Assembly (NCBI GenBank): GCA_030435675.1
Contig: CM059624.1
Coordinates: 5,666,769-5,730,768 of the forward strand
Length of the DNA: 64,000 bases
Source of the DNA: Steinernema hermaphroditum
Lineage: Eukaryota > Nematoda > Chromadorea > Rhabditida > Steinernematidae
Direction: 5' to 3'
Position 1 is the stretch's first letter, and the number at the start of each line of letters is the position of its first letter. The translations under genes were made by a program, and so were the position numbers. Shown here piece after piece: positions 1-64,000 of the stretch. The notes below the pieces were generated by a model that saw only the letters and a list, made by a program, of their open reading frames with translations, did not search any database and was not told where the DNA came from.

Positions 1-495
1 AATGAACGGAATGCTGCCTGTATCAAATAAGTGTATCAAATAACCAGCTCTCGAGATGCTTCGCAAGATGAAGGTGTTCCGGAAATCAGTAACAAGAACG
101 ACATATGTCCTAGCAGCTGTTTCTGCCAACCTTCCCCGTATTCCAAAAAAATTCGACCGCTCTTTTCGACTGTTGTATTTGGAGGAGACCACAGTTACAT
201 TAATTTCTTTATGTTGCAATTTATCTGGCGCACCCTGACTATACGCGAAGTCCGTGCGAGTGATCACGATCGATGACACCGAGGGATCGGTGGGATCACG
301 ACGTTCGACTCTGCTACCGCGCCCTACGATGAAGACGAGCGCAGAAGCCAGCCTCCTCACAGCGCCGATGAATGACTAGATCCATCGCATCGCAACAGAA
401 ATGTCGCATTGACATTTGATATCAGTTCGCACTTACAGCATTGAAAAAAGTTCCTTTAATTGAAGCTGTCAGTGTTCTTTCTTGTTCGCCACACT
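1..495. other. No gene recognised
   Basis: I see no splice-bounded coding sequence, RNA gene or repeat family here. Short open frames near 31-276 have no family resemblance. The stretch may hold the upstream region of the open frame that starts at 496. Confidence 0.4.
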
Positions 496-1479
496 ATGAA
501 TACCGTCCCATTGGCTTTTTGCGAGTCGCTGTTTGGACTCCTAGAGACAGAATACATAAACAACTTCTACTTCCTCAAACGTGGCTCGTGGACATCTGCA
601 GTGATGTCACTCCTGGACCAACGCAGATCCTACGACTTCTACCTCTTTCCTCGTCGAAAGCCCGGTCGCTGGAAATACTGCTTCTATAGCAGAGACGAAA
701 ACAAGTGTCATTTTGTAGATGATGTCAACAGGATACCAGCTAAATTCCTATCGATCTACCACATCATTATTGGACATACTGGAGAAAACCCTATGCGTCT
801 TACGAGAGATCTGTTCTGTCAGCCACCGACTTCAAAGCAAGCCCTCAAGTTAGTGGAGTTCGTTTTCAGTCAAAAAATCGAAGGAAGGCGTGCACTCATG
901 CAGCTTGGAGATCTTTCACCCTCTGTTTCGAAAAGCATTTTATCATCGCTGGGCGAGAAACATTTCGCGCTCAACTCCCTTCTTCTGAAGTTCATCGATG
1001 AATCCAGCAGTCAGTTTCTTGAAAAACGCTTGAACTACAAGATCCCACTGCGTTCTTTACGTCTCATGGGCCCCTGGAGGACCGCCGATGTCGACGGTGT
1101 TCTTAACCACGCTTTTAGACACAGAACCAAGAGCTTTTACATTCGACTGTACGAATGTGTTCCCTATGTTTTACTTCCACTTACATTTTTGCTGCGTTTT
1201 GAGTTCCACAGAAATTACCAGATTCATTTGCAAGTCCGTTTCTCTTGTGAGCGAAGCTGGTTTAGAAATTTTCGAAAACCGCTACAGCGACGCATGTCGG
1301 ATGAAAATGAGTTATACTGGTGGCATGCTATAACAGATCGCTGTGTTGTTGCATGGTTCCTAAATACGCCAGGATATGCTTATACATTGAAAAGCTTATA
1401 CATTGAAAAAGCTTATACATTGAAAAAATATTTCAGAAGATTCGGCAAAGTACGACGATTACAAGCAGATTGTCGGTAA
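496..1479 (+). CDS. Unrecognised nematode protein, possibly degraded
   Basis: An open frame of about 327 codons begins MNTVPLAFCE at 496. An in-frame ATG lies at 460, but I prefer 496 because a start of the form M-x-x-V-P-x-x-F resembles many nematode-specific, F-box-like proteins; that is a resemblance only. I recognise no catalytic motif, signal peptide or clear domain. From about 1200 another frame reads more like protein (EITRFICKSV), preceded by an acceptor-like TTCCACAG. Every phase-compatible donor I tried creates a stop at the junction, so the gene may be broken or have an exon I misplaced. The last 30 codons contain a short direct duplication (CTTATACATTGAAAAAG) that looks like slippage. 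Function unknown. Confidence 0.35.
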   Translation: MNTVPLAFCESLFGLLETEYINNFYFLKRGSWTSAVMSLLDQRRSYDFYLFPRRKPGRWKYCFYSRDENKCHFVDDVNRIPAKFLSIYHIIIGHTGENPMRLTRDLFCQPPTSKQALKLVEFVFSQKIEGRRALMQLGDLSPSVSKSILSSLGEKHFALNSLLLKFIDESSSQFLEKRLNYKIPLRSLRLMGPWRTADVDGVLNHAFRHRTKSFYIRLYECVPYVLLPLTFLLRFEFHRNYQIHLQVRFSCERSWFRNFRKPLQRRMSDENELYWWHAITDRCVVAWFLNTPGYAYTLKSLYIEKAYTLKKYFRRFGKVRRLQADCR

Positions 1480-1613
1480 AGTACACCAGAAAGTGACCAG
1501 AAAGTTCTGTGAAATGAAAAACAGGCTTCTTATAATAGACAACGCATCCAAATCGGGAAACAAACTACAATAGCTTATTCAGCACGCCAAATTACTTTCC
1601 TATAACCCAAATA

Positions 1614-2420
1614 TCACTCAAAGTGGTCATCTTTAGCGTCGATACAGGGCTGAAGATGCTTCTTGGAAATTAGTACGCACGGGTTTTCAGACCAATTTCT
1701 TTGCTCTGCTTGCTCTAGTGTTCTCTTCAGGGAGTCTGTGATGGCTAAGCGTCTTCGCCAGGCCTTCTTCTCCAAAATGCACCAAATGGCGCACTTCGTC
1801 CGATTCAGATCCGGCGAGTTGGACGGCCAAATGTCTTTGGTCCTCCTCACGCCTTGCGAGACGTCATATATATGCACAAAAAACACATTGTCACTCCGTA
1901 GTCGCCGGTCTTCTTCTGGCTTCGGCACATCAGAGTAGAACACGGCGATCCCATCAGTGTGCGCGGGGATCAGAGATGCGAAGAGCTGATTCCGATGACG
2001 GTGGAGCACAGTGCACCTGTCTTCAACTCGGGTGGCGGCGCGGACGTCGGAGTTGAAGAGCTTCTTCGGCAGTTTCCGCGGGAGACACGCGAAGAACGGC
2101 ATCCGATGAAACGCGTCGGTGGAGCACAACGGCGAACCGGGAACCATCAGGGCAGCTGGTTGCGCGGACTTTCAGCGAGACTTCGACTTCTCTGGTGGCG
2201 CGGGCGGAGTCGGGCGGCAGTGACTAGCTTCTTGGCAAGACGGTGGAACTACGGCTCCCTGGTCTTCCAGGCCTTCTGGGAGCCAGTAGCGATCATTGCA
2301 CCAACAACGACGGCCGAGAACGACCGCTCACTCAACTCATTCGGCTCAGACAGCCTCAGAGAGAGAGCGAGTGGACGACCCGACCGATCGCTGGGGACAC
2401 AAATGAAAGGCGAACTATTT
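1614..2420 (-). mobile_element. mariner/Tc1-type transposase relic
   Basis: On the minus strand the end of this stretch encodes a mariner-like transposase C-terminus: IWPSNSPDLN followed by AIWCILEKKA, a DSLKR helix and the terminal KDDHFE. The WPxNSPDLNP block around the third catalytic acidic residue is diagnostic of Tc1/mariner DDE/D enzymes. The upstream part reads only as patches in shifting frames (for example RLAKKLVTAARLR), so the copy is inactive. Parts of the same sequence recur at 2787-2927, about 35780-35965 and 55700-56290, which defines a dispersed family. No terminal inverted repeats were identified. Confidence 0.7.
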
Positions 2421-2786
2421 TATCCCAATTTTTTAAATGTCAATCAACCAGCATATATACTGCATAGAACAGGCATTTCAGAACATTCAGAACTTAACAG
2501 CACATCAGTTATTCTTCTTTGTTTTCTTGTTTCGATGTGTACGTTGTCTGGAAGAAGACCGACGAGAGGGCGCAGTTGTTGTTGACCGGACTCGACCACC
2601 GCGGCGACGGACAGGTGTCGTTCGGGTGTTGCTGTTCTTTGGTGGGCGCCCAGGGCGACGCCGAGTTGTTTGGCGATCACCAAAGGAGGGGAGAGCGTTT
2701 TGCGAAATTACTTCGTGATTGTCGTCCCCGTCGGAATTTTGGTCCCCGTCAGAATTTTCGTCCCCGTCAGAATTTTCCGAATCTGG

Positions 2787-2927
2787 AAAATTGGCGCACT
2801 TCGTCCGATTCAGATCCGGCGAGTTGGACGGCCAAATGTCTTTGGTCCTCCTCACGCCTTGCGAGACGTCATATATATGCACAAGAAACACATTGTCACT
2901 CCGTAGTCGCCGGTTTTCTTCTGGCTC
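2787..2927 (-). mobile_element. mariner fragment (duplicate of 1787-1922)
   Basis: About 135 bp that is nearly identical to 1787-1922. It includes the GCCTTGCGAGACGTCATAT motif and the minus-strand coding for DVSQGVRRTKDIWPSNSPDL. It sits inside the interrupted Merlin gene, directly 5' of the RTE fragment, so it may have moved with it or arrived first. Confidence 0.7.
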
Positions 2928-2928
2928 C

Positions 2929-3970
2929 GTGGAAATCAACGCTGTGTGGAACGCGATCAAACGTCAAGGAGTTCCGGCTGCGATCATCAACCTGCTGCGG
3001 AAGATCTATGATCAAGCCGCGTCCTACGTCCAAATTGGTGAAGAACGTGTGCCGATCAAGATCCAGGGCCGCCAGGGCGATACGATCAGCCCAAAACTCT
3101 TCACGGCGACGCTCGAAGAAATCTTCAGAGAGCTCGACTGGGAAGGCTTCGGGATCAACATCAACGGCCGGAAGCTCTCGAATCTACGCTTCGCAGACAA
3201 CATCGCGCTGATCGCCAACACGGAAGAAGAGCTGCAACAGATGGTGACAGAACTCGACGAAGTGTCCCGAAGAAGCGGCCTCAAGATGAACAGGGAAAAG
3301 ACGAAGATCCTGGCAACAGAAGAAGCGTCGATTCTCGTGAACGGAGAAGAAATCGAGCAAGTCGAAGCTTTCGTCTACCTGGGACAGGAAGTCAGGCTGA
3401 GAAGAGACCACTCCAAGGAGATCAACAGAAGAATTCAAAGCGGATGGAACGTTTTCAGGAAGTACAAGGACTTTCTGACTTCCAGAAGCGTCCTGATGCG
3501 ATGGAAACGAAAACTCTTCGATCAGTGCGTCGTTCCCGCCATGCTCTACGGTTCCGAAACTTGGTCGCTCACGAAATCAGCGCGGAAGAGGCTTGCGACC
3601 GCTCAGCGAACGATGGAACGCCGAATGGCCGGAGTCCGTCTAATAGACAAGAGGACCAATGAGTGGCTCCGAGGCGTCACGAAGGTGAAGGACATCGACG
3701 AAGCGGCAAGAAGAAGGAAGTGGAACTTCGCCTGGAAGATGGCGAACGGAAGCCCGGAAAATTGGTACAACCGACTCGAAGAATGGCGCCCGCCTGTGAA
3801 GAGACCTCTCGGAAGACCTCGAACCCGATGGAGCGATGACTTAACGAAGACACTGGGCAGCAAAAGATGGAGGCACCGTGCGCGTCAAGAAGCCAGAGGA
3901 CGTTGGATAAATATGGGGTGCGACAACATGTAATATGTTAGATATCGCAATAAATTCGTAAATTCGTAAT
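2929..3970 (+). pseudogene. 5'-truncated RTE-like non-LTR retrotransposon (reverse transcriptase)
   Basis: An open frame to 3933 encodes the second half of an RTE-clade reverse transcriptase. It has the GRQGDTISPKLF palm motif, then NLRFADNIALIA, then the characteristic C-terminal part with LYGSETWSLT, a helical RRMAGVRLIDKRTNEW segment and GRPRTRWSDD. The endonuclease domain and the first fingers motifs are absent, as in a 5'-truncated insertion. The catalytic FADD is FADN (AAC at 3199-3201), so the second catalytic Asp is lost and this copy cannot polymerise. The 3' end has AATAAA followed by short ATTCGTA repeats (about 3947-3970), typical of RTE tails. Target-like CGTCAGAATTTTCGTCCCC blocks flank both sides, but they are also part of the host Merlin repeat. 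Confidence 0.85.
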
Positions 3971-4692
3971 TCGTCAGAATTTTCGTCCCCGTCAGAATCC
4001 TGGGGGCGTTGCACAGGGACTAGTAAGTCACTCTCGTCAAGACCGAAAGAATTTAGGGTTTTGAATGAGTTTTCGTATTCCATCATCGTCCGCATCTCGA
4101 CAAGGAGGTGCTCGAAAATTCGCTGTCTCTCAAAATAGCGACGAAAAGCGTACTCATAGAGGTGGGAGGCAAATTTTTCTTTAGATGTCCCCCGCAGGTG
4201 ACGCATGTCTGATTTTATAGCACCCCAAGTGGCTTCTATCCCCTGTATGTGGACTGTCCTATCCTTTGGGTTTACAAAATTTATCCGATGGTTAACCCAT
4301 CGGCGTTCGTATTCCATCTCCAGCTCCTCTATTTTCCCATAAGCAGCCCAACCGTCCGATGTGACGATGGTTCCACGCGCACAGTTATCTCGAATTATTG
4401 GCAGAAGCGTGCCCGCTGTTCTATCGCGCACCTCAAAAAGGCGAACCTCGCCAGTGCTTCGGTCTGACAAACCGAACACCCAGCCCGACTCTTTTCCAAG
4501 TTTCCGGCCTCTATGGTGCTTAGGCTTATAGAAGTACGATTCGTCGATTTCGACGACAACTCCCTCCCCCCCTAGTTGGTGATCGTATGACTGGCGCATT
4601 GCCCAATCACGGCAAACCCACCTGAACTTATTATAAAATTCAACCAGTGTTGAAAGCGCCTGGCGGGGGTCAACGTCACTGTCGACTCCAAA

Positions 4693-5055
4693 GTGGAGGC
4701 CGACACCGCCACTGATGTCGCCGCAGACATCAGTGGCGGTTCGTACCGCCATGGGGGCACTCGCCATGGTGGGAACCGCCACGGAGGCATGCGTCATGGC
4801 GGCATGCGCCATGGTGGCGTCCACGGAGGGCGCATCACGGGTGGAAACAACCACCTGAACCAAAACCTCTCCATCCCCGTGGTCGTCCACGTCTACGCCC
4901 CACCGCCCGCAACGCCCCGGAGACGCCAGAGAAAGAAGCCCAGCTCCGAAGAGGGCTCCGAAGAAAGCTCTGACGAGCTCGACGAAGAGCCTGACGAGGA
5001 ACCCGAAGAGGAGCCCGAAGAGGAGTCCGAAGAGGAGTCCGAGGAAGATGATTAA
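4693..5055 (+). other. Open frame with Gly-His repeats and acidic tail
   Basis: A 120-codon frame encodes tandem (R/M)HGG units, a proline-rich linker, then an S/D/E-only tail of about 35 residues before a TAA at 5053. The same DNA is open on the minus strand as hydrophobic repeats (LLFGLLFG) fused to the Merlin frame, so at least one reading is a by-product of repetitive composition. The acidic tail with a clean stop looks more protein-like than the minus reading. No family recognised. Confidence 0.25.
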
Positions 5056-5104
5056 TATTCTGTTGTTCATTATGTTATTGGTTATATGTTATTGATAAAA
5101 TGCT

Positions 5105-5188
5105 TTTAGTAACTATTCCGACTTTTGGCCACTGTTTCGACTTTTGGCCATCGAAAATTACTTTTGGCCACTGTTCCGACTTTTGGCT
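5105..5188. repeat. Short minisatellite, ~21-bp unit
   Basis: Four imperfect copies of a unit containing CGACTTTTGGCCACTGTT follow one another. AT-rich flanks; no coding potential. Confidence 0.7.
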
Positions 5189-5194
5189 TTAAGA

Positions 5195-5465
5195 GGGGAT
5201 GGTTGATATCCCAGAGGGGATGGTTTAAATCCCAGGGGGACGGTTGATATCCCAGAGGGGATGGTTCAAATCCCAGAGGGGCGGTCGAAATCTCAAGGGG
5301 GACGGTTGATATCCCAGAGGGGATGGTTCAAATCCCAGAGGGGCGGTCGAAATCTCAAGGGGGGACGGTTGATATCCCAGAGGGGATGGTTGAAATCCCA
5401 GGGGGACGGTTGATATCCCAGAGGGGATGATTGATATCCCAGAGGGGATAGTTTAAATCCCAGGC
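5195..5465. repeat. Minisatellite, ~21-bp unit ATGGTTGATATCCCAGAGGGG
   Basis: About 12-13 tandem copies of a 21-bp unit alternate between a GATATCCCAGAGG form, an AAATCCCAGGGGG form and a GAAATCTCAAGGG form, giving a higher-order pattern. Each unit contains near-palindromic GATATC or GGGAT/ATCCC halves and could fold. The unit changes abruptly at about 5465. Confidence 0.85.
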
Positions 5466-5986
5466 AAAAAAATTTTCTGGTCATTCTGGTACGACATTGT
5501 GCTCCGATTTTTCGTGTACCGGACAGTCATGTGCCTGTTACTTGTGTTGCCGGGGAGACTTCCTGGATAAGTGGACCTTTTTGAGAGGAACAAACAGCCT
5601 GCGGAGACAATAGGTAGAGTCTGCAAAGAACAATCAATGGTTAGACGTGTAAATGCCATTTATTCCGGTGGTTGCCTCTAATATGTTTTACCTAGTCAAC
5701 CGGAAAGCAGATGGAGTTCTCTCAACGATTTATTGTCGAAAAGAAACCGATCGACTAGGTTTACATCATTTTACTCCGATTGATAGTGATATTTAGTGTG
5801 GCTTCGGAGAGGGAAGACGTCAAACGCATTAATAATAGCGAATGTAGAATAAAAACAAATGGTAAACACAGATAAAGCAATTACATTATGCGATCTCGGT
5901 CTAGAAAAGTACATCGGTCAACGAGACATTTCATGTAGACACCTAAGTTTAGACAGTGCAAGCGCCGACAACACTTTAAAAGGGGC
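5466..5986. other. Upstream region of the low-complexity gene
   Basis: AT-rich single-copy sequence with no recognised gene. A TATA-like CTTTAAAAGG lies at about 5973-5982, just before the ATG at 5987, and is compatible with a promoter, but nothing confirms it. Confidence 0.3.
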
Positions 5987-8346
5987 GTGAGTCCACCGAC
6001 CAGTCCACCGATCAAGATGGATCCACCACATTCACCGCATCGCCTACAGGGACCACTGTTTGAAGCACTTCGTCGCGCCGAGGAGATGCTGCAGCAGGGT
6101 TTCTTTCTCTACTCGGAGGCCGAATTGCCGCGTCGCTCTATAAACGAGGAGTCCGCCCAGCAGTTCATCAGAGCACTTGAGCGATGGCCGTCCAACATCT
6201 TTTTCAAAGATCTCGTTGAAAACCGCCGCTCCGTTGACCGCCGCTCCGATGACCGCCGCTCCGATGACCGCCGCTCCGATGATCGCCGCTCCGATGACCG
6301 CCGCTCCGATGACCGCCGCTCCGATGACCGCCGCTCCCACGACCGCCGCTCCCACGACCGCCGCTCCGATGATCGCCGCTCCCACGACCGCCGCTCCCAC
6401 GACCGCCGCTCCGATGACCGCCGCTCCCACGACCGCCGCTCCGATGACCGCCGCTCCCACGACCGCCGCTCCGATGACCGCCGCTCCCACGACCGCCGCT
6501 CCGATGACCGCCGCTCCCACGACCGCCGCTCCCACGACCGCCGCTCCGATGATCGCCGCTCCGACGACCGCCGCTCCGATGACCGCCGCTCCCACGACCG
6601 CCGCTCCCACGACCGCCGCTCCGATGACCGCCGCTCCCACGACCGCCGCTCCGATGACCGCCGCTCCCACGACCGCCGCTCCGATGACCGCCGCTCCCAC
6701 GACCGCCGCTCCGATGACCGCCGCTCCCACGACCGCCGCTCCCACGACCGCCGCTCCGATGATCGCCGCTCCGACGACCGCCCCACCGCCGGCCGCCTCA
6801 GCATCGATCGCCCCAGCGCCGGCCGCCGCAGCCCCGACCACCACACAAGAGGATTTTTTTCAGCAGTTCATCAGAGCACTTGAGCGATGGCCGCCCAACA
6901 TCTTTTTCAAAGATCTCGTTGAAAACCGCCGCTCCGTTGACCGCCGCTCCGATGACCGCCGCTCCGTTGACCGCCGCTCCGATGACCGCCGCTCCGATGA
7001 CCGCCGCTCCGTTGACCGCCGCTCCGATGACCGCCGCTCCGATGACCGCCGCTCCGATGATCGCCGCTCCGATGACCGCCGCTCCGTTGACCGCCGCTCC
7101 GATGACCGCCGCTCCGTTGACCGCCGCTCCGATGACCGCCGCTCCGATGACCGCCGCTCCCACGACCGCCGCTCCGATGACCGCCGCTCCCACGACCGCC
7201 GCTCCGATGACCGCCGCTCCCACGACCGCCGCTCCGATGACCGCCGCTCCCACGACCGCCGCTCCCACGACCGCCGCTCCGATGATCGCCGCTCCGACGA
7301 CCGCCCCACCGCCGGCCGCCTCAGCATCGATCGCCCCAGCGCCGGCCGCCGCAGCCCCGACCACCACACAAGAGGATTTTTTTCAGCAGTTCATCAGAGC
7401 ACTTGAGCGATGGCCGCCCAACATCTTTTTCAAAGATCTCGTTGAAAACCGCCGCTCCGTTGACCGCCGCTCCGATGACCGCCGCTCCGTTGACCGCCGC
7501 TCCGATGACCGCCGCTCCGATGACCGCCGCTCCGTTGACCGCCGCTCCGATGACCGCCGCTCCGATGACCGCCGCTCCGATGATCGCCGCTCCGATGACC
7601 GCCGCTCCGATGACCACCGCTCCGATGACCGCCGCTCCCACGACCGCCGCTCCCACGACCGCCGCTCCGATGACCGCCGCTCCCACGACCGCCGCTCCGA
7701 TGACCGCCGCTCCCACGACCGCCGCTCCGATGACCGCCGCTCCCACGACCGCCGCTCCGATGACCGCCGCTCCCACGACCGCCGCTCCCACGACCGCCGC
7801 TCCCACGACCGCCGCTCCCACGACCGCCGCTCCCACGACCGCCGCTCCCACGACCGCCGCTCCGATGATCGCCGCTCCGACGACCGCCGCTCCGATGATC
7901 GCCGCTCCGACGACCGCCCCACCGCCGGCCGCCTCAGCATCGACCGCCCCACCGCCGGCCGCCTCAGCATCGACCGCCCCACCGCCGGCCGCCGCAGCAT
8001 CGACCGCCCCACCGCCGGCCGCCGCAGCATCGACCGCCCCACCGCCGGCCGCCGCAGCATCGACCGCCCCACCGCCGGCCGCCGCAGCATCGACCGCCCC
8101 ACCGCCGGCCGCCGCAGCATCGACCGCCCCACCGCCGGCCGCCGCTCCGACGATCGCCCCAGCGCCGGCCGCCGCAGCCCCGACCACCGCAGCGTTTCCT
8201 CCGGCAGCGGCTCCTCCAGCAGCAGCGACTCCCCATCTCATAGCAACGAGCCCTCCCGCAAGCGCCCTCGTAATCTTATCTACGAGAACTTCAACGATAT
8301 GGATATCACACAAGAGGATCCAAATGATGAAACATACAAACAATAG
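5987..8346 (+). CDS. Low-complexity Arg/Ser/Asp or Ala/Pro repeat protein, frame-flipping
   Basis: The 5' end encodes a non-repetitive start (MSPPTSPPIKMDPP, then EALRRAEEMLQQG and IRALERWPSNIFFKDL) that runs into DRRSD pentapeptides. The 3' end encodes a serine-rich, basic, acidic tail (SSGSGSSSSSDSP, KRPRNLIYENF, DITQEDPNDE) and stops at 8346. Between them lie three blocks that each begin with the IRALERW-FFKDL module. These modules start 703 and 523 bp apart, both 1 modulo 3, so each block is read one frame later. In every block two plus-strand frames are open, DRRSD and TAAP(M/T). No single frame joins N- and C-terminus: a frame change inside the repeats, splicing at the TTTTTTTCAG before blocks 2 and 3, or decay is needed. 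The coordinates span the locus rather than one frame. An AATAAA at 23051 would lie 16 nt after the stop without the Helitron array. Function unknown. Confidence 0.45.
6223..7918. repeat. 15-bp tandem repeat GACCGCCGCTCCGAT in three higher-order blocks
   Basis: Over 100 copies of a 15-bp unit with three main variants at the 3' end of the unit (CCGAT, CCCAC, CCGTT) and rarer GATGATCGC forms. The variants alternate in the same order in successive blocks, showing duplication of long segments. Block starts are marked by CAGCAGTTCATCAGAGC at 6158, 6861 and 7384. Blocks 2 and 3 are preceded by CACACAAGAGGATTTTTTT. Confidence 0.95.
7918..8150. repeat. 30-bp tandem repeat in the 3' part of the low-complexity gene
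   Basis: Seven to eight nearly identical 30-bp units containing ACCGCCGGCCGCCGCAGCAT then CGACCGCCCC. In the C-terminal frame they encode PTAGR(R/L)SIDR decapeptides; in the alternative frame Ala/Pro. Blocks 1 and 2 end with only one such unit, so this expansion is specific to block 3. Confidence 0.95.
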
Positions 8347-8348
8347 TA

Positions 8349-8696
8349 TCGACCGCCCCTATATAAAGCAGATGGGACGGGCGTGTCTGTCTGTCCGAAA
8401 CAAAATCAATCCGTTGACTTCGGTGTTAATGCCATCTTGTAGAGCTCATTGACCTCTATCAAATGCACCGGGTCTTTTCGCTGTCATCCTATACAAAATG
8501 GGCTAAGTGGCCATGTTTAAACACAGGAAATGTCACAGGTTCGTCCCTTCCAGAATGTTCTCGAAACTTCTCGAAACTTCTGGAAAATGAATCGTGGTAA
8601 GACCCAAAAATTTTGGAAATGTCACATGTTCGGACAAATGTCCTTATGAGACTAAAAATTTTTGGAAATGTCATAGGTTCGGCCGACTGTCAGAAG
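8349..8696 (+). repeat. 348-bp Helitron 5' end, identical to 18196-18543
   Basis: The two segments match base for base over 348 bp, then diverge (AGTGTG against AGGGTG). They include TATATAAAGCAG and GACGGGCGTGTCTGTCTGTC near the tip. The duplication starts exactly at TC, marking the Helitron 5' terminus. Confidence 0.95.
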
Positions 8697-9174
8697 TGTG
8701 CCTAAAATGAAGCCTATGATGTATTAAGTTGTACTAACATGTTAGTCGTGGTAAGGTAAACATTTTAAGAGATGTCATATGTTCAGACAAAAGCCAGAAA
8801 TGTTCAATAATCATGCCTATGATGTATTCCTTTGAAAATTAGCATTTGTTCGGTCAAGATCAATACGTAACAAATGTGATATACTCGGAAACCTCTGTGA
8901 CCATGAAAAATAAAAGCTTTCACCTCCTAAGTGAATACTCAAGTTTAAGACCTTTTCAAAATAGAGAGGAGCATTTCAAGATGCTTGTAATAGAACTTGC
9001 GCCGTCGAAATCATTTGTAACGTTCGATTTCAACATAACAGCGGGTCTCGAAGCGAAAGTCTGAAGTGCGCTGTGCTAAGCGTTAGTCATACCCGCAAGT
9101 CGACGATGGGAAGATCGCACCGTTGCGACAAAACAGTCACAATTGGCAGATAGTCTGCGGCGATTGCGGCACTT
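8697..9174. other. Helitron A subterminal region without a gene
   Basis: AT-rich sequence holding one further 104-bp iteron copy (GTCATATGTTC at 8774, exactly 104 bp after the one at 8670). A 72-codon open frame at 8846-9064 shows no family resemblance and is probably chance. Confidence 0.5.
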
Positions 9175-9196
9175 GGTTCAATTACCCAAGTTTGGG
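9175..9196 (+). other. SL1-like 22-nt sequence followed by GT
   Basis: These 22 nt match the canonical nematode SL1 spliced leader at 20 positions, differing at position 4 (C for T) and position 21 (G for A). As in an SL RNA gene the next bases are a GT donor (GTAA at 9197). No downstream Sm site or SL RNA stem-loops are evident; instead a TCTTTGCAG acceptor-like site follows at 9212-9220. It may be a captured SL RNA or trans-spliced cDNA end, or an element-encoded leader. The match is far better than chance for a window this size. Confidence 0.6.
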
Positions 9197-9225
9197 GTAA
9201 AAAAAAATTGTCTTTGCAGAACTTG

Positions 9226-9512
9226 ATTGGCGTCGACTTCGAGGATTGGCGTCGACTTCGAGGATTGGCGTCGACTTCGAGGATTGGCGTCGACTTCGAG
9301 GATTGGCGTCGACTTCGAGGATTGGCGTCGACTTCGAGGATTGGCGTCGACTTCGAGGATTGGCGTCAGCTTCGGGGATCGGTGTCTGCTTCGGGGATCG
9401 GAGTCTGCTTCGGGGATCGGCGTCTGCTTCGGGGATCGGCGTCTGCTTCGGGGACCGGCGTCTGCTTCGGGGATCGGCGTCTGCTTCGGGGATCGGCGTC
9501 TGCTTCGAGGGT
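9226..9512. repeat. 19-bp minisatellite inside Helitron A
   Basis: About 15 tandem copies of GATTGGCGTCGACTTCGAG. The first seven or so carry CGACTTCGAGGATT and the later ones TGCTTCGGGGATC, with one ACC variant. Because 19 is not divisible by three and the unit lacks stops, all plus frames and some minus frames stay open over the array. These open frames are artefacts. Confidence 0.95.
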
Positions 9513-9631
9513 CAATGAAATTTCGTAGATAAAATTTTGATTCACCGCGGTGGTTCTCGCGCTTTCGTGACTCACAATCGCGTTTATTGTTGTATCGTTT
9601 GCAAATATCGTTTGCTTTCAGAATCAGAAAC

Positions 9632-11323
9632 ATGCACTCAAAACGTCGACAGAGCCAGGAGCAGAAAAGTGGTGAAGTGCCACAGAAGAAACTGAAGTCT
9701 CAGAGCAGCATGGAACAAGAAAGCACGACCGAGAATGCTGCAGATGAAGCTCAGGAATTGCTGTTGCAGAACATTGAGCCTGCCACCGAGAGTGCAGCTG
9801 ATCTGGACACCAGGTAAGCGTGTGAATCTCGGTTTCTATTAAGCATTTACGTTACAGTGCACTTCGCGAAAAACTTTCCAGTTTCAAGAATATTGATGAG
9901 AAGTCACCATCCAGGTAAGCGACAATAAATGACTGCTCATTTTTAAAAGTAATTTTGTAGCACCGGCACCTTTGTTGTCATCAACGCTGTTTTCTACAAT
10001 CCTGGCGAAAAACCAGGCTTCTTCAATGACTTATGCGAATTAATAGCCATGGAGAAGGAGGAATCAATGCTGAAAATTGTGGCTTATGGCGGCGCTGCCA
10101 ATAAATGCAGAAACTTGAAATTGGGAGATGTAAGTGTATGCGCTGTTAGGAAATGTTGTCAACTATTCACCTCAGGTGATTCATCTCGATAAGTTCGGAT
10201 GCAAGCATGACGATTACGCTCATTTCTTTCGTAAGTCATGCCGAGTTGTCACTTTATACTACTTTAATGACGATATTACAGTTTCTAAATGTGCCTTTGA
10301 TCTTGTCATCGATGAAAAAACCGTACTTACAGTAATTCAAACTGAAAGTGCCCTCTGGAAGCATCACTTTGAACTCATGAAAAGCAATGTGATGTCATCA
10401 AGCTGGCTGGTCAAATATGGTGGATAGTATGAAACGTTCATTTTCCTTATTTAAAAGTGAATGAACCTTTTCAGCATAGCCACACTTCGCCTGGATCATA
10501 TAGTATTCCCTAAAGAAGTGACCTGTCGCGATCATCATAAGACCTACGTTGCGAGCTACATGTTCATGACGTCGGATGCGGAGTCTGTCCAGATCTCCTT
10601 TTATGACCATCAGCTTGACAAGTTGGCCGCATTGGAGAAAAATGAGGTATTATATAGATACTACAGAATGTATTTCGTATTTCTTGTCGTTTTACAGGTT
10701 TACGAAATCGAGAACTGCCATCTGAAGGAAAAACAAACTTCTGAATTCGCAAAGTTTCAATTTGCTGAACCTAAGAAAATTTTTCTAAAGAAGATGTCCG
10801 ATGACGATCAAATGGAACACCTATATGATATGGTTGTGCTCTCGGAGATTAACGTTGATCGTGACCCTTACCGCATTTACGGTTAGTTAACATTTACGGT
10901 TAGCACATATTTACTTTTATGCAGGAATGAAACTGCACATCCTGGAAAAGTTCACGAACAAGCCGAATGTCTGTGCTGTTCACAACACCCATACAGGTAG
11001 TTGCACATAATTCTCTGATAAACGTAATGTTCTTAAGGAATCGTAACTGATGGAACATTGACTGAATCCTTCCTAAATTGTGCTGTTTTGGACATAATTT
11101 CTATTCAGTTCGATGAATGCTGGAAGCAAGGCTTTGCTATTCAAGGCCTGTTTCAAGCATATACAGACGGTATGACTTATTACATGATCTGATTTGTATC
11201 GCTGTTCTTTAAGGTGTCTTGATTAAATTGCGTTGCGTTGCGCACATGATTACAACTATTCCGAGTGATATGCCCCGCTCCAACCATATTAAGGAGAGAC
11301 GTTTCAACCGCATTGAACACTAA
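9632..11323 (+). CDS. RPA-like OB-fold single-strand DNA-binding protein of Helitron A
   Basis: Ten exons join in frame: 9632-9813, 9858-9914, 9961-10129, 10176-10230, 10282-10426, 10475-10646, 10698-10881, 10925-10996, 11038-11169 and 11214-11323, giving about 425 aa. All introns are 40-51 nt with good donors and acceptors; the 51-nt one at 10231-10281 is a multiple of three and could be retained. The first 75 residues are charged and low complexity. Then two OB-fold-like segments follow: one from GTFVVINAVFYNP through LGDVIHLDKFGCK, the second from IATLRLDHIVF through VYEIENCHLKEK, in the style of RPA70. I infer binding of single-stranded DNA exposed during rolling-circle transposition. An acceptor-like GCTTTCAG at 9614-9621 lies 10 nt before the ATG, consistent with trans-splicing. 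Plant Helitrons often encode RPA; I cannot confirm a close relative by search. Confidence 0.7.
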
Positions 11324-11582
11324 GAGCAGGAAAGTTCAACAATAAGTGGTATTCGTCGTTTCACTCATCAGGCGCCATTTCATTGTTTTTACTTGTTGTT
11401 ACATATTGTTATTTGTAATATTTTTGTGTTGAAAAGCATTATTTGTTCCTTGATCTTAGTAGTGCCAGTTATTTTCCGTTTGAAACGGTTTACGAAATAT
11501 CTCTATGCTTTTGTCACTTTATTTATTATATGTCACCATTATAAGTAGCTTGAATTGTCACTTTCAGAAAACTTAATCAACT

Positions 11583-14500
11583 ATGTCTACGTCTGAAGGC
11601 GAATCGACTCCTTCAACGAGAACGAAACGAGTGCGATCTCTCCGAAAACGCCGAAGCGAGGTTGAAGTCGACCAAGAACGGGAAGAGCGTCGTCAAGCAA
11701 ATGCGCAGAAGAAACGCGAATACCAAGCGCGACAACGTGCAACGGAAACTGAAGAGCAAAGGCGCACACGCTTGGACAAGGACCGCGATCGCCATCGTCA
11801 AATGAGAGCCGAGAAGAAGAAGACGGCGTTCCATATCCAAGAACCGGAACATCTTCCTGACGTCTTCTACCTTGGAAAGCGGGATAAGAGGTGCACCTTC
11901 TGCGGAGCGCTCCACTTCGTCGGATTCCACAACTGCTGCCGGGAAGGAAGAATCTTCATCAACCCCATGAAGAAATTGTGGGAACCCCTGCAAAGTCTCT
12001 ACTTCAATGAAGATCATCCGAACCGCGGAGAGTTCCTGAACAAAATTCTTCAATACAACACTCTGCTGTCAATGGCGTCATCCCAGCATGACAGAGTCCT
12101 TCAAAATCCCTTCGGAGTACAATCGGTGAAGGTAATAACTATCGTTTGCCTATAGTAGTTATCTCTATGTATGTAGGTCCGCGGTTCAGTTCATCATATG
12201 CCGTCAACATTGTATCCGGAAAACCTTTCGCATCCGCGATACGGAAATGTCTACATTTACGATGTCAACAGAGCGACGGAATACCGCATGAACGAAATCA
12301 TCGCGAGGGACATCAATGAAGACATCCTTAAGGAACTTGGACAGCAGGTCGCTCTGTGCAATCCCTACGCGAGTGCATATAGACACATGAATGAACTCTT
12401 GCGACAACAGGCAGAAGCTGGCTATACGGTAAGTGCTTTCAATTGTCGAGTTGCAAAATGACGACTCTATTTGCAGCCATATAATCTTCGTATGAAATTA
12501 ATTGACGCAAAAGGCGTTAATCCACAAGAACTGATGAATCACCCTGGCGTTTATGACAGAGCACACTGCGGCAATATGATTGCTGTTTACTTCACGTGCG
12601 ACGCCGAAATGAACATCCCGCATCGAGGCCTGATTATTTACCCACGAAGATATAATCAAGATCCATTTGAAATTCGGTTCTGGCAGCCAATGATCGATGC
12701 CTTGTGCTATCCTCTCATTCACGCTTATGGAGAAGACTCATGGAGACCAAGTAGGTGCAGTTTATAGTACTGTTACTCAGTTGCTGTGCTTAGACATTCC
12801 ATATATCTCGTGTAGTGATGAAATGAACTACGTAGATCGGATGGTGCAAGTGAAAGACGCTCTGCTTCAACAAGGCATCGAAATCGATTGGACTATAGAA
12901 GTAGAAGAAATGGAACTCATTCCTCGCGGAATCGCAAGGGAAATTGCTGAGATTGAATCTCTCATGCATGTCGACGACGGAGGCAGCGATGAATCCGACG
13001 AAGAAGATTACCAAGTGCAGCAGATAGCATATCACAGCGACTCGGACGAGGATCCCGATGAAGACGAGCATGAGGTTTTCTTTGTTTACTACTCTCTAAT
13101 TCTATCGTTTTCTTGTTCAGATTCGAGATGAACACCGAAACGATGCTGTCAACAACGAAGAGTTGCAATTCGTCGAAAGAAACGGGGAGCTCTATCCTCA
13201 TCGTGACACTGTTCCAGTCGTTGAGCATGAACAGCGGCTTTTAGCGGACTACGTGGATGATAGTGGACGAGGTGGTATAATCCGACGAGGTATAATCCAA
13301 CATAACGAAGGTTTCGTAATTGTTTCTTGTAGAATCCGGGTGATCAAGAAGAACTTCTCCATCAGATTTCTCTACACCCTACAGCTGCACACGATACTGA
13401 CAATATCATAGAAGATGTGACCAACGAAGAAGACGATATGGTTTACGATGGACCATCATTAAATGAGCCTCTCGAAGACGCCACTCAATCGCGACACCCA
13501 CGCCCGAAGAAGGCAAGTGGCTTTGACTTAACATCGTGCTCATTTAAATCTTTTAGAGAGGACAACAAGTATCCTATCGTGAGTGGTTGCTGTTCAACGC
13601 TCAATACCGCAAAGGTTGGAATAACCGCATAACTACATCAAGAAAACTGGGTCAGCTATATGTAATCGACCACTTTATGCGAATTACACGTCAAAGAGGC
13701 GAAAACATCAGAAGAAACAACACACAAACCACGATCACAAACAAGTAAGCGCAAACTGTCGATCGAATTGTCAATTTGACACTTTCAGGAAACGATTCTT
13801 GGAATTCATGAATGATGTCGCCCGAAGAAGAGGTCGGACAGTGGGAGCTCTCACTTATGTCCCCCATTACATCAGAGGCTCGCCGCGCTACCTCCGGGAA
13901 CAGTTTGAAAAAGCAGTGACGTTGTCAAACAAGCTGGGTAAACCCGATCTCTTTATCACATTCACTGCGTCCTCACGTTGGCAAGAGATCAAGGTATCGC
14001 TGATGTGTTACATGACTGTTCTATAAATTTACATTAAGGAGAATATTCCACCTGGCGAAACATGGGCAGATCATCCGTTTTTGGTTGCTGAGATCTTCAA
14101 AAAGAAGTTGCATGAATTTTTGAAAGATGTATGTGGAACATGGAAAAAAGAGACACCAAAACAGAAGGCAGAGAGAATAGCAGCGAAAAAGCACAAGGTT
14201 CTGAGAGGAGGTAATGAACGTCATTGTATGAATATTTTCACTTGCTTCGCTGTTTAGGCATGTTTGGAGATGTAGCGTGGTATGTCTACTCTGTAGAATT
14301 CCAACAGCGAGGCATGCCTCATGCGCATATCGTCATAAGTCTCGCCGGAGACGCCAAGACGAAAGTAGCGCAGAAAATCGACGAAATATGCCAAGCGGAA
14401 CTTCCTGTTCTACCATCCGAAGGTGATCCGGAATACAGACGGTATGAACACGGAATTATCGCGTCATTGCGAAAACATTGTTTAGGATCAAAAGACTACG

Positions 14501-17500
14501 AGATATAGTCGAAGAACTAATGATGCACTCTCCATGCGAGAATAACAACACAGCCTATTGTCGCCAGCACACGAAACGCCACTGGAGAACATGCAGCAAA
14601 CGTTTCCCCAAACCGTTCCGCAATTTTTCCTCGCTACTCGAAGACGACTACGCGCTACTGAGAAGACCAGATAATGGTGAATGTTCAAGGTAAGTCCTAT
14701 GTTCATCATCACCAATACAATGTACAATTTCAGTCGAAATCCACTCGCAACAAACCAGTACGTGGTTGCTTATAACAAGAAGCTTTTACTGAAGTACGAG
14801 GCTCATATCAATGTCGAGATAATTTCGAATTTACATGTTTTAAAGTACTTGTTCAAATATCTCTTCAAAGGTTATCTTTAGTTTCCAATATACATCACTA
14901 AGACTATGTTTTTAGGTTTCAATCGAGCTCTCATTGAAACTGTAGAGCGTACAGCGGTAGACAACGGCTCACCGATTGGTGGTATCGGCTCGATGACGTT
15001 CACAAACAACATCATCTACCCAAAGGGAATCAAGCTTCCCAGAGCTGTCCTAATGGAACGCAACAAAGCTGCGCAGAAGCTTCTGATGGAGACCATGAAC
15101 ACAACGTAAGCTTCAACTGTAGAACACTGCACATACCGCTTCTTTTAGTGTCGACGCCAATAACCAAGATATTTTGGTCTACGACGAAGTCAGCATGATC
15201 GAAGACATGCGGGCGGCTACGAGCTGTGAAGCAGCGTGGGAAGTTAGCGCCTACGGCACCAATGGAAGCAGCCACAGCGTTTTCACTACCTACATCCATG
15301 CTCCTGACGAAGAAACAGTGATTGTTCCAACTGGTAAAATATCTCTATTCTTCATATACAGTACTCCTGATTCCAGGACACGAAGAAGAAGTGCTGCACC
15401 GCATTGAGCAACAGGAAAATGAACTGCCATCAATGCTCAAGGCCTGGTTCAAGATCAACTCACATCCACCTGCGGGCACCGAAGATATACTCCGAGATCT
15501 CACATTTTGTGACATGCCAAAGTACTTCAAATACCAGAACAAGAAGTGGGTCAAGAAAGCCAGACCAAGTGAAGAGCATGTAATAGGCCGCATCAAAAGT
15601 AATCCGCATTCTTTATTTCGATTCAGCTACGTTGAATTTAGGTGTTCATCCGAGGTACATGGAGAAGTTCGCGATTCGCCTATTGGCGATGAACCGAAAA
15701 TTCATGAAAAGTTTCGAAGATCTTCGCACAGTTGATGGAATCTACTACGACACATTCGTCGATGCAGCAAAAGTAACTTTTCTTTGCCATCATTTATACT
15801 AATGTACCAATTTAGCAACTGGGACTGATGACAAACGAAATGGAGTGGCAGTTTGCCATGCAAGAAGCATGCGACACAGAAGATCCGATCAACATCCGAC
15901 GACTCTTCGCCTCTATCTTAATCTTCTGCGTTCCTGCCAATCCCAGGCAGCTTTGGGATCAGTTTAAGGTAAATTTTATGATATTTTTCTCTTGTAAACA
16001 TGTGTTCTTCAGATCGACATGTATGATCGCAGAGGATCGTCAGATGAACAGAAAGAAGCGCGAGCCCTGTTCCACATCCGGTCCATATTGCTTCACCACA
16101 ACCGCGAACTGGTTGATTTCGATCTGCCTGGTAATTCATTAAGCTTACGATTAACCTTTCTATGAGTGATGTAGATATCAACGAATCTCAGCTGGGAAAC
16201 CTGGATGAGTTGAACGACGACGGAAGTGATCCGTTCCTCACTTCGGCGCAGATTCGTGAGAGAGCAAAGGATCATGAATCGGTAAGCTAACCCAGGTCAT
16301 ATGGATGATTAAGAAATCAGTTTAGAAGCTTAACGATGAGCAGAAGGATGTTTTCAACGCTATATTACGCGAGCGCTCTAACATCTATGGAAACAGACTT
16401 TTCTTCTTGAACGGATCCGGCGGATGCGGCAAAACGTTCCTGTATAGAGCTCTGTACTACGCTCTGAAAGCAAGTGGTCACAACGTGCTCTGCACTGCCC
16501 ATACGGGCGTTGCTGCAACCCTTCTGCCCAACGGAGCAACAGTTCACCGCTCATTTGGAATTCCCATCACGGCTGAAGAACAAATGGAAAGCCAAATCAG
16601 CTTGGAAACAACCAAAGGTAAGCTACTAAGAAAGTTACTGATTGCAAGTGCGCATTTCAGCCGAAGAACTCAGTAAGGTCGACGTCATCTTGTGGGACGA
16701 AGCCACAATGTCCGACAGAAGAGTCTACAACTGCGTCGATCGATTACTGAGGGCACTTCACGAAGAAAACTCGGAAGAACCATTTGGTGGAGTAATGATC
16801 ATCGCCGGAGGAGATTGGAAACAAACGCTTCCAATTGTCAAAGAGGTAACAAACAAATAAGATGATTCCCATGCTATATCTGCATTTACAGGTTCGCAAC
16901 GAAGGTGTCCTCTCATATACCTTAAAGAAGTCAACTCTTTGGCAGCGTTTTGTTCAATTTCACTTAAAAACGAATATGAGGGCGATCGACGATCCAGCCT
17001 ACGCTGATTTACTTCTGAAGATCGGACAAGGCGATGCCCAGCTCGACGAAGATCAAGTCGAAATTCCTCAGCAGACTTTAAAGAATACCGAAGACGAAGT
17101 ATGCTCTTTCAGTGAAAACATATTACTTGATTTTGATCTTTTAGGTGATCAACTTTGTGTTTCCTTACAATGAAGACTGGTCAAATCGCTCGATCCTCAC
17201 GGTTACAAACGAAAAGAGTCTTCAACTTTGCGAAATGGTATCTATCGCATCTTCAATGTGTGATTACAGTGGTTTTAAGGTTCTAAATAATCATCCTGGA
17301 GAGGCGAGAACATACGAATCTGTAGACAAGCCATATAAGGAGCGTTCGTTCATCTCAGTCGAGCCGGAGACCTACCATACGCTAACTCCGCCAGGTCTTC
17401 CACCTCATCGGCTTAGACTGAAGAAAGGATGCGAAGTGATGCTCCTGCGAAACCTCAACGTCAAGATTGGCCTCTGCAACGGAACGCGACTCAAAGTTCT

Positions 17501-17909
17501 TGAGATGAAGGATAATGTTAGAAAGTGTTCCTATTTACATCAAGCAAATCACTCATTTCAGCTGCTGATCTGCGCACCAGTCAACAGAACCGAAAGAATG
17601 CCAGAGAAGATCGCCATTCACCGAATACCGATGTCAAGTTCAGACCGACCAGAAGAAGAATTCGCATTCATTCGGCACCAATATCCTCTGCGCCTCAGCT
17701 ACAGCCTCACGATCAACAAGGCGCAGGGACAGTCGCTGGACAAAGTCGGACTGGTGCTGCCAACATCATGCTTCGCACACGGACAGCTCTACGTTGCTCT
17801 GAGCAGGGCCCACAAGCAAGTCGACATTGCCGTCACTCACTATCGGGTATCCGATGCATCGAAACGCTTCTTGCTCCACAACATCGTCTACAAAGATATC
17901 TTGCAGTAA
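11583..17909 (+). CDS. Helitron Rep/helicase (HUH nuclease plus Pif1-like helicase)
   Basis: Twenty-five exons (549 nt first exon to 12131; last 17562-17909) join in frame to about 1743 aa. Helitron features appear in the usual order: a Cys-rich segment (CTFCGALHFVGFHNCC, about 105-120), the Helitron-like N domain (REWLLFNAQYRKGWN), the Rep HUH motif in QQRGMPHAHIVI (about 763-774), the paired tyrosines in LKYLFKYLFKG (about 911-921), and a Pif1/RecD helicase with Walker A GSGGCGKT (about 1320), Walker B ILWDEA (about 1400), GGDWKQ and the C-terminal INKAQGQSLDKVG and LYVALSRA. It nicks and unwinds the element for rolling-circle transposition. One intron starts with GC (13513), supported by continuity into RGQQVSYREW. 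The junction near 13311-13384 is ambiguous: the intervening sequence also reads as protein in another frame. The ATG follows a CTTTCAG acceptor at 11561-11567, 259 nt after the RPA-like stop, as in a two-gene operon. Confidence 0.9.
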
Positions 17910-18117
17910 TATACGGTTTCGTGATGCGTTACATCTGCCTTGCTCTTTTGTTCATGTTTTCCTTTTTAACTGATAAAAATTTTCTGTTAACTATAACTGT
18001 TTATCTTTGTTAGTTTACATGGCTAAGAAGCCGATCAAATATCGATTAAAAAATGAGTTTCAGATGGATCAAACTCAACAGATATTTAAATTACTTATCA
18101 TAACGAAAAGTTCATAA
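17910..18117. other. Helitron A 3' untranslated/subterminal region
   Basis: AT-rich sequence between the Rep/helicase stop and the shared 3' terminal 80 bp. No gene seen. Confidence 0.5.
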
Positions 18118-18516
18118 AAATATAAAACTTTGCAAATGCGTCTAAATTATTAAAATAACTTTGAAAAGAGGTTAAATCTCCGTGGGACAATCTAGTCGAC
18201 CGCCCCTATATAAAGCAGATGGGACGGGCGTGTCTGTCTGTCCGAAACAAAATCAATCCGTTGACTTCGGTGTTAATGCCATCTTGTAGAGCTCATTGAC
18301 CTCTATCAAATGCACCGGGTCTTTTCGCTGTCATCCTATACAAAATGGGCTAAGTGGCCATGTTTAAACACAGGAAATGTCACAGGTTCGTCCCTTCCAG
18401 AATGTTCTCGAAACTTCTCGAAACTTCTGGAAAATGAATCGTGGTAAGACCCAAAAATTTTGGAAATGTCACATGTTCGGACAAATGTCCTTATGAGACT
18501 AAAAATTTTTGGAAAT

Positions 18517-18960
18517 GTCATAGGTTCGGCCGACTGTCAGAAGGGTGCCTAATAAGCCTCTTTTGCCGTATTAATCTATGAAGACACGTTTGTCGTGGTG
18601 AGACCAAAAATTTAGGAAATGTCATACGTTCAGACAAGTGTTGAAAAAGTGCCTAAAACGAAACCTATGAAGTGTTAGACTACGCTCACATGTTCGTCGT
18701 TTCGAGACCAAAATTTTAGTAAATGTCATACGTTCAGACGACTGCCAGAAAAGTGCCTAAAATGAAGCCTATGAACTATTAACCTATGTAGACATGTTTG
18801 TCGTGGTGAGACCAAAATTTTAGTAAATGTCATACGTTCATGCAAGTGTTTGAAAAGTGCCTAAAACGCATCTTAAGAAGTGCTGAGTTGTGTCAGCACG
18901 TTAGCCGTAATGCGACAAACAAACTTGGAAATGTCACATGTTCAGACAAAAGTAAGCAAG
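18517..18960. repeat. 104-bp iteron series
   Basis: The motif GTCAYRYGTTCRG recurs at 18517, 18621, 18725, 18829 and 18933, each exactly 104 bp apart, within diverged units that also share TGCCTAAAA, CCTATGA and GTCGTGGTGAGACC. Irregular copies lie upstream at 18379 and 18468 inside the shared 5' end. Helitron A keeps two regular copies (8670 and 8774). Confidence 0.9.
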
Positions 18961-19071
18961 TGTCTCAAAGGGAAAGCACGCCCGACTTCCACATAAAAAG
19001 ATGTTAGCTCATCGAAACTTCAATTTTAAAAAAATATGTGCGACTTCATCCGAAGAATCTGTCTCCGTGAA

Positions 19072-21712
19072 GACCCTATGAGAGTGAGAGGAGAAAGCTG
19101 ACTTCTTTGAAGGTCTCAATGAAAACAAACCCCCGCACGACTCCAAAGATAGGAAGACTGCCTCCATAAAGACTCTATGAGAGCCACAGAACTTCGGTGA
19201 ATTCAGCTAAAGAAGTCAGCTTCTCCGAAGACCCTATGAGAGTGAGAGGAGAAAGCTGACTTCTTTGAAGGTCTCAATGAAAACAAAACCCGGCGCGACT
19301 CCAAAGATAGGAAGAATGCCTCCATAAAGACTCTATGAGAGCCACAGAACTTCGGTGAATTCAGCTAAAGAAGTCAGCTTCTCCGAAGACCCTATGAGAG
19401 TGAGAGGAGAAAGCTGACTTCTTTGAAGGTCTCAATGAAAACAAAACCCCGCGCGACTCCAAAGATAGGAAGACTGCCTCCATAAAGACCATATGAGAAC
19501 CACAGAACTTCCTGTGAATTCAGCTAAAGAAGTCAGCTTCTCTGAAGACCCTATGAGAGTGAGAGGAGAAAGCTGACTTCTTTGAAGGTCTCAATGAAAA
19601 CAAAACCCGGCGCGACTCCAAAGATAGGAAGAATGCCTCCATAAAGACTCTATGAGAGCCACAGAACTTCCTGTGAATTCAGCTAAAGAAGTCAGCTTCT
19701 CTGAAGACCCTATGAGAGTGAGAGGAGAAAGCTGACTTCTTTGAAGGTCTCAATGAAAACAAAACCCGGCGCGACTCCAAAGATAGGAAGAATGCCTCCA
19801 TAAAGACTCTATGAGAACCACAGAACTTCCTGTGAATTCAGCTAAAGAAGTCAGCTTCTCTGAAGACCCTATGAGAGTGAGAGGAGAAAGCTGACTTCTT
19901 TGAAGGTCTCAATGAAAACAAAACCCGGCGCGACTCCAAAGATAGGAAGAATGCCTCCATAAAGACTCTATGAGAGCCACAGAACTTCCTGTGAATTCAG
20001 CTAAAGAAGTCAGCTTCTCTGAAGACCCTATGAGAGTGAGAGGAGAAAGCTGACTTCTTTGAAGGTCTCAATGAAAACAAAACCCGGCGCGACTCCAAAG
20101 ATAGGAAGAATGCCTCCATAAAGACTCTATGAGAGCCACAGAACTTCCTGTGAATTCAGCTAAAGAAGTCAGCTTCTCTGAAGACCCTATGAGAGTGAGA
20201 GGAGAAAGCTGACTTCTTTGAAGGTCTCAATGAAAACAAAACCCGGCGCGACTCCAAAGATAGGAAGAATGCCTCCATAAAGACTCTATGAGAGCCACAG
20301 AACTTCGGTGAATTCAGCTAAAGAAGTCAGCTTCTCCGAAGACCCTATGAGAGTGAGAGGAGAAAGCTGACTTCTTTGAAGGTCTCAATGAAAACAAAAC
20401 CCCGCGCGACTCCAAAGATAGGAAGACTGCCTCCATAAAGACTCTATGAGAGCCACAGAACTTCCTGTGAATTCAGCTAAAGAAGTCAGCTTCTCTGAAG
20501 ACCCTATGAGAGTGAGAGGAGAAAGCTGACTTCTTTGAAGGTCTCAATGAAAACAAAACCCGGCGCGACTCCAAAGATAGGAAGAATGCCTCCATAAAGA
20601 CTCTATGAGAGCCACAGAACTTCCTGTGAATTCAGCTAAAGAAGTCAGCTTCTCTGAAGACCCTATGAGAGTGAGAGGAGAAAGCTGACTTCTTTGAAGG
20701 TCTCAATGAAAACAAAACCCGGCGCGACTCCAAAGATAGGAAGAATGCCTCCATAAAGACTCTATGAGAGCCACAGAACTTCCTGTGAATTCAGCTAAAG
20801 AAGTCAGCTTCTCTGAAGACCCTATGAGAGTGAGAGGAGAAAGCTGACTTCTTTGAAGGTCTCAATGAAAACAAAACCCGGCGCGACTCCAAAGATAGGA
20901 AAAATGCCTCCATAAAGACTCTATGAGAACCACAGAACTTCCTGTGAATTCAGCTAAAGAAGTCAGCTTCTCTGAAGACCCTATGAGAGTGAGAGGAGAA
21001 AGCTGACTTCTTTGAAGGTCTCAATGAAAACAAAACCCGGCGCGACTCCAAAGATAGGAAGAATGCCTCCATAAAGACTCTATGAGAGCCACAGAACTTC
21101 CTGTGAATTCAGCTAAAGAAGTCAGCTTCTCTGAAGACCCTATGAGAGTGAGAGGAGAAAGCTGACTTCTTTGAAGGTCTCAATGAAAACAAAACCCGGC
21201 GCGACTCCAAAGATAGGAAAAATGCCTCCATAAAGACTCTATGAGAACCACAGAACTTCCTGTGAATTCAGCTAAAGAAGTCAGCTTCTCTGAAGACCCT
21301 ATGAGAGTGAGAGGAGAAAGCTGACTTCTTTGAAGGTCTCAATGAAAACAAAACCCGGCGCGACTCCAAAGATAGGAAGAATGCCTCCATAAAGACTCTA
21401 TGAGATCCACAGAACTTCGGTGAATTCAGCTAAAGAAGTCAGCTTCTCTGAAGACCCTATGAGAGTGAGAGGAGAAAGCTGACTTCTTTGAAGGTCTCAA
21501 TGAAAACAAAACCCCGCGCGACTCCAAAGATAGGAAGACTGCCTCCATAAAGACCATATGAGAACCACAGAACTTCCTGTGAATTCAGCTAAAGAAGTCA
21601 GCTTCTCTGAAGACCCTATGAGAGTGAGAGGAGAAAGCTGACTTCTTTGAAGGTCTCAATGAAAACAAAACCCGGCGCGACTCCAAAGATAGGAAGACTG
21701 CCTCCATGAAGA
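19072..21712. repeat. 158/159-bp satellite array, 17 copies
   Basis: GACCCTATGAGAGTGAGAGG recurs at 19072, 19230, 19388, 19547, 19706, 19865, 20024, 20183, 20341, 20500, 20659, 20818, 20977, 21136, 21295, 21453 and 21612. The one-base length difference comes from TTCGGTGAATTC against TTCCTGTGAATTC. Units are nearly identical and differ by a few recurrent variants (CGGCGC or CGCGCG; AGAATG, AGACTG or AAAATG), implying recent homogenisation. Each unit holds a second, weaker GACTCTATGAGAGCC half, suggesting an ancestral half-length monomer. Shorter degenerate copies continue to about 21810. Confidence 0.97.
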
Positions 21713-22287
21713 TCCTATGAGAGTTAGAGACTTCCAGAATCTGCCTTGGTGAAGACCCTATGAGAGTCAGAGACTTCCAGAATCTGCCTTGGTGAAGATC
21801 CTATGAGAACTCTAAATATAACAAACCGTTAATATGAAGACATATAGGAGAAATGAGCTGCTCTGAAGGCACCTATTTAACAGATAAAATCTGTATTTAG
21901 TTCCAACTCCCTCTAAAGAATCTGAATCGTTTAATGTGAATAGTAAAATCCTTTTAAAAACAAGTTATTCCCCAATTCAAAAAATATAAAACTTTGCAAA
22001 TGTGTCTAAATTATTAAAATAACTTTGAAAAGAGGTTAAATCTCCGTGGGACAATCTAGTCAGTACTAAATAAAGCTAAGGAGACGGGTGCTCTGTCCGT
22101 CCGCAAAAATTCTGTGTGTGGTCCACTCGCGGTATTTTGAATTGTTCTGTTGGTCCCACCACGATCTGTTTTTCTTTTTTGTTTCGCGTGTTCGCGGAGC
22201 GGTCTACTCGCGCAGGGCTTTCGAAAATTGTTATCGCGTTAATTTGTGTGTGGTAGCTTCGCGGTGCGTTCCCTGCGTGAAGGAGGT

Positions 22288-22597
22288 ATGCATCAATCGC
22301 GTTCATTTCAGAAAACAACTGACAACAGGGCTGCTATCAAGAATGCCGATTTGGCGGACAAAATGCGACAGGAAGCAGTCGAATGCCACTCAACCGCTGG
22401 GGAAGTAAGCCTTTCTCTCGCGGAATTGTGTTATCTGATTGCTTATTCAGGTACAACCCGAGATGGACATCGCAGCGTACATCAAGAAGGAATTTGACGA
22501 GAAGTTCGGACCCACGCCGCACTGTATTGACGGACGCGATTTGGGATCATACGTCACCCTTGAGAGGAAGCACTTCGTCTTTGTTGTCTTTAGATAA
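22288..22597 (+). CDS. LC8-type dynein light chain copy, C-terminally truncated
   Basis: Two exons (22288-22404, 22451-22597) with a 46-nt intron encode 87 aa. After a diverged N-terminus the sequence follows LC8: [18 protein letters not shown], then [30 protein letters not shown] and [10 protein letters not shown]8 is a small dimeric hub that binds short peptides and is a subunit of cytoplasmic dynein. Two oddities: the family's near-invariant TWHC is TPHC, and the final strand (GQVAILLF region) is missing because the frame ends FRTAA-like in another context, here a TAA shortly after KHFVFV. It lies wholly inside Helitron C and keeps a normal nematode intron, so it was taken up as DNA rather than by retroposition. 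It may be a non-functional passenger. A later open segment (EKRLRPEEEL, about 22650-22700) may come from another source. Confidence 0.75.
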
Positions 22598-23013
22598 GTT
22601 TTCCTTTTTAGAACGTTTCTTCGTTCGCTTATTTATGTGTTTAGGACCGGCGAGAAGCGACTGCGGCCAGAAGAAGAGCTTAATGCTGTTAACAATTGAG
22701 TTGTTGTTGTTGTCTTCATGTAATTAGGTGCTGTTATTGAATTCTGAATTTCGTTTTGATTTGCCTGTTAGCCTCGGTGTGATACCGACGAGAATCACCG
22801 ACAGCGTACAAACTAATTGCAAACGTGATTTGCGATGAATTAGCATGATTGTAACACAGGAAAACACAACAACATTCTTTGTCACAAGATAAAGAACAAA
22901 AAAGTAAGGGGAGCATGAGCTGCACCTCGCCGTGGTGCTTCCCGGGCAACGTTGTAAACATTTACAGCGGCAAAGCCAGCTCAAATAAATAGTATCGTTT
23001 ACTCAAAAATAGT

Positions 23014-23044
23014 GACGGCGCGCATCGCGCGCGCGGCAAGCTGG
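23014..23044 (+). other. Helitron C 3' terminal hairpin and CTGG
   Basis: A GCGCGC/GCGCGC inverted repeat with a 3-nt loop precedes CTGG by 8 nt; the next base is host T. This structure is the transposition terminator of Helitrons. Confidence 0.75.
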
Positions 23045-23050
23045 TGGATA

Positions 23051-23056
23051 AATAAA
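23051..23056 (+). terminator. AATAAA displaced from the low-complexity gene
   Basis: An AATAAA lies six bases beyond the Helitron array. With the array removed it would fall 16 nt after the TAG stop at 8344-8346, the expected range for a nematode polyadenylation signal. Inference. Confidence 0.45.
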
Positions 23057-23366
23057 ACAGCTCGTGTTTTGTGTATCGCTATATTGCTGTAAAACTACGA
23101 ATGCTTCCACAATTCAAAAGTCAAACTGATCCACATAAGGCACGCAAGAATGGTGGTGGTCATAATCCCTCCCACACGAGACTCATAGGAAGAACGACAT
23201 AAAGTGAAAGATTCTCGCGCCCTCTTAACACATAATTGTGAAGTCGTGCCTGAAATCAATCAAATCTTCTTTATCCACATCAAATATAATAAGGGAGTTA
23301 ATGTGTATCAACAATTGATCTCATTAAAAACGTATAGTCACAAAGACGCTGAAACAACTTTGACCC
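23057..23366. other. 3' flank of RBM25
   Basis: AT-rich sequence downstream of the RBM25 stop (minus strand). No gene seen; it probably contains the RBM25 3' UTR. Confidence 0.4.
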
Positions 23367-26300
23367 TTATGAGTTCGACGATTTTGCAGGAATTCCTAGT
23401 CTCTTCGACTCGCTCTCGTAGATCAGAAGTCGCCACATCTTTACAACGAATATTTCTGCTTCCTCATCGAGGACCTAAAGAAAACCAGTTCAGAGAAGTT
23501 GCGATGGATGCCCCACTCACCATAGCAATGTCCCGTAGAAGTTTCTGAGGCGGACTCTGGCCGGAGACCTTTTCACAGACAAACTCGACGAGTGACTGCT
23601 CCTCCTCGCCGATGTACTCTAGGATCTTCTTCGAAACCCATGGCCGAATTCTGTTTTTCACAAGATCTTCATCCACGAAGGCCCATTCGATGGGATATGC
23701 GAAGAGATCGTCCTTCTGTGTCGGAATCCGCTCGATCAAGTCGCGGATCATCTTCTTTCTTTCTTCGGCTGTCATCGCCTGCATACGATCTTCTTGTGTG
23801 ATTTCGAATGGCTTCAGGGGCTTCTTCCGTGTCATGCCGACGATCTGATCGTCTTCGTCGTCGTCCACGCCGAAGACACCGTTCAGTCGTGCGCTGACAT
23901 TTGGTTTCGGAGCATTCGACGAAGGAACAACGGGAGGCGCAGCAGCGGTGCTCGGTTTGGAGAAATTGGCAGGTGCAGGCGACATGTTCTGATTTGGAGT
24001 ACCGTCGTTGTTGAGAGTGGCCCATCCACCGGTTTTCATCACGCCATCTGCCACTCTAGCATCATTCGAATTCGAAGCTGATCCACTCGGGGATGGGGAG
24101 CGTTCGCCGTTGGCTTCGGGAGCGATAGGAGGTTTCTGTCCGAGAGTAATGTGAGGATTGGGACTTCCGCTATCGGCGCGATGCTTCCGCATTGCCTCTT
24201 CTTCTTGCAGTTGATGTCTCTTCTTCGCCTCTTCGTCGATGTTTTCGATGTTTTTGTTCTCTTCTAGAATAGCTTTCTTGAGCTCTTCGATCTCTTCCTG
24301 TTCACGTTGACGGTCCTTGGCGTCCTGCTCGCGTTCACGTTCATAGAGCCGTTTTCTCGAATACAATGTAGATCCCTTGGCATTCATGCTAATAAACAAG
24401 TAATTAGCCGCAAATGCATGTAAGCTGAAGACATACTTGAAATATTTCTGGTCATCGCGATCATCATCGTAATCCTCAAGGAACTGCTTCAGTTTTTTGA
24501 TCTCTGACTGGCGCTGTTTCTGTTTATTTGCCTCGCCGACTTCATCCCTTTCGTAATGCTTTGCCATGCGACGCTCGCGAGATTCCCACTTCTTCAAACG
24601 AGCGAGGTAGGACTGCTCCTTCTCCTTCAGCTTCTTCTTCAGGGCTCTTCGCTCGCGAGCGTCATCGCTATCTTCGGACTCCTCGCGGTCACGGCTGTAA
24701 TGGATGTGCATGAATATTTCAGTTTTACGCACACGCATTGCGTGTGTATTGCCCACGTACCGCGATCGTGAATCACTCTTGCCCTTCTTGGCCGATTTGC
24801 GGGATGAAGTTGATGAGTCACGACTGCTACTGCGCGATCCGGACTCAGATCGGCGTCTCTTTCTGAAAATACCTCCATAGAGAACAACACCACAAATAGA
24901 GAGCTTACGATTTCTTGTCCTTGCTACGGGACCGTCGGTGCTTTCTGCGTTTGCTGTCAACCGAGCGGCTTCTGCTACGAGATCTCTTGCGACGGGAGGG
25001 TGAGTGATCCTGAAATAGCGAAGATATTATTTTGCACTTAACAAGGCGGAGCTGAATAGTGAATGCGCGCGACAAGTTTGTTACAGATTGTCGAAGACCA
25101 TCTTACAACAAGCCAAACATTCCAGGAAAGTGAATCCAGCTAAAGGCTACAATGCATGCACGGATAGATGCGAGAGAGGATTTACTTACGTACGTGTTCA
25201 CAAGTTATGCAGACCCAAAATCTCACATGTCCGCGACCTCTGAAAGAAAGATTATTGCTTATACCGCTAGTCGCACCATAACACTTGAAAGAGGAAGATG
25301 AGTGCAAGAACAGCAAAGCGAAGAAGCGACACACCATGCGGAAAGCAGCAGAAGCGTGAGATGAAATGTTAGTGTGTAACAACTGTCTTTGGTGGGATAA
25401 TCAGGATATACCGCTGTATTCCTTTTCTATTCTTTCCAGGTTTACTATCCTGTGATGGTGAACCCTAATGCAAGCAAAAAAGGCGTGGATGGACTTTAAC
25501 ACCAACACTTTTCGCAATACATACCACATAAACATTACAAAAGGATAAAGCGCAAGGCATGCAACAAGTTGTTTAGTTGACCCCGTGTTCTCAGAAAGAT
25601 GTTTACGTTGTAAACAACCCAACAAATGCAATCATATACCCCTTGATAATGTCAAACCTACCCTTCTCCAGGATCGCATAACACAGTGCTTTAACTGACG
25701 AAAACCAAAGGTTCGCAGCTTTCCTAAGAGAGATTGATGAAAAAGATCTCCTGTCGGTTACCTCCTCACGATCATCAAGCAAGCAACGAAATTAATACCC
25801 GAATCTACCCACGTCCCCATAATGACAAGAAACCAAACTAACACGATTACCTTTCGCTTGGACGATGTGGAGTCCTTATCCTTATCGTCGTCCTACAAAT
25901 AGATCAGTTATAATCACACAGTGCAGCGCTCCCTAACCTTGTCTGGAAGTTCGCCATCATCCATGTCCTCGAGAAGATCTGGCTGCGAACTTTCAATCAA
26001 CTTGGTGATGCGCTCCTTGACGACATCATCGTCTTTCACGATGTCCTCGTCGACTGGGAGATCGTCTCCAAAATGGTCAACGGAGAGACCTTTTGCTTCC
26101 CGACGTTTCACCAGAAACTCGCGGATTAATGCCTTTGTTTTATCTTCAACCTGCAATCACATAATCAATGATATATCCAATGATGCTTCTGACAAACCTT
26201 AACGACCAGCTTTTTATTTCCCAGCTGAAAGTCGTTTAACACTCGCAAGGCACGCAACGTACCATCGGGGTGATCAAATTCACAAAAGCCGAAGGCTTGC

Positions 26301-27014
26301 AACCTTCCGTTTGGGCCCTGGATACGTTTCCATGTTGACACAGGACCACATTCCTGGAAGAAGTTTATTCACTGGCGCAACAACAGTAAAACTAACTTGG
26401 AGCAGTGACTTTACTAACTCATCTTCCGCTTTATCACAAATGTTTCCAACAAACACCGTAGTGACAGGCGGCTTGTTGTCAAAGGTCTACAACGCAAAAC
26501 ATCATTAAGATAATCGGAAGTGATTAGCTTACTCCAGGGCCGGCAGAAGCTCCTGCGCCGGGTCGTTGTGCGACATGGGGTGGTTGAACGAAGAACTGCG
26601 GCTGCGCAGTAAAGGGCACTAAGAATTAGAGTTGGATTTCATGTAAACAGAACGAGCTACCATTGAGATAGATGCCGGGGGCCGCTGGCGAGCCAAAAAA
26701 CCCGATGTTCATAATAAACAGAGAGTTTCCGATTCGTTTAGCCTAGCGCGCTTATATACTGCCTCGTTTGTCTCTCGACGGCAACTATGAACGCCCCACT
26801 TGCTCGTCGTGTGCTAGCGTTAGCGCGCCCCTAGCATAATATTGAAAATCAATATAATGTCGCAGCCACACTAACAAGCGTTCCTTGTTCCGAAGAGCGG
26901 CCAAGAAGCGAAAGAAAACTTACTTGGCATCCCTCCCATTGGAGGCATCGGTGGCCGGAATCCAGGTCCAGCCATCATGCCGAAACGAGATGCCGGGCCT
27001 CCTCGGTAAGCCAT
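23367..27014 (-). CDS. RBM25: RBM25 splicing factor (RRM + RS/RE-rich + PWI)
   Basis: Twelve exons on the minus strand join in frame to about 712 aa: 26924-27014, 26661-26684, 26533-26618, 26397-26486, 26198-26353, 25938-26150, 25851-25892, 24909-25009, 24761-24862, 24437-24694, 23521-24388 and 23367-23474. The N-terminus is Gly/Met/Pro rich. An RRM follows at about 75-150 (RNP2 VFVGNI; RNP1-like LQAFGFCEF). Then come an Asp/Glu stretch, Arg/Ser and Arg/Glu coiled-coil regions, and a C-terminal PWI domain at about 620-705 (FAYPIEWAFVDEDLV, RIRPWVSKKILEYIGEEE, KMWRLLIYESE). RBM25 is a nuclear splicing regulator associated with U1/U2 snRNP; PWI and flanking basic residues bind nucleic acid. The 24-nt second exon is a microexon and the least certain. 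A TTTTCAG acceptor 70 nt before the ATG fits trans-splicing or a 5' UTR intron. The 841-nt intron 7 is unusually long for this locus. Confidence 0.93.
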
Positions 27015-27086
27015 TGTGAATCTTGTAGCTGTCCTTGGATTCTGGTGGTTTGAAGATTGCACCGAAGTCTGATTACAGCAAATCCT

Positions 27087-28450
27087 GAAAAGGAAATAAG
27101 TGAGTTTAAATGGTTCGTTGAGCACAGTAATAACGCGCAAATGGACTAACGAGTTGCACAATGGGAAACAGGGCGCGTTGTTGCTCCTCATAGAGGACGA
27201 ACAACGCAGCCACACTGCACAATCCAGAGCACCTCGTTAAATTTCCACGTGTACATGGTAACTCACAATAAATTGCTCAGCTCATGGTGAAGCGCAAAAC
27301 AGAGCTAATAAAGAACCACGTTCAAGATGGGTGCATCCTCCCGGCAAACAAACCAATTCCCGAGGAAGTTTTCCATTAAACTGGTTTATTCCGATGCAAT
27401 GCAAATAACCGATGCCAAAAATGGACCCACGGGGATTTCATCGACTCGCAGTAATCAAAAACCGAGCATATTCATCAAAAAGACACGATAAAAAATCGAA
27501 AAAAGGGACGCGAAATTGGCGTTGGGCTTTCCGTTTGAGATATCGATTAAAACTGTCATCTTCGGGAACAGTCAAATGTGTCGTGGCGCCGACTGGTCGC
27601 GCCGAGTGACAGGCAACCCTCGTTGTTTTGACTTCCCAGAAAGACAAGAAGTTGTGGAAGAAAGAAAACATCAATGCATGATGTTGAGGAGACTGATATC
27701 GTTCGGTGTAAAATTCCAGCGATGGATAAACGATGACAACTCGTATATACGTCATAATATCCACAATGAATAGAACGCAGCGAACACTGAAAAGGCTTGG
27801 TCAAAATTACTCACACATTCGTTCAGCGATTTTTCGAAAATACTGAAGCAAAAAGATAGCGCACTATTGTACTTCGCTATACTTCCGATCGATATTTCTC
27901 GCATACTGAACTCACTAATGAACACTTGACCAATATAAAATTCATTCACCACAAAAAAAAAACAACTATCATTCCGCTCTCTTTCGGCATAACACGGATC
28001 TGCGAAACTCCTTGTAGAGAGAACTCCGCCAGAGTTCTCATGGAAAGCACAGAACACTGACAAAACTGTTCCAACTTCCACGAAATTCCCAGGAATTCCG
28101 CGAGATTGCACCGAGCAAAAAGTCGAAACCATTGCGGTATGAACTTTCAGTTTTACTGTCTATCGTCTGTCCCGAAGCGAAGAGTTTGCAGTGGGCTGCT
28201 TCGTCTCTGTGGAAATTCGGTTCGAATTCGAGTGAGCGCCCGAGAGAATTTGGGTCCAACGGAGCGGGAGAAGAGCAGATGATGAAATTCTGTCGCAATG
28301 AGCATTCATCGAAGGCGTCCGCTTTGATTTGCGTGTACTTTGCTCTTTTCCGCCACTCTCAGTGCCTTCGCCTGCCAGGATCGTGTACACTATTGCTACT
28401 CGTGTCGATTATAGTCCTGTTCTGATTAGTGTAACGCCTTCTCTCGTTTT
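27087..28450. other. Intergenic region between RBM25 and the ABC transporter
   Basis: The two genes are divergent, so both promoters should lie here. No gene was recognised; open frames on either strand lack family similarity and splice support. A TTTTAG acceptor-like site at 28447-28452 precedes the ABC transporter ATG by 24 nt. Confidence 0.5.
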
Positions 28451-28476
28451 AGTCGCCTATGTATCTGCGTTGAAAC

Positions 28477-31038
28477 ATGCAGATTGGCGCTCTATCGAAA
28501 CGGTTGGTCTGCCTTGGATGCGGTCTTCTGAACGCACCTTCCTCCTCTTCTCGGTAAGTTTCTCTCAACTCGATTGTGTTTTATTGATTTATGAAAGGTG
28601 AACTGTTGATTTTGGGACGTTTGACAAAAGTTTAGGGACAATCAACATTCAAAAGAACGCCATCAATTCATGTATTTTCAGGTCCATATGTACAATATCA
28701 CGATCTCTGCTCGCTTCGACTATAAGTCGTGTAAGACCAAGGAATTACGTGAATCTCCAATTCCGCAGGAATGTTAACGTCATCGACACAAAACGAGAAT
28801 CACTGAAGTTGCGCAACACCACATGGAGCGATTTGAAAAATATTTTCTCCTTAGCAGTACCTTACAAGGGAAGAATATTGCGTAAGCTTGTCGTACAGCT
28901 ACCCGCTTGTAATCATCTGTGTTACAGTCGGAATGGCATTTCTCGGCCTCAGTTCGTCAATATTTCTGTTTTGCCCTCGAGTTCTTGGAAAACTCATCGA
29001 CGAGCATGATGAGCAGAAGCGAGCCGATATGGAAAAGCGACCGAACGACTTCACATTGAAACTCGCCAAATATTTCAAGGAGAACCCGCTCGCTATTGTG
29101 GGTATTCTGACAATCGGTGCTGCCGCTATTTGCGCCCGAGCTTACTGCATGCATACTGCTGGTTAGATTGAAACCTTACCCTTCGAATGAGCAAGTTGAT
29201 TCTGTTTAGGACAGTTGGTCATCAACGACCTACGCACCAAAGTCTTCGGATCTATTCTGAAGCAGGACATGGCGTTCTTCGACAAGAACAAAGTTGGAGA
29301 GCTGGTTAGCAGGCTGTCCACGGATGCACTCATTGTGGGATATTCCGTTTCTATGAATTTGAGTGACGGTGCCAGGGCGTTGATCACTTGCCTGGGTTCT
29401 GGAAGCTTAATGGTTTGTTGGCAATCTTTTATGGGCCAATTATTGTCGCTTGGCTACTTCAGGTTTACACCTCTCCCGCCTTGTGCAAAGTCGTAGCTGT
29501 TGTCATTCCTATCATCGTCGGAACTTTTTACGTTTTCGGAAAACTACAGAGAAAGTACACGCTGCTGATGCAAGAAGCTGTCGCTGGTGCGAACCAGGTT
29601 GCCACGGAAAGATTGGCAAACGTGAAGACAGTGCGTATGCTGGTTGCGGAGAAGAAGGAACTCCAAGCGTACAAGGGAAAGATCAACGAAATCTGGGATA
29701 TTTCCAGAAGAGAGGGAATCGCCAAGGGTCTAATGTTTGGCTCGGTAAGACAGATCATCTGGTTTGAGTGTTGTTATGGATGTTGTTTCAGTTTCAATTC
29801 ACGGGTTATATGGCACTTACTTCAATTTTGTTTTATGGAAGCAGCCTTATTAATCAAGGTCTTTTAACATACGGTATGATCTGAGTGCAGTTCACGCCAT
29901 AAAGGAGATTTTTTAGGAGATTTATCGTCGTTCTGCCTTTACGCTATCTTATGTGCCAGTAGCATGTCCAGTATTAGTGGATTCTTCACAGAGCTTATGA
30001 AGGGTCTTGGCGCCAGTGCTCGGCTCTTCGAGTTGAGATCGAGAGAGCCCCTGATTCCCATCGCTGGTAGGCAATTCAGTTCGCTGAAGATCCATTAAAG
30101 TGGCTGTTCAGGCGGAATCCAGAAGGATGGTGTCCAACACGAGATCCGCTTTGAGAATGTCGTCTTCCAATACGCCGACCGTTCGCGTATCTTCAACGAT
30201 GTTGACTTCACTATCCCAGCTGGAAAGATTACTGCCGTTGTCGGACACTCCGGAAGCGGGAAATCAACGGTTGCTAACCTACTTCTCCGCTTGTACGATC
30301 CATCGGAAGGACGCATCACCGTTGATGGAGTCGACCTGCGTGACATCGATCCCTCTCATTGGCGCCGTCAGATTGGAACCGTTGGGCAAGAACCGACGTT
30401 GTTCTCCACTACAATCTGGAATAACATCGTTTACGGAGCGGAGAAGCCAGAACTCGTGTCCAATTCTGCGGTATCTTGAAACTGTTGAACAGCATAGGTA
30501 TATAAAAGTATTACAGGTCCAGCAGGCAGCTGCCCAGTCGAACTCCCTCGAATTCATTCAGTCGTTCCCGCAAGGTTTCCAAACGATGGTCGGAGAGCAC
30601 GGCTCCTCCATGCTCAGTGGCGGACAAAAACAGAGAATAGCCATCGCCCGAGCGCTAGTCAATGTGAGTCCAGGTGAATCCAATCAGTTGAAGAAAGTGC
30701 TTGTTTCAGAATCCGAAAATTCTCATCCTGGACGAGGCAACGAGTGCCCTGGATGCCACCAGCGAATACTTCGTCAGAATAGCACTTAACAAGCTGCTAG
30801 AGAACTCGAACCAAACCATCGTCATCATTGCTCATAGGTACTATTCCCCGAATGGTGAATGTTTCGTTCAAATATAAGCTTTAGGCTATCAACGATAAAG
30901 CACGCGGACCAGATCGTGGTGCTCGATGGCGGCGGAGTCGCTGAAGTTGGGACATTCGACGAACTACTCAAGATCGACGACGGAATCTTCAAGAAGCTCG
31001 TTGAGAAGCAGACCATGGGATGGCAGGACGAATTTTGA
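28477..31038 (+). CDS. ABCB10-like mitochondrial half ABC transporter
   Basis: Eleven exons (28477-28553, 28682-28881, 28928-29161, 29210-29412, 29463-29744, 29792-29873, 29917-30066, 30112-30470, 30517-30663, 30710-30837, 30885-31038) give about 671 aa, the size of a half transporter. The N-terminus is basic and lacks acidic residues ([10 protein letters not shown]), as in a mitochondrial presequence. One transmembrane domain spans about 85-395, including [13 protein letters not shown] and the coupling region [14 protein letters not shown]. One nucleotide-binding domain has Walker [10 protein letters not shown] (about 455), Q-loop GQEPTLF, signature LSGGQ (about 563), Walker [13 protein letters not shown] (about 583) and the switch His in IAHR. 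The best resemblance is the ABCB10 branch, inner-membrane exporters linked to haem synthesis and oxidative stress. In nematodes such half transporters are called HAF proteins; I cannot assign the number. Confidence 0.92.
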
Positions 31039-33782
31039 TTGTTGTTGAATTGTGGTTGCAGAGGTCGTAGTTGTAGGTTTTTCATTGTGCCTTCAGATGT
31101 TATTACTCTAACAAATACAGCATATTGCTCATTTCAGTTGTATCCACATTTATGTAACTGTTCTCCTGTACATCAGTTCCTCTGTCTTTCGCGGTTCCTT
31201 TAGCGACAAGAGTCGAAGAAGGCTATTCGAACTAGTTCCCACCTAATGGTGTTTACATTACTCAAACGCACAACTTGTTCCTCCAGGTGCTTGTGCCACT
31301 TAAGAGGTCGAAGCGTTCCCGACCTGTCCACTTCTGTGAGGAATTCGATTAGGCTTGATCCTTGATTCCAGCTGAAGCGCGAAAACAACAGGATTTTTAT
31401 GGAGTTGTTTGTTTCACGGAGTCTAGACGGGGAACCTGAATTGGCGACGTTGGGTTTTGGTCACGGTCACGTCACTTCACCGACCACAGTTTACTAATTA
31501 TACGGTGGGAGATCGGAAACGCAAAGGAGATTTCGGAGTGCTGGAGAGTAAGATAGAGGCTGGGTGGAGGAGAGCTTGCTGAGGGCAGTTCAGACATTCC
31601 TTTGGTAGACACTCTAGACAGCCCTCACCCTATGTAGCTTTCATCATTGTGTCATTGCGTTATTCGTGCGTTCCTCAACTGATCGTGTGATCCTTGCGTC
31701 AATCCCACACAAGAGCAGAGCTCTCGGTTTCTGTAGACGACCAAAATAAGCGAACAACTTCGAGACTTGTTCAAGAGCACATATATCTGAAATTAAGCTA
31801 AAAATAAGCACTTAGGGTGTCTTCCACGCATTCTTGGTAAAATTTAGGAGAAGAACGCAATGAGCATGTACAGAAACACTTCAATTCACTCGCTTTGTTT
31901 AAATCAAGCTCGCCAGCTGCGCATCGTCGAAATTCGCCGAGTAATCCTATGACGTTGCCAGCACCTATCTGCTGTACAAGGTTCAGTAGACCGCTCCCCT
32001 TCGGCTCTGAAAGCGAAAGTGAGCTTCCGGACGCAACTTTGATCGACCAACCGAGAATAGACCCAATCGGAGTCCAAAACAAAACATAAAGGGTGATGAA
32101 TGAGCATTTTTCTACAGTAACCTGCTGGGTGCAAAAACAGAAAAGGCATTACGTGTGTTTTCGTCAGAGTAGGAGCCTCTCAGTGTAATGTACCCATGCA
32201 ACATTGATGTGTTTTCTTTTCATTATTACGGTAGTGTTTTGATTTGGTGCGGTCAAAGACCCACGCGAAGAAAGCGACTTCTGCGCTTCCTTGCTGCTTG
32301 GTGCAGAGTTCTGCTCCATTGTGTGAATTCGGAAGAACGCTGATCGATTTGACCATCAGTTCGTTTTGTAAAAATGACGATCACTCATCACGAAGGTCAT
32401 TGAGCTCCCGTACGAAATAATTAAATATTTCGAAGACAGGTTTGAATAAAAAACACATGAGAAGGAAGCGACGTTTCTCTGAGATATAGTGATTCTAAAA
32501 CCATTCACTTATTGCCCTTTCACGATACATAGATCACAGCGGATAGGAGTGCTTCTTTACAGAAGCGATCTAGGCGACATCCTTGGCCTGTTAGATGCAG
32601 TGGTTCTGAAGAATATGGACCTGCAGCGATAACGGCCAAAAGGAGACATGACCTGTGAGTTGAATGTGTCCGAAAACTAAGTTGATGATGGAAAGATCGG
32701 AGCTAATTTTCTGAAATTCATTGCACACTAAAATGTTTTCATAACCTTAAGAGCACCGTAATTTAATTAGCCGTAGAATCAGACATCACTTATGATGGCG
32801 TCGCCGGGTTCCTTCGCTGACTTCTTGCAACGTTCAATACTAGATGTTACATTTCGTAAGCTGTTTTGATATGCAGTCACAAAATTGGGTCGGACCGGAC
32901 TAGCTGTTCCGATCCGTGAGATGTTCAAGTGACTTACGAAGTGACCGCTGCCTGGTCGGCTAGCCAGTGGCTGGTACGGACCAGCCGATGACACAAGCTT
33001 TGTTGAGCGGCTCTACGTTGACCGCTCACCATCACCAACCCTTCTCCGGAAACAAGAATCAATCCACACCAAAACTAACTATCAGACAGTGAACACGAAT
33101 AGCACGACTACCGTTGGCATTCAAAAGCCCTCGCGGCGTCAAGTCGTACTGAACGTAGGATCGTATCATATACAGTAATCCATGTCACTGCTATAGTATA
33201 ATTTCTCTTGCATGTTTCGGAAGCTGCGCTTTTACTGAATTCATGTTCCTGATCAATTCCTGATCAATACACATCAACTGCCCTTGAAGACAATAACTGC
33301 AGCGAATGCTCGTCGACGTGTTAACTCGAAACACGTTTCTTCTGTAATCGAATGGTCCACGTGAACAGTACATGCTTCTTTGCACCCTTGGGATATTTGC
33401 GACTTTCCCAGTACCTTTATTATTCTAGATAGCATGTTATTTCCGAATGTTTCCCATTTGACTAATTGAGGTCGACCTTTTAAACTCTGCTTTTTGCCCG
33501 GAAGGGTAGAACCTGTTTTCCAAAGGAGCGACATGTCCCCATCCTTAATTATACAGCATTCCACCTTGGACATCCACAACAGCGGAATTGTTTTCCAAGA
33601 AGCTTCTCGAAGCACTTGGAAGATGACCGTTCTGTCGCACTGTTTCTCCGGCAAACTTCGGTCGATTAAGTCGTCGTCGCCCTATGGTCATGTTTTTTTC
33701 CCGCGTCACTGGTCGCTAACTTTTCTTTTCTGGTTGGTGACGTCTTAATGCGCTCTTCTGGAGGCGGAGCGCTCTGTCGGTG
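31039..33782. other. No supported gene
   Basis: About 2.7 kb without recognisable coding exons. Minus-strand open frames at 31798-32082 (94 aa) and 32779-32994 (71 aa, Ser/Arg rich) are the only ones with protein-like composition, but they lack family similarity or paired splice sites. The last 100 bases contain the CPG4 promoter. Confidence 0.35.
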
Positions 33783-33788
33783 TATAAA
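33783..33788 (+). promoter_or_regulatory. TATA box of CPG4 gene 1
   Basis: TATAAA 78 nt upstream of the ATG in an otherwise GC-rich stretch (GCGCTCTGTCGGTG). The spacing fits a strong, regulated promoter with a short leader. An AATCTCAG acceptor-like site 2 nt before the ATG is compatible with trans-splicing instead. Confidence 0.5.
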
Positions 33789-33860
33789 GAGGACCGTGGC
33801 CGACAACTCCCCACCGAGATTCACTTCTCGAGTGCCTCCTCAATCCGCGGAATCTCAGCC

Positions 33861-34981
33861 ATGGGTACCGTTGGCGTCTTAGTCCTCGCCGTCGCAATCC
33901 AGTTGACGGGTACGGTCGATCCCTTTGATCCTCCTCCTATAGGAGCATTTCAGCGGCTTATCCGATGTTCCAAGCCAAGTTGGACTCGGTGATCGACGCC
34001 AATCCCTGCGTCAAGCAATGCATGAACCGGATCGTCAACTCGAAGATGGAGCTGAACGTGGCGAAGACGGTGGACTACGCCTTCTACCTGCAGCACCTCG
34101 ACGAGATCTGCGAGATGGTCTCCGAGTCGAAGGAATGCATCGACCAGTGCGGAATATCTCCGAATCCCTTCGCCATGAAACACATGACCGTCATGTGCAC
34201 TCCGGAGAGCATGCGAAGTGGGTTCAAAGCACGCATCGGGGTGTTCAGATTGTACTTTAGCCGCTCTGGCCTTTATGCCCTGTATGAAAGACAAGGGCAC
34301 CGAAGTGATGGACGACTGTAAGAAGACGTGCGGTCCCATGGACCCTATCAATGACGAACTTAACTCTTTGGTCGAAAAGATCAAGAAGGACAACTCCGAC
34401 AAGGAGTCCCTCAAGGCGGCCCTTCTGAAGACTAATGAGGGTTGTGGGTATGCGTATCTGCTAGATCACCGAATCTAAGACCTTCTTCAGTGTGACGAAG
34501 TGCTTCGCCCGCTGCAGTCGGGAGGGTTTCAACGACAAGTGCGAGGATGTGGCCGGCGTGCAGGCCGGAGAGTTCCTTAAGGCGTTCATTGAAGCGTCCC
34601 TCCAGGCCACCCGCCTTGACCTCGAGCAGATGAACCTAGTGCAGGTGATGGCGGCCAACACTCCTCCGCAGTGCGCCTACAACTACCTGCCCGACGTGAT
34701 GTTCAACGTCACCCTGGACGCCGATACCGTCAAGGTCCTCGAGAAGCACTTGCCGGAACTGCCGCCTGATACCCGTGCCCAGCAAGGTGAGCTGATAGAT
34801 ATATCGTCTGGATCGTACCGTACCCCTTACAGCCGCTCAGGAGATGTTCGCCCTCCAGCACGAGGTGCTCGTCCGCGAGTTGGCCATCCTGGCGAAACGC
34901 GACAAGATCCTCGACAAGGAGGCGTTGAAACTCGATCTCGAAATCGCTGCGCTCCAGAAGAACTCGATGGGCTTTGCGTGA
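33861..34981 (+). CDS. Secreted CPG4-domain protein, paralogue 1
   Basis: Five exons (33861-33909, 33954-34217, 34261-34447, 34491-34786, 34833-34981) encode about 314 aa. A signal peptide (MGTVGVLVLAVAIQLT) is followed by a Cys-rich domain with PCVKQCMNRIV, DEICEMVSESKECIDQCG, FMPCMKDKG and TKCFARCSREGFNDKC, matching the nematode chondroitin proteoglycan 4 (CPG4) family. The C-terminal 50 residues form a predicted coiled coil (LVRELAILAKRDKILDKEAL). C. elegans CPG4 is an eggshell/extracellular proteoglycan; here a secreted matrix role is inferred. Exon 2 is 264 nt with phase-1 introns on both sides, exactly as in the paralogue at 42638. The intron at 34448-34490 is absent from that paralogue. 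Confidence 0.88.
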
Positions 34982-37900
34982 ATCCCCTTTCGCTCCTTCC
35001 GACGTTGTATTTGTGCTCAGGAGATACTCATAGGCGGCTGAGGCTCTTATTTCATTTGGCTTTGTTCATATGTGGCACTCTTCCCAAAGAAATTAGATAA
35101 TGTTAAATATAATTACAGGTAGAGATGTTCGCTGGGTCGTAACGCTTCTGCTTCTTGTATCCACGATGTCGTCGCACTAGTCGAAGTTCTTCAATTGACG
35201 GATTACTTTAAATCTTTGGTCTGTTTCGTTGAAAGCCGACTCACGTGACAATGTTGTTTTCAAGGGGGGTTCATAGAAAGGTGTTATTTTAGCCACATGG
35301 CGGGATATGTTTTTAGTTCCTCAAACTTAGTGTAAGATAGCTTTATCGAAAGTCTCTGCTGTCATACATCTTCTGTTCAACGACCAGCAGTACTCTGTGA
35401 GTTTCTTTCGAATATCTGCGCAAGAAAACGTTCACCTTGACAAGCTTGACAAGACAGGACTTTTGTCATCTCCCACTTTGAACAGGGAAAATTATGCTAT
35501 GTTGTATCAGTGGCGTATTTTAAGTAGCGATTCGTTAGAGACATTCCAAAGCAATTGTTCCAGCAAGCCGCACATTGAATAATTCGCCGAAGCTTCGCTA
35601 AAAGGGTTATGTCTTCTGATGCGGAAGATTTGATTATAGAAACCTGTTCGCCACCTGATGCACGTTCTCGGTACAAAAATTTGACTTCTTTTCCTGACTG
35701 CTACATGCAAAAGCAATAACTACTACAATTTACAATAAATTTGTTCCGTAAAAGGTAAGCACAGCAGATGAACATCAGTCGGAGCGGAGTTTCAGCGCAT
35801 CTTCGACTTCTCGGGAAGGCATGGGTGATAGGGCGATGACGATCAGCCTCTTTACAAGACGTTGGAACTACGCCTCCCTTGATCATTGCGCCAACAACGA
35901 CGGCCAAGAACGACCCTCGCTCAACTCATTTCTGAGAGAACGAACGGATCGCCACAAATGAATGATCGCCACATTTTTAAATTTTTAATTTTCCAATTCG
36001 AAGTTGTCTTTTTTATTAATCTTTCACTGCGAATCCTACCGTATTACCTGCTCTTTCCTTCAACTTTGATCCTGTACGACTGACTATAATGCACTACGTC
36101 TCTCTGGCCGTTAACAAAAACAAAGTCTCATGGCACTGACGTCAAGAGTTTGCAGGTTGATGGCTTTATTTTGTTTTTGGCTCATTGCGATAATCAATAA
36201 CGATGATGGGTGTTTGCACAAACGCTTTGCGACAGCTCTTGCGACTTGCGACATTCTTTTTGTGTCCACAAACAGACATATGGATATATACTATGTTGGA
36301 AAACATGGATCATATTTATATCCACGTAATAATTCCTCAAATTCTCATTATTTTTCTAAAATTCCCCGTATGCGAAGTCCACCGATGTTTAGTGGAGTGC
36401 AGTTTTTCGGAGTTGCAAGACCGAAAATTCAAAGATTACCATTAAACAAAGGAATCCGACTGCAGTTGGTCTTGCAGGCAGAGTTGGAAAATCAAATGCA
36501 GTTGACCACACGGAAAACAAGTGTCGTCGATTGACGCAATCGGGCGATGGTCTCTCCAGTTTACCTGTATTGCGGATCTTCTCTCATTGTTTCGCGGTGC
36601 ACAGAAGGGAGTGCTCGTTGAACGAGAGAGGAGGAATGAAGTCAGTGGACACGAGGAAACGCTTAACACACCGCCCTATCAACCCGGGATTGCCAAAGGT
36701 CCCAGGATTCATTCGATAAGCTCATTAGTTCATCGACCTTTATTTTGAAGTCATCAGCGTGCACAATGCAGAGATTCTATTCTGCATAATCCGGAAGTCA
36801 TTGCGATGTGGACCGCAGCCCGAAAACACATAAAAGTAGCTCAGTGACAAGAAATGAGAAATCGAAAATCGAAAAACGTTTCGACACCCCTCCGGTTTTC
36901 CTAAATGCTCTTACCAATCCAAATGCACAGGAGGGCGCCCGACGATATTTCATCCTAGTTCCGTATTATGCTCTCAACAACACCATAGTAAACCGACCGA
37001 AGGTCACAGTGCAGAGTGATGCTGTTTACACCCAAAAGGCACTCAGGCTCAGGGTGTTTCTTCAGCAAAGCCATTGATTCACCTGTGCCATTTGAGAGAT
37101 CTGTTTGGATCTCTCCCATTAAATGCGCAGATCTCAAGCATCGTATGCACACGGGTTGTATGAGTAAAGTCACCGTGCAGCCAGAATGTGAGAACTTTTT
37201 TTGAATATTTTTTTTTTGAAATTTGAACTGAATTCGTTTGTAATTTGGTCGCAGTATGTCCCTAGCAGCTGGGACCATTGCTTACCTGCTACAAGTTTCC
37301 CTAGCTTGTGGTATGCCATAAAAATCCTAGTAAATGAAATGCTCTCGCACGAAGGGCTCGAAATCTCGTCCTAAGCCTTTTAGAATATATTTTTTGAATT
37401 ATTTTCGGCATTTTTTCGGTCCCATCCCTTGGATATAGTAGTTTTAGATGTGTGCTAAATAGCAGCCGTCGAAGCGATGAACTGCGAACTTTTTCATTGG
37501 AAGGAGTACATTCGCGTAGTGAATATTCATATCTATCAAAAAAAGAAAAGAAATTCTGATCAAAGAGTGAAAAATGCTAACAAACAAGAACGCATGAAGT
37601 GTTTTTGAACGAGTGCCTTTGTTAAGAAGAGTTGAAATCATGTCAGTTGAAAAATTGAGAACAGCTGAAGATGTCGATTGTTGCGCCAGACACGAGAAGA
37701 GCTTCCATTAGTTTACATTATCAATTTCAAATTGTGGTTGAGATCGTGATAATTTTATTGCCGTTTTAGATTATTCTATTTATTGTGTACCACATTGTAT
37801 ATACAGTACGTTATCCAGTATTTTTGTGGCGCCGAATGCTCATTTCCAGTATCCCGTATTCATATTACCCATAAGTTACCGTTCGATTTTTCTAGTTACC

Positions 37901-40900
37901 ATTTAACGTTTGACAAGCCAAAAACATAATTATACAGAGCATCGCCAAATATGTATTTCTTGTTCTACGGAAAAGCTCAATGTAGCGAAAAATTTCGAAT
38001 TGCATTACTTAAAGGCAATTATTTTTCCCGTTACTTTATCAAAAACAAGAAAACATGACCGAATTAGGGATGTTGATTGATGCTCAAAACTGAAAATACT
38101 CGGTTTTATATAAGTTCATCACTAAACCTTAATATTGAGCAATAAGATGTATTGCTGCTCCTTCCAGTTCGTGGTCTAAACATACATCTGCAAAAAAAAG
38201 AGAGAACTTTCTACATGATCTAGTTTTTGTCCTGCGAAACACGAATCACCATGTTGTAATAAAGCCCATCGGTGCATAACATGGTTCACCCGTCCCCCAC
38301 TCTTCTCTCCGCTTTTCGCGCTCAAATTGGGTATTACACCTGGTGCGGTCGGACGTTGCGTCACGAGAACACTGCATAACCGATTCGCAGACAAAAAAGT
38401 CTGATCCGATCGGCGTTCAAAGGGTTTTGCGCGGACTCCTGCGATGACACGATTAGGTAAGGTGCGTCACAAAGAGAGACTTCGGTTCGAATTTATGCGT
38501 GAGGATCGTCGCGTAAAGATTGTTGTGATTCGATAGGTGACGCTAAAGCTGTCAACTGGAATCAATCCAAAAAAGGAGAACAGCTAAGACTTCGGAAAAG
38601 TCACGGACGTTGGAAAACTCTTAAGGAAACTGTACATGCTTGTATGTTGCTTGAATAGGTCAGTCAATTAAGGGCCAGGAAGCAGATAGCCGATGTAAGA
38701 ACGGACCTTTGAACTTCTCATCCTGTGAACCCGGTTTTGCGCTTTGCACTCTCACGTCATTTCATCGAATTCGTTCGATTTCGGTCGAGTGACGCGGCAA
38801 ATACGATTGTTTGGTTTTCAGTTTCGACGCAGAAAAGCGCTGGACTAATCGCGAACATCCTTGAACTGTTGCTAGTTGTCAAGGTGTTTTTCATTCCTTT
38901 CTATTATAAGCAATACATATGTCATGAGTACATGAGTACATGTTCGAGCGGAAATGCAACATTAAGACAAGCTAACTCACGGTAGAATTTCCAAAATAGA
39001 GCACGTTCATGCTTAGAATGACGCTAGCATAAAAGACAAAACGGGATCAGGGCTGTGCGAGGGTCGAGACTTTCGGGATGGAATTGGAAAAGACGGTAGT
39101 ATTTGTCATCCATACAGTACTTTTACTAGTGAAATCAAAACTGTAGCTTGGGGATACATACGGCAAAAGCCCTTTAATCGAACTTGCTAGATTTACACAT
39201 GTGTACATAATAGGTGTAACCCGACACGAAGCTTTCGGGTACTCGGCCGGAAAACCACAACTTCGATATCACGAAGAACCTCTTCGATTCCGATTAAGAT
39301 GTCTAAAATTGGTTCAAAATACTTTTTCTTTAATCAAAAAACGGGCTATTAGAAGACAGCATCACCACCCAGCTGCAACGTACTCCGTAGAAACGTGCTC
39401 TTTTTCGGCTAAAGAATGTCATCTTCATGTTTCGCTTACTAATATTGAAATCATCCGCCATTTTACTTACCCAATGCAGTAAAGTTTGCGCTTATAACCT
39501 GTCTCAAACAATATCAAAAAAAGAAACAGTCAGGTGCAAATCTTGTACAGATACTCGCTGAAAATTGCATTCTCCTAAAATTACATTCCTGTAACTATTG
39601 ACTCAAGTTTTCAAATTCCCTTGGTCGCTCATAAAACTGCTGTTCCAGATACAATATTACACTCTTTCAGGTTAAATTTTGATCATTGCACTTTTATGGT
39701 CGATCGCTAATAATTTTGAGCTGTTTTTCTCATAAATATAGGGTCATTAAGTGTCCAATCTGCGCACTCACCACGTGACTGCTTTGTCAAAACAAGGCGT
39801 TGGCCTGCTTGATCATGGAACGTTTCGCAGTGAAGTGCCAGAGTGAAAAAAAGAACATCAACGACCGAAGCACAACTGTATATGGTCTATCTGTATATGG
39901 TAAAGGTGAGGTACAGTGACAAGCGCAGAGAAAAAGGGGTGCCAGTTATAAATATCTACATCACAAAAACACTGAATATGCATCCTTTGCTATTATCGGT
40001 GAAGCAATCTTACATTAGTGAAACTTTGCTAAACTTCGCTACGCTATAAACCTAAGCTATCTTAGTGAAACTTCGCAATCCGAGCAGGCGCCAGAGCTTC
40101 GACTCGGCTCGCATTAGCTCGACTCGGATTTGGGCCTTGACTCAGGTGGCTTCGGCTCAGTTCAATTCATCTTCGCTGGTAACAATCCACCTTTCAGAAA
40201 ATGCGATGCTATGATCTTCACAAAAAAAGCAAGAACATTGACAGAGGAACTCGTCTGTGAGCCCAAGACAGCCGGCAAAATTCCTCTGGTCATTATTTTC
40301 GATGATCACCGAGCAGTCAAGGCGTCTCTCCCTCCCTAAGAGACGAGTTCCTGTGACACCGCTGAGCCCGGCAAGAGACCAGAGGGCGACCCGATTGATT
40401 GATCACCTCGGGCGATGCGAAGCGACCACTGAACTCAGATGTGAACTTAACTTCCGTTCTATACTTTTTGTGTACTCAAGACACATAAACTACACTGGGA
40501 ATGGTGTAAAACTGTAGCTTTGCAGTATGCGTTCGGCGACAGCCCGTTACATCCAGAAAAAGATGAAATTTCTTATCCATGAAATATGATCTATTAGAGT
40601 CACTTTAGAAATCGCAAGTAGTCGCAAAGTAAGTTCCGTCATGGTCACGCCACCGTATTTCATGACTTTGTTTTGACGGAAAAGTCGCGTGTACACTGTA
40701 AAAGTCAGGTATTCCCTATCCTGAAGATGAATTGCACTGCACAGTTCCTGTTATGGGTAAACAGTGGAATGTGAAGGATCGGAAATTAGCCTTTTAAAGG
40801 TCGATAAGTTTTATCGATCAAATAACAGGTGTCGTTCCAGTTTTGGCTATTTTTGGAAGCTGCTGATCCTGGAAACTTAGGATAATAATCAGAGATCAAT

Positions 40901-42573
40901 GTATCAGTGAATGAACATCAGAAGAATACACAGGCGATGGGGACACTTGGCGAATTGCATACGATGATGAGCTTCATGATGATGATGCGTCATATCAACA
41001 GGAAACAACAGTCTTTTGTGGGTCTTTGATCGTAACTTGGGATTGGTATTCCCTATAAAAACTCTTCTTTGCCAAACGTCATATTTTATCACATGCGACA
41101 GAGACAATACACATGATACGCATGGAAAGGGCAGCTGGAAAGTGGCAAACCTCGTTTCCGGTTTTGAAACCTCTTGTGAATAGACCTTCGGTTGCGTTCA
41201 AATTAGCGTTGTAATATTGGCTCAATTCGGAGTCGTAAAAAAGGAGAGTCAGAAAAATCACTGATAGATCAACTTGTCTCAGGTTTGCCGATGCTGGACC
41301 GATGTCCCAAGCTGTCAGATAGATTAATAACAAAAACAGTAAACGGGAAAATTCCCGGTTATGCGGTGGATGTTTTGATGGATAGATGGGTGCAGAGTAT
41401 CATTTTGGAACTAAGTGCATTCTGTTTACATATGTTGCTTAGGCTGGGCTGTATAGGCAGTCTCCAAAAAATCTTGAATTTACCATAAAAGACAAGTCCT
41501 AAAATATATACTCCATATTCATCGTCTGTGGGTGATTTGAGTCACTAAATCAGATTGGATATTCTTGGCTATCTTATCGCATTTCAATAGTTACGGATCA
41601 TTTGAAATCATCTTCTGACAGTTGAGAAAATGTGGAATCAGAAAATCTACACAGTCTGCAAAATAGACGTGGCCAATGCTTGATAGACGGTAAAGCAGAC
41701 GGATAGATAATAATTGAATAATTGCATAGTTGGATATTCGAGACTATAGACTTGGGCTAGAAGAAATGCTCGTTCATGGTGTTTCGTTACTAGTGTGCAA
41801 CATGGATAGTGTTCTAAAAGCTCTAACTGATACAAACTGAGCTTTTATAATAGTTGCAGTTAAGAGAACATTTGAAGTTAAAGGTTGTACATAATAAAAG
41901 TGACTTCTATATCCCTAACACACAATTTCCGGGAAACTGTGAGGTTAACTAAGTCGTTCTGAACTCTTTGAATTACACAACATGATCAAAAGTTGTGATG
42001 AGTGTGATTGAAAAGGATTATCCACTGGAATATGTTTCGGTAAGAAGTCAAAAAGAGGAAGAACAGCCAGAAAATACAACAGACGCGTAGGAAATAAGAG
42101 TTCCTTTTTGCGGAACCGAACGGAACGTGGATTGCCGCCGAAATCAGACCTCGTGCGGTCGTCGGAAGTGAACCCGATCGGTTGCGCAACGTAAGCTATT
42201 TTTAGTTTGACTCCTGCGTTCTGATTGATCAGACGCTCTGAAGTCGACCGGTCACCGCGGCCGAGATCTGCCGAACCCAGGTCAAAAACTTTAAACTTTA
42301 GGCGCTAGGCTGACAAAACAAACTTCGAGTGCTCATCTTTTTGATCGGTCGAGGACATCTTGTGACGCCAATGCCATGCTTTAGGCAAATGATGCCCCCG
42401 AGTGGTGACGGCACTGTTTCGGCCAGCTCGGTTTCCGGTTCCCCGCGCGAATCGAACGGCGTCTCGGCGATCACGCGATGACGCGGGAAGGTGTTGTTAC
42501 ATCGCGGCGCGCTGCACGCACCTCGCGAAAAGATCAAAAAGGAAAAGACGCAAAAAGGCGGTCCTGGAAGGCG
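34982..42573. other. 7.6-kb region without supported genes
   Basis: AT-rich sequence between the two CPG4 genes. I checked both strands for splice-bounded exons and family motifs and found none, apart from a mariner-family relic near 35780-35965. Many short open frames are no longer than chance. Non-coding RNA genes cannot be excluded. Confidence 0.4.
35780..35965. mobile_element. Degenerate copy of the mariner-family repeat
   Basis: The stretch TTGGAACTACGCCTCCCTTG, then GATCATTGCGCCAACAACGA and CTCGCTCAACTCATT matches 2240-2340 and 56105-56200. An internal segment present in those copies (CTTCCAGGCCTTCTGG) is deleted here. Confidence 0.7.
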
Positions 42574-42581
42574 TATTTAAA
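42574..42581 (+). promoter_or_regulatory. TATA-like box of CPG4 gene 2
   Basis: TATTTAAA lies 64 nt before the ATG, flanked by GGCG and CGCGCC. The position is similar to the TATAAA of the other CPG4 gene, suggesting a conserved core promoter. Confidence 0.5.
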
Positions 42582-42637
42582 CGCGCCAGAAGCCGAGGAG
42601 CCTATCAGTTCAGCGGAAGACGTCAAGAAGAGGAACA

Positions 42638-43715
42638 ATGAAGACCGTCGCTTTGTTCGTTCTCTTGGGCCTTTCCCTCACCTGTGAGTGGACCTCGCCC
42701 CCTTTCTAGCTTAACCCTTCCGTCTTTTAGATGGCCACCCCGTGTTCCAAGCCCAGATGGACAACATCATCAACAGCTCGCCCTGCTTGAAAAAGTGTGT
42801 CGACGCGGTGACCGCCACCAACGAGGAACTGACCGTCACCAGGACTGTCGACTACGGGCACTACTTCGGAAACTTCGACAAGATCTGCGCGATCGTCGAT
42901 GAAGCCCGCGACTGTATTGACAAGTGCGGCATCGAGTCGAACCCCTTCAAGCTCCAGTCCACTACTTTCATGTGCCAGCCTGAGATGCGAGAGGGTGAGT
43001 TGGCGCCCGAGACCACACATCACACTACGATTTTGTTCTTCAGCTGTCAAAGAATTCGCCCCTTGCATGAAAAAGGAGCAGCCGGCCGTCACCGCCGAAT
43101 GCACCCAGCAGTGCGGTGACATCGTCGCCCTCAACGACGACCTGAAGGTGCTCCAGGAGGAGCTCGCCTCCAGCGCCGGATCTAGCAAGCCCGAGAAGTT
43201 CACTGAGTTCGTGTCGAAGACGAACGACAACTGCAAGGCCACCAAATGCTTCGCCCGGTGCAGCCGCGCCGCCTTCAACAGCCGATGCGGAGAGAAGGCG
43301 ATGACCGGAGAGTTCCTGAAGGCGTTCATCGACCGAGTCCTCGAGGCCACCCACAAGGACCTCCAGTCAATGAACCTCATCTCCACGCTCGCCCACAACG
43401 TCCCCCCAGAGTGCGACTTCATGTACACCGACGGAGTGATGTTCAACGAGAGCGACGACAAGAAAGCCGTCCAGGCCATCGGAGAAGTCATCATGAACGA
43501 GCAGAAACAGATGGTCGCTCAACGTAAGACATCAAACACAGCACCTTGATTCTATAGCGTTCCTTCTAGAATCCCCACAGGAGACGGAAGCCCTGCAGCA
43601 GACGATCCTCCTGAAGCAGCTCGACTTGCTGCAGAAGCAAGAGAAGCTCCTCGAAAAGGAGAGCTACAAGCTGGACCTCGAGATCTCAAAACTCAAGAGC
43701 AAAACTAACTTCTAA
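42638..43715 (+). CDS. Secreted CPG4-domain protein, paralogue 2
   Basis: Four exons (42638-42683, 42731-42994, 43044-43523, 43570-43715) encode about 311 aa. A signal peptide (MKTVALFVLLGLSLTYG) precedes HPVFQAQMDNI, the CPG4 Cys pattern (PCLKKCVDAV, DKICAIVDEARDCIDKCG, FAPCMKKE, TKCFARCSRAAF) and a C-terminal coiled coil (LLKQLDLLQKQEKLLEKE). Length, domain order and three intron positions agree with the paralogue 8 kb upstream, so the two arose by tandem duplication. An AATAAA lies 63 nt after the stop. The CDS is clearly GC-richer than its surroundings and favours C/G third positions, suggesting high expression. A role in eggshell or other extracellular matrix is inferred. Confidence 0.9.
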
Positions 43716-43777
43716 GTTGCTGACGTAGTTGTGCTATTGCCCCAAAGAATTTCAATCTCAATGTACATAAAAATCGA

Positions 43778-43783
43778 AATAAA
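43778..43783 (+). terminator. Polyadenylation signal of CPG4 gene 2
   Basis: AATAAA 63 nt after the TAA stop. Confidence 0.6.
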
Positions 43784-44107
43784 AAACACTTTTGCAAGTG
43801 ATCTGTAACATCTGAATTCTGATCTTTGAGGGGAACAGGTTTCGCGATCGACGATGGTGACTAATCAGAGAACATGGTATCTACTCCTTTAACTCCTGTT
43901 CCCAATCAGCGAAAAGGATGCTCTCGAGCAGTACGGAATCACCTGTCTATCACTGGTTCGGAGACCATCTGTGTCTGCATGTGTCTTTGTATACCCCATG
44001 TTCTGTTATTACCACTTCTAGCCGAGTCTAGCAAGCGGTTCCCTTCTCCCATTGGCCGATGCTTCTCTGACCTTCCTTCTCAGTGCCGCTCTTTTATAAT
44101 CATTTAT
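43784..44107. other. Intergenic, convergent 3' ends
   Basis: The spacer between the CPG4 gene (plus) and the thrombospondin-mucin gene (minus). No further feature seen. Confidence 0.5.
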
Positions 44108-47100
44108 TCAACCTGAGAAAGAAGAAGGAGTTACAATCTTCGGGTCAACGCATATGAAACTTCCATTACTGGTGGACGGCACGTGACCACGACAGCACAT
44201 AGGCTTCGGGAAGAGACAAGGGACGGGATTGCACGGCTCTTTCTCGAAGAACTGCCTGAATCCGTAGGTTTAGTCACGTTCAATGCAGTCCGCCGCCTAC
44301 CCCTCGCATCTGCAGTTGTCGTTGTCGAAAGTGAATCCGCTACAAGAACGGAATCTTTGTGTCACGCCGCAGTTGCCGCACTCGTCGTTGCAGGTGGTCC
44401 ACGGCATCCAGTCTCCCCAGGTCAGAGATGGACATTTGTTCTAGGTCAGCAAGTCATGTTTTTTTAACAGGAATGATAGAGAACTTACCGTTGTGGTTGT
44501 AGCAACTGTTGTTGTGCTGGTACGTGTGGTAGCTACTGTAGTGGTCGTTGAGGACAATGGAGCTGTGGTTGTTGTTGTCGTGGACGCTGTTGTAGTGGGA
44601 GTAGTAGAAGTTGATGTGGTGGTAGACGGTGTGGTCACCGCAGTGGTTGTAATAGTTGAACTCTAAACAAAGAAAGAACCTCAGAAAAATGCATAGATAA
44701 AGGAATGATGCTCCCAAGGCGTAGTTGATGGAATTCTCTATTTCAATGTAATTTTGTCCACTCCTTTGTGGACGGAATCTTACTCACCGAGGTTGTTGTC
44801 GTAGAGGAAGGCGAAGTTGTTGTGGATGGGACTGTGGTGGAAGTTGATGTGGTGGTGGACGGTGTGGTCACCGCAGTGGTTGTAACAGTCGAACTCTAAA
44901 CAGCGCTGATCAATATAAAAGATGTGTTCAAGGCGTAGTCGATAGTTTCTATTTCTATGTATTCTGCCCACTTGTAGAGGGAATCTTACTAACCGAGGTT
45001 GTGGTCGTAGAGGGAGGCAAAGTTGTTGTTGTCGTGGACGCTGTTGTAGTGGGAGTAGAAGTTGATGTTGTGGTGGACGGTGTGGTCACCACAGTGGTGG
45101 TAACAGTCGAACTCTAAACAGAAAGGAACCTCAGAATAATGCATGAAATGATGTTCACAAGGCACCGTCGATGGAATTCTCTATTTCAATGTCTTTTTGT
45201 TCACTGCTTTGTGGACGAAATTTTACTCACCGAGGTTGTGGTCGTAGAGGAAGGCAAAGTTGTTGTTGATGAAGCTGTGGTGGAAGTTACCGTAGTAGGT
45301 GCTGATGTGGTGGTCATCGTTGTTGTTACTGTGGGTGCCGACGTGGTAGTAAGAACGGTTGGTATGGTCGTTGTTGCAGTCGTTGTCGGCATTGTTGATG
45401 TCGTGCTGGTTACCGTGACTGGGCTAACTGTTGCTTTAGTGGTCACAGGTGGCATCTGAAAAGGAAACAATAACTCTTTAGGTCCATTAACAACGTACCA
45501 GTGATGTAGATGTTGCTGTCGATGAGGAGGTTAAAACAGTGGGTGATGTGGTAGTGACTACTACTGGAGGTCCGATTGTTACCATGGTAGTTGTTAGAGG
45601 TGAGGACTGAAAAGTTCTGGCTGGGTGTTTTCCCTATGTGCTTGGCACTCACCGTTGAACTTGTTGTTGTGAGAGGCGGTAGTGTAACTGGTGGTCTTGA
45701 TGTTGCTGGCGGAGTGGTCAAGATTGGAGGCGTTGATGTTGTCACAGTGGGAATCAGTGTTGGCCTCATTGTTGAGGTCAGTGGAACGAACGTGGTTGTC
45801 GTCGTAGGAAGACCAGCAGTCGTGGTTATTGGCGGTATCACAGAACGAGACGTGGAAGGCAGTGGAGGAGGTGCGCCTGACGCTGTGGGTGGTCGTGGAG
45901 AAGGGGCTATAGTTGGACGAGCTGTGGATATCGGTGACGTTAGACCGGGAGATGTCGTCGTTGTAGGCGGCCGAGTGGTCGTAATAGTAGGGCTGACGGG
46001 AGATGTCGGTCTTACTGTAGCTAGTGTGGCGAGCGTTGGCTTAGCTGTGCTTCCCGCAACTGTAGGCAGAGTCATGGGAGTAGTGGTGGTCATTGGTCGA
46101 GTGCTGGTTTGAGGAGGAAGAACCGGAGTTGCCTGGCCGATGGTTGTCGGTGTTGCAGGATTAGTAGCCGGACGAGCAGAGGTCCCCGGGGAGGTGGCTC
46201 CTGGAGATGTCGTTGTGGTCATAGGTCTTGTAGAAGTGGTTAGAAGGGTTGGACCTATAGGAACGGTAGGTGGAACGGTCGGCCTGACGGTGCCTATTGT
46301 ACCACCAGTTGGAGACTTCATGCTTGAACTCTGAACGGGAACGGTAGGTCTTACAGTAACAGCGGGCATGGTGGTGGCCCCCGCAGCGGTAGTCGTAGTT
46401 GGAGGCCTCACACTCGTTGATGTTATGGCTACAGCAGGCCCTGTACCGACTGATGGGGTGGACCCCGGGCGAACTACAGAAATAGCTGCTGTAGGCTTGC
46501 TTGATCCGGGCACGGTGAACGCCGTGGTGGTCGTGGGTGGCAGATGAGTGCTTGGGGAAGTTGTCGCAGACGTGCTACTTGTTGTAACGGCTGGAGAGGG
46601 AGTTGTCGCCGACGAACAAGCCCTGGTTTCGGCATAGCTCCCACTGGAATATTCTCCGATAAATATTACATTCACTGAACGCCTACCTACAACTATAGTT
46701 CGTGACCAGAGTGCACCCGGATGGAGATTTCTGACAGCTTCTGAGACGTCTCTGCACATTGTACTGGGGGATGAAGCTGATCACCGGGCATTGGTCCCAC
46801 GGTTCCCACTCGCCCCATTGACCGACTGAACTGCATGTTGGGGGTACGGTAGTTCTCGGCGTTGTTAGAACTGTGGTGGTTGAGGTAGTTGTAGTCTGAG
46901 TCGTCGTCGTTGCGCAGGCCTTCTCGTCGGAGTAGCTTCCTCTGAAATACACAAAATTCATAAAGTCCAAATGACCAGATGCCCTACAGGCATATGAATC
47001 CGTTGACTACGGTACATCCTGGCGGAGTCTGCTGGCAACTCCTGATGCGTGTTTGGACGTTGTTTTGAGGTAAAAGAGCGACTACAGGGCAGAGACTCCA

Positions 47101-47202
47101 GGTGCTCCACTGGGTCCATTCTCCTTGAGCGTTGCAAGGCGTCTGCCCGAACACGTGACCAGCGAAAAGTAGAAGTAGAGTAGCTAACAGGAGTGTGGCC
47201 AT
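44108..47202 (-). CDS. Secreted thrombospondin-repeat protein with large Thr/Pro mucin-like domain
   Basis: Ten minus-strand exons (46988-47202, 46687-46941, 45653-46643, 45499-45606, 45231-45455, 44994-45113, 44788-44895, 44489-44662, 44301-44440, 44108-44255) give about 827 aa. I chose the ATG at 47202 because it starts a clear signal peptide (MATLLLATLLLLFAGHVFG). Two TSP type-1-like modules follow (EWTQWSTWSLCPV ... RIRSCQQTPPGC and QWGEWEPWDQCPV ... RLRSCQKSPSGC). About 575 residues of Thr/Pro/Ser/Val repeats come next, likely heavily O-glycosylated. Then a third module (WGDWMPWTTCNDECGNCG ... RFRSC) and a Cys-rich end (PMCCRGHVP). All junctions next to the modules are phase 2, allowing module shuffling. 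It is head to head with a paralogue of the same plan at 47825. Likely a surface-coat or cuticle protein; the exact role is unknown. Confidence 0.85.
44662..45230 (-). repeat. Tandem exon-intron duplications in the mucin domain
   Basis: Exons at 44489-44662, 44788-44895, 44994-45113 and 45231-45455 are near copies (SSTVTTTVVTTPSTTTSTS type). The introns between them are also similar (CTCTAAACA at one end, GAATCTTACT at the other, with shared AACCTCAGAA and ATGGAATTCTC blocks). The repeating unit is therefore exon plus intron, about 220-230 bp. Confidence 0.85.
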
Positions 47203-47824
47203 CACGTCGGACTTCACATCGCCGATCAATACGATGCGATCTGATCGGGATGGAGCGAGTAATGACAGCGCGCACTTTGGAAACGAAATGGAAAACAGGG
47301 GGATTACGTCCCACGTGAGGCGATCCACCACTGATGAACGCTAATTTGCCGATCCACGAAATCAACTGAGGGGCGACTGTAGCAAATTATAAATACGAGA
47401 TCGGCGAGAAAAACAGAATGTTCCATTCGGCCTGCACACCAGTTCTGGTCGGAAGTAAATCTTTGAAAATGGAGCTGAGAAGGGACAAATTCGAGAAGAT
47501 AGGTTGTGGAACTACCGTAGACTTTGTTTAGAGCAGCCTGTTGCATTCTTCAATTCTTCTCTCTTCGCTCTGTTTTTATCTTTGCACTCACATCAGGTGA
47601 AAGTGTTAGAGACTGCAACTTGGAAGATTTGGTCTTTGGTGGTCATGAATAGAACATACGAAAGTACCTAGAGACCACTTGTCAGATTTTTGTTTAATGG
47701 TGTATTACTGGTGCACCAGAACTCAAGTACAACAAGTTTTATGTCCTGTCGGCAATCGGCTTAATCGCTTCGTCGCACTCGTTTGCTGCTCACTCCCTTT
47801 TTGGCGTCATATTCATTGATCGTC
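47203..47824. promoter_or_regulatory. Bidirectional promoter region of the thrombospondin pair
   Basis: 622 bp separate the two divergent start codons. No coding exon was identified. Shared regulation of the two paralogues is likely from the arrangement, but I see no named motif. Confidence 0.4.
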
Positions 47825-49890
47825 ATGATCAGAGCGCCCCTTTTGTTTCTTTCCTTGTGCTGTATTCTCCAAGTTGCCATGCCAAATGAGAACTGCACAT
47901 CCGTTTGGGAGCCTTGGACAGAATGGTCTCTCTGTAGCGATCAAAATACAGTCAGTATTCGCCAAAGGAACTGCACTACCACGGCTTCTGACTGTATCGC
48001 CCTGTGCCAGTAGGTAAATTATACGATATTCCATAGAAACAGGTCTGTCTCAGCGGAAAAGAAACTGAAGAAGAACGCAAGGACTGTGAGAGTTCTCAGG
48101 TCCGCAACATCACTTCAACAGCAACATCACGAGGAACAACATCACCTCCTATTTGTCACACTGTTGGAGAGTGGACGCAGTGGACGGGCTGGACCGAATG
48201 TGACGGGAAAGGAGTTCAGAACAGAAGTCGGTACTGTGACACTGTGCCGCCGGGGTGCAAAATGGGTCAAGGCTTCATGTGCGAGTAAGTGCTGTGCTAG
48301 ATCTTTCGGCATATCTTCCGATGGGAAATATTTTACGCTTTTTCTGAGAAATGTACAAGTCATGCATTCAGTGATGAGAAACGCTTTCGATGAAAGCTTT
48401 CAGATTTTTGTTTTAAGATAAAGTGGAACAGAAGCTACCTATTGGGTTAAAACATCAAAAATCTCCATTTTTGAAAAAAAACTGTATATTACCAAGATAG
48501 ATTTTCAAGGTGGTAGCCGTGCGAATAACATTTTTCACCAAAACAGACATATTCTTCATTAAACATTGTTCGAAGCAACAGCCCGAACTCACCTAGCATG
48601 CAGGTTACGTATAAGTGAACGAAGAAAAGAATATTTTCGTCCAATATTTGATCTTCTTTTGTGCACTCTTTCTCAGAGATATCGTTGCGATAGGAAACAG
48701 CCGGTATTACTGCGATACCAATTTATTAGACAGCACTCTGATAGAGCTATATGAGCCTACAATAAGCACTGGGTTTCCATGTTTAAAATACAAGGTGTTC
48801 TCTTAATGTGTTCTCCTCTCGAACTCTCTTAGTCCTTTCATGGTTCCGGTTGTGTGCTGAGTGACATCTGCCAGCCTCTCTAATGTTCTTTGCTAAACAA
48901 TTAACGGAAGGTACATGTTTTGCATCGTGCCATTTCTTTTGAAACTCGGAGACTAGCATTTAAGATGACGGAGAATGACGGAGAATTTAAGACGACGTCG
49001 ACATAAATACCACTATGCGGTAATCGTCAAATTGTATGTCTTCCTTTCGTCGCTTGACGTAGTTTTAGCAGAAAATTCCTAGTGTAGTTTTTAAAATCTG
49101 TCACCTTAAAATAACCGATGTCTGCGCCGTTCTTTTTCATTGTGTTCAGCAACAGTACACAAAGCTACAATGACAGTCGACCATGTGGAGACACCGAACA
49201 GACTTCTCTGCCTTCCACAGGATTTGTGACCATCACAACAGCCGTGAACCCTTCAACGGTAACTTCTCTTCTTATTGGCACTTCCATGGTGACGGATGGC
49301 TCCCCAATTTTCGAATCTTCCAGCACAGTTTTGCCTTCTACAGAGAGTCTAGGTGGACTTATCGCTTTTATTTCCCTCAATTAGTTCTTTAAGGCTTAAC
49401 TGAAATCATCACTACTATGACCTCTCTCGTCTCTCCTCATTTGCCTCCAACCACAACCACAATTCCGCCAACTACAACGACGCCTCTTGTAGTTACAACC
49501 ACGATAACGGTATAACTACTCATCGTTCATCCTTACTATAGTTCGCTTCAGCCTTCACCATGTCAAGGAATCATTCAGTGGACACAGTGGACCGCGTGGC
49601 AACCTTGTTCCGCTACTTGCGGGAACTGTGGCCAGACGGTCAGGTTTAGGTCTTGTGAAGAACTGTCCGCTCCGACTGACGACTGTAAATGTCCATCGAA
49701 GTAGGTGTATTCACCATTGGAGCGAAACAGGAATCTTTGCAGAAAACTCGAAAGCGAGTTGAAACACTGCGAGTCGAGAACGTGCCCTGGAGTGCGACCT
49801 TGCTGTGATGGGCACCTGGCGGGAGAATTCAACGAAAAAGGAGAACCTCTGTGTGTGCCCGGAGTGATACCCAAATTCGCTGAAACGTGA
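47825..49890 (+). CDS. Secreted thrombospondin-repeat protein, divergent paralogue
   Basis: Six exons (47825-48009, 48054-48284, 49150-49352, 49394-49509, 49552-49700, 49743-49890) encode about 343 aa. A signal peptide (MIRAPLLFLSLCCILQVA) leads into a TSP-like module (VWEPWTEWSLC), a second (EWTQWTGWTECDGKG ... PPGCKMGQGFMC), a short Ser/Thr linker, a third (QWTQWTAWQPCSATCGNCG ... RFRSC) and a Cys-rich end (PCCDGHLAGEF ... PLCVPG). The order and phase-2 junctions match the minus-strand neighbour, and both genes end in a 148-nt last exon. The linker is only about 100 residues against roughly 575 next door, so the mucin domain is what differs. The 865-nt third intron is exceptional. Using donor 49701 rather than the TAG just after it is supported by the paralogue's identical phase. 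Confidence 0.82.
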
Positions 49891-50515
49891 AATGGTGCTT
49901 GAAATGCATTTGTTGATGGATTACGGTGCAAAATGGATATAAATGTGTGAGCGAAATTATAAATATTAGGTGAAAGTGGGCGCGCGGCTGCAAAGTGGGT
50001 TTAAGGATTACGGAAACCCCAATTCGAACAGTGAAGCCGCATGTGACAGATCATCAATGAAACGGTAGCACTTAAATATTCGAAGAACGAAGATGACACA
50101 GATGACTCAGGCAGTCTCTCCCGGAGACATGTAAAATATTTGGAAATATGAGTGGTAAGAAATTTCACGAACTTTCTGAACACCCTGAACGGTGAAAATA
50201 CACAAATTTAACTTTTTTAATTTAAGAAGTTTAAGAGTATAAGCACGGTGTCCAACGCATTGAAAACCCGAGTGAATCGTGCTTTGTCATTTTATTTTTT
50301 TTTCAATTGCGATAGAAACGTGATCAGTGTGACCTCGTTTCAGAAAATTAATTAAATTTTTAAACAATTTGTGTTATTACCCATTGTATTCGAGGCTGTA
50401 GTCGTGATCTGATCAGAACATTCACTAATCGTTTTCTCTTCCTGAATTGCAATATAAAATCGTCCAGTGCTGCTAATCCAAGATCATTCTCCTTAGTGCT
50501 GCCAGTTCTAACAAG
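49891..50515. other. No gene recognised
   Basis: AT-rich spacer. It should contain the 3' end of the upstream gene and the promoter of the small secreted protein; no motif stands out. Confidence 0.4.
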
Positions 50516-50907
50516 ATGCAATTTGTATTTTTCCTTCTTTCTCTGCTTTCTTTGTGTGAGGTGGCTCTGCTGTGTACTCCTATGGTTGCGCAGGAAAACC
50601 CCTCCACAGAACCCCCTCCACGTGGTGAAAAATGTCCTGAAGAGTTTGACATTATACTGGAAGGAGTCAAGCGAGTGTATGAGGAAGAACGTGTACTCTT
50701 CAGTTGCCCCGAGGGCAAGACCGGATACATTTATGTGAGCACGATTGTTGTTCTAGATTTGCTTCCCGATTTTAGGTGGACGACCAATTAGAAGATAGAA
50801 AAAAATTTAATGGATATGTATGGATCAAGTGTGACAAGAATTCTGGCAATTGGCGGTGGATAGGAACGAATACCAAGCTCACCAAGATCAAATGCGTGGA
50901 AAAGTAA
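50516..50907 (+). CDS. Small secreted protein, family unknown
   Basis: Two exons (50516-50734, 50776-50907) encode about 116 aa with a signal peptide (MQFVFFLLSLLSLCEVALL), a Pro-rich linker and a compact part with four cysteines and aromatic residues (KCPEEFDIILEG, LFSCPEGKTGYIY, VWIKCDKNSGNWRW, KIKCVEK). The two C-x(n)-C pairs and the GxxxFxC/W spacing recall a single complement-control (sushi)-like fold, but I would not assign it. The final GAAAAGTAAGC can also be read as a donor, so more exons are possible. A CTCCTTAG acceptor-like site precedes the ATG by 22 nt. A degenerate duplicate of the second exon lies about 200 bp downstream. Confidence 0.6.
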
Positions 50908-51078
50908 GCAGCTAATCTTACCGGTTTTCACTGATTTCATTGGGTAACACTGGATGTCAGCAGCGCCGTCTCTTAATCTTAACTTTATGCACTTAATGTG
51001 ATACTGATATAAATGTTTAACAAAAAAAGAACAATTTAAACAAGTCCACGAAGCGTATTCACATTGTGCGTGAGTGAC

Positions 51079-51137
51079 TTCTCGCAATTGGCTGTGGAAA
51101 CGAATAGCAAAGTCAACAGGGTGAGATGCGTATAAAG
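51079..51137 (+). pseudogene. Decayed duplicate of the small secreted protein's last exon
   Basis: GCAATTGGCTGTGGA, ACGAATAGCAAAGTCAA and GAGATGCGTATAAAG parallel 50851-50905 (GCAATTGGCGGTGGA, ACGAATACCAAGCTCAC, AAATGCGTGGAAA) with small deletions that break the frame. It marks an old tandem duplication. Confidence 0.55.
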
Positions 51138-51782
51138 GTCGATTCCGGCCGCAGAAGTTCTAAACTAGAAGCTACACTCCAGGGAACCTCCTGTACGTGG
51201 TGGGAGATGTGCAAGCCAAACCTATTTCACTGAAACCCCGAAGTCCATGATGGGATTCCACTTCGCCCGCTCCGTTACACTGTCGCGGTTACTCCGCATT
51301 GATCTCTTCGAACCGGAATCAGCTTTCAGCCTCTCCAGTGCCAACGCAAACAAATGGGATCGCTGTAGTTTTATCATTTGTGCGATATTCGCATGTTAGA
51401 AAAACGAGTAGAAAAGGTTTGCAAACAAAATAACGCAGTTTTTAAACGTTTTGTTTGGCAAATCTGTTCGAAGATCAGTGTTGAATGGTACTGCATAATG
51501 TCCTTGCGTGTGACATGGGATGGTGGATAACGTCATTTGTAAGCCTACGAGTCGCACCGCGCAGAACAATGACGTGTATCTATTTTTTGTCGCCATTTTC
51601 AGGAAGTCTTGAGAAGGTAATACGCACATCGTGATCATACTGGGAGACTACACCATTGAATTGCCGCTCCAAAATGTGTTACTTGTTTATTCATGCAATA
51701 ATCAACATTTTCTAAGACCTTAAAAGACCCAAAATACCAACAGTGTGCGGAAACGCTTGGCATCGATGACCTTTCTCTACAC
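51138..51782. other. No gene recognised
   Basis: Nothing supported on either strand. Confidence 0.4.
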
Positions 51783-52765
51783 CTAGAACTCGGTCAGCCA
51801 CCGCACATCGAAGGGAATCGTCCAGTAATCCGAGTGGAGTTGGTTGTCGAATGGATGCACACAGCTCAGCCACCCTATCGGGAACTTTCGTGTCTCCTCC
51901 ACGGCAAACGCGATGTACTAAAAGAGAGATTTTTCTCTTTAAACTGTCCTCTGCTAGCCTTACCAGTGGGGAAGTCAATTGACTTTTCCAGAAATAGTGA
52001 TTAGCTCTGTTGTTTCCATTCCCATAGATGTGTCCAAGTTCCACAGGAACGTCTTCACTCCACAGAGCATAGCGACACGGTTTGTGGGCGTTTGTTTGGA
52101 GGCAGAGCTGCTGCTTGTCGTCAAGATCCGGCGCTGGCCTCTTTATGATCGTATAGGGGAGCGAGACCTCGGTGGTGATTCTCAAGGAGTTCTCCTTTGA
52201 CACGGAAACGGTCAGTTGAAGATGTTTTGACCGGTGGTTGGGGAACGGTCCACCTAGCTTCTCGACTATGGAGGCGGCGAAGAACTTCCGATCGGATCTT
52301 TCGAAAAGAAGATCGATGTGGTGGAATAGAACGGACTCCACAGAGCAGAACTTCTAGAAGAAATGTCGTTTTCTAGCTGGCCGGACATTTCCTACCTCGA
52401 TCACTTTGTGCAGATCCTTCGCCACAGCCGTGGATTTCACAGCCGTCGACTTGTCGATGCTCACTTGGACATGTTTAGCGATGATCTTGTCCTGATTAGG
52501 CGGGTGATCGATCAGTTTCAGCAGAGTGTGTTTCAATTTGTCGTAGTGCACTTCTATGAACTGAAATGCGAACGTTGCGCAAATGCCAAAGTCCGTGTTT
52601 TGAACGGGTGCTTAATCGAATATTCATTGCGTGCGGCGCGGCAGGAAGTGGCCTTTCAGAGGAAAAAGGCTTAATTACATTTCGCCATTCCAGCAATGGG
52701 TGTTTCACGTGAGGGTGGATGCAGAAATTATGCGTTTCGAGAATCAATAACCGCCGAGGCACGGT
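51783..52765 (-). CDS. Unrecognised multi-exon protein, 5' end unresolved
   Basis: Four minus-strand exons fit together at phase 0: about 52765-52679, 52560-52396, 52353-51964 and 51917-51783, for at least 255 aa. Readable stretches include HNFCIHPHVKHPLLEWRN, VHYDKLKHTLLKLIDHP, VLFHHIDLLFERSDRKFF, PFPNHRSKHLQLTVSVSK, YGNGNNRANHYFWKSQL and finally FPIGWLSCVHPFDNQLHSDY before the TAG. Three good GTAAG/GTAGG donors and YTTTAG/CTTCTAG acceptors support the model, and composition changes sharply at exon edges. I do not recognise a family, signal peptide or membrane segment. The true start is upstream of 52765 or in a small first exon I could not identify. Confidence 0.6.
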
Positions 52766-53865
52766 GGGAAGTGGTCGGAAAACAAAGCAGTAGGAATTTG
52801 GATTGCAAACTCAAGTGGCGCTTTTGTTCCAAAGAACATAGGACAAGGTGTTGGGAACGAGAATGTCACAAACCTCACAACAACAATCCTGGAACCGAGA
52901 ACCACAAAATTCGATTGTCCTCGTTTCCCAGGAAGACGGATGAAAAAATGACGCAAATTGAAGTGAAAAGAGTTGTGGGAAATGGGGCCGAACGTCACAA
53001 AAGACATTTTTTGCTGTGAAATTTGTGGCTAACAAACACACGATACTCTTCAACAGTTCGAAGTTCACATTACGTCCAACCTCGGATAGGGTTCATCTTG
53101 CCGACAACTCCGTAGACGATATGCAACTTGCGTCACTATAGATACAATCCACCGTTTCGATTGTCGTCTTTTATGTTATTCTTAGCACCTTTATATGAAG
53201 TTATGAGTCACATTATATGAACGAAATGGAGCTGCTATATTAGAGTTTCGTATCCAAAAAGATCACATAAAGTGAGGACCTGGGCCGGCGTTGACCCTGT
53301 CCGATTACGTCGGCAATGAACCACACAGACAGTCCGAGAGGAATCGGTTCACTGCTGCTATATATACAATTTGGGTCGCTAAGCCAACCGTTTACTATGT
53401 TTGACTTGAATGCAATTAGAAACCGATTCTATGAGCGCCGTCCGGGTCTCCATCCAAAAAACCTTTTTGATCGAAGTTACATAATGATTTAACATCGAGA
53501 TCCGATTAGAGATGGTATGAATACCAGCCGTGCTTCTTGTTTTCCTTTCCCCCTCCACTATTTGCATGTCTAGCCATCGTATTTGGCACCTGTAATCAAA
53601 TATACTCTTTTTTTCCTGCCGACACCTTTGCGGAGGAACCCTCCAAATTGAAGGTCTCCTTAAAGTGCATTATGGTGGATGCATTAAGATCGTTCAGATC
53701 AGTACATATGAATTACCTCTTGATTCTTACATCATCCACTTGCGCATAACCAGTGAGTACACACTGTTAACCTGCTCATTAACACCCTAAGCCACTAATC
53801 AAATTGTGAAGAAGGAGTGCGCTTTGCACGCCTTCTAGCAAAGACCTTCTGCTCCCTCGTACAGA
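52766..53865. other. No supported gene
   Basis: May contain the first exon of the minus-strand gene ending at 51783. Otherwise no coding, RNA or repeat signal was seen. Confidence 0.35.
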
Positions 53866-54218
53866 TTAGTGATCAGTTGGTCGCCAAAGGACGTGTTGAG
53901 GATTTGTTTGCCACATTCCTGAATCATGCTGCGACGAACAATACTTCAGCTGCCAAGGAACTAATTGGAAAATGTCGTTTTTAATTGATTTCCCCACATC
54001 CACCCTCACCCGACAACAAAGGCGCTCCTGGAAAGGACTCACCTCGTCGGAGCGTTTGTGCGACAAAAGCGACGAAATGGAGCGGGACTGATCGCTGAAA
54101 GGGGGTCAGGGTGATGGACAGGAGGCAAAGGAGAGACTTACGCAGGAGCGTTTGTGGTGGAGACGGAGATGTCGATGGAGTTGAGCGCGAGCTCCCGCAA
54201 CGACTGTTTGAGTGCCAT
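53866..54218 (-). CDS. Possible small three-exon gene, family unknown
   Basis: Minus-strand exons 54142-54218, 54043-54094 and 53866-53949 join in frame to 70 aa (MALKQSLRELAL..., SRSISSLLSHKRSDE). Donors GTAAGTC and GTGAGTCC and acceptors TTTCAG and GGCAG are good, and the first exon lies in a GC-rich island (54000-54500) that may be a promoter. The last exon reads poorly as protein, and an alternative acceptor gives an early stop. No recognised domain. Confidence 0.3.
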
Positions 54219-55690
54219 CTTCCTCTCGGCTCAGATCGGGACGTGCATGCCAGTCCAGAAGGCGATCGCGGGCGAACACAGCCTGAATTCGTGGGAACTT
54301 GGGTCTCCTGGCCGGAGATAATTAACGAATTTGTATTTAGTGGAGGCAGCGCTTGGAGAAGGCGGGAAACGGCGGAGCGAAAGAGCCGCAGTGCGGCGGA
54401 GGGAGAGGGTTGTTCCTGGCGGAGTTCGGGAGCCGACAAAGCGCCGTCGGTGCAGGCCTACCGCTCATGGCCTGTGGCGGCGGCGGTCGTTGCAGGTAGG
54501 GCGCGAGGGTGAGATTAGGGCTGTTGGGATTGACTCGACGGGAGTTGGATCGTGGGAAACGTCTCGAAACGGCGAAGCCGCTGTTTGACATCACGTGGGA
54601 ATTGAGGGGGAAAGTGAAACAGGTTAGAAATATATATGGCTCGGTTAGGGAAAGTCGTGTTTTCTCGGATGTGAGTACACTATGTGTACTCAGTTGAGAG
54701 TGGCAACGGTCAAAGTGCACAAGGGAACAAGAAGTTGAACTTGGGAGGAGGTAAACAGAGTTTGTCACGACAAAGTACAAATTCTACAGAAATTTAATCT
54801 GTTAAGGAGTTCAAAAAAAGTTGTTGTGAGGTCGGCTTCAAGAGGAGACCTTGATCTTGAAACCTATCGCAATCATATGATAATGTATGGCACAAAGACA
54901 AGCATAGAATCTCTTAAGCCCCAGAAAAGATCTATTTTCGAAATAAAAGAATTACTGTAAACGTATTATTGTCAGCTACTTCAGAATTCGAACAAATGGC
55001 GATTATGGAAATTGCAGGTTCCATGGAAAACAAGGTTTCTGCATGATGAGTGATGTTACCATCTGCAGCAAGCCATATTGGTATAATATGTATGAGATCT
55101 AATCTACTATGTTATGTGGTCAAGGAGCTTTTGGATCTACTTACTTGCAAGATATGTGTATGTGGATAGTACTTAGGCGCTTTGCTTTGCAACCCATGAT
55201 AAGCAAGTACTGTAAGCTGAGCAGGTAAAAAAGCGGTCACGCAATGCAGAAATGTTCTTCACGTCATTGGGGATTCGAACAAAAGATGCATTCATGGAAT
55301 CGTGCCAGAATCCACAGAATCGTGACCATATGTGGAGTGACTCCAAACAAATCTGACAACTAGCAGTGAACTTCCAGCCATGACTCACTCGCTGGACATT
55401 AAACTCGGAACACATCATAACGTCAATTTGTGCGTGTCGTTCAGAGGTGACTGAGAGAAAACTCAAATGAGAAAGGTGCCAGCAGTCCCGAAAAGACGAA
55501 TTGTTCATCAAAAACGAAGATTCCATATTATCTTCATGTTATACTTCAGAGAGAGAGAGAGGGCGAATGAATGAGATGTCTCGCAGAACTCGTAAGCTCG
55601 TAAAACTGAAAGTTATATTTGTTCACATTACAGTTTTCTGAAAATTTAGAAATCACAAAATCAGGATAGTTTTACGAGTTTATTTCTCGT
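54219..55690. other. GC-rich island then AT-rich spacer
   Basis: 54220-54600 is notably GC-rich for the window and open in several frames, but I see no family resemblance. 54700-55690 holds no recognised gene. A short AG microsatellite lies at about 55547-55562. Confidence 0.4.
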
Positions 55691-55694
55691 ATCA

Positions 55695-56290
55695 AAGGCT
55701 TACGCCTTGCGAGACGTCGTATATATGCACAAGAAACACATTATCACTCCGTAGTCGCCGGTCTTCTTCTGACTTCGGCACATCAGAGTAGAGCACGGCG
55801 ATCCCATTAGTGTGCGCGGGCATCAGAGAGGCGAAGAGCTGATTCCGGAGACGGTGGAGCACAGCAAACCCATCTTAAGCTCAGGTGGCGGCGCGGACGT
55901 CGGAGTTGAGGAGCTTCTTCGGCAGCTTCCGTGGGCGGCACGAGTGAAGAACAGGCATGCAGGCGAAACGCGTTGTCGGAGCACAACAGGCGAACCGGGA
56001 ACCATCAGGGCAGCTGGCGACGCGGACTACGGAATTGTGGCGGTTCTTCGGCTTCTCTGGCGGCGCGAGTGGAGTCGGGCGGCAGTGACGGGCTTCTTGG
56101 CAAGACGGTGGAACTACGGCTCCCTGGTGTTCCAGGCCTTCTGGGAGCCGGGGCGATCATTGCGCCAACAACGACGGCCGAGAACGACCGCTCACTCAAC
56201 TCAATCGGCTCAGACAGCCTCAGCGAGAGCGAGCGGACGACCCGACTCGAATCTACATCACACAAACATCGGCTCAAGATGAGATGAGTT
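55695..56290 (-). mobile_element. mariner-family relic, second long copy
   Basis: Matches 1847-2390 over about 550 bp (GCCTTGCGAGACGTC, CACTCCGTAGTCGCCGG, GGCGCGGACGTCGGAGTTGA, TCTTGGCAAGACGGTGGAAC, CAACAACGACGGCCGAGAAC) with scattered substitutions and small indels. It lacks the C-terminal IWPSNSPDLN part present at 1614-1830. Inactive. Confidence 0.8.
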
Positions 56291-58265
56291 GGCCTTCCGA
56301 TTCAAGGCATTTCAGAACTGTCGTTGCGATCTTCTTCTTTCAATTAGAGCTTCTGCTAACCGAATACCTTTCATTTGCAATGGCGACGTATCACGAATTG
56401 CCTGCATTTTCATATAGCGGAAGCAGGTGGATCGGAATTCTAAATTTACGTCCGCTGCACGAGGCCAGATCTGTGCTTTCCAGCGAACTAGCTTATGCGT
56501 CTCCTTCCTGACTATAAACCTATTTTATGAATTATATGAAGTTGTGAGATCAGTCAGTGACCTACCTTAGCGATTCAAGTGCAAATAAACGACATATGTG
56601 GGAGTTGTGCCACCATTCTGCACTAGAAATGGCCTTTTTGAGATAAATTATGGCCGTACTTTGCCTAAGATTCGAAATTACTGATATAAACGGCATCTTC
56701 CTCTAGCTATAAACCCTTCTTCGAACGAGTTGCGGTCAAACCTCCCAACGGAGCACTCATTGCATTACTCGTTTTCGGAAGAAATTATGTCGCAACCGGG
56801 AACAGCATAATCCCGTTTCTTGGTAGTGTTTGGGTCTGTTTCCTGTTGTCAACAGCCGATCTTTTATCGAGGAGGTTCTGCAGTGTTGTGGAGAAAGATT
56901 AGAGTTCAAATTATTTTTTTTTTGTCAAAATGTCAAATTGGAGTTTGCTTTTAAAAGCTACTTTGCGTAGCTTTTACTCCAACATTCTAACCATACAATG
57001 TCGTTTTCTAAACGTAAAGTAACTTTTATGAACGATGAATTTTAGACTAAAGTTCTGAATACATTACTCAGCTGGAAAGTCTAAAATGAACTTCGTTATT
57101 CTCTAACGATTTAGATTTGCATTGTAATCAGCGAAACAGCGAAACGTAAAAACCACTTCCTTCGGAATCAGGCTTCCCTTGTGACCGTGGACATTTTCCC
57201 TCTCAAACAACAATAATCTCCGATACAAATGTTCTATGAGTTAATCACAATGAATGGCTTCCTGAGAAATTCTGTTCAAGGCTCACGTTTTGTGTGATGT
57301 TCTCCTGTAGGCTGAGAATAATCTCTCCGATGTGTAGTTTACGCTCTTCTGAAATAAAATTGTAACCTCGAAAGAGACTTTTCTGGTTATGTCATTGTCT
57401 AGTCATGCCATATCTGCTATTTTCAAGTTTTCCCAATGATTTTGTCAATTACTCGCTTCTAGAATTCGATATGCGTCGGTCAGCTTTCTTGTGTGCTGAC
57501 TGAAAATTCTTTTCAGAAACACCGAGCACATTTAGGAGTTTCAATGCACGAATCTCAATCGTGTAAACTCGTGTGCTATATCGGTGTCGAATATCCTGAT
57601 TCTATCTAATGAGGCTATAATCAACAACAGATAAAAATATGGGCAATCTCGTGTTAAGTAAAGTGAAGTGTGTTAAGAATAATTGAAGAGCTATTATGTT
57701 TCATAAGCAATTTCAGGAAAGAAATTGTGACGATAATCGTTGGTCAAAAGTTCAGATTTAGCGAATATCAGCCATTTTCATTATTATTTTAATTACTATC
57801 AATGTTCGGTACTAAGGTTATCGAACCGAATATGCTAAAAAGAACATTGCTGAGGTGCTTATTTATAGCACATCACTCCTCAAAGCTCATCTCTTCTTTT
57901 CACCATTAGAACCCTCAATTTAAGTGCTGTTATGTTGGTACGAAAGTAATTGTGCTGATAATTGCAGCTCATAAGGATAATTCGAATTATTGACCATTTT
58001 AATATTTTAATAAGTCTACCTAGAGCAGCTGTCCTTTCCGCCATAAGTGCCAAATTGTTAAGTCTTTCAGCCAGTCTCTCTTTTCTGTTTTAAATGTGAC
58101 GAATGTTCTTAAGAACTGGTCATTTCCTTTACCCCTAGTCACGTCTACAAACAACAACCTGAAATAGCATTTTTCTTCCATTAGATCTTATAGCACCTGC
58201 GTGATCAAGCACAACCCAGTTATTTTTAAGTCTAGCTCTATTTTCATCCGACACTATCTTCAGCT
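56291..58265. other. No gene recognised
   Basis: AT-rich 2-kb spacer upstream of the chemoreceptor. The segment just before 58266 ends in TATCTTCAG, an acceptor-like site 2 nt before the ATG, compatible with trans-splicing. Confidence 0.4.
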
Positions 58266-59743
58266 ATGAGTGACTCGTCCAATCCACCAGCTACTGTGGC
58301 CATAAGAATATTCGGTGGAGTGTCATATGGATTGTTGTCCACAGGTGGTATCACACTGAATGTACTGCTTGTCACAATTCTAATCCAGGTTAGTGTGGGT
58401 TCCTCGATAAATGTGTCTCTACATTACCGTTCAGGGAAGGTCTTCTTTCAAGAAGAACGCATTCTACACGATCACCTGGCACTTGGCCATGTGCGATCTT
58501 TTAACGCATGTCATGGAAATGATCGTTCCGGTTCCGAGTACTTTCGCTGGAAGTGATGTAAGTGTGACCTTAATATCATGTAGGCAGAGTTTTCGGGTTC
58601 GGGTTAATATGATGCAGGTACAGATGTGAATAAATTAATGGATTCTCAACGCTGCTTATCAAGGAGGTGTTCCCATTTTGCTCATTCCTGAAGCGTCATG
58701 GACATGATATGACTGCAGTAGTTGCCGGTCAAATTAAAGACTGGGTAAAGACACGGAATAAAAGCGACTACAAGAGCACTTTTTGACCCTTATCGCTATT
58801 TCAGATCTACGGCTCGACTCTATTCCTGAATATCCCATGCTTCATCGACACAGTTGCCTACAACGGTACCCTGTACTTCAGCGTCCTTATGACAGTCAAC
58901 CGATTTACCGTATTCATCCTACCATCAGTTAACAACATCATGTTCCATCAGAGCCGTCTTTACATGTAAGCCCGATGTATTTGACTTATTTCAATGACTA
59001 GTTTAGTACCATCGCTTGCACCTGGTTATACGTTATTCTCCTTGTGGTTGGTCTTAACGTTTTCGCCTGCAACAAATCTTTCAGTAGCACAGGTAGGAGT
59101 TTTAGCTCATCAGCTAGCCCCAATTAAACTGAATCTTCTAGGGTTTTTCTACTACCACGTATGCCCTCCTTGGGACGAAATGCCGGAGTTTGGTCAATTT
59201 ATTAAAATAGTAATTTATCTGTGCAGTTATATGCGAACGAACGATGGCATTTAGGTCACTGAAATAGGAAGTACCTATCTTCCCGTGGCCATGCTCATCA
59301 CATATGTTGTCATTATCATTTACATAAGGCTCAAGATCAGATATGAATGGAAGAACGGTAGATTGTTTCGAAAGAATCTGGGTTTCCGCAATCACGAAGC
59401 TGCCCTGACCGCGAGAGAATATAGTCTATTAGCTCAAGTAGGCTCATCACCATACTTACTCAATAGCGCATTGTTTTTGTAGAGCTTACTTATTTGCGGT
59501 TTTATCGAAATTCAAAACATCGTCTTCGTCGTCCTTCCGACGATCAGACTTTCTGGTCAATGGCACTATGTCCTCAACTTCGCTGGAAATTGGGTCAGCC
59601 TTCTTCTCAGCAGCATCCATCCAATAGTTCTGTTCACTTTCAACAGTGACATCAAGAGTCGCCTCAAGAGGCTCTTCCACACGTGCTTCAGATCACCAAC
59701 AGTAACGATAAATGTAGCTTCTTCTGTTGTAGCTGTTTCGTGA
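58266..59743 (+). CDS. Serpentine chemoreceptor (seven-transmembrane GPCR, Srx-like)
   Basis: Eight exons (58266-58388, 58435-58557, 58667-58744, 58805-58965, 59007-59092, 59142-59209, 59255-59437, 59483-59743) give about 360 aa, normal for the class. Seven hydrophobic segments are visible: TM1 GGITLNVLLVTILIQ, TM2 FYTITWHLAMCDLLTHV, TM3 YFSVLMTVNRFTVFI (with NRF at the DRY position), TM4 WLYVILLVVGLNVFA, TM5 PVAMLITYVVIIIYIRL, TM6 SLLICGFIEIQNIVFVVL and TM7 WVSLLLSSIHPIVLFTF. The NRF...LP after TM3 and the SSIHP in TM7 fit the nematode Srx/Srt group. Exon 3 could start at 58664. Such receptors act in chemosensory neurons. An AATAAA lies 3 nt after the stop. The gene is single here rather than in a cluster. 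Confidence 0.85.
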
Positions 59744-59745
59744 AT

Positions 59746-59751
59746 AATAAA
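59746..59751 (+). terminator. Polyadenylation signal of the chemoreceptor gene
   Basis: AATAAA overlaps the region just after the TGA stop, a typical compact nematode 3' end. Confidence 0.55.
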
Positions 59752-62700
59752 ACGTTCTTAACGCTTGAGACCGCATCACCAAAACACCAACACGCATGAA
59801 ATTGTGGCTTATATGTGTCGACGTTCTGGAACTCTCTAAACGAATAAGTTATGTTGTCTCCTAACAGCAATCGCCCTATCTTTGATGGCAATGACGTTAC
59901 ATTTATTATTTCCTTTTCGTAAGCAGTACCCACTGTGACATGCATACGATATCGCCGTAGAGATGTGGTTGCTAAAGCTTACATGTTACATTGGACGAAA
60001 CATAGGTTTAAACATGCACATACTTGTAACGCGGCCAGGTCTTTGTTGAGGAATCCGAACTCGGAACACATTTGCCGGTGACATTTATATGGATGTCTGG
60101 GCCTTTTCGACGTACTGTTTGGCTGAGGCTTGCCCACTGTCAAATAGAATCATCGAGATCGTTGGAAAAATGACTGTGGTTGCATTTTAGTTTCTTTCTA
60201 ACTACGCTGCTTCGCGAGTGGTCGGCATTCCTCCAAACGACTGGACCATTTTTCAGGGATTTCCGTTTGTTAACTTCCAGGCAAAGTTTCATTTTGTTTG
60301 TTGCCTGGGATCACAGAACAGGACACACGTTGGCTCGGTAGCAATCTTAACTTTGGAATATTTCAAATTAACCGAAATAGTGCGCTTGTGTTCATCATGC
60401 ATAGCGTCCGGGATAGTTGCTGTGAAAATGTCGTCGCGGTGTGGCTTGGAAGGCCGATCGAAGTAACGCTCAAACTTTACAGTGGACGAAACATAGATTT
60501 AAGGTTTTTTTGGAAACACGAAGCAGGGCGGAGGTTGCAATCTTAAAAGTGTCACTAACGGATTTTTATCTTAATGACGATATATGCAATGTTGGTGCAA
60601 TATAATGGCCTCGTTTGATATTGAATAAGCTTTCGGAATATTTCAAAAAAGGTTCGAATTGGTGCACTTGTGTGTTCGCTGCCGCTGCGCTGTGCTGCCT
60701 TTGAAATGTCTTTTGGTATTGCACTTTGTAAGCAGGTACCCCAGCATCTATTTCATGAAATGAACGTTGGATTTGCTCTGCCAGTGATGTGGTTAGTGTT
60801 TGTTTATATTTTGAGTGGAGCGCGTCGATCCATACTATAGGAAAGATGAACAAGGCCGAGGCTGAACATAATGAGAGACTGCCAAAATTTTGGAATGCGT
60901 GTTCGTCTGAAGAGGCCTTAAAGAGTTTCTCTGTCGTTGAGAATGCATTTGCCGAAAAATAAAAGATAATAAATTCGGTCTTTAGAGGCGAAAAGATTCA
61001 TTTAATAGTCTCTTCCAAAAATAGCCATAATTGTTGTGAAAACATCGAAAAACAAAAGTCCATTTTGGATTCTCCATGTTCGATGAGATATGGCTATTTC
61101 AAATTAGCCGGAATCGAATTATTATACTCTCTCCGATAGGTGTAGTCACGTTCAGACGACAAACACGTCCGACAGGCAAATTCCAGTTGCTGGTCAAAAA
61201 TGTTTTGATTTAGGCACGTGTGCTGATATATTTAGAACAGCGATTCTGTTTTCCAGTAGCCAATCGTATGTTCACGGAGCTCAAAGAAAAACTTTATGGA
61301 TGCATTTCGTGAATAAATCAACTTTTAGAGCTCTAAATATAGCATAAGTTTGGTTTATCGCCTTTAACGCATTTCAACGTTTCCTTTGATATTTTCTCAT
61401 GGTCAAAAATTTCGCTCCCAAAGGACACAAAACATTTCCTTGTGCTCTCATATACGTTTTGGGCTCGTGTCTAGCTTAGTACTGGTCGGGGTTTTAGTGG
61501 TGACGACCTACGGGAGATTTTGTGATTCCCCCTTAGCACCCTTTTTATAAGCTCCGATGAAAATTTGTATGAACTCTCTGAAAGAAGTTGTACCGATTGT
61601 TGGCCATACGAGTAGGCTTTGTAGTTTGATCCGCTTCACTTATTTTAGTCTATTTTTTGCGGCAGCGAGCATGTTCAGGCCCCCGGCTGCATGTGCGTGT
61701 TTTTTTCGTAATCAGGCATTTAATGCCAGCGGGTTCAAGGAGGATCAGCCAGGCTAATTAATATATCATTTTTAACCATTGAAGACCTTCTATTTCTAGT
61801 AGTTCACATCCTTTGTTTGTACATGGTGGCGCAGAAAGACAGACAGACGCACCGCTCTGAAACGGTGCCGCACCGTAGTGAATCAGCATTGGGAAACATG
61901 GGTCATACCTTCGGAAAGCGCGTTCAAAGGAGGCAGAATCACGAAAAGTGGCATGCTCACAGTGTAACGACTCCGTAGAAGGCTTTTCTGAAGTGTGCCC
62001 AAATACACAGTGGCAATATCATAAATAACCGCGCCCCTTGCATAAAGTTTCATTTACCGATTCGGACATTCAAAGCCGCCATTTGCGGGCACGATATGTT
62101 AACCTCTTCTCCTGCTCTAGATAAATTGACAACGATTGACAGCAGCAGTAGCATAACATAAATAATAAAACGATGCAACGTATCAAGACACAGAAAATAG
62201 TGAAGCTCCGGGTGCGGCTATTTATGTTGCCGCGCCGAATTCGAGTTGGTTGAATGTATTACGTTTCCCAGCGATGCATTGGGTCCTGGACGGATAATAA
62301 ACACTATGTTACTACCTGATAAATTCTCCCTCTGATAGTGCCCACATTTAGTGCTCACTTTTGAAAATCTAGGGTAAACAAAGATTCAAACACAAATCAT
62401 CTTAAATATGTTCTTTCTCTAAATATTGTCCGCTTCCTTTTTCAGAGGCTATAGTCGCCGTGTCATATCGTGAAATATGAGCAAGTAGAAGTCAAAAGCT
62501 AATAATGCATACAGCATTCCGAAAACAGAGCGGTTTTTTTTTTGGATTTTGTGCCCTTGCCCATTCCACTGCAAATAGAACCTCCAATTTAATATTTCCA
62601 CTCCGATGGTACTGCTTCAGTTTTGTTCAATTTCGGTGACTCATGCACAGTGTAGGCATAGTTTTTCCAGTACACATAACGTACTTTCATCTCTTCGTGA

Positions 62701-64000
62701 AACAGCGACTGATAGAATAAATTTTCCTAAAGCCTGAGTCCGTTCTACTCGAAATAATTTATTAGTGCAGCACTTGCTTCTGTACTTGGTATGTCGAACA
62801 GCGGACATCATATGCCCTTTTTCGCCTTTTGTTTTTAATTTATAGGTTAGTTTTATTAGAGTTTACTGCTGCTGAAATACTCCTTGCCTCTGATATAGCT
62901 GACATTTGACAAAATTCAAATAAGTACGGGAGGTCTTTAATGATGAGTCTTTTGTTTATATGATTCCGTTTGGGCCAGCTTCTACTATTACGAGTACCGA
63001 TCAGTTCGCGCGAAATTGCGTAATTTACTGGGCGCATTCTAGAAAAATTTACACAATGAGAGACAATGAATATTAAGCTTATGATGTGCGCAATTCTTCT
63101 TAGGTGTCCCTTTGGGCATACCATTACTAGGTAGGAAATTGGGTCCACAATACGAACGGTTTGCTATATCTTTAGTTTGTCTTTAGTGGTCATCGTAGGC
63201 CACTTACATAACGTTAAATCAGTTCCCATTGTAAGAAGCTTCCGTGTTTCACTGCGTGGACCGATTTAGATCCTGAGAAGAACCTATGTTCCCATGCATA
63301 CAGAGCCGGTGACGAAACTGAACATAAGTGCCCGTGTGAAATGTGTTCAAACTACTTGCCCAAGCGTTTAATTGGTATATGCATCGGGTTTGAATGCTTA
63401 GGTAGAGGGAGAGCACATGCGATGTTTCATGGGATTCAACATCTAGAATGAGATGCGCTTTTAATTGTAGGGTTACCGCGCATAAAAGAGGTTCTCTGAG
63501 AGGGCAGTCGACGTCGGAACCCAGATACGTATTTCCATTTCTTCGGCCATCCTCCACATATGCTCCGATGGATCATTTTTGGTGTTAATGTCAGCTTTTC
63601 TATGTAATCCTTTGTTCTGACTCTGGCACATATGTGCCACTTCATTTTTAGAGGTGTAACAGACGTCGCGAAGCTGTGCCGACCATACGTCGTAGGCTGC
63701 GTTTAAGGCTTATGTCCAAATATGTTAGATATTAAGCGAAACATTTTTATGCTTCTTTAACCCCTATTTCGTGGGTCGTTGAAATTGATGCTATTTGCTT
63801 GGCGCGGATGCTTGAATACTGATATACCTGTTAGCTCTAAACCAACAACAAAGCGAGATTCTCTTAACCTGATGGCCGTGAAACAGCGAAAATCACCTGT
63901 TTTCACAAACCCCGCATAATTGTAACTTGTTCAAATTGTTTGTTTCCGCCATGAAGGCAGTATAGTCTTTCGATTTACGTTAAATGACGCGTTAAACGCA
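59752..64000. other. 4.2 kb without supported genes
   Basis: I found no splice-bounded exons or family motifs. Weak internal similarity (AATATTTCAAATTA..CCG near 60358, 60637 and 61092; GGACGAAACATAG near 59994 and 60484) suggests an old, decayed repeat. Open frames up to about 100 codons look like chance. Confidence 0.4.

Follow-up and report, generated by a model that had tools for sequence, protein, structure and literature searches.

Positions 8349-23044 of the 64,000-nucleotide stretch of Steinernema hermaphroditum DNA analysed here (the window) are occupied by three Helitrons, A, B and C, which directly abut one another with zero bases between them (Table 1; junctions and flanks were read directly, bounds were set by script); the array lies on contig C4 of the genome. 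With a slash marking the junction, A meets B at ...GGGACAATCTAG/TCGACCGCCCCT... (18195/18196) and B meets C at ...GGGACAATCTAG/TCAGTACTAAAT... (22059/22060), C terminates in ...GCGGCAAGCTGG at 23044 with T as the next base, and the base preceding A (8348) is A. The initial annotation had described three Helitrons joined without a spare base between a host A and a host T, and this description, coordinates included, was borne out by the junctions and flanks. It had further held that A and B have common termini and that C is related to them only at its 5' tip. Consistent with this, A and B match at 93.7% over 442 bp of the 5' end and at 97.6% over 84 bp of the 3' end, with diverged repeats also common to their 5' parts; C gave zero BLASTN matches to A and B at E 1e-5, and its tip resembles the A/B tip at the level of motifs only.

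Table 1. Features of the Helitron array and its borders (window coordinates)
Feature	Position	Strand	Basis
A: hairpin-less Helitron with Rep and helicase regions, 9847 bp, TC...CTAG	8349..18195	+	termini common to other copies; domains
Rep (Helitron_like_N, PF14214) region of A, at least 2 open pieces	13625..14505	+	E 7.7e-15, 1.9e-10
PIF1-type helicase region of A	16326..17909	+	PF05970 E 3.7e-25, 7.8e-18; PF21530 E 5.2e-19; pieces
A 3' terminal 85 bp, common to B, ends CTAG, no stable hairpin	18111..18195	+	97.6% to B
B: same family as A, without Rep region, 3864 bp, TC...CTAG	18196..22059	+	sequence comparison
159-bp tandem repeat inside B, ~16.7 copies	19068..21723	+	Tandem Repeats Finder
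C: small hairpin-bearing Helitron, other family, 985 bp, TC...CTGG; presumed resident	22060..23044	+	C-type ends elsewhere
C 3' hairpin, GCGCGC-rich palindrome, 6 nt before end	23013..23038	+	fold -12.2 kcal/mol
Host TA left of array; its A = left half of A/T target	8347..8348	+	sequence
Host right flank, T then A+T-rich	23045..23060	+	sequence

The array begins 2 bases past the stop codon of a long low-complexity open frame at 6763-8346 (window 8344-8349), a region that is open on the opposite strand too. An open frame with a PWI domain (23464-25026, minus strand), which we take to be RBM25-like, lies ~420 bp to the right of the array. Elsewhere in the window, a reverse-transcriptase frame (2719-3933, plus strand) partly overlaps an ISXO2-like (IS1595) transposase frame (3841-5088, minus strand). 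Among the 40 of 180 candidates scored, the left flank of the array matched itself alone, and no empty site was found.

The Rep and PIF1-like helicase that mark the Helitron superfamily are both found in A, with PF14214 and PF05970/PF21530 on separate pieces, and its Rep region has an equal-scoring match at three further places in the genome. Insertion without target duplication was observed at three paralogous empty sites, which belong to a pair of an A-type element and a Helitron of a further family, E, elsewhere than in the window. The 5' TC and 3' CTRR of canonical Helitron1 elements are present in A and B (CTAG) and in C (CTGG). As described in the portion of the literature used here, canonical Helitron1 also has a 3' hairpin 10-12 nt from the end (PMC5148889). 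C has a hairpin, but A and B do not: the last 60 nt of A fold at -0.3 kcal/mol, and 195/200 and 193/200 shuffles of the A and B ends (-0.3 kcal/mol) fold at least as well. The fold of the C hairpin was equalled by 16/200 shuffles, and the palindrome is present at all seven other C 3' ends viewed. Nor does insertion at A/T with no further sequence need, as in Helitron1, describe A/B, for TC follows 26/27 ends of A/B and of a second hairpin-less family, D (below). Helitron2 and Helentron elements are marked by asymmetric terminal inverted repeats and by other 3' ends, Helentrons also by an endonuclease domain; A/B terminates in CTAG, and no endonuclease was found in ten scanned pieces of A, which make up a part of the gene. 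A/B is a Helitron by its protein and is not a canonical Helitron1. In the parts common to A, B has no Rep or helicase domains, and it consists largely of the 159-bp tandem repeat. Tandem amplification, or rolling-circle copying, was rejected as the origin of the A-B-C array on the ground that the three elements have different inner parts.

Neighbours of A/B and D ends across the genome

The genome was searched with the first 205 bp of B (17 matches), with the last 120 bp of B (18 matches; decayed ends may be missed by this query) and with C (25 matches), and minus-strand loci were turned round. A complete CTAG is present in 16/18 of the A/B 3' matches, and TC follows immediately in 16/16. The neighbour is an A/B tip in five cases (L024, L025, L026, L028 and L031), a C-type tip in six (L018, L020, L022, L029, L032 and, by eye, L033) and an E tip in five (L019, L021, L023, L027 and L030); of the remaining two matches, L034 is decayed and L035 is cut off at a microsatellite. 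The CTAG-TC junctions of the initial annotation thus recur at every complete A/B 3' end, and the termini that it gave to B recur as well: copies sharing them start with TCGACC and finish with CTAG, and the refuting case named in that annotation, B copies with termini elsewhere, did not occur. At the other side, 15/17 A/B 5' matches reach the first base (L016 and L017 fall short and are excluded from 5' counts), where the sequence to the left is host DNA in eight, an A/B end in five and a D end in two. The base to the left is A in 7/8 host-flanked copies, the exception, L006, having T. Inspected by eye, this locus (L006/L023, C1:5.59 Mb) can be read as a resident E with its second base mutated to T, the newcomer having gone in one base farther along, ahead of the following TC.

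A second array, at C3:2.174-2.193 Mb, contains, judged by ends, at least six elements (D-like, D, A/B, A/B, A-type and C-type). Assembly collapse is unlikely because CTAG/TC junctions are found beside varied neighbours on contigs C1-C4. Like junctions at 16 A/B and 11 D ends on several contigs, together with precise empty sites, leave an assembly artefact with next to no probability. The docking of A/B at the tip of another Helitron is the rule for this lineage and not a local curiosity.

The left flanks of eight A/B copies were searched for empty counterparts, and six paralogous stretches were fetched. Three of these (L092, L093 and L094) read GAGTATTA/TTTTCATTAG, the left flank passing straight into the flank right of E, where the occupied counterpart reads GAGTATTA-TCGACC...CTAG-TCCCC...GTTTA-TTTTCATTAG (A-type plus E). 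L095, which differs in minor ways, is a less exact empty site for C3:14.81 Mb; L096 and L097 were rejected, as they match mainly on the left, L096 with one 25-bp match to E. For D, L072 is the empty site of the copy at C5:14.01 Mb and reads GGGGCAA/TCCAACAATAAAG, with matches to 46 bp of the left edge (93.5%) and to 529 bp of the right side (96.4%). A further locus, L108, gave no usable empty site. The empty sites show that one A/T (or A/TC) site was filled without duplication, and they are silent on which element came first.

The D end, found to the left of L009 and L014, gave 11 matches, all with a terminal CTAG, and folds at -3.3 kcal/mol (60/200 shuffles as good). TC is next in 10/11, with TT at L069. 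The neighbours of D ends are A/B tips (two), D tips (three), the tip of a D copy with a Rep match (one) and other DNA (five). Helitron tips are thus only 6/11 of D neighbours, and landing of D exclusively at Helitron tips was rejected on account of the 5/11 sites in other DNA. Two of the latter sites, L062 and L069, are situated some 20 bp beyond repeats found as inverted pairs, L068 falls within a repeat, about 44 bp in, the sequence behind L070 has one 84% paralogue, and L064 matched itself alone among the candidates scored (40 of 627 and 40 of 102 in these flank searches, so that weaker relatives may be missed). A search with two D tips gave 12 matches. The D copy at L077 (C5:14019279, minus strand) opens with three successive TCGCCCCCA units, which looks like a duplication of the 5' tip; the copy at C3:3.36 Mb has a single TCGCCCCCA.

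Relative age of docked elements and their neighbours

The last 84 bp of A/B copies and the starts of their neighbours were compared pairwise. Divergence is greater among the neighbours than among the A/B ends in 24/25 pairs (E-docked, 10/10; C-docked, 14/15), a comparison that may be biased by constraint on the end sequences, which would lower their divergence. The exception is the C-docked pair L020/L032, with 58/60 for the neighbours and 80/84 for the A/B ends. Over 120 bp, the E neighbours are more diverged in just 5/10 pairs, since past the last 84 bp the A-type ends depart from the B-type ends and since L021/L027 is even; four of the five non-conforming pairs involve L030, which has an A-type end, unlike B-type beyond 84 bp. 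At L019, L021 and L023, the A/B ends are identical over 120/120 positions, and their E neighbours match at 204/228, 210/226 and 198/228. The E neighbours are close to solo E at L019 (97.0%), L023 (95.6%) and L030 (98.6% over 210 aligned positions, with 40 gap columns), and those of L021 and L027 match each other at 216/228 and any of the ten solo E compared at about 90-91%. A shared history of the neighbours is possible for L020/L032 and for L021/L027.

Three A-type copies with the Rep match at the corresponding place are 99.4-99.7% identical to A over the last 1585 bp and about 92-95% identical over 1.2-1.5 kb of their 5' parts. Behind the four A-type copies lie B (in the case of A), one E and two C-types whose tips match at 43/59. 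Because the neighbours are more diverged, they were mostly present before A/B arrived, and this divergence, together with the differing neighbours, therefore indicates that most pairs were not inherited as pairs. The initial annotation had proposed repeated insertion at one A/T site, a reading now supported by docking across the genome and by the mostly greater divergence of the neighbours; its alternative for A-B, a single rolling-circle event with read-through, is not supported, since the inner parts differ and near-identical A-type copies have other neighbours. At this locus, C would be the oldest element and A the youngest.

These data also bear on composite movement, in which a transposase passes the hairpin-less CTAG and mobilises A/B together with what follows, so that pairs are inherited. 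Such movement does fit a pair that involves D: two junctions of a D' element with D (L065 and L067, on C3 at 10.98 Mb and on C1 at 4.63 Mb) share 3132 bp of identical sequence spanning the junction, with different DNA behind D, which is best read as a pair that moved as a unit, and some adjacency is thus inherited. The rather similar neighbours within L020/L032 and within L021/L027 would fit it as well. For A/B, however, composite movement as a general cause was rejected on neighbour divergence (24/25 pairs), and further against it are the A-type copies that are nearly identical at the 3' end with different neighbours and the C3 array, where the outer A/B tips are both 100% (rounded) identical to the B tip and the middle one is 82% identical. 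Overall, we consider composite movement unlikely as the explanation of the arrays.

Successive insertion and a joining of elements before insertion, with Rep linking two single-stranded intermediates head to tail and the product entering a plain A/T, are hard to tell apart at any single locus; the latter agrees with the empty sites and with the variety of partners. Against it stands the D copy found alone at an A/TC with an A+T box and a known empty site (L072), and the T to the left of A/B at L006 is better explained, in one case judged by eye, as entry into a mutated resident. Joining first is therefore quite improbable in our estimation, and we retain successive insertion.

The resident families C and E look like ordinary Helitrons. 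E ends consist of the GCGCGAATTCGCGC palindrome and ...GTTTA, then T, at 8/11 loci viewed and at L021, L027 and L030 (L082, L086 and L089, of the 11, and L023 were dropped, their 3' hairpin sequence being unmatched). A host A precedes three C-type 5' ends (L040, L048 and L052), and T follows eight C 3' ends. A precedes 211 of 223 exact E tips; the 12 with another base comprise four A/B dockings, L109, L110 and six E at other non-A sites. At L110 (C1:4640277), E lies inside A/B sequence (the left side is 100% identical to B over 91 bp), and E was therefore also active after that A/B copy had landed. These counts weigh on the reverse order, by which C and E came later, at G/T beside A/B 3' ends. 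E does occur after G or T at other places, and maize lines with the left Helitron only of an adjacent pair, as given in the part of that report drawn on here, leave the order open (PMC2267711). Yet the reverse order requires that all complete A/B 3' ends were struck (16/16), and it is at odds with the A before nearly all exact E tips and with neighbours that are mostly more diverged than A/B, so that it appears very improbable. The preferred order remains resident first, A/B second.

Target sequence, Rep group and a model of docking

TC follows 26/27 A/B and D ends, compared with 3/19 C and E ends (nominal Fisher p 1.5e-8, for rows that are related and with Helitron tips beginning with TC anyway). 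A TATA-like box at positions 3-28, defined after the tips had been viewed, lies behind 14/16 A/B, 9/11 D, 3/8 C and 3/11 E ends (background, 3.3% of the 6,522 A/T sites in the window outside the array), and a plain run of six A or T bases behind 15/16, 10/11, 7/8 and 6/11, respectively (background, 24%). The five non-Helitron D sites, for which the outcome was not given in advance, have a TC start in 4/5 and the A+T box in 4/5, against 25.7% and 3.3% of the 6,522 background sites. A TGTCYG block at +34 to +56 is common to tips of A/B, C and D (8/9 tips examined, those within one family not being independent); E is without it, as are the non-Helitron D sites (0/5), and it occurs in 2.5% of background 80-mers. 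The motif alone was rejected as the cause of A/B targeting, since 16/16 is far beyond what ~70,000 A/TC sites with a box in the genome, against a few hundred Helitron tips, would give (~70,000 being estimated from A/T sites of the window, tip totals of 300-1000 being assumed and the 16 not being fully independent). A/B is found on 4/223 exact E tips and on 5/15 complete A/B tips, which fits recognition of cognate tips, and because it sits on just 4/223 of the former, the resident tip is a permissive, not an irresistible, landing site. Among themselves, the Rep domains of A, D and D' show 65-77% identity, against 21-39% with eight other Rep stretches, and in a Rep tree the three are grouped with a support of 1.0; the tree rests on short, partly intron-broken domains, and the eight others, chosen from 43 matches, apparently represent three other families.

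We propose that a hairpin-less Helitron lineage docks at the A/TC of resident 5' tips, with Rep cutting there and inserting the newcomer, and we regard this as probable. The targets of the lineage would be A/TC sites followed by an A+T box, chiefly those at the 5' tips of Helitrons that the genome already contains. Its Rep would recognise the 5' terminal sequence of a resident and cut at A/TC, as it would when launching that resident, and the CTAG end of the incoming element would be joined to the resident TC. At the present locus, C would have entered first, between host A and T, B second, between host A and the TC of C, and A third, between host A and the TC of B; each insertion would create a new A/TC tip at the left, and arrays would extend leftward. 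A more tentative extension, and a doubtful one, is that the docking lineage is without a terminator of its own and that recognition of its 3' end requires the adjoining 5' tip of the next element. If so, the same A/TC tip would be both landing site and stop signal for the next round, and a docking element would thrive only next to other Helitrons, on whose start sites it would be parasitic.

The model has partial parallels in other HUH elements. IS608 (of the IS200/IS605 family) and IS91 likewise transpose by an HUH-type reaction without target duplication, and in these systems the target can match the element's own cutting site; they differ in being bacterial, and IS608 is without a helicase. 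Non-canonical Helitrons of Fusarium, as described in the portion of the report used here, include a copy that lies 2 bp upstream of the 5' end of another, Metarhizium provides one case of three Helitrons in tandem, and multiple 5' termini in Fusarium and relatives were attributed to self-insertion; unlike A/B, these have Helitron2-type ends with inverted repeats and are isolated cases (PMC5148889). The same source cites plant centromeric arrays with Helitrons in tandem order, but these are truncated and linked to a circular intermediate, and here the members differ (PMC5148889). According to the parts of a general account consulted, IS608 is site-specific, and the evidence cited for rolling-circle transposition includes tandem arrays and head-to-tail junctions from plants and bats (PMC5876387).

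Directly adjoining Helitrons are known. The portions of the maize report used here describe two adjacent unlike Helitrons, called the first such case in maize, which resemble our pairs in joining CTAG to TC without a base between, in their unlike contents and in an inner junction of G/T rather than A/T; its authors interpreted the pair as consecutive insertions, with the order unresolved, and in those portions, unlike here, it is not presented as the habit of a lineage (PMC2267711). A Drosophila paper, in the excerpt used, also mentions Helitrons directly adjoining one another in bat and maize (PMC4067079). Helibat and Helraiser of bats differ from A/B in having a 3' hairpin; in the sections drawn on, all but 46 of 1,751 new insertions are at AT, and adjacency is one of three named causes of 39 odd 3' ends among 395 copies (PMC4778049, PMC5876387). 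In the titles and abstract openings of the literature searched, no report of near-obligate docking by a Helitron lineage appeared, a weak negative. Adjacent Helitrons are known, in maize and bats, as occasional finds, and in the papers used here no lineage with a near-constant habit of this kind is described.

How Helitrons choose a target, cut it and stop are unsettled questions on which the docking lineage bears. If the model is correct, the lineage would provide natural evidence that a single act of Rep can serve both to choose the target and to recognise the start site, and targets would be predictable from tip sequences. It could explain some head-to-tail arrays of other genomes without concatemers, and the order of an array would be given, with the youngest element on the 5' side. 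The habit may extend beyond A/B and D: at L109 (C1:1874163, minus strand), CTAG/TC precedes an E tip and the left side is unlike both A/B and D ends, possibly a third docking family.
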